64,000 bases of DNA, from assembly GCF_963576615.1 (NCBI RefSeq), contig NC_088708.1, positions 7,440,001 to 7,504,000 of the forward strand, read 5' to 3'. A program made the position numbers and the translations under genes. How positions within the stretch are numbered: position 1 is the stretch's first letter; the number at the start of each line of letters is the position of its first letter. The notes under the pieces are model-generated. The model saw only the letters and a list, made by a program, of their open reading frames with translations. It had not been told where the DNA came from and did not search any database. Source of the stretch: Watersipora subatra (Eukaryota > Bryozoa > Gymnolaemata > Cheilostomatida > Watersiporidae). Below, one piece after another: positions 1-64,000 of this stretch.

Positions 1-1514
1 TACGCTCGCTCTCTTACATTTTAGTATTATTCATTATAAGTCATAGTGAAAACAAAACCAGAAATAGATTGAATAAATTGAAGTTTAGTTTAATTTAGTA
101 AAATACATACAAAACTTAGCTTTTAGTATGTGTTTAGTAAGATAAACTCCTTTAAATTAAATTAAACATTTATGCTATACGTCTGTCTCGAAGTTAAGAA
201 CTCCCTACTTTACGGACTGCACACTGGATTGAAATGTTACATTTTATGGCAGATAGTAGCCACTAAATACACTAAAGTTACTGTAGGTAATTGTAGTTAC
301 TAAGATTAACATACTGTTGTTACTAATTTTTAATATTTAGGCTGCAATACGTATATAAGATTTGTATGTTTTTTACCAAAAGGTGTTTGCATTAAATAAT
401 TACTATAGGTTTCTATATCCCTCCATAGAAAATTTTCACCCGGACCAACACTAGAATGAATTAAAAGCCTATGGCGGAGATCCACTGTATTGAGATGGTC
501 TTACACTTCCAGATATAAACTAAAGTGAGTGCTGTGGCAGGTTGGAACTTTTAAATAAGAATATGGGCTTCATCGACTCTGCTTATTACACTTTTTCTTC
601 AGAAGGATATACATTTAAATATTGGTGATTAACATAAATAAAAAATGAAACAGAATATTTTAATTAATTAAAGCCTGACAGAAGCAAAAGTTCTTCAAAC
701 TGATAACAAAACTTTACTTGAAATTCATTTTTAATCTTTATCCTGATTCAGTGGTTTTAAAATAAAAATACTCATGCATCTACCAGTGTCTGAGCTAAAT
801 TGATTTATAAAATGCAAACTTTGATTTCATAAATAAACAATAGAAATATAGTGATGGTGGATGTTCTAAGGCAGAGGATGCCTTCTGCTAACGGCAACTC
901 TCTTTTCACTGCAAGCTTTTTACTGCAAAAATTAGCCAGCATACAGCATAGATGCTTGCAATAAGGTATAGACACTAGAAAATAAGTAAGCATATGATGT
1001 GGTCATATAATGTTTGTTTAGGATTTGCTTGGATTTGTTAAAAGCTAGGCAAAACCTTCCTCCAAAGCGAGTAGTTGGGAAATTACTTTTATTGAATAAG
1101 TCTCTTTGGCAACATGAAAATTAACTGCTAAAACAGATTTAAGGCTCTAAAACAGTATATACTATTCATACAGTTATCATCACAACGGAGAAAATAAAAA
1201 CTTCTTTAAAAGCTTTCTTGACTAATGTTGCAATAAACAATATAGTAAACGATACGCCGTTACAGTTTGAAAATTTGTATCAATAAAGGAGTTATCTTTT
1301 CATGGTTTAAAAGTGTAGACAAATCTTTAATGCAAATTAATAAAACCAATCTTTTTGTGACTGCTCTCAATAACTGCAGTTAAAATTTTGTGCAATACCT
1401 TGTAGATGAGTAGTTGCAGTTCAACTTATAAAAATTTTATTTTTATAAAAAGAAAAAATTAGCGTTACAAGCAAACAGCTATTAGTAATCAATTATAGAA
1501 AACCTTAGAAACTA

Positions 1515-1540
1515 GACATACAGTACATGTACTGTATGTC
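1515..1540. repeat. Perfect 26-bp palindrome
   Basis: The sequence reads identically on both strands from GACATACAGT to ACTGTATGTC with no spacer. It could extrude as a cruciform or be a symmetric binding site. No coding sequence surrounds it. Confidence 0.9.
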
Positions 1541-2695
1541 AATGTACATGCCTATAAACCCAGGTTGCCTAATTGCAAAATGCTTGGTATTATGAATTTT
1601 CTTCTCAATTTGAAACAGATTATGACAAGAGCGGACAACTTTTTGCTTTGAGTAAAGGCTCAAACTTTAAAATGTGACATGGCAATTGTAAGGCTTTACA
1701 TTAACAACGAGAAAAAGTCAGATATTAGTATTTAAATTATTGTTAAATGTGTAAAATCTAGTTTAAAAGCTTGCTGCCTTTGAGAGTGTTTTTGCCGCCG
1801 TTTCGTGTGCAGCTACCATGGAGTAGCTGCCTGCACTGTATTACTTGTTAGCAAGAGGCAAAATAAGTTTTGGATAAAGAATATATATTTACTTTACACA
1901 ATTCCAAAGGTTTATATGCATAAGAAAGTCCATAAAAAAGTTGTGCAGAATAAAGCGTTATATAGTTGACAGGAAGTTCAGGTAGGAGTTGTCTGTTCTA
2001 TTGATTTACAATAAAAATTTGAATTGTGCTGCATTAAAAAATCAATATAGATGCCATGCGTGTTGTATGTTTCTTTTTATAAACAAAATATGTGAATGAT
2101 AACACTGAAGGAGGGTGGTTCATATTCTTTTTATTGATCATTTTTAACCTTACATGCTAATTAAACTGATATTCTTTCTGATCTCTGGAACTGAACCAAA
2201 AAAAGCTTATTTAATTTTCTTTCAAGCAACAACTTTCACATTTTTGCAATTTTTGTTTTTATTTTCTGCAATAAAAATGTTTTTGTTTAAGAATCTACAC
2301 TGAATAAACTGAGTTGGAATTGTCAGCATGACCAGAGCAGCTGCCAAAAAAGTTATAACAAAGTGACATCTCGTATTCAAAGAAGACCTTTAACTTATCG
2401 AGTAAGATAAAACATGGTTCTGTTTTAGTTGAAATTCTTCTACAGCAAACAAAACATAAAACCTAAAACAAAGCTGATATTTACTGCCAATCAGGAAGAA
2501 AAAAAGGAAATTATCAATTTAATTGCCATCAGATATAGGCGAAGCCTTCTTTGATTAATATGATTGCTCAAATTCACTGTAGATTCTATTAACTGTTTTG
2601 CCATATCTAGACTATAATTACTTAAATGTCGCAACAACAAACTAAACAATCAGGTCAGACTGGACATCAAATTATCAAATACTGCTGATGTAACT

Positions 2696-2742
2696 ATTTT
2701 ACAAATTATGAATGCACAACGTGCATTCATAATTTGTAAAAT
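2696..2742. repeat. Hairpin with 22-bp perfect arms
   Basis: Arms 2696-2717 and 2721-2742 are exact reverse complements, separated by the 3-base loop AAC. The core GCACAACGTGC recurs about 50 bases downstream, near 2769-2779. It is probably a MITE-like or replication-slippage palindrome. No precursor-like context for a microRNA was recognised. Confidence 0.9.
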
Positions 2743-5194
2743 TAGCTACAATTACAACTTTTAGTTCTGCACAACGTGCAATCATTATAAAACCAATCAG
2801 AAAAAATAAAAAAGATTTCTACAGATCCCTTCTATTCTTAACCGATTATCAAAAGTTTATCAAAAAAGGTTTTAATCAAAAATAGAACCTAATTGGTGAT
2901 CTCAATGCTGAGACACGACTGATCTTGGATCTGTGAAAGTCGTTGATCAGTAAATTGAATTGATAACTGAAAAGGCCATGCGTAGGGTCTGCAGTCGAAT
3001 CTTTCGCAGATCATATGACCAATTTAAACATGGACTCTCTTTTGTATAACACTGATATATATACCTTTGTGATATATACCTCCCGGATCAGCGCTAATCC
3101 AATATGTTCCAACCTTAGCCGCTGTATTGGAGGTCTCTGCTGTTTGTGTACAATGCTTGATGAACCATCATATCATACTTTTAACTATTTGCTGCGTTCT
3201 ATAACAAATCACAGACTAATCTATGTCAGTACATACAGCTTCTCATTGACCAATCAAATGTCTCGGTAACAGTTGGTGCGAGTGTATTTTCAGTATAATT
3301 ATGCTCCTGTAATTGTGTCAGTTGATAAACAGCTTAGGCCATCATGGTATTTTTAGCTATAACAAATACTCGCATATATCAATTTAAAATTAAACGATTA
3401 AATAGTAATCTATTATAATAAAAGTTAGTCTCGGGTGTTTTAAATATTTGCTGCCAATGATGCTGATAGAGTATGGCTATAGAATTACTCTCAACATGTC
3501 TATGAACCAACTTAAACTGAGAAAAAAATTGCTCCATTTTGGCCAGTTTTATTGTATACACTTCCTTTCTGTTTTTCACTTTTTTACTCACAACTAGCAT
3601 TTATTAAAAGATACATTTTATTTCCCAACCACTCAGCCCTAAATAACAGCAGCAGTTATTCCAGTTTTAATCATTTCCATTCCCTTTCGACCTTTTATCA
3701 TCTATTAGTATTATATTGGACATCAGAGGCTGCTATGAACATCTCTGGATGTATGTGAGACATGGCTACCGCAACCATAGAGCTGAATAAGAAGACAGCG
3801 AGGCCCTATAACTCGGCTTACACAGTTACTAGAAAATCAAAAGGCAGAACAGATCTGAGCAGGTGACTGGTTCAACTGGTTTAAGCGTTAAGCATTGTCA
3901 TCCGTTTGTTTCTTTTTCTGTATCTCATGACTCTTTCAAACTCTTATTTTCTCTTCTCCTAACTTCTTCATCTTGTTCTTCTTATCATCCATCGCGACCC
4001 TTTTTAAGCCTTCATACTTGCACAAGGTCGCTGTTCACTCTCTCATCAGCATATTTCGAATACTGACAGCAAATTTGTTACGATTTTTTTGCGCTGTACC
4101 AATTGGCATCGCATCAAACAACTTTGAATACAATATTGGCAAAGCTCAGAAGCAAAAGTAGATAAAAGCATCATTAACATACCCTAATTCTCAACACACA
4201 TATAAAAAATGTGTTTTCTATTAAAGTCTGTGACACCACAGTATTGATATAATGATATTCATTTATTTCATATACTTATAGCATACTCTATACACTTTTC
4301 TTTTTTACTACAAAGTTACATAGCAACATATCAACCCTTTGTCTGGCATGGCTCTGACAAGAATCAATTACCTTGATAAGAATCGATTGTTAGGCATTTT
4401 GAGTATGCTGACTGCTGACTTTATTTTCACTCAGAAAAAGGATCATAGTCAGCGGGTCACTCAGTGTCTGGGTGCCTGTGGCCGATAGACCAATCTTTTG
4501 ATGTTTGAAGAATGTGCTCGTTGTCATTTTAATAAAAAGAAAAAACCTGTTTATGCTTTGCCTTTTTATATGCGTGTTTGGAGTCATTTCCCCTGTGCCA
4601 TTCAGTGTCATCTATTACAATAAGTTTTATCGTCATGATCGGCAAACAGTGCGCTGCCCTTTTCCATTCTGTTTTATACTCTGGTTTGTTTTTACAATAA
4701 TAAGTTGAAAATGCTGACAAGGTTGTGTTGCACCAATTTCAATTTCTTTCTCGTTTGAAACAGGAAATAAAAAATTACATTATTGCTAAGCGGTTCATTC
4801 AGTGCATATTATTATTGGCAGCGTGTAAATGAAGAGCAATTTGCTAGAGCATGAAAAGTAATTGCTTTAGAGATTTTAAATGTTTCATTGATCAGTTACG
4901 TCGAGATTAGCAGGATATGCTGTACATTATAGAAATGATGCTCGAACAAGTAGTTCTATACATAAAAATTGCACAACAGAACACTTTGCAAGTAAAACAT
5001 AAATATTTAAAAATAATTCCATACATCAATACAATTTTACAGCATTTGCTAAAGTGTGCAATACAGTTAGCTAGTCAAAGAGTGAACAACTCCTTTAAAT
5101 AAAATTTAAAATATGTATGTTCCTAAACACAAAATATTATAACAGTAACTGCAAATGTAGCTGGCGAACAGACCTATAGTGTAACTTTATAATA

Positions 5195-5330
5195 ACATAT
5201 ATATATATATATAAATACATATAGTATATGTATTTATATATATACAAATATATATATATAAATATATATATAAATATATATATAAAGATATATATAAATA
5301 TATATATATAAATATATATAATATATATAA
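5195..5330. repeat. TA-rich microsatellite
   Basis: Imperfect runs of TATA with interspersed AAA, about 136 bp. A 75-residue Tyr/Ile-rich open frame on the - strand is a by-product of this repeat and not a gene. Confidence 0.9.
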
Positions 5331-6664
5331 CTAGAAATTCCACTGTCATACCGCCCACGACCAAAGTGATAATGGAAAAAAGAAAGGTTACTGTTGATTG
5401 TTGAAAAAGTAGTTCTCAGCAGGAATTGACAGAGTATAGTGTAAATGAGACTTGTTTGAAATAGAAATTGAAATATAAATGTTTTAGAAACAGCTTGAAA
5501 AGCTTGGTTTAATACAATAATAAATCACACCTAATCACACAAAAAATCACACCTAATCTACTACTATCTCAAACCTGTTTTACAACAATAAAAAAAATTA
5601 ATTTAATCTGTAGGCCTAACTTACTGTAATGTATGTATTTTAACAACAACGATAAGGAAATATGTTTATTATAACTCTGAAATGCAAAAGTAGAAGTAAA
5701 ATGGCAAGCTACTGTGTACTATACACAGTTTGAAAGTTGGTTGAGTTGAATGTAGAATGGTATTGATAGCGATCTTTAACAGAAAGCAAGTATGAGCATT
5801 CACGTGTCTGAAACTGCAACAAAATAAAAAATGTTTTTGTCATAGAGGGGCGTTGTAGTTTTGCCCTAGCTTGTACATAAGTTGTAAAGAATTTCGGCTA
5901 ATGTTTTAAATAATGAAACCTTCGGTGATTGGACAAAAAAACATAGGCTGATAAACTGTGTACCACAATTTCGTACCTGTAATTCGGTCTACACCTCAAA
6001 CGGTCTACGTTTATTACAGAAACCTTCGAATAAATTCGATTACAAGTAAACTGCCATAGACTGGTGAAATGAAAATGGTTTTTACGTTAAATGCGCAGTG
6101 CTAAACAGTTCTACTATCTGTCGCACGGCTTTATTGGCGTATGGTAGGCCGGTCTTAACTTTTATTAAACCAAGCTTTTCAAGCGTTTTGTGGTGATTTT
6201 CGTCCAAATTAATCTGTCTATTTGTGTATAATCCGATCAGATGGGTAAGTTTTAAGAAAATGCCGACGGTTTACAAAGACTTGATAACATGTTTAAATAG
6301 GCTTAAATGTGTTTTGTATCGTTATTATACTTTAACGACTCTACAAAACGATGGTTAAATTTGTTGATGAGATTTCAAAGCAAGGGTTCGTCTCATTGTT
6401 GATGAATAATTTTCGTAAGTTGTGTGCACATGCATTTATCATAAAAACTCTCAAACTTCGCTCCGCTCGTTTGGTCGTGGGAATATATAGAGCCGATATA
6501 CATACATATAAATATATTTATACATATACATATTCTGATGAAGAAGAAAAAGGTTGCAGTTCACTAGAAGAGAGTGCTCAACATTAAAATAGGGCATTTA
6601 TATAAAATATATCAAGAACTGAAAACTTTTAAAACTGTTTACTACTTAAAGTTTCATGGTTGTT

Positions 6665-6721
6665 ACCATTCATCAGGTAAAACTAAAAAAAAGATTTTTT
6701 TAGTTTTACCTGATGAATGGT
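6665..6721. repeat. Hairpin with 27-bp perfect arms
   Basis: Arms 6665-6691 and 6695-6721 are exact reverse complements around the 3-base loop AGA. Each arm begins ACCATTCATCAGG and ends in a poly-A or poly-T tract at the loop. It is followed directly by a TA microsatellite and, 130 bp on, by a LINE fragment, so it may be part of a mobile-element junction. Confidence 0.92.
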
Positions 6722-6849
6722 ATATATATATATATATACCCCAGAATAAAGTGACCCCAGAATAAAACATCAATCTGGAATAAAGATAAGTAAAATTAAC
6801 CTATTCCACACTCTAGTTATATATATATATATATATATCAAATATAATC

Positions 6850-7570
6850 ATATATAAAATCTATCGCACTAGAGACGATCCTAGATGCAAACTGTGCAAA
6901 GATGCACCTGAGACCATCCAACACATCATCAGTGGATGCAAGCAGCTAGCAGGAAATGCATACACTGAGCGGCATAATCATGTCCCAGGTGTTGTGTATC
7001 GAAGTCTATGTGATGAGTATGGCCTTAATAAACCACAACACTGGTGGGAAGCTCCTGGTAAGGTCAATGAAAATGACCGCGCTAAGATCCTCTGGGACTT
7101 CTATATCCGAACTGACAAGCATGTCTTAGCAAACCAACCAGATATAGTGGTGGTAGACAAGGAGAACAAGAGGGCTTCTATCATAGATATAGCAGTACCC
7201 AATGACTACAATATAGCCAGCAAAGAAAATGAAAATGTAGAGAAATATATCCCTCTTGGAGAAGAGATGAAAAATGCTGGAATGTAAGAACAACTGTAAT
7301 CATTGGGACACTGGGTTATTGGGACATTGGGATGCAGGTGTTATTGCGCCCAGTAGTCATTGGGACACTGGGCGCAATAACACCGGCGCATAAAATGTGG
7401 CTTGCCCAAATACCAACAGCAATCAACTCAGGTGAGTTGCAGAAAAGTGCGCTATTGGGAACAGCTAAGATCTTGAGGCGAGTGCTCAAACTCTCAGGTC
7501 TCTGGTCTGGTAGAAGACCCGAGTTAGAGCAGAAATTACCACCCATACGGGGTATCCGGGGTGAGGAAAC
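6850..7570 (+). mobile_element. Decayed 3' fragment of a LINE with restriction-like endonuclease
   Basis: The frame from about 6865 to 7287 encodes a zinc-knuckle-like motif, CX2CX7HX4C (CKLCKD...HIISGC), followed by a PD-(D/E)XK-like segment (PDIVVVDKE with IDIAVP). This arrangement is typical of the C-terminal endonuclease of R2-type non-LTR retrotransposons. After a stop at 7287 the similarity continues in another frame (about 7300-7590) with the familiar tail that includes LGAITP, KSALLGTAKILRR and LKLSGLW. The reverse transcriptase is absent, so the copy is 5'-truncated and frameshifted. A TA microsatellite flanks its left edge. Family recognition is from memory of similar LINE tails; the exact clade is not assigned. 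Confidence 0.8.
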
Positions 7571-7609
7571 AATGTTTTTTATATATACTAGTAGCTTATA
7601 TATTTAGTA

Positions 7610-8989
7610 ACTAAAAGCAGGTGCAAAAGCATATAAAACGATAACTCTAGACTAAAAACCTAAAAGATAATTAGTAGAGTATGGAATAATGGAAAAAATA
7701 TTAGGAAGAAAATTAATTTTCTGTAAAAGCACTACAAATCTGTTTCGTGCGGTGTACTCCTCAGGAGCGGTTTGACTAAAATCAAACCACTCCTAAGAAG
7801 CCTGCGCCTATATGCATATATATGTATGCATATATAGGCATATATATATAGGGTATAATATCTATCTGGATATGTATAAATCCAGTAAAATACCACCTAA
7901 CCATAAATACCCATAGTTCTTGGTAAGTATAGCATTCCATGAAAAAATCACCATTCTTTGTTCCCAGGATTTACTTTGAAAGGATGAAAAAATTACCAAT
8001 GAACCAAATTAGCGCTTCATTTTTTGTTTCTCATTTAATCTTGTTGCTAGAAAAAACTACATTTGGCGCATGCCAAATAGTTTTTGTTACTTAAGGTACA
8101 CTTGAGGAGTAATAGCCTAACGTTCTTAATACCCCTCTCAAGTACGGCTGATGGTAGTAGCATTTACAGTCGAAAATTAAAGTTGAACAGGACATCTGTC
8201 ATGAGATGATGTGGCAATAATAAAATGTCTAATATTCTCAAGTAATCCAAGACTTTCCTGGATTACTGCAATCTCACCCCTTGAGGGCAGAGCTGAGGTG
8301 AAAAGTACCCTCGAAGAAATCCTCATTTATTGGCCAGCTGGCAGATTTTATGTTAGTGTCAGTGTCCAGCTTACACACTTATAATTAATTCATTCTGTAA
8401 AAAAGAGCAGGCGTAGCTGAAGCGGGAAAGAAAGAAAATATGTTTTTTATACCCTTTCAGATTAAAAACAGTCACTTTTTGTCCCATAGGTGTCTCTATT
8501 ACCTATAACCCTTCTTATTAGAGAGAATGTAATTTGTTAGCAATTTTCAGCAAAACCTTTTTATCTTTTCTGCCGCTGTCACGAATGCTGCTGAGATTCA
8601 CTAACCAATTGGTCTAATAATCACGTATAGCACTGGCGCAATGGATTCGCACTGCAAACAACCGGTCAACTCCGGCAAGAGGCTCTCACAGAACAATAGG
8701 ATAACCGATGTGCTTCCAGTTTTCTAGACCCGAGCTAAGCATGATTAAGGTGGATGAAACAGATAGATCCGCATAAATGTCGATGGTTTGTGCTGAGCAG
8801 CCTTCTTCTGGCATTAGTGACACATCACCTAGGCAACCGAGGTATGATGTGCCAGATTCAGAAAGTCAGGGGATTTTCCTGTTAGCACTGCTAGACCAAC
8901 AGGCATACTAGGCTTTGGAGCTAGTAGCCTGCTTGATCAATGAGGCAAATCATTTGGGCTCGCTTACTGGTAACGGCTAGAAGAGAGAG
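7610..8989. other. Non-coding stretch and putative 5' region of Hox4
   Basis: No coding sequence recognised. It holds short palindromic TA-rich segments (about 7800-7850) and an imperfect hairpin near 7763-7796 built on AGGAGCGGTTTGA. The last few hundred bases before 8990 probably contain the Hox4 promoter or 5' UTR, but no clear TATA box or transcription start could be fixed by eye. Confidence 0.4.
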
Positions 8990-9150
8990 ATGAGTGCCTT
9001 TGTGGTAGGCCAGTGCTATACTCCCGGTGATGGCGTTATAGACTATAGTAACTATACTAATGGAGAAACCACGGCAGCTGAAGAGTTCTACCGACAGCAT
9101 CAGGCGTTTGACAGCAGCTATCTCGGGGCAGGTGGAGATGCAGAGGCCAG
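8990..9150 (+). CDS. Hox4: Hox4 coding exon 1
   Basis: It encodes the first 53 residues plus two bases of a split Arg codon. It begins MSAF, loosely like the conserved MSSF start of Hox4 proteins, and is rich in Tyr, Gly and Ala. Donor GTATGC follows at 9151, phase 2. Without splicing the frame stops at 9178. Confidence 0.8.
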
Positions 9151-11387
9151 GTATGCTGAGCTCTGCGAAACACATTAGTCATGCGTAATTAACGCTACAT
9201 TATAATCTATGGTTGTTCGAGCCATGGGTACCTAGCAAGCTGGAACACTGCATGCTGTGTAATATACCTCAGAATGTTCCAGTATCACTATATAGAAGCC
9301 TTTTTTCTACAGTTCTTCAGCAAAAGAGAGGTTAATGGGGTGTTTGACCATACCCAGCAAAAGGGTTTTCTGTGTAACAGTGTGCATAATTGAAATCCCA
9401 AAAGTTTGAAATCAAAAATGCAGTATAGGGGATTACCTCCATTAAGTTCTAGTAATCCAGTTATTGGGAGTTATGACTCCTTGTCAGTTAAGGATGAGTC
9501 ACTACTAATTCTCCAACTATGATTCTGTCAGCAATTAATAAAAGTGAAGCAAGCAGCACTTGATGACTGGTCTCAGCACGCATTTTTTAGCAATACATAT
9601 ATAGGGTAAAGTAACTCCTTTTTTAGGTATGACACCCAGAGAGATGCTGGCAGTATTACTGCCAATTATCCTATACATGGTCTACGAATGGACTACAGCA
9701 TGCCCACTACTGCCATGACTACCCCAATGTCAACAGCCATGCCTTACAGCCCTGCAGTACCCTCTGATGCCACTAGCACTGCTCCTGTTGAGCAACCGGT
9801 AACTACGTCTCCCTCCGGCGAGCAAGAGCCACACGTAGCGTCTGTACAGATATACCCGTGGATGAAAAAACTGCATATGAGTTGTAAGTATGGTCAGTGA
9901 GTTGACTCTAGGAGGGTATTGGGGCATTTGAGAGAGCGTAATGCTCAGCTCCTGTTATGACGAAACTAGGTAGAACAAGGTAGTGGTTGGGTTTAGTTAC
10001 CTCGAATATATCTGTTTAAACCCAAAACAAATACACTACGTTTCCATGACTCAGGTAATCCACAAGTCTGTGTCATTCGTGAGATGGAAATGACAAAAAT
10101 CCGCTAGTCAAGTGAGTTTTATTACTCATAAATTTTGTTTATATGTTTCATGCTTGCAAAAGATGAAAACCGCACTTGCGAATGAGGTGCTAGAAATTGC
10201 CACGCAAGCTATTCCATTTTAAACATTTTCCACACTTCAATCGTTTTTATTTCAATTTATGAATTTCTGAGAATTTTGCCATTTCAAGTGAGACATAAAT
10301 CCACCGCCACGATCTTTGTTGTAGAATTCTGTTCTTTTTTAACAAAACCCGTGTTAATCTGCAGCATGCGAAATGTCCATTGAAAAGCTTATTACGCTGT
10401 AACTCAATGTGTGCACAACTCCAAATACGCACCAACCCCACAATGGAAACAGTGATATATAGTATCACAGATACTATATATCATGTGATACTGAAGTTAA
10501 ATGGGCCTGTGATTTGTAATAAATGGGCAATGTATTTGATTGGGTCTGTGATACAACATATCACAGATACATAGTATCACAGGCTGCATTTAAATAAGCT
10601 ATTTGTACTTCTTCTAGCAAAGAGCATCGCAACAAATAGACCCGCTAGAGATGATCATGTGTATTGCATAAGGCCGTAATGATAGCCAGAGGTGGGACCC
10701 CTGTGGTGGGTTTGACACATCACATGTTTCAGTTACCAGCATTCATAACCAACTCGCAAACATGTATTACTGCGTAGCAAAGCATGTCACTCAAGTATTT
10801 AGTGTCACTCGGCTACATAATTTTGTATTTTTTACCTCGCATTTCTGTATGATGGTTCTACTCTGTTTATGCTCGCTGAGCAATCATTTATAACTTGTAG
10901 CTAGCGGGCTTTTACAGTACCGACGACCATGTTCAGTACGACCATGTTTAGTACGACCATGTTTAGTATGACCATGTTTAGTACGACCATGTTTAGTACA
11001 GTTAAATTTGCACTCCGATTGAACAGTGAGCAAGCAGAGGGAAGCCATCTGATTATTTAGTGGTGTGTTAACCAAGCGTGCTTGCTTTGATTTTTTGCAG
11101 CGAACAGTGTTGATGGCCTTGACCCTAAACGCGCTCGAACAGCTTACACGAGACATCAAATTTTGGAACTAGAAAAAGAGTTTCATTACAACAGATATTT
11201 AACGCGTCGACGACGTATAGAAATTGCTCACACTCTAGATCTATCAGAAAGACAAATAAAAATCTGGTTTCAAAATCGACGAATGAAATGGAAGAAAGAG
11301 CATCGATTGCCAAATACGAAAGGAAGGATCCCGGAGGTCAAATCTCAGGAGTCTCCTTCAGACAAGAGCCTCGACGGAGAGGACTAG
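8990..11387 (+). CDS. Hox4: Hox4 / Deformed homeodomain transcription factor (3 coding exons)
   Basis: Nuclear DNA-binding patterning factor of the Hox4 (Deformed) group. Coding exons are 8990-9150, 9627-9883 and 11101-11387, joined across phase-2 and phase-1 introns with GT/AG ends, giving about 234 residues. The ATG at 8990 is the first after an in-frame TAG at 8978. A hexapeptide, IYPWMKKLH, lies near residues 129-137 and would recruit the PBC/Extradenticle cofactor. The homeodomain spans about residues 148-207, with [18 protein letters not shown] and the recognition helix [19 protein letters not shown] directly after the homeodomain is a Hox4 hallmark. The protein is short for the group and residue 39 of the homeodomain is Asp, where most Hox4 proteins that I recall have Cys. 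A poly-A signal AATAAA lies at 11679-11684. Hox5 is the closest alternative, but the HYN motif and post-homeodomain tail favour Hox4. Confidence 0.93.
9627..9883 (+). CDS. Hox4: Hox4 coding exon 2 (hexapeptide exon)
   Basis: The acceptor is a T-rich tract ending TTTTAG at 9626, and the first base completes the split Arg codon. It encodes a Pro/Thr/Ser/Ala-rich linker and the YPWM hexapeptide (9853-9864). Donor GTAAGTATGG begins at 9884, phase 1. Confidence 0.88.
10454..10585. repeat. Hairpin and repeated ATCACAG palindromes in Hox4 intron 2
   Basis: A perfect hairpin, 13-bp arms around the loop ACA, spans 10454-10482 (GATATATAGTATC and its complement). About 70 bases on, the sequence carries CTGTGATAC ... 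GTATCACAG and further ATCACAG copies. The whole block lies in the 1.2-kb Hox4 intron 2. Confidence 0.8.
10924..10998. repeat. 15-bp tandem repeat, 5 copies
   Basis: Unit GACCATGTTTAGTAC with single-base variants, in Hox4 intron 2, about 100 bp upstream of the homeobox exon. Confidence 0.9.
11101..11387 (+). CDS. Hox4: Hox4 coding exon 3 (homeobox exon)
   Basis: Acceptor TTTTTTGCAG ends at 11100, and CG completes a split Ser codon. The exon holds the entire, uninterrupted homeobox and a short Ser/Asp/Glu-rich tail, ending at TAG (11385-11387). Confidence 0.95.
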
Positions 11388-11994
11388 TGAGGGACCCCGG
11401 GTAGCTCTAGTTGAATAGATGTACTCAGTGCATTGAGGCTACCAGTTGCACAATACAATGGATCTCATGGTAACAAGTTGAACACTGACAACTCAGCCAA
11501 TCATGTGACTGATTGAAAGCTGATCACTTCAAACCAGGCATCGAAATTCCAAACGGTAATCTTGAAAAAAGATATTTCTGCTTTTATCTCATGGTATTTG
11601 ATAGCATGGGAAATTTGTTGTACAGGTACATACATATCTGTGTAAATAGCACATAATCATATATATATTCTATTAAAAATAAAACTACTCATTTAACGTA
11701 AATAGTTATCGTATATATAGAATAATACTGTAGTACATCAGGTCAAGGAGGAAACGCTTTTGTGTGAATCGTGGTTCAGCATCTTAACTCGACATGATGT
11801 ACTGTAGATGAGTCATCTCAGATCTTATGTTTTATAGTTAGTAGCTATATATAGACTACCTCCATTTTATCGCACTACATTGTATTGCACTACTCCATTC
11901 CATTGCATCACACTACATTTTTGCACTACTTTATTGTATCGCATCTCATTATTTTTATTGCAATGCAGTACTAATACTGTGAAGTTCTACACTT

Positions 11995-12235
11995 ATTGCA
12001 CTTGGCACTTTTATTGCATTTGGCACTATTATCGTTGCAGCTGGCACTATTATTGCATTTGGCACTCTTTTTGCAGTTGGTACTATTATTGCAGTTGGCA
12101 CTATTATTGCATTTGGTACTTTTTTTGCAGTTGGTACTATTATTGCAGTTGGCACTATTATTGCATTTGGCACTCTTTTTGCAGTTGGTATTATTATTGC
12201 AGTTGGCACTATTATTGCATTTGGCATTTTTGTTG
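11995..12235. repeat. 18-bp tandem repeat array
   Basis: About 13 copies of a unit like TTGGCACTATTATTGCAG, with variants in which CTTTTT replaces ATTATT. Because 18 is a multiple of three, open frames run through on both strands; these are not genes. Confidence 0.88.
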
Positions 12236-14918
12236 AATTGAAAAATATTTGATTGACATTCTCTAAGATTTCAGGCTGAGTTTATACTGTTCCTTGTTGA
12301 AGGCAGTTATCCAATCTTATGGTCTCTGTATTCAGTTTTCATGGATTACTGTTGAATGACCGGGTGTGATGATCCAATCTTCCCAATTAACATTTTCCAT
12401 ATTCTAAAACAATATTTTAAACAAATATTTTAAACAAATATTCGGAATGGTAGATAGTAGCACCTGCTACATCGTACACCTCTATATGCTATTCAAGTAG
12501 CTTAGCTCCATTAACCATTCAGATATTCTACCCAGCATACTAATGAAGACAAATGGACCTGCTGTGTCATAACAAATGTGTGTATAATTTTGATAAATGC
12601 GAAAGGGAAAGACATGATATGCAACGAGTAACTTCAGAAAATAGCATCAATTAAAAAAACCGTCAATCATAGCTTGAGCTCAGGCCATTACACAACTAAT
12701 GACCTGCATGCAAAGGAGGGATAATTAATAAGAAGTCAGCAAAGGCTCTTTTCTTGTGTCATAACCAACCTACTCAGATCACAGGCAGTTTCTGTAGACA
12801 TAAACGGAAAAGGCATTGGCCATAGCGTTATGAGCGTAGTAGGCATGGTGCTCACTGTGGAATAGGAAAGCTCTTCTGATGACATTCTTCCCAAGCTATG
12901 AGCTGGTTTGACGTAGATTCAGCTATGAAGGGTGTCATTATACGTGGCTGTTGCCATGGCAATGGTTGAAATAAATAACTTAGCATTCAGCAACCATTCC
13001 TCCAAACAGAGAGTACCAAACGAAAGACAAGCCATGTGTGACTGACTGGTACAGTCTGCCAATAAAGACTTGATCCAGCTATGTCACGCTCTTTCTTACT
13101 AGCTTTTTATCTCTTGCAAAAGATTTATCTGCTCTTCCTTAAACCATGAATGTATCAAAGCCTTTACACAAGTTGGTAAAATAGTCTACGGTATAGATTA
13201 CGGTGACGAAAACGGACAAGCTTTACATAGCATGATAACGTGAGTTTTTTGTTCTCTCAAAAAGCTATTTTATGCACAAATTATACTAACTCACCTCTTA
13301 GTTAGACATCAACTTGTCAGTGCTTAAAAACAAATCAAAATTATATAAGTTAAAAAAATATCAAAGTAAAGAAAGAGATAACAACTCCAATACGTGAAGA
13401 GAGTGAGAAACATTGATTTTGACTAGCATCATGGAGGTAAAAAAAGGCGTAACTAAGGCAAATTTTTAACACAAAAGTCTGCTAGTCACTTGAAAGAGCC
13501 ACTATTTTTTTAAGAGTGCAATAACAAGAGAAGACAATTACAGCAAGCAATAACAAAAAGACACTAGTTGCATACAGTAACAAGAAAAGACAATCACAGC
13601 ATAACTATAGAGCTCTTGATTGTAAATCCTCATTTTACTACATGTATAATAGGATATGACATCTTAAAGGCTGATTAGCTCAAATATAGGTTTTATTAAT
13701 CAGTGATAAGCTCAGGGTATGCAAAAATATGTTTTCATAAGTATCATAAATTTTTGCGAGTTTAGCAAAAATACAAATAAAAATATTAACAGTTTATCAA
13801 AATTGTAATGTCAGTCAAACTATTAACCATGCCAAAGTCTTTGAATTCCCGATTGCCGCCTTGCTTCTCATATACCAAAAGTTATCAATAATTTTAGAGA
13901 AATTGCAGTTTCATTTCTGTAAATATGTTGTATTGTGGGTCGTCTCTAAAACAAAGATGTTATCATAATGCAGCTTGAATATTTAATTTTTGCCAGTTAT
14001 TAGAAACTAATAATCATTAATTTTGTTACAATTCAGACAAGTTTAAATTGTAATAGCTGTTGTCACAATAACTTATCTTTCTGCGTGGCTTCACCTCAAA
14101 TTAACAATCTCAAAATTATTAATAAAAGCATAATAATATAATAATAACAAAATTAAAATTTAAGAAAAAGTAAGTTCTCATGATCAGAGAATCAGGTCAG
14201 AGAATCTCTGTACCTGAAAATGTCGGTTCAACGGTTCAATTAATAAGATTACAGCAAATTATGTTAACTTTTATTTCAATTACTGCTGAAGACAGTAGAC
14301 AGAAGACAGACACCTGCGAGACACTTCAAGATGCACATTTTCATCATTAGTCAAGTAGCCAAAATTGTGAATGACATCAGCTTCAGGTTTGAAAGTTTGC
14401 ACAGCATTATTATTGGCAGTGAAAAAAATAAAAAGCTACATATTAAAACACAAAAAATAATTTATTTAAAAAGTTTTATTATCAGTTAAATCAGGATGAG
14501 AAATAGATGCTGTAGATTTCGGAGAAAGTTTTGGAAGATGTAAGTTAAAACCTTCGCAAAAGTTAAAAGTTATTTTATTGCAAATATCCAAAGTTTATTA
14601 TGAATTGAAAAAAGCCTCTAAAAATGACATCAGCTGTATGGTTGAGCCAAAAGATGAAAGATTTCTGAGAGGCAGTGAGTGTGGAGAGAGAGAAATGAGG
14701 TGCGGTGAGATATATGACAGAAGGTAATGGAGCCAATAATGACAACTTTCTATAGTCTTTCAAGATAAAATCTCTGCTCACCCGGGCATTTCCAAGTTTC
14801 TCCTTGCTATTGTGAGAATAATCATATTCAGCTTTCTTTATTAAATTCTATTGTGTTGCCCTGCCGCACCATGTACATAATATTCTTCCTTTCAAGGTGC
14901 TCATCAACTCTCTATATC

Positions 14919-14933
14919 CCTCCCTCCCTCTCT

Positions 14934-15001
<68 letters not shown>

Positions 15002-15119
15002 ATCTCTTTCTATCTCTTTCTCTCTCTCTCTTTCTCTCTCTCTCTATCTCTCTCTCTATATATATCTCTCTCTCTCTCTATCTCTCTCTTTCTCTCTCAC
15101 TCTCGCTCACTCTTTCTCA
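14919..15119. repeat. TA then CT microsatellite
   Basis: About 31 TA dinucleotides (14937-14999) are followed by a pyrimidine-rich CT/TTTC tract to about 15119. Overlapping Tyr/Ile- and Ser/Leu-rich open frames are repeat artefacts. Confidence 0.95.
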
Positions 15120-17057
15120 ACTGGGCAGACATCAATTAGTGCCTCCTCATAATATAATAACATTATATGTTTATGTTTGATTGGTCAAAGACATGCCCTT
15201 CTTTCTATTATTACTGTTTTAGCAATTGAGTGGTCAAACCCAGATAACAAATATGTTACACCCTGTGAAAGTTGTCAAGCTTGGTCAGTGTCTGGTACTT
15301 AACACAGATTGGTTTTAGGCATAACATATTCTTGTGACTAGTTCAAAATACATTCTGTGGCTGTTCAACATTGTAAATGTGTAGACCTTCAGTGTTTCCT
15401 TCAGAGTATACGTCAGCGCTTCCCTATTCAGAGTCTAGGTCAGTGCTTCCCTATTTGTGTAAATCCACTACCGTTGAAAAGGGGTACATGTACCTTTTGT
15501 TTCAAATGGAATGAAAAACGCTCAAAACAATGAAAAACAGACCTATTCTTAATATTTATAAAAACAGTATGTAATTGGGAGCTGATTTTAAAAAGAGTCT
15601 AACATTTGCACACAGCAGCAAGGTAAACAAAAATAAACAACTCACTTAATGATCTTGGACTTCTTTCCTGCCCCTTCCCTGCTATTATCTGATCGACCAG
15701 GGATGAGTGAAATGCGCAAGTCATTTTTAGGATTGATGGCGTTACCATATTTATTTTTGATATATACATGAGAAGAAAATTCAGATCCACATAGCCAAGT
15801 TGTTGTGACGAGAAATACACTTTTTTTCGGCTTCACATTTGATTTTTGCACACCCCCTCTACCCTTTCTACGAACAACAGCTCCCCCAATCAATAATGCC
15901 CTTTGATTTAGGTGCATGTGATGACCACAGATGCATTTTTACACACTCAATAGTGAACTTTCATCAACTGCAGCAAAACTAGCAACAGTATTTCATCTGA
16001 AACCCGCTAAAAGCTGCCATCACAAATATTTAACAGATTTCTAGTGTTCTGTTAAAGAGTCATTTAATTATTAAAACAGAGAAAGCAGAACATGTTGAAG
16101 GTTTTGTAGTAAAAAGCTTTAAAAGTTGTCCTTACTTTTAAAGAGCTAGTCTAATCATAAAAATTTCACCTATTGAGCAATAGAATATTAAAACATTAAA
16201 ACTGTGTACTTTTGCTCTACCTAAATAATATCATAATATCCTTTATTATACTAAGAAACACAAGATCATTGTATGTTTTCACATAATTTCAGAAGTAAAA
16301 TAGCACTATTTCATTTAATTAAATTACAAACAGCAGTTATTTTAATTCCAGCAGTTGTTTAGCCATTAGTGGTACTACAGAAGGGATTTAACCTATATGG
16401 TTGTTACTTGCATGGGGAGAGTGATCTCAGCCCATCTTCAGATGGATGTTATTTGTTTGGAATCAGTACGCATCTGTAAACAGTCTGCAAACATTGTGGA
16501 GAATCTCAAGGTAGGTCATTGTTAGGTTACTTTATGAGTTTACAGAGAGCAAAAGTATTAGATATTTATTATCGTACATCATAGTCACAATAATATCAAT
16601 CTTAAAAAACTTGGTTATAAAAATAAATAATAATAGCATTATTAATAACAATAATACATAACTTCTTCAAGTAGAATAAATATGTTTGTAGGAATATACA
16701 TCTCTGTTGAACAGCGCTGTTTTCATGCATTAACAAAGTAATTGTATTTGAGTGTTATAACTGTTTTAACATTTTCTTGAACTTCAAGCTTGAGGTCTGC
16801 TGCAAGTGGTTTTTTGGTTTGCGCTTTGAGAGTCGCCTTTTTCTGCTGGAAAGGAAAGATCCCATTTTATGGCTGTTGTTGTGTGCTTGATTGTAAAAAA
16901 GTAAGTTTCGCGTATATGTACTTTATTCTGTTTTGTGTTGAGTTATACAACAACCAAGTGATGATATCGTATCTTTTACTTGATTACTAGTTTTTTTTGC
17001 TAGAAGAAATAATCATGGCCTTGTTTGCTTAGCGCTGTTTATGTCATAATTTTTCAA

Positions 17058-17945
17058 CTTAAAGGTTGACTTGCAACAAAATTCACATTACAGTTATTTG
17101 GTATCAAAAGATTCACTATGTCTTACTCTGTTGTGTTGTAGGTGTCAAATATGTGGAAATGTGATTACAAGCTCTTAAAATCTCAAAAACGAAAAACCGC
17201 CGTAGATTGGAATCTGTTTATTTATCTGACGTAGTCATTACAGTTTGATTATTGTCTTGTCACGTGATGTTCTCACGTGAATTGAAGGCCCAATAAAAAG
17301 CTCGATATAAAACTTATCGTAGCACTAGTTTATGACAAACACTTCGGGTTTTACCGAAGACCCCGTATCACATATAGATGCTCGCTACTTTACAGTTTTG
17401 TTTCGGCTTGAGCTAATCGTCAAGTCGTAATCTGATCGTGTGACCCAATACTTGCAAATAATTTTCGCAGCACTTTTCGATTATCACAGGTGACCAACAG
17501 GCTCGTCATGATTATCAGACAATGATATGTACTCCTTAGAGCTAAGGTTAAAAAGTTTAACAAATTTTTACGTTAAGTTATAAGATATCAGTGCTAAAAG
17601 TGACAGCATTACAATGACAATAAAACAGACGCGTAAGAACAATAGACATGGTTTTATTGAATGCATGAAGTATAGTTGTGAAAATATTTCAACGAATGAG
17701 GTTGCATGAAAGTGTAAACAGAAACCATCCTGTAACTACTACGTCCTATTTGAGCCGTTTTGGAAAGAGAATTCAAACTACGGCGGTCTCGTGGAACTGC
17801 AATTAACTGTTTGTTTTTTAGCTTTTACGAGCTTTTAATCACATTTTCACATATTTTGCACCTACAACACAACAGAGTAACACATGGTGGATCTTTTGAT
17901 ATCAAATAACTGTAATGTGAATTTTATTGTAAGTCAACCTTTAAG
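17058..17945. mobile_element. Inverted-repeat element of about 890 bp (MITE-like)
   Basis: The left end starts CTTAAAGGTTGACTT and the right end is its complement, closing at 17945. Similarity between the arms continues for roughly 150 bases, including ATTCACATTACAGTTATTTG and TACTCTGTTGTGTTGTAGGT on both sides with scattered differences. The interior, about 500 bp, shows no transposase. The structure suggests a non-autonomous DNA transposon; its superfamily is unknown. Confidence 0.82.
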
Positions 17946-18226
17946 CGAATTACTGTGTGCAACTAAAACATGAAATAAAATAACAAACTGTTAGCTATGT
18001 TATGATATTTATAGTAGTTAAATAATAGCATGCACTTTGCAGACCGCAGTAACACAACTCCAAACTTTTATATCTGTACTCAAATATTGAATATACCTAT
18101 TTCTTGCATAATCTGTATGCTGTATTTTTAAATAATACATATACAAAATTATTATCCCAATTTTTGTAAAACTGGGAAATATTTTTGTAATAAAAAATTG
18201 GGTAACAAGCGAACAAAAACTGCATG

Positions 18227-20300
18227 ATCAAGTCTTTAGTTGTTATATATGTCAGTACAGTAGAGCATGGTTATATCAAGTCTTTAGTTGTTATATATGT
18301 CAGTACAATAAAGCATGGTTATATCAAGTCTTTAGTTGTTACATATGTCGGTACAGTAAAGCATGGTTATATCAAGTCTTTAGTTGTTATATATGTCAGT
18401 ACAGTAACGCATGGTTATATCAACTCTTTAGTTGTTATATATGTCGGTAGAGTAAAGCATGGTTATATCAAGTCTTTAGTTGTTATATATGTCAGTACAG
18501 TAAAGCATGGCTATATCAAGTATTTAGTTGTTATATATGTCAGTACAGTAAAGCATGGTTATATCAAGTCTTTAGTTGTTATATATGTCAGTACAGTAGA
18601 GCATGGTTATATCAACTCTTTAGTTGTTATATATGTCAGTACGGTAGAGCATGGTTATATCAACTCTTTAGTTGTTATATATGTCAGTACAGTGGAGCAT
18701 GGTTATATCAAGTATTTAGTTGTTTTATATGTCAGTACAGTAGAGCATGGTTATATCAACTCTTTAGTTGTTATATATGTCGGTACAGTAGAGCATGGTT
18801 ATATCAAGTATTTAGTTGTTACATATGTCAGTACAGTAGAGCATGGTTATATCAAGTCTTTAGTTGTTATATATGTCAGTACAGTAGAGCATGGTTATAT
18901 CAACTCTTTAGTTGTTATATATGTCAGTACAGTGGAGCATGGTTATATCAAGTATTTAGTTGTTTTATATGTCAGTACAGTAGAGCATGGTTATATCAAC
19001 TCTTTAGTTGTTATATATGTCAGTACAGTAAAGCATGGTTATATCAAGTATTTAGTTGTTATATATGTCAGTACAGTAGAGCATGGTTATATCAACTCTT
19101 TAGTTGTTATATATGTCGGTACAGTAGAGCATGGTTATATCAAGTATTTAGTTGTTATATATGTCAGTACGGTAGAGCATGGTTATATCAACTCTTTAGT
19201 TGTTATATATGTCGGTACAGTAGAGCATGGTTATATCAAGTATTTAGTTGTTATATATGTCAGTAGAGTAGAGCATGGTTATATCAACTCTTTAGTTGTT
19301 ATATATGTCGGTACAGTAGAGCATGGTTATATCAAGTATTTAGTTGTTATATATGTCAGTACGGTAGAGCATGGTTATATCAACTCTTTAGTTGTTATAT
19401 ATGTCGGTACAGTAGAGCATGGTTATATCAAGTATTTAGTTGTTATATATGTCGGTAGAGTAAAGCATGGTTATATCAAGTCTTTAGTTGTTATATATGT
19501 CAGTACAGTAAAGCATGATTATATCAAGTATTTAGTTGTTATATATGTCAGTACGGTAGAGCATGGTTATATCAACTCTTTAGTTGTTATATATGTCGGT
19601 ACAGTAGAGCATGGTTATATCAAGTATTTAGTTGTTATATATGTCAGTACGGTAGAGCATGGTTATATCAAGTATTTAGTTGTTATATATGTCAGTACAG
19701 TAGAGCATGGTTATATCAACTCTTTAGTTGTTATATATGTCGGTAGAGTAAAGCATGGTTATATCAAGTATTTAGTTGTTATATATGTCAGTACAGTAAA
19801 GCATGATTATATCAAGTATTTAGTTGTTATATATGTCAGTACGGTAGAGCATGGTTATATCAACTCTTTAGTTGTTATATATGTCGGTACAGTAGAGCAT
19901 GGTTATATCAAGTATTTAGTTGTTATATATGTCAGTACGGTAGAGCATGGTTATATCAAGTATTTAGTTGTTATATATGTCAGTACAGTAGAGCATGGTT
20001 ATATCAACTCTTTAGTTGTTATATATGTCGGTAGAGTAAAGCATGGTTATATCAAGTCTTTAGTTGTTATATATGTCAGTACAGTAAAGCATGATTATAT
20101 CAAGTCTTTAGTTGTTATATATGTCAGTACAGTAAAGCATGATTATATCAAGTCTTTAGTTGTTATATATGTCAGTACGGTAGAGCATGGTTATATCAAG
20201 TCTTTAGTTGTTATATATGTCAGTACAGTAAAGCATGGTTATATCAAGTCTTTAGTTGTTATATATGTCAGTACAGTAGAGCATGGTTATATCAAGCTTT
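18227..20300. repeat. 48-bp minisatellite, about 43 copies
   Basis: The unit begins ATCAAGTCTTTAGTTGTTAT and ends AGCATGGTTAT. Variants with AACTCTTTAG and AAGTATTTAG alternate through much of the array, giving a higher-order unit of about 96 bp. Since 48 is divisible by three, a 692-residue open frame of 16-residue repeats runs through on the + strand. I treat this as a repeat and not as a gene, because the repeats are nearly identical at the DNA level and no signal or known family is evident. Confidence 0.93.
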
Positions 20301-23300
20301 AGCAGAATGCTCTAAATGTTTGTTTTAGTCATCATTAACTCTAGCAAAACTTACTTAGTACACGCTTGCATAATCTTCCATAAGTAATAAATATCTTGTT
20401 GTCATTGTGTGTGTATGTCCGTTAGTCTTAAATGTTAACCTTAAATGTTTTAGGATTTTATGGCCTATGTTACTCAATATTCACATTCATATGCTCGGTG
20501 CTTTCCATCAGTTTGCCAAAAGTATTTGGGTTCAAGACTCCACCTGCTGCCTGAGAAGCAGCCTCTTAAACAATCTCCTGTGGGCTGATTGCAAATAAAA
20601 GAAATCTCTGGGATTGTCGGTTCAATGCTAGTATAATGGATCCTTTGATTCGATATAAGATATAATAGAGCATTTGTAAATATACAAATAAATACATAAA
20701 TACATTTGCTACAGGAACATCCCCTATAGTTATGGTGTATCACGCGGCTGGTTGACTATAAGTCTTCGCACAGCTAAGGTAGCTAACGTTCTGTTGGCAA
20801 CCGGTACGCATTTTGTTGGCAGATTTATAAAATTTCTCCGTGGGAGTCAATAATAGAGTGAAGGTGAAGCATATATCTACCCGGCCCCAAATATGGGGTA
20901 CATCTTAGTTGTCCTGGCATCAGTTGGTGTTGGCCACTCTCATGAATAAACAAGCCATATTGATTCATATCTCTGGCTGCATGCAGTTAGTCATGCTTGC
21001 CTAGCCCAACTCTCATGAACAAACATTTTCATGGCTTGATGTGAACATTCCTTATGTCTTGCATAAAAACAAAGCCAAACAACTGGGGTAGTCCAACTTA
21101 TAAGGTGAAATTTGTGGTTTTCTCAATTTTGCTATTGCACTTTTTATTACAAACAGTCACATTTGTAATAATAAAAAAGTTTTTTCAGATGTTATCTTTA
21201 ACTGTCAACAGAATGAGAAGCACTTGAATGAATATATAAATATCTATTTTTATTGCTGAAGAAAATAGTAATAATCAAAGCATTTATAGTTATTCCCTCT
21301 CTTACTCTCTAATTTGTAACATGAATTACGGAACAAATAAGTTGTTTCTAGTAAAAATAAAACATTGTCAATAAAATTGTGCGACTGCCTTCCATAAATT
21401 TAAAAAATCTTTTCATACTCAAACATCAAGACGACACCTATCAGCGGGTACCATTTCATCAGCGTCCTTTCCTTCACTGTTCTTATCTCCAGTCTTTTCC
21501 CTATGCAATGAGCAACATGTTTATCAGGCATCCTATCTATTACAGAGTGCAGATTTCTATAATTATTTCAATAGCCTATTCATGTCTTTCATTGTTATGG
21601 TAGTGAAGGATGCTCTGCTCCATGACATAAGACCTACCAGCATTTCCACTCATCTCACACATTTAATGTAGTTGCATGGCTTATATTAAAGCCCTTGTTA
21701 TGAATTCTAAAAGTAATCAGACAATATTTTGTGTCCAGTACTGTCAATAAGGCAATGTAGCTGTACCCTAGCTGGGTGATCTGTTGTAGCCTCTGCTCTC
21801 AGTGTCATTTCCTTTTATTTCATCAAAACTAAATAGAAACTTTTTTACCATTAGTTGCTTAAGCTACACACTTGTACTATTTCAGGCCACTCTTTTCATA
21901 ACCTGCTGGCACGTGTCAACAAGTACTGCTACATCTGCTGTCAAACGTATATTTATCAAAAACAAAAGCATTTCAAATGTTGAGTCACTTACTGTACAAG
22001 GCAGCAATACTCAGGGTATGTTGGCTACAGTGGTCAGAATACATTCACCTCATGAGCAAGGGAGAGATGAGATACTACCAGCATCCTGCTAGCACCGCAG
22101 CCAGATAGCATTATTAAATAGCAATTTTAAAGACTCAGACGTAGAAGGGGGTAAATGAAAAGATAATCCGCAGGCTGGCATATCCTAGTTGAAAGAAATA
22201 GACATACCGATTGCTGGCTAACGCAAAAATCTGCGCAAGGTCGTTCGCTTGTATAACATGCGAGTCTGTTTGTCCAACCACCTGCGTTGAGTTGTCAGCA
22301 AGAACTTCATGGAACTTAGTAAATGGTAAATACTTGGTCCTATTATCTCCAACCATGAGTTTAATGTTGGATCCAAAAATTACCTGACAAGGAAACTGTA
22401 CAGTGGATGGTGAGAAGTGAAAGAGCAGTAATATTGTATCTTTTAGACTGAACCAACATGGTTCAACACAGCACTTTTGTCTGCTGCAAAGGGGCATCAT
22501 CTCTACTGTCTCATCGTTCTTTATCTATACTAATTTATTCAAAAATGTCATTTCTAACATTTTAAATATCATTTTCAGTACTGTATTTGTAGCCATAACT
22601 TGTGCTGAAAAGCTCACTATTAATGAGCGGCGACAATGTTTGCTTGGCCATCCCTACAGTATCTGAAAGCCTTCCAAAAGAAACAACCACCTCACAGGGG
22701 CTGCTTCTTACAAACAAGCACTCTACCTCGCTATAGTGATCACATAGGAGTGAGAAAGACCTGTCAACAGATATGAGGTTATATAATAGTTACATAATCA
22801 TGTAACTGGAATTATGTAAGAGCATAAGGAAACATTACGCCTGTACTGTGAAAACTTGCGAAGAGCCTGGAAAAGGCTGGTTGTCATCGCTACTCGCGAT
22901 GTATTTTATTTTCTAAATGGTTATAACCATAGTTATAACCACGGTTATAGCCATGCTAAAGTGTTAGCTTGAGACAAAAAAGGGTGAAAACTTTTATTAA
23001 AGGGTTTTAGCAAAGGTTTTCAACCTTTTTTCATTGGCCAAAACCTTTTTCAGTGAATGATTAACTTTTGAACCCATACTTGAGGGCTCAATGAAGAATA
23101 CTCGTCGCAATTAAGAAAATTTCTTCAAGTAATTCTTTAGCACCCAAATCAAAATTCTGAGATATAAATCAGTTAAAAAACTTTTTTGCCATTTTCACAA
23201 TAAAACATTTTTCAAACATTTTGTTATTAGATTGCGCATGACCGTAAATATTTCACTAGGAAGATGCCATTGTACAATTTTATATCCTTAAAGGGGGCTA

Positions 23301-23939
23301 ATGAGGATTACAGCTTCTTAATTCGTTCCAGAAACTGCGTTGTCACTAGATGATAGCTGAGAATGTGTGACTCACAAATTATAACTAAATACTCTTAAAT
23401 ATGCAAAAAAGTATAATAATCCGGGTTTCCTTGCTCAGTAAAAAAGGGCCTTAGGCTAAGGCTAAGCACAAATTTAAATTTAGTCATTTCATCTAGTAAT
23501 AGTTTAAAGTGCGGTTAATTTCATCACTGGAAACCATTATTTGCTATTGTGAATCCATCATGTTGATAGCCAGAGTGTTTAGCCAGCCACGGCTCTATTG
23601 TATTCATAGAGCGTACATGCTTCTATTGAACCAGCATGCAACTCAAAGAGAGCCCTTCATCATCAATCAATAATAGAAGTTTATGAACACCTGCTTAGAA
23701 TAGGATCCCACACTTGTCAACACCTTAGCATTACGAACATTTAATGAGTCTGTGACACTGCTGAGCCGCTAACCGCCTGGGCCTGTGGCTACTTTAACTA
23801 ATTGTTTTCAAATTATATAACACGAGGGACAAAGGACACGAGGATGCAGTTTCAGGCTCATGAGTCAGCTGTCGCCAGGGCCAGGCGGTGCGCAGTGACA
23901 AACATTTTCTGACCGCTGCCTATAAAGTCTCCTGGAGTC
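20301..23939. other. Hox4-Hox3 intergenic DNA, distal part
   Basis: No gene recognised. One - strand frame of 121 residues (22135-22500) has a protein-like composition but no family that I recognise. A short triplication of TTATAACCA occurs near 22920-22955. The final few hundred bases before 23940 are more GC-rich and may be the promoter and 5' UTR of the next gene. Confidence 0.4.
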
Positions 23940-24206
23940 ATGCTGAAGGCTGAACACAACACCAGCATGCAGGCCTGTTCTGACACCGCGAGGAGAGAGG
24001 ACAGCTCTGCAAACTTCAGCCAGCAAATGCTGCCTGAACGAACATTCGACTCCAACATGGTGGGTCATGCTACTGAGGTCAGCCGTGCTGTCGAGACTGG
24101 GCCGCAGGAACTAAAGAGTAGTGACTATCCCTGGGGAGGGGTCGACGCTTCGAGTTATCAAGAATGGCTCAGTTCTTTGCAGCAGCAGTACCAGGCACTT
24201 GGAAAG
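23940..24206 (+). CDS. Hox3-position gene, coding exon 1
   Basis: Encodes residues 1-89, ending QQYQALGK before donor GTATGTGATG at 24207, phase 0. It contains the YPW motif and a Gln/Ser-rich end. Its GC content is visibly higher than that of the flanking DNA, which supports coding status. Confidence 0.72.
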
Positions 24207-27200
24207 GTATGTGATGATTGGCAGCGGCGCAAGAGCAGCAGCCAAAATACACATGACAGCGGATAACTATTTCTTATCATCTGATAACATCTGTTCTTCG
24301 CTCAACCAGCAAATTAACATGCTAGAGTTGGCCCTCTTTTTTGTTAAGCATTTTGTGTGCTTCTGTAGGATCTGTGGTCTTTAAGCTATGTTACTGCCTC
24401 CCATTATATTTAAATAACTCTCTTCCTATAATGCTGTAATGACTCACGCTCTGGCCTGTGATTGACCTTCAGTAGTTGCTCTACCCAGGAACAGGCTAGA
24501 ATTTTCTACGATTCATAACTTGAATGCTCTGTTCTTAAAAAACCTTGTTCCGCTTCAACACTTCAGCTTTTTCATTTCTCACTTGTTCTTCAACATCAAT
24601 ATTAGCATCATCAGCTGATCATTGATGTCTCTGCAGAGAAATTGATGTCTCTGCAGAGAAATTGATGTCTCTGCAGAGAAATTGATGTCGAAATGATGAA
24701 CTAGCTGCAGAGAATGTTTTTAAATCTAACGTAGGCTTTTATGGTCTGATCGTAAATTTGAACTTGTGGGCATATTAATGCAACAGCCAATGTGCACGAA
24801 CTAAGCAAACTTGTGGGTGTATTAATGCAACAGCCAATGTGTACGAACTAAGCAAACTTGTGGGCGTATTAATGCAACAGCCAATGTGTACGAACTAAGC
24901 AAACTTGTAGGTGTATTAATGCAACAGCCAATGTGCACGAACTAAGCAAACTTGTGGGCGTATTAATGTAACAGCCAATGTGTACGAACTAAGCAAACTT
25001 GTGGGTGTATTAATGCAACAGCCAATGTGTACGAACTAAGCAAACTTGTAGGTGTATTAATGCAACAGCCAATGTGCACGAACTAAGCAAACTTGTGGGC
25101 GTATTAATGCAACAGCCAATGTGTACGAACTAAGCAAACTTGTGGGCGTATTAATGTAACAGCCAATGTGTACGAACTAAGCAAACTTGTGGGCGTATTA
25201 ATGTAACAGCCAATGTGTACGAACTAAGCAAACTTGTGGGCGTATTAATGTAACAGCCAATGTGTACGAACTAAGCAAACTTGTGGGCGTATTAATGCAA
25301 CAGCCAATGTGTACGAACTAAGCAAACTTGTGGGCGTATTAATGTAACAGCCAATGTGCACGAACTAAGCAAACTTGTGGGCGTATTAATGCAACAGCCA
25401 ATGTGTACGAACTAAGCAAACTTGTGGGCGTATTAATGTAACAGCCAATGTGTACGAACTAAGCAAACTTGTGGGCGTATTAATGCAACAGCCAATGTGT
25501 ACGAACTAAGCAAACTTGTGGGCGTATTAATGTAACAGCCAATGTGCACGAACTAAGCAAACTTGTGGGCGTATTAATGCAACAGCCAATGTGTACGAAC
25601 TAAGCAAACTTGTGGGCGTATTAATGTAACAGCCAATGTGTACGAACTAAGCAAACTTGTGGGCGTATTAATGCAACAGCCAATGTGTACGAACTAAGCA
25701 AACTTGTGGGCGTATTAATGTAACAGCCAATGTGCACGAACTAAGCAAACTTGTGGGCGTATTAATGTAACAGCCAATGTGTATGAACTAAGCGACAGCT
25801 AAGGTTTTGTTTATTTATAGTAACACCGTTTTGTAAGTAGACTGAAGGTTACAAGCATCATAATACTCTCTATGGTTCGAGTAGTTCATTGCACGGTAAC
25901 ACAACTCCATATTGCATTTTACTCTCGCAGTTGGTTTGCCACTGCAGAGCAAATGTGCAATGGTTCAAAGTTTGTTTTTCCTACTCTCTTAAAACAGGAT
26001 GTTGACCTTCCAGTTTGCATTCTCATTCAAGTAAATCAGTTTCAATCCTGATACCAACTGAGTAGCAACATGATACAGCTTGGGCAAAATGGCTGACACT
26101 GTTTCTACAAAAACTGTATATTATGAATGATCACGGCAGCCATGCCTAAAGAGCATATACCAGAATAAGAAACATTTCTCGTGAGAATAAATAGATTTAA
26201 ATTTGTCCAAAAATTCCATGATGCACTCTTTTGCTTATCTACTCTTTCCTCTCTACATATGGGTAGCATATGGTCTAACTTGTTACCATTAATATATTCA
26301 GAACCCATGGCTTTGCGAGTAAACATATATTCAACTACTCGACCTTGTGTAACTAAGGTGCAATTGGTTAGAGGTCAGGGTGGTTAAGGCAATCAATTTA
26401 GAAAAATGATTTATGGCTGTTAGATTTGGAACCAAAGTAAGTGAAGGGTAAACTGGGTGTGTTCTGCAACAAGAATTAACACTGAGTCCAGACAGATAAT
26501 TTTTGTCTCACAACACACCCAGCTGAGCAGTAGAGGCGCAGTAATTTATAGATAACCAACAGTTTTACAATGATTAATGATTAGGGTTATTGTTATATCT
26601 TAAATGGGGGGGGTCATGACATCTCCTACGTGTAATTTATTGCCATTCAGATCTGCTCGCCTCTGCTTTAGATTGCAATTTTTGTTTATTGCATCTGGTG
26701 GGGCTTGAGAGGCTTGTTCTGTTTGGAGAACAGGAATGGTTAGTATGTAGTGCGACAGCAGAGGGTTTTTCTGTGACAGCGGAAGGTGTGAGATTTCTGC
26801 GTGTGATTGTCATGGCTGACTGCCCATGAGGCAGCAGTTGGGGCGGAATTGCTAGCAAAGTTACCTGTGGTTAGGAATGCAGAGCTATCACTGGATGGTG
26901 TAGAGGCAATAATTCTTGCATATTTAAACAGCAAACTTCTCTAGATTGACAGCTTCGCATTTTTATAAAAGATTCAGGAGTGACACCTTCATAGCTTTCC
27001 GCTATTGTTTTTTGACAGGCTTTGTTGCTTCGCTCTTTAACCATGCCTCAGTCTGACATCGGATATAATTAACCAGGTTGTGTCATATACTACCTTACTA
27101 AAGACTGAACTAGGTAGATAGTTGTATATAGATAGTGTACCATTTGTTGTGATTAGGGAATTATATTTTAAACGTGGAAGGAATTGTGTATTACATTTTA

Positions 27201-30200
27201 TATCTAGAATGGATGAGAGACGCTAACCACTTTAAATAACTGCTAGGTAGGTCTGCGGATGAATTCGATATGAAGTTATGGTAGGTCTGCGTATGAATTC
27301 GATATGAAGTTATGGTTGTGTACTATTCAGTATCTAACAGCATTGTCTGATGAACAAGTGAAAGCTTAAACTCACCAGAGTTGTCTTTTACGTTAAAAAT
27401 GAGAGTAATCTTTTTAAACCTTAGACTTATCAGTGACCTCTCGTGATTGACCTCTCGTGATTGACCTCTCGCGATTGACCTCTCGCGATTGACCTCTCGC
27501 GATTTACCTCTCGTGATTGACCTCTCGTGATTGACCTCTCGTGATTGACTTCTCGTGATTGACCTCTCATGATTGACCTCTCGTGATTGACCTCTCGTGA
27601 TTGAGCTAGTGAGCAAATGAGAGCTGCCATTTCGTTGACAAAATTAACACAATCGTTTCAGAAAGCTATCAACTCTTAGTTATAATATCTGATAAAGAAA
27701 ATACCATACTTCAGGACGTGTCATGTGGTAATCATTTCAAAAACAAGAAAATGTGAAAAGCTTATAAAATATTTGTATTAAAATAGCCAAGAAAACAAAT
27801 AATTTATATAAAGAGAATACAATACGAAAAGCAGAGAGGCATCCATATTAGTCAATTAAAAATTTTAGCATCATAAAGCTGTGAAATAATAAGAATATCA
27901 GATACTTGCAAACTTGATAAATAATTTCGTAGCTCTTACTGCTGTTTTCTGAAACCGCTCGATGGTGTAACATGCCATGCTATAAAGAAATCTTTCTGGA
28001 ATCCTTTTAACTCGTGTCAGAGCAGACAATCCGCAAGTGGCTTGCCTCATGTGATAAAGAAAAGAGAAATTTAGGAGTTGCCCAAACAATGTTCTGCTAG
28101 CTGGAGCATCGGGATTGGTATTTACATCTGTACTTACGTAGGCGTAAAAGATTAGTATTTACGTCTGTATTTACATTAGTGTAAAGGCTGACTACGCACC
28201 GACAAAATACGTTGTCGACACGTAGTGTAGATACCTGCTGTGGCTACACACTGGCACTACTAAACGACGCTTGCGTTATCAGCTAGATCGACCAATGGGA
28301 ATTGGCCTAAGTCGTGTGAAGGCTATGTCGAAAATATATCTTTGTTGGATATTTTCGATTGTTTGTTGGATCGTCACCGTACAAAATATCTGCTATTGCC
28401 CAGCTATATTTAGGGCTAGGAGAAAACCAATATGCATTAACAATGAAATTCAGCAAAGTAAAAAAATAATTTGCGTCCATAAAATTTATTTGAAAAATTT
28501 TGAAGTTTTTATAAACAGTTCTAATATCACCGATATCCTTCCCACATATTTTGTAAATAAGAATATCTTTGACCACATATAACTAGTTGTTCTTGAATAA
28601 CCTTGTCATTATTTGAAAATACTTGTGCCGGAAATAAATAAAATTAAGTCTACATTATATCTGTTAGAAATAGCTCGTACAGCTAATCACAGATACACCA
28701 ATTTTTGGTGTATCTGTGATTAGATTCTTCAGATTATTTCAGTTTACTAGTTTATCACTAGTAAACATAAGAAGTTGAAAACATATACCAGCAAACATTT
28801 ACTATAAGTTACTGACTGATATGTACACTCTGGTACATGCCAGGATGGTATGTACACTCTGGTACATGCCAGGATGGTATGTACACTCTGGTACATGCTA
28901 TGATGGTATGTACGCTCTGGTACATGCCAGGATGGTATGTATACTTCAGTAAATGACAGAATGGTATGTACAATCTGGTACATGCCATGATGGTATGTAT
29001 ACTTGAGTACATGCCATGATGGTATGTACACTCTGGTACATGCCAGGATGGTATGTATACTCTAGTACATGCCAGGATGGTATGTACATTTCAGTACATA
29101 CCAGGATCGTATGTACATTTCAGTACATGGCAGGATTTTGTGTAGACTCTGATTCTTGCTAGGATGGTGCGTACACTTCGATACATGCCAGAAATTTACA
29201 TACATTTTAGTATACGCTAGAATCATACATACACTCTGGTACATGCCTAGATTGTACATACATTCTGGTGCATGCCAGGATGGTATGTACACTGTAGTAT
29301 ATGCCAGGATGGTGCGTACACTCTGGTGCATGCCAGGAGGGTACCCACACTCCGCTACATGCCAGGAATGTATGTACACTTTACTATATGCCAGGAATGT
29401 ACATACACTTTACTATATGCCAGCAAAGTACGTACACTTAACTATATGCCAGAATCATTTGTACACTGTAGTACATGCCAGGATGGTACATACACTCTGG
29501 TGCATGCCAGAAGGGTACATACACTCCGCTACATGCCAGGAATGTACTACACTCTACTATATGCCAGAATCATTTGTACACTCTGGTAGATGTCAGGATT
29601 GTACATGCCTCTGAATATACTGTAGAAGAAGAAAAACATGTCTGATTTTCATTCGTCAGCTGACTATCTGGCTGATGTTTGAATGAAAGCAGTATACATG
29701 TATGTAAGGAAAAACAAGTTGTCATGTCAATATTCCATATAACCACATGTAGCAAAAGTTAAAAAGTAGGATGTATTATATTTTTGGCACAGTTCCAAAT
29801 GAGGGATTCTGCTTACGTTGTTTTCTTACGATTTAAACATGCTTAAAGAAATCTATGTAAGAGTAAACTTCGCCAACATTTAAATCACAGCTACAGTCAT
29901 TAAACCATAACTGTCACGTACAACTTTTATCGCATTTTCTAGGTAAATCACACACGCTGATTCCGATTTTGTACTCAAAATAAAGATTGGTCCACTAACT
30001 ATCTGTGTCATGAAGGCTTTTTTTAAAGCGTTTCAATATCCGTCTTGAAAACAACACAATCTGTATAACAAGCTTCGCCCAGAAATATGTGACATAACCT
30101 AGCTTTTTAGGAATGGAAGTTAGGGATGTTTAGTCCGATTTAGAATGATAGAGATGGGTGTCTTAAAACCCATTATTATCTAAATTCAGCCTTCAAAATA

Positions 30201-33200
30201 ATCTCAGTCTTTTCTGAAAGGTAGATAAGCTATCTAACATTGCATATTCAAAAATGAGCTCAAAAAAGCGTGATAACAACACTAGTTTGTGATAAAATCG
30301 CGCTTTTTGAGCTTATTTTTCTCGGCGTTCAGCCTATTAAGCATCTTGTAACAAGCTACGAGCAATTTTAAATAGTTTTTCTATCTTTCATAAAAGACTG
30401 AGAAGATTTTGCAGGCTGAATTTAGATAATGGGTTTTAAGACACCCATCTCTATCTTTCTAAATCAGACTAAACATGCCTAAATTCCATTCCTAAAAAGC
30501 TAGGGGGCGTCAAATATTTACGGACGAAGCTTGTTGGGCCGATTGTGTTGTTTTTGAGACCGATATTAAAACGCTGTAAAAAGCCTTCATTACTTTGAAA
30601 GATAGTGAATCAATCTTTATTTTGAGTACAAAACCGGAATCAGTGTGTCTGATTTACCTGGAAAATACGATAAAAGTTGTGCGTGGAAGTTATGGTTTAA
30701 GCTATTGCTTGCATTATTATTATTGCGCATAATCAAGCACTGGACTCTACTGCACACCTGATAATTACTTTTTAAGTAGATTTTGTCAGTTTTTTAGATA
30801 GTCTAATATGTAACAGTAACGACAGTAACTTGTTTTTATTATCGATCTGTCTTATCGCATGCGGAGCTATTGTGACTAGTTCCAGTAGGAAATTACATGC
30901 TATTAGAACTAAGCTGTCCAGTTTAATAATCTTTACAAAATGTCAAGACTTTGGTGATGCAGCACCTTCGTTAGAACTAGTTAGGGTTATTAGCTAGCTT
31001 TATTTGGCTGCATTAAAGCTACTTCTACACAAAGTTTTGTACGTTCCACATAAAAAGTTTAAACCCTATCATGTTAACAGAGCTCGGACATTTCTTTAGG
31101 TATCGCCTACTTCTAGCCTCAACTTTATGTATGCCCACATCTACCACATCCTGGTTTCATTCATTGGAACGTAAAAACTCCAAGAAACATGACTAAATGT
31201 AGTTTGTATTGTTTTTGTAACTGCGTCATAGGAACATCCGTTTGGCTAGCTTCATGAAACTTGTAACCGTAAGCATCTATAATTCCAACAACATATCACG
31301 TGCTAAGTGAGCTGGTTAACAGATTCTACTTATAATATTGTCACCATATTTCCAGTCTCAGCCCCCAGGAGGGGAAGCATTTTGAACATTGTTCATCAAG
31401 TAGCATGGTGATGTACATGTATATAAATCACTCCCCTTCTAAGCAACACCTACACTTCAATTGTTGAAAGGAAGCTCATCTATTTTTTTCATTAAATATG
31501 TTCAATGAATCCACCGCTATTCCTTCCTAGCTATTCCTTCCTAGTTTTACCCAAGTAATCATGAATAAGTAATTATTACTAACGCTAACTGACAAAATAA
31601 ATTTCAAAGAATGAGTTCATTAGTTCATCCTCATCCTCTTTACCACAAGGATGAGATTTAATTGTCGGAATTGTCAGAGCTGTGCATGCACATCGCGACA
31701 CGAAACGCTTTTAATTGGCTAAACAAATTATTAGCGAGCAGGATTTTAGCAGCTTTGGCAATTGGTAGCCTATAGTCCAAGACACGAATTACGACACACA
31801 ATAAATGTGCCAGTGGAATTCAACATAGTAGATGCGATGCAACTGCTTAGATTACGTTATTGTTAGTTTTTATCGTTTGAACACTATGGCTACGAATCTT
31901 TTTTTTAATAATAACAACTTTTATTTAACAGTAAAAGTTCCGTTGTGGAAAGAGTTGACATCTTTAGTGTAAGCAAGTCAATTGTATCGTCTTTAATATG
32001 GTGAATTGCGTTAGTCTTTGTCTTGCGTGTCGCATTATGCGCCTCAGACTATATAAATTGCGAAAGCTGCTAGAATCGTGCTCATTAATAATTTGTTTAG
32101 CCAATTAAAAGCATTTCGTCAACGATTTCGGTGTGCATGCACAGCTCTGAAAATTCTGTGAATTTTGGCCAAAGAATTTTGTGTTTTTCGTTCATTTCGT
32201 GATTTCGGTCAGAACCAACGAAAAAAATCGGCATGTGTGGCCGTACCTTTAGACCTATAAAATCTATTGATTTAATAAATTATCTACTAAAATCCACTAA
32301 TATTTAGTAGCTGCACCCTGCTGGCCAATCATGAATACATATTACTATTGTTACAGATCACACCCGGGTCAAGGCAATAATTACAAAAATCTTACAAAAC
32401 AAGTCAATAATCAAATATTACACTAGCTGTATGAACAAGTATATCCGACCATAGACGTTAGGTATTGTGTGTAGATATACCTTAACCAGCTCACTATCAT
32501 AATAAAGTAGTACTTCAGCTTTGACTATTTTTTGTTCATAAAAAATGGAATGCGGCCACCAGCATTACTGCCTAATAAGCTAAACTGAAAAATAATCCAA
32601 TCTTGGTGCTCAGGGTCAAATCTCAAGAGTACTCCAGAAAGATTTTCTCACATGGCACACTCAGTGATTTGTACACATCTTGCTGAAAATGCGTAACAAC
32701 AGTAAATAGCTAGTCGCTAGCGACCCTGCAGATATATGCTATTTAAACCAGCAGTCCTTGTCAAGTCAGTTTTGTAAAGAATTGACCGCAAACTCCATCA
32801 TATTTCACTACAAAACTTTTGTGTTGCATTTATTTGTCATGCAGATCTTTTAGATGTTAACTCTAGAAGTGCCCGACCAAAGGACTCTGTAGTGACACAA
32901 ACATGTGGCGACGTTTAAATTTTCCGTGTACTTATTCTTTCGTGTCAGTTATTGACAAGAGAGAGACAAAAATTCTGACATCCTTCAGCAAGTGGTTAGA
33001 TATTCTAAAGCTGATTAATGGGTTTTTAATAGATATCATTTCAGAGCTTGCATGCCATTGTTGTAACCGGCAATGTCCCAGTAGAGGTCTGTTCTATTAT
33101 AAGTGTAATTGTGTCAAAAGCTCTAAGACAAATATACATGCTTTGAAGTTGAGAAACTGTTATCCGATTTGAGCTTATAAATCGTGGTTTGTAAGGAAAC

Positions 33201-36200
33201 AAAAATTTTTATTTTCCTTAATGTTAACGTTTAGGGTTCCTTGCTCTTCGCAAGAGAACAACTCAAACAACCCAGAAAGCTGAATATTTGCAGGTATTCG
33301 TCGATTATGGTAACATTGCGTAAAAATACTCAAAGAGGTTTCTATCAAATTTGTGCTGATGTTTGGACAGAAATAGGAAAGCTTTCCTGCATTCTAACTT
33401 TCTCTCCAAATAATAAAACTGGCCATTTCAGCTTATACTTAGGCTATCAATATAGATTAGCTTTTTTCAGTGAGGTATGATCCAGATATTTCGCGGTTAA
33501 CAATCAAAATGTGGCATATCTATTGCTACAAGATCAGGCTGTGACACCTGCATCACGCAGACCTCTTTACATTGGTCTGAGAGCCTGTCACTCTATGTCA
33601 TGATTGCCTGTCACCCAGCAGTGCCTGTCAGGTGTGTGATGTCCAGCGAAATAATATTATCGATTATATGCCAACCACAATCTTTCACTTCCAGTTAAAA
33701 TTACTAGCATGTATAATTGTATTTGTGACAGAGTACTCCTAACTGGGCTAGGCAGAAGGACGTGTGCTCAGTTAGCTCAAAACACAGCCTCAAATCAACT
33801 ATCTTCCGCAAGCAGAACTCCAGATCAGAGGGCATGAGGGACGTAAAGCAAGGTCTCCAAACGATTATCAATAAATATGCCAAAAAGGCTCAAGAAACTG
33901 AGGCCGTCTTGTTAAGGGACATCATTGGTAAGTCAGCTCTTTGGTCTTTGAGGTAGGATTGTGGTTCTAGTTTTTGTCAGATGCATTGCTATAGTTAGCT
34001 AGAAAGTTTACTATACTAGAACTTCTAAGTATTTAGTTTGTAAAATTATAAAATAATTAATTACCCGCCTAAACAGTTTGAAGTTAGGGCGATAAAAAAG
34101 AAACACTGGCTATTTTTAAAGTTACGCTAGCAATCATCTAAATCATGGCAGACTGAATTCTAAACTACTGCTTATATGTACGTCTATACAAATGTAGCAC
34201 TGCTTGTGGCAAGTGAGAGGGTGGGACAATTCTCAAACAGTTTGGCAGCTTATAGATGCAATAGCTATTTGTGCGCATTTTTTTATAGAGAATACTTTGC
34301 ATAGTAACTTCTTTTGTTGTCAAGGGTTCATTATTATGTATTTCATAAAAAATGGTGCATGAGGTAATATTGGGATCAATATATATTAATACTACTATAT
34401 TATATTACTATATTAAATATAGTAACATTAATATAGTAATATTAATATTCAAACTCATTTCTTTCCTGTACACATGTTCAAGCTGACTGCCATATTACAT
34501 GTAGCTTCAACTTGAGCAAAAAACGACTGTTTGTATATTGGCAGTGGCAGCAGTTTTACACGGCTTTTGTTTTTCTTGCTAATTTACCTTTAGATAAGAA
34601 CAATAACCTCAGCGTTATTCATGTGTTTTTAGTAAACATTCAAAGCGTTGAGTACTATTCACTAACTAAACTCTGGCTGGCAGCATTTGTGTACTTTTAC
34701 CCTTCCAGCAATAGCTTGTGGCTAAAGGCTGATTCGCACTATATCGCTGTATGACGGTATTTTTCTTTCAGAGTTCATCATCGATTATGTGAACCGTAAA
34801 TCGATGGCATAGACGGAGCAACGCGGATACGTCCGGAAGGTTTGCAGCTGTCAAACTTTCCCGGTATTTTGCTGAGCATCGAGGACTACCTTTTTAATGT
34901 GAACCATTTCGGCGATGGTAATTCGCGGTTGCGAATAGAGGGATCTATTTATTTCGGTTTATGATAGTTGCTGCGAGACTAGTATTTGATTCAATGCGCG
35001 AAAACAAAGAGGTTTCTTTGCGAAAATTTAAAAAGAAAAATGATAACACTATGTCACGGAGTATTTGCTGATGCAAACGTGGATGGGTTCACACGAGTTC
35101 TAAAATATGACCAGATCCTTAGTGCGAATCTTTGTTATGAAACTTTGTTTGGGACAAAACAATGGATCTGCTAAGGTTTTATGGCTATAAAGCAATGTTA
35201 GTAAATATAAAATACTTCGGGAAAAGCATCGGTATGATTGGATAGTTATATTGGTAGTCCTTACTTGACGGCCATCTCGCCTAACAACAACTTGGAGTTA
35301 TGACAGCTTGTTAAAAATTAAGAAAATTATCAAAAATATGTTTAACAAAGCTAATTATAAATGAAAAAATAATATATTTTTTAAAACTGTTGAAGCAACC
35401 AAGAAGCATAGATATTAAATACGCGCACTAGCCATGACATTGTTTTCATGCGCATACGGTATTGGGTGCTAGGCTAATATTTGCCATTTGGGCATATATG
35501 GTAGCGGGTATTTGGTTAATATCTGAAACACAATGAAAAATCCTATGGTACGTGCAAATGCTAGATGAAAAGGTAAATTCAAGGAATTAACATGAAGAAT
35601 AGGTAAAAATACATAAAATCTACTGGAATGTACCCTACGGTCTCTGCGGTAGCCTAACATTTATTTACAGGCTTGGGCACGCAAAAGCTAAACGAAACAA
35701 ACTGTTTAAATTTCATGTATTTGGTAAAAGTTTACACATATTATTAAAAGAGCCAATAGAAAGTAGAGAATTAAAATAGCCTATATCTATGCGACGGAAT
35801 TTATTAGCAATGAGGTCTTCAGAACGTAACCTAGGACAAGGATAACTTGTACATTTTGTTCACCTCCCATTAGATAATGCTGGATTCATGCTTGTAGTGA
35901 ATTTTTTGCGAAAATTGCAAAAATTCACTACAAGCATAGAGTAGTGCAATTTTTGCACTAGTGAAAAATTGCACTACTCTAATGCAATTTTTGCATTAGT
36001 AGTACACACTACTACTACTAGTGCAAAATTGCAATTTTTGCAATTTGAGTCTAATTTTTTGCAAAAAATTTGGCTCACGCAGGTTTGAGCAGTTATAAGA
36101 AGTAATAATAAATTTATATTGAAATAAAAAATATTTCTGTTAAAAATTAATGGAAATACTGAATGATAATATCTGCATGATCTTACGAGGAAATAGTGTT

Positions 36201-38321
36201 TAGGCTCAAGCAGAGTATAGCTTGCGTTCTTACCGGCAAAAATGGTGAGTCGAACAAAATGGCCACAGAACTTTGAGTAAGGTGTGGCCACCCAGATGAA
36301 GCTGTTTTGTTTCACTTTTGCATAAACTAGGCTTGAAGTTGGAAATGAGCTGGAGGTCAAATAACAAATAAAAGTCATTGTAAACCCCTAGCATCAGCGG
36401 CAGCCTTGCAATAAGCTCTTTGTTAAACACTCTCAAGTCGTCAGATGTGAGCAAAACTTTTTGTTTTCTCGTCATTTGTAGCAATGCATGTAATATCGCT
36501 ACTACTGGTAGATATACTACTACTAGTGCTAGTAGTGTTATCGCTACTACTGGTAGATATACTACTACTAGTGCTAGTAGTGTTATCGCTACTACTGGTA
36601 GATATACTACTACTGGTGCTAGTAGTGTTATCGCTACTACTGGTAGATATACTACTACTAGTGCTAGTAGTGTTATCGCTACTACTGGTAGATATACTAC
36701 TACTGGTGCTAGTAGTGTTATCGCTACTACTGGTAGATATACTACTACTAGTGCTAGTAGTGTTATCGCTACTACTGGTAGATATACTACTACTGGTGCT
36801 AGTAGTGTTATCGCTACTACTGGTAGATATACTACTACTAATGCTAGTAGTGTTATCGCTACTACTGGTAGATATACTACTACTGGTGCTAGTAGTGTTA
36901 TCGCTACTACTGGTAGATATACTACTACTAGTGCTAGTAGTTTTATCGCTACTACTGGTAGATATACTACTACTGGTGCTAGTAGTGTTATCGCTACTAC
37001 TGGTAGATATACTACTACTAGTGCTAGTAGTGTTATCGCTACTACTGGTAGATATACTACTACTGGTGCTAGTAGTGTTATCGCTACTACTGGTAGATAT
37101 ACTACTACTAGTGCTAGTAGTGTTATCGCTACTACTGGTAGATATACTACTACTACTGCTAGTAGTGTTATCGCTACTACTGGTAGATATACTACTACTA
37201 GTGCTAGTAGTGTTATCGCTACTACTGGTAGATATACTACTACTAGTGCTAGTAGTGTTATCGCTACTACTAGTAGATATACTACTACTAGTGCTAGTAG
37301 TGTTATCGCTACTACTGGTAGATATACTACTACTAGTGCTAGTAGTGTTATCGCTATTACTGGTAGATATACTAGTGCTAGTAGTGTTATCGCTACTACT
37401 GGTATATATAATACTACTAGTGCTAGTAGTGTTACCGCTACCACTGATAGATATACTACTACTAGTGCTAGTAGTGTTATCGCTACTACTGGTAGATATA
37501 CTGTATATATTAACTTTATTTACATCGATCAATGCTGTTTAGAGCAAATTAGACAATGAGACAAAAAACAAAAACGAAAAATAGTCGAGTAAAATAAATT
37601 GCGTGTTGAGAAAATTAGCCAGGTGTTGTTGTCTGGTATAAAGTCTAGTGGTTTTTTGGAAAAGTAGGAATGTAATGGTGGTCAGGCAGATTGGAGCTAC
37701 GTTTTGAGTATTTTAAACAGCAAATATCTAGAAATGCAGTCAACTCCTTAGTATTAAGTACGAGTGTGACAAGTTTTACTTATACTATTACTGCTGGTGC
37801 TAGTACTAATTGTATAACTAGTAATACTGATATTGGTACTACTATCATTTCCATTTCATTGTGTTTTAATAGAAAATAATAGAAACAGACGGCCCTACTA
37901 TTCAGCATCGCAGATCCGAAAGCTGGAGAGCATGTTCAGGGTCAATCGCTATCCAAGTGTCAATGACAAACTTCATCTCGCGGAAGCTCTTAACATTTCT
38001 GTCAAACAAGTATCCGTCTGGTTTCAAAATCGGCGCTGCAAAGAGAAGAGGAAAGTCGCTGATGAGTTAACGCATAGGCCTATCACATCTCAGCGAAGCC
38101 ACTTTGTCAATATTCTCCCCAGTCAAACTGCCCCTGCGCAGGGAGATTGGAGCGTGTGGGACAACAATCCTAATTTGGGTGTAGAGTCTGCCCCAGGGCT
38201 AGCTCTTCCGGTCTCTCTCCAGTCAACTGAAATAAACACAGCATCAGTGCAGGCAGGTGCTCCAGAGGCGACTGTACAGATACAGCAGACAGTTGGTATG
38301 ATGGAGCGAATGGAGTTGTGA
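23940..38321 (+). CDS. Divergent homeodomain gene in the Hox3 position (3 coding exons)
   Basis: Predicted nuclear DNA-binding protein of about 295 residues. Exons 23940-24206, 33756-33927 and 37873-38321 join in phases 0 and 1 with GT/AG ends. The ATG at 23940 is the first after an in-frame TGA at 23910. The homeodomain (about residues 149-208) keeps L16, F20, W48, F49, Q50, N51 and R53 but is otherwise far from any Hox class: P6, V42, K31, S46, V47 and C54 replace typical Hox residues, and only about a third of positions match a Hox3 consensus recalled from memory. A degenerate hexapeptide, DYPWGG, sits near residues 62-67. The C-terminal tail is Gln/Ala/Pro-rich. Lying between Hox4 and Hox2 on the same strand, it is best read as a fast-evolving Hox3 orthologue, in the way insect zen and bicoid are; an inserted non-Hox homeobox gene remains possible. 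Intron 1 is 9.5 kb and intron 2 is 3.9 kb, both repeat-rich. Confidence 0.78.
24621..24690. repeat. 20-bp tandem repeat, 3.5 copies
   Basis: Unit ATTGATGTCTCTGCAGAGAA. Each unit contains the palindrome TCTCTGCAGAGA. It lies in intron 1 of the Hox3-position gene. Confidence 0.93.
24761..25793. repeat. 47-bp minisatellite, about 22 copies
   Basis: The unit starts AACTTGTGGGCGTATTAATG and ends ACGAACTAAGCA, with variable positions (C or T after TAATG; TGCACG or TGTACG). It lies in intron 1 of the Hox3-position gene. The period is not divisible by three and the frame does not stay open. Confidence 0.95.
27246..27314. repeat. 34-bp tandem duplication
   Basis: Two copies of a unit starting TAGGTCTGC and containing GAATTCGATATGAAGTTATG, differing by one base. 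Confidence 0.88.
27435..27602. repeat. 14-bp tandem repeat, 12 copies
   Basis: Unit GACCTCTCGTGATT with C/T variation at the CG step, in intron 1 of the Hox3-position gene. Repetitive Arg/Glu/Ser frames on the - strand are artefacts. Confidence 0.95.
28683..28723. repeat. Hairpin with 19-bp perfect arms
   Basis: Arms CTAATCACAGATACACCAA and its exact complement surround the loop TTT. It lies in intron 1 of the Hox3-position gene, about 100 bp upstream of the 29-bp array. Confidence 0.92.
28822..29605. repeat. 29-bp degenerate minisatellite, about 27 copies
   Basis: The unit begins TGTACACTCTGGTACATGCC and ends AGGATGGTA. Copies diverge towards the right. The TGTACA and GGTACATGCC cores make the array rich in short palindromes. 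Several open frames cross it on both strands and are not genes. Confidence 0.9.
29900..30700. mobile_element. Foldback element with arms of about 370 bp
   Basis: The left arm starts TTAAACCATAACT at 29900 and the right arm ends with its complement at 30700. The two arms can be followed by eye almost to the centre, where GAGCTCAAAAAAGCG faces CGCTTTTTGAGC. Shared blocks include AAAATAAAGATTG, CCTAGCTTTTTAGGAATGGA and GAGATGGGTGTCTTAAAACC. Differences are mostly single bases and small indels. No transposase is encoded. It lies in intron 1 of the Hox3-position gene, so the primary transcript could form a long hairpin. Confidence 0.88.
31667..32159. mobile_element. Inverted-repeat element of about 490 bp (MITE-like)
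   Basis: The left end GGAATTGTCAGAGCTGTGCA and the right end TGCACAGCTCTGAAAATTC are imperfect complements. Internal blocks such as CTTTTAATTGGCTAAACAAA match on both sides. Arms extend roughly 130 bases. The subterminal GTGCATGCAC is itself palindromic. It lies in intron 1 of the Hox3-position gene. Confidence 0.8.
33756..33927 (+). CDS. Hox3-position gene, coding exon 2
   Basis: Acceptor GGGCTAGGCAG ends at 33755, and the exon opens in phase 0, matching exon 1. It encodes 57 residues rich in Lys, Arg and Ser, ending LLRDII plus one base before donor GTAAGTCAGC at 33928. There is no known domain. The phase match at both ends and the strong donor are the main support. Confidence 0.62.
35888..36070. 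repeat. Compound palindrome block
   Basis: Several hairpins lie back to back: 35888-35937 (arms starting ATGCTTGTAGTGAATT, one indel), 35938-35980 (exact 17-bp arms AGAGTAGTGCAATTTTT around a 9-base loop), 35981-35997 (AATGCAATTTTTGCATT), then AGTAGT/ACTACT and GCAATTTTTGC motifs to about 36070. It lies in intron 2 of the Hox3-position gene. Confidence 0.88.
36495..37502. repeat. 45-bp minisatellite, about 22 copies
   Basis: The unit starts ATCGCTACTACTGGTAGATA and ends GCTAGTAGTGTT, with regular A/G alternation (ACTAGTGC or ACTGGTGC) in part of the array. Because 45 is divisible by three and the unit lacks stops in several frames, open frames of 352-404 residues run through on both strands. 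None is credible as a gene. It ends about 370 bp before the homeobox exon of the Hox3-position gene. Confidence 0.95.
37873..38321 (+). CDS. Hox3-position gene, coding exon 3 (homeobox exon)
   Basis: Acceptor TTGTGTTTTAATAG ends at 37872, and AA completes a split Glu codon two residues before the homeodomain. The homeobox is uninterrupted and contains VSVWFQNRRCKEKRK. The tail of about 87 residues ends at TGA, 38319-38321. It has no intron at the 46/47 position common in PRD-class genes. Confidence 0.9.
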
Positions 38322-39086
38322 TCTCTTGAATAATTACGTTGAGAGGGCTGGTCCCTATGTATATATGAGTGTGTGTAAATATATATTGTTCTAAAAGCTA
38401 ATTGCAATTGTGCGATGTACATAGATAATACATTTTAAAGAATATTTTAACAATGTTATTTGCAAGTAGTATCATTATTATTATTGCAAGCAGTATTATT
38501 ATTATTATATTATCAAATACAATGTATAAGTCATGGACTTCCTTTTGGTGTGTTCCGGATTTTATTTTAAATCTTTCTTTGAAGTTCGGCTAGCCAATCA
38601 TGGCAAAGTGGCAAGCAAAGCACTTCTTATAAATGTAGCACCGGTTTGAGTCAGCAGCTGCCTGGAGATTAGCTCTCCATCCTCTGCACCTGGCTGACAT
38701 TCACGCCACAGAGAATCACTTAAGAATATCAACTAATCCCTTGTAGCATTTGAGTACATGTACGTTGGTACAAGGCACTTGGATGCACACTACAGCTGAT
38801 ACTATGGGTTAGAGTGCAGATAGCATACCTGCGTCATAGAAATGGAAACCATTTGTCTCAGTGTAGATAAAGATAGATTACACACTTTCACCCAAAAGTG
38901 ATGCCAGAATTCCAGTAATACAAGAATATTGCTGATTATAGTAGCATAAGTTTGACCTTAAAATATTCATTTCAATCAGTAAAGAGAATTAGCATCAAAC
39001 CAAAATCAAGTGGTTTCCGTTTGAAATGTCAATTAAGCAAAGCTTTCTGCAAAAATGACCAGCATTTTTTATTCTCAATCATATTT

Positions 39087-40250
39087 CAGCTAGCCTTAGT
39101 TCTCAAATATGACAGCTAGCCCTAGTTCTCAAATATGACAGCTAGCCTTAGTTCTCAAATATGACAGCTAGCTTTAGTTCTCAAATATGACAGCTAGCCT
39201 TAGTTCTCAAATATGACAGCCAGCCTTAGTTCTCAACTATGACAGTCAGCCTTAGTTCTCAACTATGACAGCCAGCCTTAGTTCTCAACTATGACAGCTA
39301 GCTTTAGTTCTCAAATATGAAGGCTAGCCTTAGCTCTCAAATATGACAGCTAGCCTTAGTTCTCAAATATGACAGCTAGCCTTAGTTCTCAAATATGACA
39401 GCTAGCTTTAGTTCTCAAATATGACAGCCAGCCTTAGTTCTCAACTATGACAGCCAGCCTTAGTTCTCAAATATGACAGCCAGCCTTAGTTCGCAATATG
39501 ACAGCTAGCTTTAGTTCTCAAATATGAAGGCTAGTCTTAGCTCTCAAATATGACAGCTAACCTTAGTTCTCAAATATGACAGCTAGCCTTAGTTCTCAAA
39601 TATTACAGCTAGCTTTAGTTCTCAAATATGACAGCTAGCCTTAGTTCTCAAGTATGACAGCCAACCTTAGTTCTCAAATATGACAGCTAGCCTTAGTTCT
39701 CAAATTTGACAGCCAGCCTTAGTTCTCAAATATGACAGCTAGCCTTAGTTCTCAAATATGACAGCCAGCCTTAGTTCTCAAATGTGACAGCTAGCCTTAG
39801 TTCTCAAATTTGACAGCTAGCCTTAGTTCTCAAATGTGACAGCTAGCCTTAGTTCTTAAATGTGACAGCTAGTCTTAGTTCGCAATATGACAGCTAGCCT
39901 TAGTTCTCAAATATGACAGCTAGCCTTAGTTCTCAAATTTGACAGCTAGCTTTAGTTCTCAAATGTAACAGCTAGCCTTAGTTCTTAAATGTGACAGCTA
40001 ACCTTAGTTCTCAAATATGGTAGCTAGCCTTAGTTCTCAAATATGACAGCCAGCTTTAGTTCTCAAATATGACAGCTAGCCTTAGTTCTCAAATATGACA
40101 GCTAGCCTTAGTTCTCAAATATGACAGCTAGCCTTAGTTCTTAAATGTGACAGCTAGACTTAGTTCGCAATATGACAGCTAGTCTTAGTTCTCAAATATG
40201 ACAGCTAGCCTTAGTTCTCAAACATTACAACTAGTCTTAGTTCTCAAACT
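39087..40250. repeat. 26-bp minisatellite, about 44 copies
   Basis: Unit close to CAGCTAGCCTTAGTTCTCAA plus ATATGA. Variants at GCTAGC/GCCAGC and ATATGA/ATTTGA/ATGTGA are scattered and not clustered. Confidence 0.95.
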
Positions 40251-40361
40251 TGGAAAATAGCCCTAGTCCTAAAATACTATTTTAGTTTGCAATCGTGTAA
40301 AATTTATTTTTAATGTTAGATATATGTGATGCATCTATTGGTAATGCTTTTTGATCACTTT

Positions 40362-40585
40362 CAGTTTGAGTAATGCTAGTAGTTACTTTCTGTGTTAGAA
40401 ATACTAGTGGCCACTTTCTAATTGAGACATGCTAGCAGTCACTTCCTGTTTGAGACATGCTAGTAGTCACTGTCTGTTTGTGTTACAATCGTGATAACTT
40501 TCTGTTTGAGTAATGCTACCGGCTAGTTTCTGGTTGTGTAATACTAGTGGTTACTTTTTGTTTGAGTAGTGCCAGTGGTTATTGC
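40362..40585. repeat. Degenerate tandem repeat of about 30 bp
   Basis: About seven diverged copies of a unit like TTTGAGTAATGCTAGTAGTT followed by ACTTTCTG. Confidence 0.65.
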
Positions 40586-41141
40586 GTGTAATTTATATTA
40601 ATTATTAATGGGTACCAAAAGTATTTAATCTCTAACACAGAGTTTAACTGTATTCTGTCAAGTGCTAATGTAACGTGGAGAAGAAATTAATTAATTATTT
40701 TATGGAGAACCATCTCGTGGGTGATTTGCTAAATGGTTGCCACACAGACCGATGGCTGAGTGATGTCACCATAGATATAGTAAACCCTAGATTGGCGAAT
40801 AGCTATCAATACAATGGAGCAAAAGTGAGGCCTATAATTGGCTGTTGTTTTCACGACGTTACGTCGTAGTGATGTGCATCACAGCATCAAAGCCTTCAAT
40901 TGAGCAATAAGTTTTGTAGTGAAAGCACGCTTGGCATGCTAGTTTTTAAGTCATAAACATAACAATAAGACCAAATTCTTAGTGAAATGTCATCAGAAGA
41001 GACCACAACACCCCAGGTATATCCTGAATTGCCCATAACAAAACAGAACTTCAACTCAAAACAAGAAGTTCTCAACAATATCATAAGCTATCTATGCAGA
41101 TTAAAGACACCAAGCTGAAAGCTGCTAGTGGAAAATAATAG

Positions 41142-41549
41142 GAAAATCATCATCATTTCGTCATTGGTTTTGAGTCAGCAGCCAAATCTGTACATGACAT
41201 TGCTCAATATCTTTTCAGCAACTACCCTTACATCAACTACTTCCTAACCTTTAAGATCAACCAGGATCACATTGAGATTCTGTTTTCCACAATACGATCT
41301 AAGGGTGGCTATAACAATAACCCAGATGTGCAGTGCTTTAGATCTGCACTTCGAGCACTGTTCATAAAAGCAGATATTACACCAAGTCCCAATGTTAACT
41401 GTATTGATCTGGATGTGAGCAGGGCTGGAAAAACTGGCCAACTCCTGCTACATTCTCTGGCTAGAAAGAAAAAGAAAGAAGAGACAAAAGCTGAGGAAGG
41501 TGAAGATGAGGAGTTCGGTGATGAGGATTTTTTTCTAACTCAAATGTGA
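41142..41549 (+). pseudogene. P-element/THAP9-like transposase, C-terminal fragment
   Basis: A 135-residue open frame with no start of its own, bounded by TAG at 41139 and ending at TGA in 41547-41549. It carries YFLTFKINQDHIEILFSTIR followed by SKGGYNNNPDVQCFR, matching the conserved C-terminal block of P-element and THAP9 transposases (N/S-QD-LE-FFS-IR-GG-NNNPT-QFR). A Lys/Glu-rich acidic tail follows. It lies inside a pair of terminal inverted repeats, so it is a broken transposon gene. Confidence 0.82.
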
Positions 41550-41692
41550 TGAGCGTATCAAGTTCTTGACCGATGTCGAAGTAGTGGGAAGTAGAAATAG
41601 TGATGACATAACCCTAATCTCAGTTAAAAACAGAGGAGGATTGGTGACCAGATTGATAGGCCGAATATGAATTGCTGCAGAAAAGTGCCTGG

Positions 41693-41731
41693 CCACAGCT
41701 CTCCATGTGTTTCACACATGGAGAGCTGTGG
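41693..41731. repeat. Hairpin with 17-bp perfect arms
   Basis: Arm CCACAGCTCTCCATGTG and its exact complement are separated by TTTCA, inside the P-like element. Confidence 0.92.
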
Positions 41732-42151
41732 TATCACACAGAGAGCTTTTAAACAAGTAACATCACAGACAGTAACATATATGTCTTATTACATAGCCTA
41801 ACCTCCATCAAGGTTTTACATGTACAGTGCATGCCAACAGTCTACTCAAAACTATAGTAAATCGCTATACTAAAATCAGAAAACACTATGCCGCTTCAAA
41901 GCAGGAATCTAGTTCAACCAACCTTAGACAAAAACTATCTCGTCTAATTATTTTCAGTCATGTCTAATGGGTGTTTAATACAGTGGTCCAGCTTAACTGC
42001 TTCTAAACCTCATTTGATTCATTAGTTTGTTATTAGTTTAATTTCTATTTGGTCACTCTTTGTATTATCGATGATATAGAAGCTTCTAAATCATTGGTAT
42101 TATTCATTACCATGTGTGTAAGATTCTTGCCTTTCTCATCCAAAGTCATTA

Positions 42152-43394
42152 CAGTCATACTTCGACTTACGAGCTTAATGCGTTCAGAGACTGAGCTCAA
42201 TTTACTCGCATGTTGGTGCAATTTATTTATATATAGAACAATTAAATATATATTGATAGGTTTTCATACTCTGAAAATGCAAATAAAACACTCAAAACAA
42301 TATATTGTAACAGAAAGAACATGTTGGTTATTGTTCTAACTTACCACATGCTTTCAAAAAGCAACAAATAAAAATAATGCAAGGAAATGTGATTAATTAA
42401 AATGTAAAATTAAATACATACAATAGCGGCTAACGCTAGCATTTGCCAGAGAGGGAGAGATAAGTTATCCTTCATTACAACAGTTGACTTTGATAAATTT
42501 AGATTTTATCCAAGTCTTAAAAGACAAACTTAAAAGCAAACCTAAAAGCAAACTTTAATCTTTAACTTAACGTAATTAAAGTTTCTTCGGCGTTCATAGT
42601 TTTAAGTTTCTCGCTGGTTAGCTAATTTTTCTTTTGTTTCGCTCTCACGACCAGCCGGCCGTTTTAAGAGAAACCTATCTAAGGACGTTTGCCTTTGTCG
42701 CCCTTTCAACGTGTTGCGATCAGGATGAACACAGGTGTTGTCACCAAGGGTTAATGCACGACCGCTAGCCAACTTGTCCGAATGTCTATTTTTTATAGTC
42801 TTGATAGATAGCACCGGCCATTTTATGTAGCATCGTTTCAGTTACGCAGTCACCGGCCAATTGTTTGTCTTTTATCCAAAACCTGAGCAGTCTCTCCATC
42901 AGTGGTCGTGAAGATCGCTGCATCGTTTAGAAACTATGGTTAGCCCTTTTGCAGACTAAATGCCTTGAATATAATCCTTGTATTTGATAATTGTGGATGT
43001 ATTTCTGTCATATTGTTGAGCAAGCTCAATCACGCATACATCTTTTGCATATTTTTCAATAATTTTCCATTTAATATCAATTGTTATCATTCGCTTTTTC
43101 TTTGCATTATCTATCCTTTTACTGGCAAACTTTCGGTCTACGCACGGTACTTTTAATTCACATAATTTTGCACTGAAAATCGCGCACAAAAACATGGTAC
43201 CAAAGTATAATCTGAGCAGTTGAAAAATACAGAGTGATGCTGTTCTCATAAAACACCTCCGACATACTTGGCAACTGTCTCATGTGCTCATATCTCAAAC
43301 ATGGCTCGTATTTTAGTGCTAAAACTTGCTTAAAAGCTGGCTCGTACCTCAAGTTTCTCGTACGTTAGGGCACTCGTAAGTTGAAGTATTACTG
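42152..43394 (-). mobile_element. Tigger/pogo-like element, internally deleted, nested in the P-like element
   Basis: Ends are CAGTCATACTTCGACTTACG on the left and, read from the right on the - strand, CAGTAATACTTCAACTTACG. These are near-identical inverted repeats of the type that bounds Tigger elements. On the - strand the first part (43250 to 42956) encodes a CENP-B/pogo-type helix-turn-helix (ITIDIKWKIIEKYAKD ... ELAQQYDRNTSTI), and 42814 to 42602 encodes a transposase tail containing RQTSLDRFLLKRP after one residue change. The DDE core between them is absent, so this is an internally deleted copy. A TA precedes the left end; the right flank reads CA, so the target duplication is decayed. 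Confidence 0.8.
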
Positions 43395-43605
43395 CATATA
43401 AGTTTTACATATTTTCAATAAAATATGCAGTCTCAGATGCACAAACTATGGAAAAATTGAGCAGTTTTTAGTGCTAAGTCAATAGGAGTTAATAGATCAG
43501 CTGATTCGCTTTGCACATCACCATGACGTTGCGTCATGCTAATTATAGGCCTCACTTGTTTTGATTATTCGCATATCTAGGGTTTACTATATCTATGGAT
43601 GTCAC

Positions 43606-45643
43606 TAATATTTACATGCGCTTTCCTGGATAAAAAAAGATGTGGACTGTGTCAATAACCTTAGGTTCATGTTTTCATCTGCATGGCTTCGCTCATGAGT
43701 AAAGTTCTAACAGCTAGTTGGAACTAATGCTAGCTTCAGAAGCTCTGCTATTGAGTGCAGAGAAGCTGAGCTGCTCTTATATGGTACCGAACTGTACCAA
43801 ACTCAATATAATGACACTCCTAATAACCAGCCTAACAATATGAGTAGAGCATTGATACAGCTGATAGCTTGAGTGAATATATCATAGAAAAAATAACTTA
43901 ATGGAACGAGTCATATACAAACATCCATGCAGCATGATCGTTTCTATGAATATATCATTGAGTAATAACTTTATGTGTGAAACAAGCCATGATGTAGAGT
44001 GGCAGCTTCCTGGTCAGTAAATGTTCTTTTGTAGATGTTGCAGTTCTTTCATTCTAACGGAATATTAGAAAAACTTAGCTTTAGTACATCTAGTCATTAA
44101 AATGGATAGCAAATTTCAAAAGAACATTATGCTTGTGATGGTGTTGACTATCCTCTATACATAAAATACCTTTCCTAGCAGTGCTCTTTTTTGCACCTAG
44201 TAATTCCCGTTCCCAAGTTAATTTGAAGTTACTCTTTTATGCAACATTTTTCAACAAAAACTGATTGATAACAAAAAAGTTAACATTTAATTGTGTTTTA
44301 TAAGCATGTTGCAGTGGCGAAACACTAGGGGTATTTTTAGTATTTTTTGTGTCTTAGATGCGAGCATAAGCTAATCAGGAGTATCCAGGTAGGCCTTTAT
44401 AAGTGCCTAATCAAGGTTGGTTCTCTTATAAATGAAATCAAGTATCTACAGCTTCTATGAGAATGTGTAATTACATTAATCAAAGCCATTTCCTTCACCT
44501 AAATGTAAGAGGATTTGCTATTTGGGTTCTGTCCAACTACAGTCTAGGAGAGTCAATTGGTTTAGGCGTATAACACGCTACTTTCACACAAGTAGATGAG
44601 AACGATTTGACGAGGTATAACAAAGAATTAAGTTTTTGAATATCTTGAAGGTAGTTGATTGGAACAGCAGGCAGAATGGTTGTGTACAGAGGGGAAACAA
44701 TTCCAACACTGAGCTGTGCGAAAATTGTGAGCTTAATGATAATGCGGTAGATCTTAGACTAATAGAAAACATCCAACTAGAGTGACCATTGTCCAAGTTT
44801 TTGGTTTTTAAATATTTGACAGGCGTCTGTTTCAGCTGTTCATCTCTACTGTAAGGAAATCAACTCCTTTATAATACTGAGTGGAATATCAGAAGGCATA
44901 TGCATTATATCTTTATACTGGAATATTCTTTACCCTTTTTTGGTTACGTAAATTGCAATTTTAATTAGGTTAGCTGTAAAAAAATTATAGATAAGATTAT
45001 AGTACCTGAAGAATGGAATGCGTACCCAAAGTTGGTCCTCAAAGAACGCGTGGGCGTTGACTGTGGTGTCTTATTAACAAGCGCAAGTAACAAGTTCCTG
45101 GTGCCACCTTCATGATGAATGCTTGCATTCTTTAGCGATTCATAGTTTTAGAAGCGAAAAAAATTGGTAAGGCACAAATAAATCAGATATTTGACAGCGA
45201 TTTATCATCATTACAAGCAATTTAGGATTGCCTAATGAGAGTCTGGGTATAAAACAATGTTGGTTTAGGAGAAGAGAGCACTCGGTGATAGGCGATGGTT
45301 GAGCTGAAGACAAGTAGTCTCCAACAGTGATGTTATCTTCGCTTAAAAGCATTGGCCGTGACAGAGTAAACCCAGAAAAAGCTAGGTTTCAACTTTTCTT
45401 GGGCGTATCAATGCAAGCATAACGCTAGCAGAGAGCACCTACATCGCGTGTCACGAAGCACTCGTACTGCAGTCGCGGAGTACTTGCACAGCGCATTGAG
45501 AACAGAAGTTGTGCGGTGTGACAGACACGTGCTCATCATAAGAAAGTTATCGTTCGACAAGGCAGGACGGAGGTAGCCTTCCCACCAGGAATGAGCAGTG
45601 TCACACCGAAGCTACGCAGACCTTAAACAGATTTTCTACAGAT
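43606..45643. other. Hox2 upstream region
   Basis: No gene recognised. The DNA becomes more GC-rich from about 45400 and is likely to hold the Hox2 promoter and 5' UTR. The Hox2 frame stays open back to a TAA at 45539 but has no ATG before 45644. Confidence 0.4.
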
Positions 45644-45770
45644 ATGATGGCGGGGATGCAACATCAGCAGACTTACGACAGCATGGTATCTGCGTCAGCA
45701 CCTGTAGAGTCAGTGGAATTTAATTGGATAAAAGACCCAAAGATTCATAAGCAATCTAGTCAAACTTCAG
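45644..45770 (+). CDS. Hox2: Hox2 coding exon 1 (hexapeptide exon)
   Basis: Encodes 42 residues plus one base, from MMAGMQHQQ to the hexapeptide region. Donor GTACATATGC begins at 45771, phase 1. The spliced codon G|AG gives Glu. Confidence 0.82.
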
Positions 45771-48700
45771 GTACATATGCTTATCACATGGCATGCCAGT
45801 TTTCTTGTAGAAAAGTCAAACTTTTGTTTTAAAAGTATTAGACGAAATACAAATGATGTTCCACTAAAGGTTTGCTAACGACAAAAATAATGTGTTATCT
45901 TTTCTGTAGGCTGTTATCAATCAAGTTATTGTATATAGAGTTTTCATTTAGACGTACATGAACAAAATTAGAAAAAGTAGATAAATCTATGAGAATAACA
46001 ACTCTATGTAACAAGTGTTTTGAGATGGAAAATCTGTAAATATTTGGACACAGGTGGCAAGCGAAAAGATGCTAGTTTGTTGGCAGAAAATAATTAGAGA
46101 GGTCTAGGTGCTAGCAAGATGGAAATTGATTTCTATTACTTCCAATCACTTCCAGTATTCATCACTCCTGCTCCATAACATACCAACAGTTGGCTCGATA
46201 CCCACTTCCACAACTAATGTGGAAGTAATAGCAAAACCATATGTTAATCAAACTTTCAGATAACAAACTAGAATCAACCTCTATCTAACCTTAAAATTAA
46301 TTGCAAGGTATAATTTGATTAACGTTCAAAAGATTATCCGTTTCCAATGCTCTTTATTGCTGAAACAGTTAAATTATAAGCCGCCATTGGTAAGGTCAGC
46401 AAGGGCAAGGAGAGTGACTGAGTTAGAGAACGGTTCTGTTTACGAGCACTAGGATGGGTCACCGTGTCAGCTGTTTGAGTAACTGATACGGCAGCTATTC
46501 TCCAAACTGCTTACAATTAATGCTTGACAGCGGATTCTAAATAAGTACTAAATACTGTTTGCATGTAGCAGCTTTTCACGCTAAAAATTGAGGATATGGT
46601 ATAATTATGTTTAGCTATTTATGATAGCTAGACTAGTAACAAAAGTAGTGAGCTGATACGTATGAATTTTCATATATTTCAAAATTTGATGTAAAAACTT
46701 TGGTTACACGATAAAAAAATAAGAGCGTTTACCACATGTGGCTGAACCAGGTAATGAAAAGATACAGAAGTGTAACCAGTTAAATTAATATGTATATTTT
46801 AACCAAACCTTTTAACTAGGTTGAAACCAAGCTTAAGTGAGCAAACAACTTTTAAACAAGTCTTGCATTAAATATTAAATATTGCTGAATTAAAACCACA
46901 TTACCGCAGCCATCAAGTTTTGATAGAGGTGTCTACCTGTAGACGCTTTATTCCGCTGCACTCAGCAAACCAGAAAGTTTTACTCAGCAAACCAGAAAGT
47001 TGAATTTCTATATTTATAAATCGACATGATAAAACTAATTATTTCACAAAAACATAGTATTTTAAAAATGTTGTAACTAAACCAGCCTGTAATATAATTA
47101 GTTGTGTTTGAAATACAAATGCAAGAATAAACACACTCTCAGTTTTATAGCAAATTTGTTGATAAAACTTAATCCGGAATAAACAAAACATTAGCATACT
47201 TTGTACAAAATGAATTACAGGCTAATAATTACACATTGATTGGTTTATAAATTTAGTAATCTGTAAGCTATTTATTTTCTAAAAAGTTGGCACATTGTAT
47301 TAAAAAAAAATTCTAATATTTATTCGAATATATTTGTATAATATATTTCCAATGATATTATCAGATTTAGTGATTATTTATCCTAATAATTTGCTCCATG
47401 ATGAATAAATTTGTCTTCCTTCATTGCCTTTCAACCGACGGTGGTGTGGCGATGATATTCACATTCAGCCATTTCGTATAATTCAATGATAAATTATATT
47501 AAATGGTTGAATTCAACCAAAAGACCCCTGTACTTTAAAATAATCTAATTAAATTTACTCAATAATTAAAGCACAATATATTTTAATATTATTATAATAT
47601 TCAGATGTTTGTTTTTTACCGTTATAATAGAATACAATATATTTTAATATTATTATAATATTTAGATGTTTGTTATTTACCGTTATAATAGAATATAATA
47701 TATTTTAATATTATTATAATATTCAGATATGTTTGTTATTTACCGTTATAATAGAATATAATATATTTTAATATTATTATAATATTCAGATATGTTTGTT
47801 AATTACCGTTATAATAGAATATAATATATTTTCATATTTATAATTACTATCAGCTAATGATGGTCAAAATAGTTGGAATTAGCATATTTGGAGTAAAATA
47901 TCAATTTTACTTTTGTTTTATGTGTTTATCACCGAAATGCTTAATATTTATGTTTTTTGTGAACAATCAGACTGCAAGGCCCAAATAAGTTAATTTCAAA
48001 CAATTGTTTAAAAGCCTGGCGCATATGTAAGCCATTATTCATTGTATTTCAGACTTTTCCAGACTTTTTAAATGCTCTTATTTAAATATTAGTCCATCCG
48101 TTGCTCTATCATCTAACTAGAGCATTAAATAAATCTGAAGCATTAATTCAGAGTATGAATTCTCAGTTTTTACCCAATGTTTAATCAAATTCAAATAGAT
48201 TTGTTTAAAATGTTAGACTATATTAGACTGTTAAAATAGACCACATTTAAAATAAGATAGTGAAAAGTTAGATATCAACGTATTCAGTAGAAATTTAATA
48301 TAATGTAAGTTAATATATTTGTATAAATATATAGGAATATCCTACAGTGGCTGTACGGCGGTTTTTTAAAAGCTTAAATATTTCAATGTTTTGTAAAAAC
48401 ATGCTACATGTGAAAATATGCTGAGTTAAAAACCTGTTTTTAAATTTAATAAAGAGGTTTATAAAGAAATGCGTTATTTTTTATCAAATTTTCGAAATTT
48501 TAATTTTCAATTTCCAAAATCATGTTTTCTAAGTTACTGAAAAAATGTGATAAAAACTCCTCATGTGGCCAGAAAAGATGGTAGAGCAAAGCGAACGTCC
48601 TGCTCATCTTACTGCCCGTAGGCACAGAAGTTTGAGCAAGTAAAATTTTTTAGACTTCAAAATTTCAAAAAAATGTCAGAAACTAAAATCTGTATATTCT

Positions 48701-51700
48701 CCCATTGAGCAAGCAAAGCCAAACAACTTGGCAAGCTTACCAGGTTCAATGAAAATAAGGATGCCTTCAGCTGTTCAAGTGGCTTTTGCTGAGATTCCCT
48801 AAATGGCTGTATTTGCGCACCATTTATTTCAACAGTAAATGCCTCATTAAACTAAAAAATTGAAATAGTAAGGATACGAGTGAATTATACTGAAGACATA
48901 TATATGTTTGACCAACAACAAAACAAGAAGGTTAACAGTGACATGCTACTGACTGATCATCCGTCTCTAGTAAAAATTCAAACAGTACCATTGTTTCTGA
49001 CAGCTTGTCATTTTTAAATCAATTGTTCTGTTTTCAAGGCGAATATTTTGTATCTAATACAGGAGCGATACGTATGACATCTCATGATGGTGTCTCCTGA
49101 GAGTGCAAACTGCCAAAAAAGACTATATAGCATGTATTTAAATTTAAGAGGCTGCTAGAATAAGACAGCCATCTTAATTATTGGTTTTTTGAGAAAAGAT
49201 ATATCATGGTATTTTTATTACTTTTATTTACTTGTTTTTTTCATGCAATAAAAAACTAGTATTTTTCCACGTCATGAGCTAGCTTATTTATAGAACTAAC
49301 TTATATTCCACCTCGCAAACAAAAATTACTCATCTGTGTAAAAAGAATAACTAAAGGACTAATCTCACAAATAATATTAATAATAATATTAATAATAGTA
49401 ATTTGGATTGTGACTATGATATGTTATATACACAGTTAAAGGAAATTAGATTCATTAACACAGGCTGGTTGAATAACAAACTGGAGATTGAATCTATCTA
49501 TCCGTGCAAAATTGTTCAAATAACACAAAAAGTATCAGGTGTGCTGCAACCACCTTTTTCCCATATATCAATATATACCATATATCTACTTAACGAGTAG
49601 GCTGCCTGACAAATGCCAGCAAACTAAGCATTTTTCTCTGGTTAATGAACTTTCAAATCATTTATTAATTTATAATACTGCATATGCGTAAAATGTATAG
49701 TTTACAAGCCAGCAACCGAATAATGGCTTGCAAACCAAAACATGTCCAAACATGTGTTTGTGCCTTAAGTGATTGAATGACCCTTGCAGTTGTAACAAGG
49801 TTGTCATGTATGGAGTTAGAAGGGCAAATTTTAGCTCAAAGATTCAACGAAGCTTGAGACTACCCTGTACTAACCTGAAACTTTTCAATGACGAGCTATT
49901 TAATTATACCTTGCTCTAATGATCTGTCAGTGTAGAGATCACTTATGTTGTTTTACGTAAACCTCAAAAAGAATATATGCCAGACACAGTATATGCTTTA
50001 TCGCAAGAATGTCAATGATTGGCTGTAAAAATCTCAGAAGATTTTAAGATCTACAATGAGTCAAACTGAAAACTTTCCATTTGTCAATGTTGCCATAAAC
50101 TATGTATTTTTTCACAAAGCATCAATTTTCACTCAAACTGGCTCACAGTTTAGATTGAAACATAGTAAAAATTGCATAGGAATTATGTAAAAATTTTAAT
50201 GGTGCCTCAAAATCTGGTTAAGAAATCAGAAGAAAATAATGCTACAAAGTTTCAAAATGAAATCTTAAAATTATGTTTGAAGCCCTGCAAGAAAAATTAA
50301 AAACCTCCATAAATTAATGAAGTACCGCCATTTGGTTTCTCTATATTGTGTACTCTGATATCTGGCTTTGGAGGCCAAGATATGTAGTATAAGGTGATGT
50401 TCTCTTTGTCTACAGCCTTTGAAAGAAATCATTAAAAATACATAACTTTTTAGATACCATTTTGTGATTTTTAATTCAGTCAGATGGATAGAAGAAAAGC
50501 TTGGCAAGTTCTCTAGTAAAATAGTATCTTTATAAGAGCATGTCCGCCGTGGCAGTAGTAATAACTAACAGTACCGGCCATACGTATGTGTGTTACATCT
50601 ATTGCTGACAGTACCAGCCATATGTATGCGTGTTACATCTATTACTGACAGTACCAGCCATATGTATGCGTGTTACATCTATTGCTGACAGTACCAGCCA
50701 TATGTATGCGTGTTACATCTATTGCTGACAATACCAGCCGTATGTATGCGTGTTACATCTATTACTGGCAGTACCAGCCATACGTATGTGTGTTACATCT
50801 ATTGCTGACAGTACCAGCCATATGTATGCGTGTTACATTTATTGCTGACAGTTATATCTACTTGAAGGTTTGCTTTCATCTAACAATTGTAGCTCTTCCT
50901 CTTGGAATCTTAACATGCGGGTGCACAAAAATTAGGATATGTTTGATTTACAGAAAATTATTTTTAATTTTTTTTCTCAGGTGCTCATCGTTCTTTGACT
51001 TGCCAAAAGGGGGTGCTGAATGCAGGAAACTTTCTTTGAGTCTTTGTACAATTAATTAATACTACTCAATAATACTGCTCTGTTGGTTAGAGGGAGCAAG
51101 TGGGAACACAACTGATTTGAAGCTGCCTAAAAGACAGCGAACGGCTTTCACCAACACACAACTTCTTGAGCTCGAGAAGGAATTCCACTATAACAAGTAT
51201 CTATGCCGATCTCGAAGAATAGAGATAGCAAAGGCACTGAGTCTTACAGAGCGTCAGGTAATCAGTCACTACGCTATTAGTAAATGCCAATTAGGCCTGT
51301 TCCACCGGGTGCATTTTTGAACTGCTAAGAATCTCGAGTATGTCACAGAAATTCAGGTTGCTGCGCGCTGGTGTGTCGTATGCTCGTGTGTCGTATGGTC
51401 AAGTGCATAGATGTGAGACATGTGATATGACTGGGTGATGAAAGTGATACGCCACACTACCATCAGTTGGAAGGCGATGAAGAAGGACAAATTTATTCAT
51501 TAATTATTAGGATAACTAATCTCTAAATCTGATAATATCATTGGAAGTGTGACGCTGGCAGTGAACCATCCCTGTCTATGGATACGCTGATTCACTCAGA
51601 GTTACTTGTAGCACATTCTGGACGGAACAGAAATCAAGGGACACAAAGTGGTTCCGTTATTCGAACTTCGAGTAAAATATGTGTCACAGTTTTGAGGTAT

Positions 51701-54700
51701 AACGACATCTAAGAGAATATAATAGTTTGTGATAAATTATTAAACTATCCTGGCAGCACAGTTCAAGAAATAAAAAAGATTACAAGACTATTCATAAAAA
51801 ATCAGATTTTCAGTGATGTTTGTATGATGACAATACAAAAGACATACAACAGACATACAACAGACAATAGATCCGAATGGAGTGAATCATTTTAATATTT
51901 TATCACCTACATGCATGAATTTTGGTCGCAGTGCAACATGATATGTAAAATGGTTATAACAAGGTTAACTTTTTTTCACAAAAACTTTGTTAGCACAACA
52001 ATTCTACCGACAGATATTTTTAGCTAAAACTTTCTCTGTTGTTGTTAATAGTCAAAGGTATCAGTATATGTTCTAGCCAGTATAAACATTTATTTTGACT
52101 GAATTAGTCCAATTTTACTATGAACTCAGTAAATTTTCATTAACAAATGTGTTAGACAATCGATAAGAGGTTTGCTGAATAGAAAAGACTTACAAATAAT
52201 AACTTCATGTGGATCAAAAAACTATCAGAACTATGTCAGTGAGCAGATAGTAATGAAAGGTCAATGCTCAAGATGAGGAATGTAGTCATTTATTGTTTAG
52301 AAATATGCAAAAAACATGCAAAAACATGAAATATGCGAAAATGTCGAGTTTTTGGTACATGGCTAGATCTGTACTGACTTAAACAATGGATGAATCAGTT
52401 GTTCTAAATATTAGATAAGTTGGCATTAAACATGATGAATGTTCATATTACATAGGAAATTATTAATGACTTTGTGAAAGCTCTTCCAAAAATCTAGCTA
52501 GCTAGAAAATTTCCTGACAAGCGCTGGGTTTCTATGATTCGAATGGATTCGGAGTTGACATCTGCCGATGAATTTGCACCTTACCGTTTTAACGATTCGG
52601 AGTTGTACTTTATCGATTTTTCCAGACTAGCAATGTACTCCTCAAAACAGAATTTATTATAGTAGACTCACTTTCGGATCACGATCATTTTTCAATTCTC
52701 GCTTCGTACGTCTGTTGCACTAATTCAGCAAGGACACCTGATCAGAATTTTCTTTATATTCCTCTATATTACAAAACAGCAACAGAATTTACTACTTGCT
52801 ACACAAATACTACTTTGAAGGTCGCATGAATGACAATCGCCTTTAGTAAACAAACTTTTTATACGCTAGAAGAGTTGAGCTTAGGAAGTGGTCGGCACCA
52901 GTGCAGTAGTAGTCTGTACAATCGATAGGTTCAGTTATTTAATGAATAATGATTAATAAAATAAATAAAAATGTAATTATCTCATCATTGTCGTATGAGA
53001 AACCTATCGTTGGCAATGGTAGTTAAAATGAATCCGCACGGCAGTGCGCTGAGTTTTTCTTACCTCCATCACGGTGAGCTTAACTGGGTATTATTATTTC
53101 GAATCCATCCACAGTGAGTGTTTCTGTGACATTGAATAGCAGTTTCATTGCGAATGCCTTCACACAAATTTTACGAAGCGAAATGGCGTTGAATCTGCTC
53201 GGATTTTACTGCTTCCCCGATTCGAAATGCAAGAAACCCCGAATCCATTCCAAGCATGGAAACCCTTGTAGATGTACTGTAGCTTAGGTGATGTAGCTAG
53301 CTATCAGGCCGTGAGATCTAACCGAAATGTAAGCGAACCAATCATCAAACTGTTTTTATTCAAACTTTGATAAAATAATAAAATAGTACAAAATCGTTTT
53401 ATCTTTATCCAAAGCTTGTAGACAAAGTGATGCTTGCCAATTGTTTCTTTGCTTCTAATATGTGTATTCATCAGACAAAGTATGACCTCAAATGTTAAAT
53501 AGACATGCATGAAATAGTTTTATTTTTCAAGCATTTAGTATCAAGATACAAACAAGCAATACCTTAAATATTTTTACATCATGATTTTTGTTGCTTTGGT
53601 TACCGGCTGAGCTGGTTAGTAAAGGGAACATATGGCTGGAGTATCATGTAGAAAAGGAAATGCATCAATAGATAGAACTAGGATTGTGAGACGAGGTATA
53701 TTTAAGAGAAATTCAGGTTACAGAGATGGTGTTTGACTTAATGTCTTGGTTCAGTGGTTGTAAAATCTAGGAACCAAATTTTTGCATTAAAAAACTTTAG
53801 CATTCAATTTTAAAATAATGTGGAAATGTTCCAACATGTCAAACTCATTCTATCCTTATTGCGAGCGTTGTTAAAATATACCGGTGCCACTTAAAGATGG
53901 TTGCAGGCAATATTTTACCTTCCTAAAGCTTGATATGATGGCTGATAGAGTACATGAGACAATAATACTTACTACTGTCATACGGATTAAAAGATAGATA
54001 GCAATTATTTTCTGTTCCAAGTAAAAAGGTTCTGACAGGTTAATAATGCCTGACGCACTTATGATTTATAATATACAAATGATGAATGATTGATGATATA
54101 TAGACATATGGTTAGCAGCTTGTTGTTTACACGTACGCATTTTGTAAATGTTAGGCTCCTGTTGGTATAGAAACTCCGGATTTGCTTGTCCAACACACAA
54201 GTATCATGACTTTGGTAGTCGTGAGAATACTATCAGACTATGCTGCTACTGAGCTATCAGAAATGGGTCCCAGTTAAATTAATGTTACTCGTTTTCAAGA
54301 GATAAATAGTACGCAGCATAACATGGAGAGGATTGGTTTGCTTAGCAAGCTTATTGTATGTTCGGTAGGTCAAGATCTGGTTCCAGAACAGAAGGATGAA
54401 ATTCAAGAAGGTGAATTCTGGTTGTTTTGATGGTTCGCCAGATGGAATGCTCAAACCAGATGATATGTTCAGCTCTGAAGCGGTTATGTTTAGGCACGGC
54501 ATCGACCCTTGTAGCATGCTTGAATCTAGCACAAAACCGCTTAACCTCGCGATGGCAACAGGCAGCTCTAACAAGATTGATGCGCAATATCAATGCTACC
54601 CATCCACACCAACTACTACCACTCATGGAATTAGTGCCATGGGAATGGGTAACTTCACCTATCCTCCTTACTACAACCACCTAGCCGCCCCATCAGTTGG

Positions 54701-54872
54701 GTTAGATACTATGGTAAATCAGCACCGGCAGCCAACAGACAACATCTCCAGTCACCTCACCCTATCAGCAGCGAGCCACTATCAGCAAAAATATAATAAC
54801 AACAACATGACCATGCAGTACCCCGGGCAGCAGATGAACAATGGCATGACACACTATTACCCTTCTCAGTAA
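45644..54872 (+). CDS. Hox2: Hox2 / proboscipedia homeodomain transcription factor (3 coding exons)
   Basis: Nuclear DNA-binding patterning factor of the Hox2 (proboscipedia) group, about 265 residues. Exons 45644-45770, 51091-51257 and 54369-54872 join in phases 1 and 0 with GT/AG ends. A hexapeptide-like motif, EFNWIKDPK, lies at residues 25-33, comparable to the EFPWMKEK of Hox2 proteins but with Ile for Met. The homeodomain (residues 55-114) carries [20 protein letters not shown], which is diagnostic for Hox2, and [15 protein letters not shown]56-K57-K58 differs from the usual HKR of the group and recalls zen. The homeobox is split by a 3.1-kb intron between Q44 and V45. The C-terminal 150 residues are rich in Asn, Gln, Tyr, Thr and Met. 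The N terminus is very short for Hox2. Hox3 is the alternative but fits the N-terminal half of the homeodomain less well. Confidence 0.92.
47573..47835. repeat. AT-rich tandem repeat, 61-63 bp, about 4 copies
   Basis: The unit contains AATATATTTTAATATTATT and TTTACCGTTATAATAGAAT, in Hox2 intron 1. Indels at ATATGTTTG change the period. Confidence 0.9.
50568..50850. repeat. 40-bp tandem repeat, 7 copies
   Basis: The unit starts ACAGTACCAGCCATATGTAT and ends TCTATTGCTG. It sits at the end of Hox2 intron 1, about 240 bp before exon 2. Confidence 0.93.
51091..51257 (+). CDS. Hox2: Hox2 coding exon 2 (first part of homeobox)
   Basis: Acceptor TCTGTTGGTTAG ends at 51090. The exon encodes a short linker and homeodomain positions 1-44, ending LTERQ before donor GTAATCAG at 51258, phase 0. 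Without splicing the frame stops within 63 bases. Confidence 0.93.
52526..53265. mobile_element. Inverted-repeat element of about 740 bp in Hox2 intron 2
   Basis: The left end, GGGTTTCTATGATTCGAATG then GATTCGGAGTT, is mirrored at the right by the complement of GGGTTTCCATGCTTGGAATG then GATTCGGGGTT. No transposase is seen inside. It is a MITE-like insertion that separates the two halves of the Hox2 homeobox. Confidence 0.75.
54369..54872 (+). CDS. Hox2: Hox2 coding exon 3 (end of homeobox and C terminus)
   Basis: Acceptor TATGTTCGGTAG ends at 54368. The exon opens in phase 0 with homeodomain positions 45-60 ([14 protein letters not shown]) and continues to TAA at 54870-54872. It completes the homeodomain begun in exon 2, which is decisive for the gene model. 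Confidence 0.94.
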   Translation, partial: VKIWFQNRRMKFKKVNSGCFDGSPDGMLKPDDMFSSEAVMFRHGIDPCSMLESSTKPLNLAMATGSSNKIDAQYQCYPSTPTTTTHGISAMGMGNFTYPPYYNHLAAPSVGLDTMVNQHRQPTDNISSHLTLSAASHYQQKYNNNNMTMQYPGQQMNNGMTHYYPSQ

Positions 54873-55441
54873 CACTTGCTTCTCCCCTCCCTGCTGTTGG
54901 TTAAGAAGGCGTGACAATTCCCCATTTGCTACTATTTTGACAGAGCAAACAAGACGAAGTCGACCTCAGCCATACTTTCAGTTGGCAGTGGTTTTTTAAC
55001 AATAGAGACAATTGCTTTTTATTTAGATATACCTCGCAACTGCCTAACATATTTTTTGACTATTTATTATCAGTATAAGACTAGCCAACAATCAACTTAT
55101 TCATATCTTCATTTGTGAGAGAATAGGTGCGTTCTCGAGGTGTTTCAAATCAGTCAGATTGACTACCTAGACACTGATGGAGACATCTCGGAGTTGCATA
55201 AGACTTGGTAAAGTAGGCATGCTCGCTATCACTAGTCAATCGTATCAAGTTATATCAAGTGGATGAGCCACCTTAATCTCAAAAAGCTAGCTTCAATGCT
55301 TGCGGGACACTTACGGATGTGCCTAAAAGTTTAGATCAATGTTTATCTGTGAATCTATTTCACAAGTCCTTCGTGGATGTTATGCCGATGAGGCCTTCTT
55401 TTCAATCTCTGCTGATATTATAAGATTAGCTTAAATATTTT

Positions 55442-55457
55442 TTTATTAAAAAATAAA
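55442..55457. terminator. Back-to-back polyadenylation signals for Hox2 (+) and seipin (-)
   Basis: AATAAA at 55452-55457 on the + strand is the first such signal after the Hox2 stop, 580 bp downstream. The complement of 55442-55447 gives AATAAA for the - strand, about 215 bp after the seipin stop. Both signals lie in one AT-rich block, so the two 3' UTRs are expected to meet or overlap slightly. Confidence 0.6.
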
Positions 55458-55659
55458 TTTGCCAGGAGGTATATATTTTATAATACTGTTGAATTAATAT
55501 TAAATAGATGAAAATCGTAAGGAATTGTGGGCAGATAGGATGACAGAGAGATAAAGGTGTTCAGGCGGATGCTGTAAGCACAAATGCAGGCATGAGCAGT
55601 TAGAGCCTCCAGTGATATATCATCCTCCTCTTGTCTCAGCTGTTCTGTCATTGCCAATA

Positions 55660-56292
55660 CTAAGTGCTTGGCTGTTCAGCTTGGTGGTTCCGACGACGTA
55701 CTACAGCTTCGTTGCTTGTCATATCGCTCGCATCTAGCGTGGTTACACCCAAAACTCGAACTTGTGTGTGATTATCATGCTGAGTAGGAGCACGCTCTAC
55801 TGAGCCCAGACTTGCTTCTGAAACAGTCGGTGCCAGCGCAGCCTCGTCAGGTATGCCTTCTCTTTCTCCAGTCTCATGAGCTTCAGGCGCGGGCACTACC
55901 TCTGAGCCATCTCTCGATGATGGCTTGAGAGCGAGGTAAGACATGCTGAGGATGCCAAATGTAAGACCCCAGATGAAAGCAACAGAGACCAGGGCTGTGA
56001 TGATAGGCCAATAATACATATAGTAGCGCATGCCTTTTAGCTGAACATGCAGCACCAACCTAGCACTGTATATTTGTATGTTAACATTGTCTATGTCTAT
56101 CGTTATTCTAGTGGTCGGTTTGTAAGCGTTCTCATTGTAATTGTTGAAAAGTTGTATCTTCCTGATCTGATTTTGCTCAGAGAAGCCAAGAAGGTAAAAC
56201 GGGGAGTAGACAACCGTGTCCATGGTTCTCAGGAGCCAAGATCTGTATTTAAGCATTACCAACCTGCTACTCGAAGTCAAAATTTTGTCCAT
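55660..56292 (-). CDS. seipin: Seipin coding exon 3
   Basis: Acceptor TTGTATTTTAG precedes the first codon on the - strand. The exon encodes about 210 residues: the second half of the lumenal domain, transmembrane helix 2 and the C-terminal tail. Confidence 0.92.
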   Translation of the reverse strand: MDKILTSSSRLVMLKYRSWLLRTMDTVVYSPFYLLGFSEQNQIRKIQLFNNYNENAYKPTTRITIDIDNVNIQIYSARLVLHVQLKGMRYYMYYWPIITALVSVAFIWGLTFGILSMSYLALKPSSRDGSEVVPAPEAHETGEREGIPDEAALAPTVSEASLGSVERAPTQHDNHTQVRVLGVTTLDASDMTSNEAVVRRRNHQAEQPST

Positions 56293-59200
56293 CTAAAATA
56301 CAAATTACCTCCATTGTTTTTAAATTCAATCAATACCTGCTTCCTGCAATGTATACTTTAATAATTAATATATGACAAGCTATCTGCTCATGTTACTAAC
56401 TTAGACAGATCCATAAATGGTGTGATGCCACAACATGCCACCATTACGTTTTTAGGACAACATAAAAAGGTTTTTGTTACTTGCGTTTGATTAAACCTTG
56501 TTAATTGTTAAACCATGTTAATTGTTAAACCATGTTAATTGTTAAACCATGTTAATTCAATGAGTTTTTTGTTTTGATAATCAAAAGTAAAAGGAAAGCT
56601 TTAGCATGTTGGAAGGAGATTACAGATATTATACGCAGGTAATTTGTAAAGTTAAGAATTCCGCAGAGCAGGGTGTAGCATGCAAGGCCAAGGATTGGCT
56701 CATACAAAGTCCGTACTGAATATACTAAGTATATGGAAAGCAAGTGAAAATATCTTAACTCAACTAGATCCAATGTAGCCGCACACAATCCGGGAGGTGC
56801 CATACCAATGTTGCGTCAGCTAGACTATAAATTGCTAAGATCGGGAAACAAGGAGAGTTAGTTACCTTAACTAGAGAGCTGAGTAAAACAGGATATTGAG
56901 AATAATTTAAAAACTTATTTCTCAAGAACACCATCCACGAAACATCTGGTCCTTGGAAAGTAATTGACAGAAATGGAAATAGGCATTTATGATAAAGCAT
57001 TTTTGCCTGCGTGTTTAATGCCATCATTTCTGCAGTATTTGAAAATGTCTTTCATTGTCTATGCCATCGCCAAAAATCTGCTAGATTTTGGGCTTTAAAT
57101 TTCATCCTATGTGAAAAGTGTTGTGGTTAACCAATAAAAAACATTCACAAAATTACTTTCCAATGTTTCCATACTTCTTCCCATTCCTATAGGTTATTGC
57201 CACCACACTTTTTACTGACATTGTTTAAAAAAGAGCATTTTAATGAAAATCCAAAACTAATAAAAAAACTAAAAAGATTCAAGAAATAAACCAAACTCAA
57301 AAACTGATGTTAAAAAAGCTGATGTTAATAAAAGCTGATGTTAATAAAAGCTGATGTTAATAAAAGCTGATGTTAATAAAAGCTGATGTTAATAAAAGCT
57401 GATGTTAATAAAAGCTGATGTTAATAAAAGCTAAGTAGAATAAACAACTACTCAGCCATATGGTGACAAGCTACACGCAACAATAGACCAAATAAAAACA
57501 AATTTTTTAGTCACGCAAAAATATTCAACATTTTTTACATTTCTGTTCATCGAATTATCATTTTTATTACATAAAAGCAGACAGCTTTTATCCAAATATG
57601 TAAGATATGCGAGCAGACACTATGCTTACACCGCTTGAAGCCATATATTTTCCAGCCAGCAAACCGACCAGCGTTATTGTCACACATTCACTATGTTTCC
57701 ATGGTGCGCAGTACTGCGAAGCAGCCCCCTCCGAAGTCGAGGGGATTGTACGTTTCCATGCTGCGCAGTGGTTTTTAGCAAATACCGCAAATTAGCCAAA
57801 GAAGAGAAATTGTATAAATCGAATCGCCTGATGGAGAAATAGAATCGATCACGGATACCGAACGTCATAAACGGTCTTTTTATGATTCTGTCGTCATTAT
57901 ACTTTTATTTACAATACACATTCACAAGGTTTTACAAACCTTAACACACTTTTTACATAGTAATATATTTTTAATAAATATTTTTAAGTAATATATTTAA
58001 ACGTTAATTTAGGACTTGCCACCTATTTTTCGAAAAGTGTTGGCATCGATAACAAAGTCCAGGAAAGTAATCACCTCATCATCCTCGTGAATGCAGACCA
58101 TAATTAAATTTAGGTGAAAGAAGATCGGAAGAATAGTAAAAAAACAAGATTAGCAGGACAACCTTTGTACTAGTTTATGGCCCTCGAAGAATCCGTCTCC
58201 ACGGCATGAGAGCTATGCGCAGCCACTGCACAGTCGCTGTTTCCTTGCTGCGAATTTGCACTGGCTTCACACTGATCAGTGCGCAGTGATTTCAGTGCGA
58301 AGACGCCGTTTCCATGATTCGGAGATAGCGCAACTCCGAAGCACTGCGCATCATGGAAACATAGTGATTCAGTCTAGGGTGACTTCAACAAAGACCTTCA
58401 TTATAAGTTTGACAGGCTATGTTAAGCATAGGCAGGTTGATAATCATACACCACTAGTATCCTGAAGATATGAACTTCTTAACAAAGGATAACATGATAT
58501 ACATGTAGTACTGTAGCATACTGACAGAAAAAACAATGTGAGTTGAGTGATTCTCTTTCGGAAAAGGCAAGAACATGCATGTGTGCAGGTGGCAACAGAG
58601 AAATGAATTTACAATAAATATCTCATACCGTTGAGCATTTGATACGAATATGGGCAAATTCATAATTAGACTGGAAGTCCAAGTTTTTTACTTTCTTTGT
58701 ACTAAGCATGATCTATTGGAAAGATCTATGCTAACAGAGTTTCAGCTATCTAAATTAATTTTGAATGAAAACTTTTCTTGCAACTTGTGGAGTTATTCTC
58801 ACTTCATGCCATGGGCAGGTAATTTCTGTTAGAATCTAAATCTTGAGCTAACTTACCTTATCATAATAGAGAGAAGAGATCATGAAAGTGCCAGCCTCAT
58901 GATTAGTCTCAGACTCGGGCATGTCTAGCTCAAGTTCTATGCGGTATAGTTGACCTGGGCTAAGTATTTGTCCACCTTCGCCCACCATGGGCACATCGGC
59001 AAGCAAGACAGAAGTAAGTATCTTTTCTACTCCATATTTAGGATGGGGCCGCTCCTGCATCAGTAACAGTTATCTGTAGTACAACGTGGTGTACACTAAA
59101 CAATTATGCATGCTAATTGAAGTGTGCTTTACAGTTCTGTATACCATACAATCAGGTTTATTGTACAACCATACATGCTATACAGGCGTGATACACTTAT

Positions 59201-60768
59201 ATGATTTTACGCTCAATTACATACATAACGTACATATATACATGCAATATTATACACAAGGATATTGTGATATTTTAACATTATACACAGCATGAAACAT
59301 ACATTTTAGAGATTTTAGGCATATATAAACATCTATAAAAATGATGACCAGTTACATCGCACAGCCTGATCATGCTATGTGCAAGTACTGAATAAGGAGT
59401 TATCTGTCTGTGAAAGTAGCTTGAGTAGTAACAACTCCTCTATGCCATGATGTAAAGCAGAAATACTAACCATTGACAATAATAAAGCGCAAGGTTAGAA
59501 AATGTTTAAAAGATTAGAAAAGGTTGCGATTGCTGCATGAAATAGTCACCTGTAACTCCTGCTGCGTTAGTCTGTTAGTCTGTAAAGCCCGGTGCTATGG
59601 AAATAAGCACTTTGGCATACGCCTGATTAAGTTAGGTTTGTACTATAATGAAACTACGAAACTAAAAATAGCTACAAAGCGTGTTATAATATCATATGCT
59701 TCTGAATAAATTTAAGAACTGATTTGTTCAAAATACGCACAAAGTACAAACACACTGGTCATACAAACACACTGGTCATACAAACACACTGGTCATACAA
59801 ACACACTGGTCATACAAACACACTGGTCATACAAACACACTGGTCATACAAACACACTGGTCATACAAACATGAACTGTTCAATGCTAAGCATTATAAAT
59901 TTCATATTATTCAGACTAAAATAGTTTAAATCCGTATTTTAACACAAATTGAAATGCCTCATAACTATTGAATAGGGTAATGAAGGTTTAACAGTTGTGA
60001 GTCTTACAAAGTAGTCGGGGTGGATCTATGACTAGTTGACAAGAATTAAACGATGCTATACGTAACCAACACAATTTGTCGACAAACACAAAGGCAGATT
60101 ACAGTACATGTGACAGCAATACTCTCAAGAGTAGTACAAGCATGTTGCGGGTGTACAAGATGTTATACATGGCTTTCAGACAGCATGTTCAACATTTATT
60201 TGATAATACAGTTAGGAACCAATCTAATATATGAGGGCAAATATTCTTGTAAATACACACTATTAAACCTAGAGATACATATATGCGTAACTATGAAACT
60301 ATTTTCTAAAAGAGATAAAGAAGTTAGCATTAATTTTTTAGTAAATGATATTTGGCTTGGTGCAAACTTACTCCCATATAATATTGTTTGTGGCATCAAA
60401 AATAAACGCTCCTAAATAATTAACTTTTTATTGTGATAAATGTTACCATAATATATTATAGGCTAACTCAAATACGTAGGTACTAAGTGCATAGAGAAAT
60501 GAACACTGACCTTGGTAATTTGAGCCTTTTGGAAGTGTAGGGGCTTGTTCACAGTCGAGACTGGAATATATGCATAGTAGAGGGAGCCATATGTAAATAT
60601 GGACAAGAATGTTATAACTGCTAAAACGAGAACTAGCTTGAAAACAGTCCATGTAAACAACATCGGGGGTCCTCGGAATAGCCATTCGTAACTCAAACTG
60701 AATGTTGACTCGTCTCCATGATTAACTGCTGGAGCTGAATCTGGATTGACAGCGCTGCCAGCTTCCAT
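55660..60768 (-). CDS. seipin: Seipin (BSCL2 family), 3 coding exons
   Basis: Integral ER membrane protein that organises lipid-droplet assembly at ER-droplet contacts. On the - strand, exons 60768-60511, 59054-58857 and 56292-55660 join in phase 0 at both introns, giving about 362 residues, close to the usual seipin length. Residues 36-60 form the first membrane helix (LFTWTVFKLVLVLAVITFL). The lumenal domain carries YRIELELDMPES, SRLVMLKYRSWLL and the seipin blocks GFSEQNQ and NIQIYSARL. A second helix lies near residues 247-270, and an acidic, Ser/Thr-rich cytosolic tail follows. Its 3' end faces that of Hox2. The exon 1 donor, GTCAGT, is weaker than consensus, and an additional small exon between exons 1 and 2 cannot be excluded. 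Confidence 0.9.
56491..56557. repeat. 17-bp tandem repeat, about 4 copies
   Basis: Unit TTAAACCATGTTAATTG, in seipin intron 2. Confidence 0.93.
57317..57432. repeat. 16-bp tandem repeat, about 7 copies
   Basis: Unit AAGCTGATGTTAATAA, almost invariant, in seipin intron 2. Confidence 0.95.
57689..58366. mobile_element. Inverted-repeat element of about 680 bp in seipin intron 2
   Basis: The left end CACTATGTTTCCATGGTGCG and the right end, read as its complement CACTATGTTTCCATGATGCG, are near-identical and extend through GCAGT. Internal copies of TTTCCATG and CTGCGCAGT/TTCGGAG motifs occur on both strands. No transposase is seen. The ends resemble those of the element in Hox2 intron 2. Confidence 0.78.
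58857..59054 (-). CDS. seipin: Seipin coding exon 2
   Basis: Phase 0 at both ends: acceptor TTACTGATGCAG and donor GTAAGT. It encodes 66 residues of the lumenal domain, including LYRIELELDMPESETN and the conserved Tyr-rich end SLYYDK. Confidence 0.88.
59745..59870. repeat. 17-bp tandem repeat, about 7 copies
   Basis: Unit TACAAACACACTGGTCA, nearly perfect, in seipin intron 1. Confidence 0.95.
60511..60768 (-). CDS. seipin: Seipin coding exon 1
   Basis: Encodes 86 residues: a polar N terminus, transmembrane helix 1 and YGSLYYAYIP. The sequence CTTCTTGCAG lies 13 bases before the ATG, so a 5' UTR intron is likely. Confidence 0.83.
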
Positions 60769-62357
60769 TCTAGTTTTTTACTGCAAGAAGCAATTAAAAT
60801 ATTAAAAAGAAATAAATATTTGAAACCATGCTGTATTAGAATTGAGAGTATCAGCTGCATTTAAAATAACATTACAGGAGATATGAACTGAATTCCCACA
60901 TGATAAGGATAAAATAATACCAGTGATTGCGTACTACAAGCATCCGTCAAAGGCCTGTCGTGGGTCACTCTTAATTGGTGCCATGTGGTGGCACTGGAGG
61001 GCGGTGAAAGACAGAATTATTATCTGACCAACTCTGCAGTAGTATAAAAAGGTCAGTATGTGTTGACCTGTTCTTGCTCACTGGAAAACATTCTCAGACT
61101 GCCTAGAGAGTGACTTTGCTAAAGTAAACTGAAGTATCGCCTAAATATTTGCATGCGGTTCTAAGGATCATGGCAAAAATTAAATGATCTCATACTGGCT
61201 TGAACGTTGCCCAGGTTACCAAGATGCCCGCTGGCCCATGAAAAGCCAGTAAAAGGTAAGCTACAAGACAGACAGCAACGGAAGTAACTGAAGATATCAG
61301 AATGAAATGAGCAAGCTGATGGACAGATCTGGTTCTAAACAACTAGAACAGCAGACGATTCTTGTAGCAAATAAAATGAGTAGATTTAACATCAATGTTG
61401 CCACCCTGTGGGAAACACCATTAGCTCTGCATGATAGCATCATAAAAATGGAGACACCATCTGGAGTGAAAAGGGAAAATAAGAAATGATAGCATAGTAA
61501 AAATGGATTTTAAAAACTGACTGAGTATTAACTATGTCAGTTCATACTAGACTAATAGGAGAAGTAGGTAATGTGGACAGCTGGGTAATGTAGACAGTTG
61601 AATTATTCACTCAATTTTATAACCAATTCCACTTGCTTCATATTATAAAACCTTTTCTTGTTCTGTTAGAAGACGCCACATGCTGATTTGAAAGTCTCTA
61701 TCCATCATACATCAATCTGTAAACATCTTAATATTTATCATACAAATAGTAATTTTTAATTGAATTTTACTACCTGGGTTACGTAGTGTGAATGTTGTTG
61801 GAACTTTTGGGGCAATATGTGCACAAACAAAGCATAATTATTGAGTTGTTTATCTCTATTGATTGTCAGAAGGCAACTCCTGACTATGACTGTGGTTTAT
61901 CAAAATTTGTAATAATATATAAGACGGGGTAATGTGGTCAAGCAAGTTGGGGTAAAGTGGACATGTCCACATTACCATTATGCCATGTCCACATTACCCT
62001 GTGCTGCAAGGCATATGATATAAACTGCTCATTTGCTAGTTTCATTGTTAAGTCTAAACTGTTACTACTACTAGGCCAATTAGTAAACCTACTAATATAC
62101 ATGTAGATTTCTCAGTTCAACAATTATTTGCCAATAACTAGGAATGCAAAAGTGAATGTTATTTTGCACCATCTATTGATTGTGATTAGTAGACGTGAGT
62201 TTTTTTAAATGCTGTAGTTGAAAAATTAATATTAAATTAATTGCATTGCTGCTAGAAAATACATTTAAATACTATTATAGTACACATAGCAATAATAGTA
62301 TTTGTACCGATTAGGCTATCATGAATCTCTTGTTTTGTAGAATAATTTGCAGACAAT
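60769..62357. other. Intergenic DNA with transposon subterminal repeats
   Basis: No gene recognised to about 61560; a 60-residue frame at 61307-61489 matches nothing. Copies of GGTAATGTGGACA occur at 61567 and 61583 and as an inverted cluster at 61926-62000, where GTAAAGTGGACAT faces GTCCACATTAC. These look like the left-end repeats of the DDE transposon that follows. Confidence 0.6.
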
Positions 62358-63832
62358 ATGCCTAGAAATTACCAAAGGAAAACAACAGCATCGACATATA
62401 CAACTGAGCTAATTAACACTGCTAGACAAAGTCAGAAACAACAATAAATAAGTCAGTGAAGTCAGTAGAGCCTTGGGAATTAAACGAACTTCAATGATTC
62501 GCTATGTAAAGAGTGATGAAAACAGTATGACATTGAGAAAGAACACATTATTTACGACACAAGAAGAAACTGTACTGTGTCGCTACATACTAGACTGTTC
62601 GAAAACGTTTCATGGTTTGTTCATCACTAAAACATGAAAGCTAGCATATGGTTATGCAATTAATCTTGGCAAAGAAGTGCCTTCAGGTTGAAAGACTTCT
62701 GGTCAAGCAGGAAAAGATTGGATGGATCTGTTTTGCAAACGTAATCCACTTCTAAGTTTGCAAACCCCCGAGGCTACGAGTTCGAGCCACTGCTTTTAAT
62801 AAACCTACGGTGTCAGAGTTCTTTACCAATCTACAGGAGGTATACAGTGCAAACACGCTGACACCAAACCAGAGTTACAATCGTGATAAAACTGGTGTTT
62901 CCACCGTACAGAAACAATAAAAGGTGCTAGCAGAGAAAGGAATTAAACAATTAGGACAAATTGTTAGTGCAGAGCGTGGAACTACAGTAACAATGGTATG
63001 TTACATAAGTGCTACTATTCAGAGTCTTCCTCCTGCATATGTGTTTCCTAGGGTGCACTTTAAAAATCATATGATGACAGGCTCTCCACCTGGGTCTACC
63101 TGGGAACATTTCTCCGGAGTGTAAAACCTTGCTGCTGCTTGATAACCATGCTAGCCACGTGTCTTGTGAAACTATGGATTTAGCTAGGCGACATGGCGTA
63201 ATTCTTGCAACTTTTCTACCTAATTGCAGTCATCGCTTACAGCCTCTCGATGTTGGTATGTATGGCCCATTTAAATGGTACTACAACACCTGTAGCGTTT
63301 CATCTGTTATAAAATTTTATTGACAATATTTTTTGCTTTCAATAATCAACTTGCTTACTCATTGTTACATTTCTACCAACTCAGCCATAACCACCATACA
63401 ACCACACCATGAACTAACTTGTTTATAAAACTGAATCATCTTTCCCTATAGGACCTGTTTCAACAGCTATAACAACAATTCACCAGTGGAATGAGGACTC
63501 ACAAAAACCATGCACTTCCTTCTCTCTTGTGGTGTCTAAACCTAAGATGCGCCATAAGGCCGTTGAGCCAGAGAGCAGTTGTGAAGATGAGGCTATAACA
63601 CCTGTCAGCACAGACTCAGAAGAGCCTGATAGTGATGGGTGCTTAGAGCCTTAGATGAAATACCTCATGCTTTTGAGAAGTTTGTAATTATAGGTTTTAT
63701 AACACGCAAATCAGAAACTGTGCACTATGTTGGCACAGTTAAAACTATTGCCTCTGAAGAGTTGGAAGTAGACTTTCACCGGCACAGGAGTGGCAAGTTT
63801 TACAAGCCAGACCTACCAGGTTGTAAATAAAT
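62358..63832 (+). pseudogene. Pogo/jerky-type DDE transposase, decayed
   Basis: Starts MPRNYQRKT, a common opening for this transposase group, then runs through several stops and frameshifts. Recognisable blocks in order: a psq-type helix-turn-helix (about 62450-62510), a CENP-B-like segment with AGKDWMDLFCKRNP (about 62705), PEATS, then the first catalytic Asp in YNRDKTG (about 62880; the usual motif is DETG). Further blocks are SAERGTTVTMV, the second Asp in LLLLDNHASH (about 63130) and the third in LQPLDVGMYGP (about 63245). The frame at about 63640-63832 resembles the short C-terminal domain found after such transposases. It cannot be functional as it stands. The right end of the element was not identified and may lie beyond the window. 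Confidence 0.83.
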
Positions 63833-64000
63833 GAGCCGCAGCCAACTCGCAATTAGTCTTGCCTGACCCACTGTCACAGGAAATACAGAAAGAACCAGAG
63901 GTGGACTTGTGTTTGGTTTCAAGCCATCAGCTTTCAATTTAAGATAGACATAATTTGTCATACCAATGACACTAAAAAAACAATCTGAGATATTACCATG

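Follow-up and report, generated by a model that had tools for sequence, protein, structure and literature searches.

A highly divergent homeobox gene in the Hox3 slot of the bryozoan Watersipora subatra

What is the homeobox gene that lies between Hox4/Dfd and Hox2/pb in the cheilostome bryozoan Watersipora subatra? A survey of 4 bryozoan genomes and 35 transcriptomes reports that Hox3 was not found and has been lost in bryozoans (Saadi et al. 2023, PMC10675955), whereas here a homeobox fills that slot. The gene, referred to as X, was studied within a window of 64,000 nucleotides, the whole stretch of DNA analysed, and against the 784 Mb genome assembly. The favoured reading, at a probability of roughly 60%, is that X may be the bryozoan Hox3 in its ancestral slot, diverged in the manner of zen and with a homeodomain that would still be working.

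A tblastn search of the window with four Hox homeodomains and with X itself (E ≤ 0.01) identifies three homeobox genes and no others: Dfda at 11127, X at 37881 and pb at 51129 and 54369. No second homeobox was found between Dfd and pb by tblastn or by the profile scan. The placement in the Hox3 slot proposed by the sequence-only reading is therefore upheld: X is flanked by Hox4/Dfd and Hox2/pb, and all three genes are co-oriented on the plus strand. The neighbouring genes consist of the following exons:

9610..9883, plus strand: Hox4/Dfda exon with YPWMKKLH and a putative start codon; donor phase 1
11101..11387, plus strand: Hox4/Dfda homeobox exon; top homeodomain match in the genome scan (86.6 bits)
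45644..45770, plus strand: Hox2/pb exon 1, with FNWIKDPK; donor phase 1
51091..51257, plus strand: Hox2/pb exon 2, homeodomain positions 1-44; from splice sites and tblastn
54369..54872, plus strand: Hox2/pb exon 3, homeodomain position 45 to the stop codon; from splice sites and tblastn

The Dfda homeodomain is identical to fly Dfd at 56 of 60 positions. A single contig of the assembly carries Post2-Lox5-Dfda-X-pb, with Dfdb on a separate contig; Lox5 carries KLTGP, and Cdx is the only ParaHox gene recognised. A tunicate affinity, suggested by residues of Hox4 and by the Hox2-3-4 linkage, was rejected once the scan revealed Lox5, Post2, Dfdb and, of the ParaHox genes, Cdx alone. The Hox and ParaHox labels in this genome are our own, assigned by comparison with known homeodomains. 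This complement, its linkage and the two-intron pb agree with the cheilostome bryozoans of the published survey, in which Post2, Lox5, Dfda and pb are linked and Dfdb lies apart (PMC10675955). Rfam at gathering thresholds and a tRNA scan returned no matches across the whole window, which hence offers no miRNA landmark.

The predicted gene model of X has its end points at 23940 and 38321 and comprises the following features:

23940..24206, plus strand: exon 1, 89 codons from the first ATG of its open reading frame (ORF); donor AAG/GTATGT, phase 0
24126..24134, plus strand: within exon 1, the YPW core of a hexapeptide-like motif, SSDYPWGG, in which the M of YPWM is absent
33816..33927, plus strand: candidate middle exon, one among seven candidates; 112 nt, phase 0 to 1
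37873..38321, plus strand: homeobox exon, open until the TGA at 38319-38321; its acceptor needs phase 1
37878..38057, plus strand: homeodomain, positions 1-60, without an intron; from Pfam Homeodomain and AlphaFold2

The start of the predicted protein, MLKA, resembles the Hox3 start MQKA, a likeness seen post hoc and given no weight. Coding support for exon 1 comes from its synonymous codon use, a weak measure, which exceeds that of all 151 control ORFs. Its donor scores 9.5 bits, within the top 0.4% of GT sites in the window, and the exon has only one genomic location at E ≤ 1 in a search of the assembly. The pattern [YF]PW occurs five times across the six frames of the window, and the chance expectation per 89 residues is 0.0034. 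An upstream YPW motif is a feature of Hox-type genes, and the YPW exon probably belongs to X.

As the exon 1 donor is in phase 0 and the homeobox acceptor at 37872 requires phase 1, a middle exon is needed for X. A phase-1 acceptor ahead of the homeodomain is common to X, Dfda and pb. A direct two-exon structure was rejected, since the strong sites clash in phase; the alternative, a phase-1 GT at 24211, scores a weak 1.4 bits. Seven middle-exon candidates pass the filter, two of them inside a tandem repeat. Four candidates in the X intron have a summed splice score of at least 14.5, compared with no more than one in any of seven control segments of 8.9-13.6 kb. Since exon 1 and the homeobox exon differ in phase, their union in one transcript is putative, which counts against the Hox3 reading.

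The frame starting at 37878 matches the Pfam Homeodomain profile (E 4e-19, 68.6 bits; 69.9 bits in the whole-genome scan), and only homeodomain-type families lie above the cut-off when parts of X are searched against Pfam. AlphaFold2 predicts a confident fold, with pLDDT block means of 90-95 for residues 11-60. The significant profile match, the three-helix fold and the residues W48, F49, N51 and R53 place X in the homeodomain superfamily. Earlier, from the letters alone, K31, V42, S46, V47, C54, W48, Q50, N51 and R53 had been read at these positions, along with an identity to Hox3 of about 21/60. Every residue was verified, F49 is present as well, and identity to the HOXA3 homeodomain is exactly 21/60, whereas a spiralian Hox3 reaches 56/60, zen 41 and bicoid 26. 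The homeodomain thus lacks Hox3-type residues, as M54, K46, I47 and the R31/E42 pair are gone.

Divergence of this extent raises the matter of decay. A very long branch would suit a functionless Hox3 relic, but the homeobox exon contains no stop or frameshift and the predicted fold is confident. In 2000 simulated neutral decays to the identity of X, none reaches its profile score (73.7 bits vs a maximum of 36.2), and none keeps all of L16, F20, W48, F49, Q50, N51 and R53; 80 of the 2000 have no stop in the homeodomain. The X homeodomain is preserved far better than neutral decay predicts, and a relic is the most improbable of the explanations considered.

Hox3 is not the group that sequence similarity favours. 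When X was compared with 72 homeodomains by BLOSUM score and identities, HOXA3, with 21 identities, took 22nd place by score, level with places 19-21, while the top score went to HESX1 and the largest number of identities (27) to HOXC11. The HOX11-13 rows, eight in all, lie within the top 14 by score, with 25-27 of 60 residues shared with the HOX11/12 rows and 20-21 with the HOX13 rows. Among the best 60 of 148 matches in a PDB search, no class is favoured, the matches being spread over PRD, NK, Bar, Gbx and posterior Hox. Within its own genome, X shares 22/60 residues with Dfda, 20/60 with pb and 22/60 with Post2.

In the free homeodomain tree, X branches off by itself from the base of the ANTP class, an orphan long branch that does not group with Hox3. 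Its end branch is 4.31, against 0 to 0.49 in the remaining Hox genes of this assembly; as these are far less changed, the fast evolution is peculiar to X. Eight placements were tried and none is rejected (p-AU 0.21-0.45). Forcing X and Hox3 together makes the tree 3.2 log-likelihood units worse (p-AU 0.376), the lowest cost among the four Hox groups, followed by Hox2/pb (8.1; p-AU 0.322), Dfd (8.6; 0.247) and posterior Hox (8.6; 0.304). HESX1 as sole sister costs 1.5 units, less than Hox3, and grouping with nine classical PRD rows costs 5.0 (p-AU 0.213). The tree does not prove that X is Hox3. A tree placing X firmly in a non-Hox class had been named beforehand as grounds for giving up the Hox3 assignment; no such placement appears, from a tree in which X is a long branch and all eight placements stand.

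The high ranking of the HOX11-13 rows could indicate a posterior gene, either Post1 or Hox11-13-like, that moved forward within the cluster. E56/K57 and the PYY-S-QIR-LE stretch of X recall HOX11/13, a posterior clade is among the placements that stand, and the survey reports Post1 as missing in bryozoans (PMC10675955). The high cost of the constrained tree and the identity of only 22/60 to the genome's Post2 argue against this displacement. HOX11-13 are not known to have a YPW hexapeptide, which also counts against it, and such a move is improbable.

The scatter of the PDB matches, the low cost of the HESX1 sister position and the 5.0 units for the classical PRD set speak for an unrelated homeobox gene, of PRD, NK or another class, inserted in the Hox3 slot. 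An intron near homeodomain positions 46/47 is a mark of the PRD class, and the X homeodomain is uninterrupted. In the 10 loci called PRD-type, the match ends at position 46 in eight and runs 2-4 residues further in two. An undivided exception is L011, a locus that the tree places with DUX4, and a match ending at 46 is seen in some ANTP and LIM loci too; the position-46 intron is therefore a soft mark. An immigrant gene would also have to account for the YPW-bearing exon upstream of the homeobox. By our own arithmetic, the odds of landing in this 34 kb gap in this orientation are about 0.1%, given some 60 homeoboxes outside the cluster and an assembly of 784 Mb. Moreover, no close paralogue of X was found in the assembly, in which the next-best matches have 38-41% identity. 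Insertion is unlikely, if less far-fetched than a displaced posterior gene.

The assembly was also searched for another Hox3. A Hox3 homeodomain query gives 24 matches at E ≤ 0.001, of which Dfda, Dfdb, Lox5 and pb come first and X ranks 15th. None of these 24 is a conserved Hox3, a gene whose discovery elsewhere in the genome would have spoken against the sequence-only reading. Pfam recognises 68 homeobox matches in the assembly: 61 were read, three are in the window and the four weakest, which were left out, are not among the 24; scoring was confined to the best candidates. That Hox3 interpretation is thus sustained in part, by the slot and by the search for a conserved Hox3 elsewhere, while its tree placement leaves it unproven.

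As a further explanation, Dfda or pb would have been duplicated in tandem once the true Hox3 had gone, with X as the diverged copy, comparable to moth Shx but with another parent. The slot, the orientation and the YPW exon would then be inherited from the parent, and neither clade is rejected. In addition, the survey reports Dfd as duplicated in bryozoans (PMC10675955). Against this, the identities to Dfda and pb are no higher than those to other classes, and the constrained trees cost 8.1-8.6 units, in contrast to 3.2 for Hox3. BLAST of X exon 1 and the C-terminus against the first exons and C-termini of Dfda and pb gives no similarity (best E 4.9). Duplication also requires two events, the loss of one gene and the gain of another, whereas divergence would be enough by itself. 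It is an unlikely origin, albeit the least so of these alternatives; descent of X from Hox3 is more probable than an origin by duplication or immigration.

As a diverged Hox3, X resembles paralogy group 3 (spiralian Hox3 and vertebrate HOX3) in its Hox2-Hox4 slot, orientation and unsplit homeodomain, and in the hexapeptide-like motif of its putative exon 1; it differs in the lost residues described above and in a YPW without M. The homeodomain would have diverged until ordinary Hox similarity searches miss it. With R5, Q50, N51 and R53 kept, the predicted transcription factor probably reads a TAAT-type site, its contacts at 46, 47 and 54 would be altered, and its PBX-type interaction may be weakened through the absence of the M.

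Hox3 escape from axial patterning, as in zen, bicoid and Shx, is a textbook insect story. Like X, these Hox3-derived genes are adjacent to pb and evolve much faster than their neighbours, according to a study of lepidopteran Shx (PMC4207634); for X, the same descent is probable. X differs in belonging to another phylum, as what would be an independent, spiralian case, in having no close paralogue and in being more distant from HOXA3 than zen and bicoid are. The parallel with zen and bicoid drawn in the sequence-only reading appears reasonable. By this analogy, X may have exchanged its axial Hox function for one specific to its lineage, as happened to zen in insects; no other part of the explanation is less certain, and it is put forward tentatively. 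Slightly better odds, still just short of even, attach to the view that bryozoans never lost Hox3 but kept it in its slot, where it became a fast-evolving, zen-like transcription factor.

If this is true, the published bryozoan loss of Hox3 would be overturned and the phylum-wide loss would be a failure of detection. The paper on the 956 Mb Flustra genome cites the reported Hox losses (PMC13326412), and no X-like gene appears in the available text of that account or of one on novel lophotrochozoan homeobox genes (PMC5322547). The Dfda-pb interval offers a concrete site to inspect in each bryozoan genome. X would also represent an independent spiralian case of Hox3 quitting its Hox role, and a second case, in a colonial spiralian, would raise the question of whether Hox3 has an inherent tendency to be released.

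Three homeobox genes are present in the window, all on the + strand: Hox4/Dfd, a divergent gene in the Hox3 slot (here X) and Hox2/pb. Homeodomain searches of the whole window found no fourth.

Features of the window in order of position:
6817-7284, weak reverse-transcriptase zinc-finger match, below cut-off
End at 9883, +, YPWM exon of Hox4/Dfd
11101-11387, +, homeobox exon of Hox4/Dfd
18227-20302, tandem-repeat array, 48-base unit, between Hox4/Dfd (Dfda) and X
23940-24206, +, exon 1 of X
24761-25793, tandem-repeat array, 47-base unit, inside the X intron
28820-29603, tandem-repeat array, 29-base unit, inside the X intron
36494-37502, tandem-repeat array, 45-base unit, inside the X intron
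37873-38321, +, homeobox exon of X
41142-41549, DNA transposon remnant between X and pb, TNP-like RNase H C-terminal domain
45644-45770, +, exon 1 of Hox2/pb
51091-51257, +, exon 2 of Hox2/pb
54369-54872, +, exon 3 of Hox2/pb
55660-60777, -, seipin gene adjoining pb downstream, in opposite orientation
63078-63317, DDE_1 match

The arrays with 48- and 45-base units are open in several frames and are not to be taken as genes. Three ORFs of the seipin gene match Pfam PF06775 (107, 36.6 and 24.2 bits against a cut-off of 25, which the weakest narrowly misses). The hexapeptide of Hox2/pb (45644-54872) is degenerate, FNWIKDPK, and the last intron of this gene interrupts the homeodomain at positions 44/45. 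The undivided homeodomain of X is a soft mark toward Hox3.

The homeodomain of X is matched by Pfam at E 4e-19 and carries the residues that the sequence-only reading had listed (K31, V42, S46, V47 and C54, with W48, Q50, N51 and R53 kept). The claimed identity of about 21 of 60 positions was measured as exactly that against HOXA3, below zen (41) and bicoid (26). AlphaFold2, run with no alignment on the product of the homeobox exon, predicts three helices; block means of pLDDT are 90-95 across residues 11-60, the N-terminal arm and C-terminal tail are low, and the overall mean is 66.5. Neutral decay from a Hox3 homeodomain to the identity of X was simulated 2000 times with substitutions only. 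In 80 runs no stop arose, none of the 2000 retained all of L16, F20, W48, F49, Q50, N51 and R53, and the maximum profile score was 36.2 bits, against 73.7 bits for X. If X started from Hox3, selection kept it a homeodomain during most of its divergence.

Exon 1 of X encodes SSDYPWGG and is closed by a strong donor. The motif [YF]PW occurs five times among the 127,996 six-frame residues of the window, one of these being the Dfda hexapeptide, and its chance expectation in this exon is 0.0034. In synonymous codon use, exon 1 outscores every one of 151 control ORFs from the window, whereas four of the 151 score higher than the X C-terminus; the measure is weak and gives no signal for the X homeodomain or the first exons of Dfda and pb. 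A middle exon is required because the donor of exon 1 (phase 0) does not fit the phase-1 acceptor of the homeobox exon. Seven candidates exceed moderate splice scores; high-scoring ones number four in the X intron, and none or one in each of seven control segments.

Judged from its sequence, X favours no homeobox class. The best 60 of 148 PDB matches are mixed (DUX4, engrailed, HESX1, BARHL2, NKX2-1, GBX1, HOXB13). Of 72 reference homeodomains compared with X, HESX1 has the best score, and the eight HOX11-13 rows all fall within the first 14. In an 82-row tree X has an end branch of 4.31 and joins no other row, standing by itself at the ANTP-class base. The log-likelihood cost of holding X with HESX1 alone is 1.5, followed by Hox3 (3.2), PRD (5.0), Hox2 (8.1), posterior Hox and Dfd (8.6 each), LIM (9.7) and BARHL2 (10.2). 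None of the eight placements is rejected (p-AU 0.21-0.45; Hox1 and other central groups lie outside the set), and the homeodomain tree neither proves nor refutes Hox3 identity. Homeodomain similarity alone does not point to Hox3. The homeodomain residues that define Hox3 were checked in X and are lacking, and for this reason we do not class it within Hox3.

The window corresponds to C1:7440001-7504000 of the assembly (783.7 Mb, 239 contigs). The assembly gave 68 homeobox matches: 61 were read at sixty loci, the window holds another three, and the lowest-scoring four were left out. Gene labels are our assignments by comparison with reference homeodomains.

Hox and ParaHox genes of the assembly:
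C1:7370854, Post2, Hox cluster member
C1:7410649, Lox5, with KLTGP, which we take to be a Lox5 signature, past the homeodomain
C1:7451127, Dfda, Hox cluster member
C1:7477881, X, Hox cluster member
C1:7491129, pb, Hox cluster member
C4:9624661-9624831, -, second Dfd/Hox4-type homeobox (L001), downstream KGRLPEIK, resembling KGRIPEVK of Dfda
C8, Cdx

The cluster on contig C1 thus runs Post2, Lox5, Dfda, X, pb. L001 is consistent with the Dfdb duplicate published for bryozoans. Hox1, Antp, Lox4, Gsx and Xlox were not recognised among the 64 of 68 matches examined; the genome is Hox/ParaHox-poor, in line with reports on bryozoans. A reference Hox3 homeodomain drew 24 matches with E of at most 0.001, headed by Dfda, Dfdb, Lox5 and pb, with X 15th at 38% identity. 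The ordinary Hox3 elsewhere that would have told against the sequence-only reading was not found among these 24, only the best candidates being scored. Under the same scoring, the next four genome matches of the X homeobox exon are NK2-type, unassigned, Dfd-type and Gbx-type homeodomains (38-41%), and exon 1 matches itself alone at E 1 or better.

According to Saadi et al. 2023 (PMC10675955), pb, Dfda, Lox5 and Post2 of cheilostome bryozoans share one genomic region and Dfdb lies in another, pb has two introns, and Cdx is the sole ParaHox gene, which is the complement seen here, X aside. On this ground we take the animal to be such a bryozoan, and a tunicate origin, also considered, is rejected. 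The authors searched four bryozoan genomes and 35 transcriptomes without finding Hox3, conclude that the gene is missing, and put an earlier record of Hox3 from Bugula turrita down to contamination or misidentification. Their survey took known Hox and ParaHox proteins as queries for BLASTP and Exonerate; it could miss a homeodomain of 35% identity, and X may have been overlooked in this way. No report of a homeobox in the Hox3 slot of bryozoans was found in titles and abstract starts, most subscription papers being outside the search.

X is most likely a cryptic Hox3 of a bryozoan, at a probability of roughly 0.6, because of its position, its orientation, the YPW exon, the lack of another Hox3 among the matches and a tree cost lower for Hox3 than for the other three Hox groups tried. 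R5, Q50, N51, R53 and positions 46, 47 and 54 take part in homeodomain contacts. X is likely a homeodomain transcription factor that would still read TAAT-type sites through R5, Q50, N51 and R53, with contacts probably altered at 46, 47 and 54 and a PBX motif that appears reduced. X can be likened to insect zen, bicoid and Shx as described in PMC4207634. Like zen, it may have been recruited into a role particular to its lineage.
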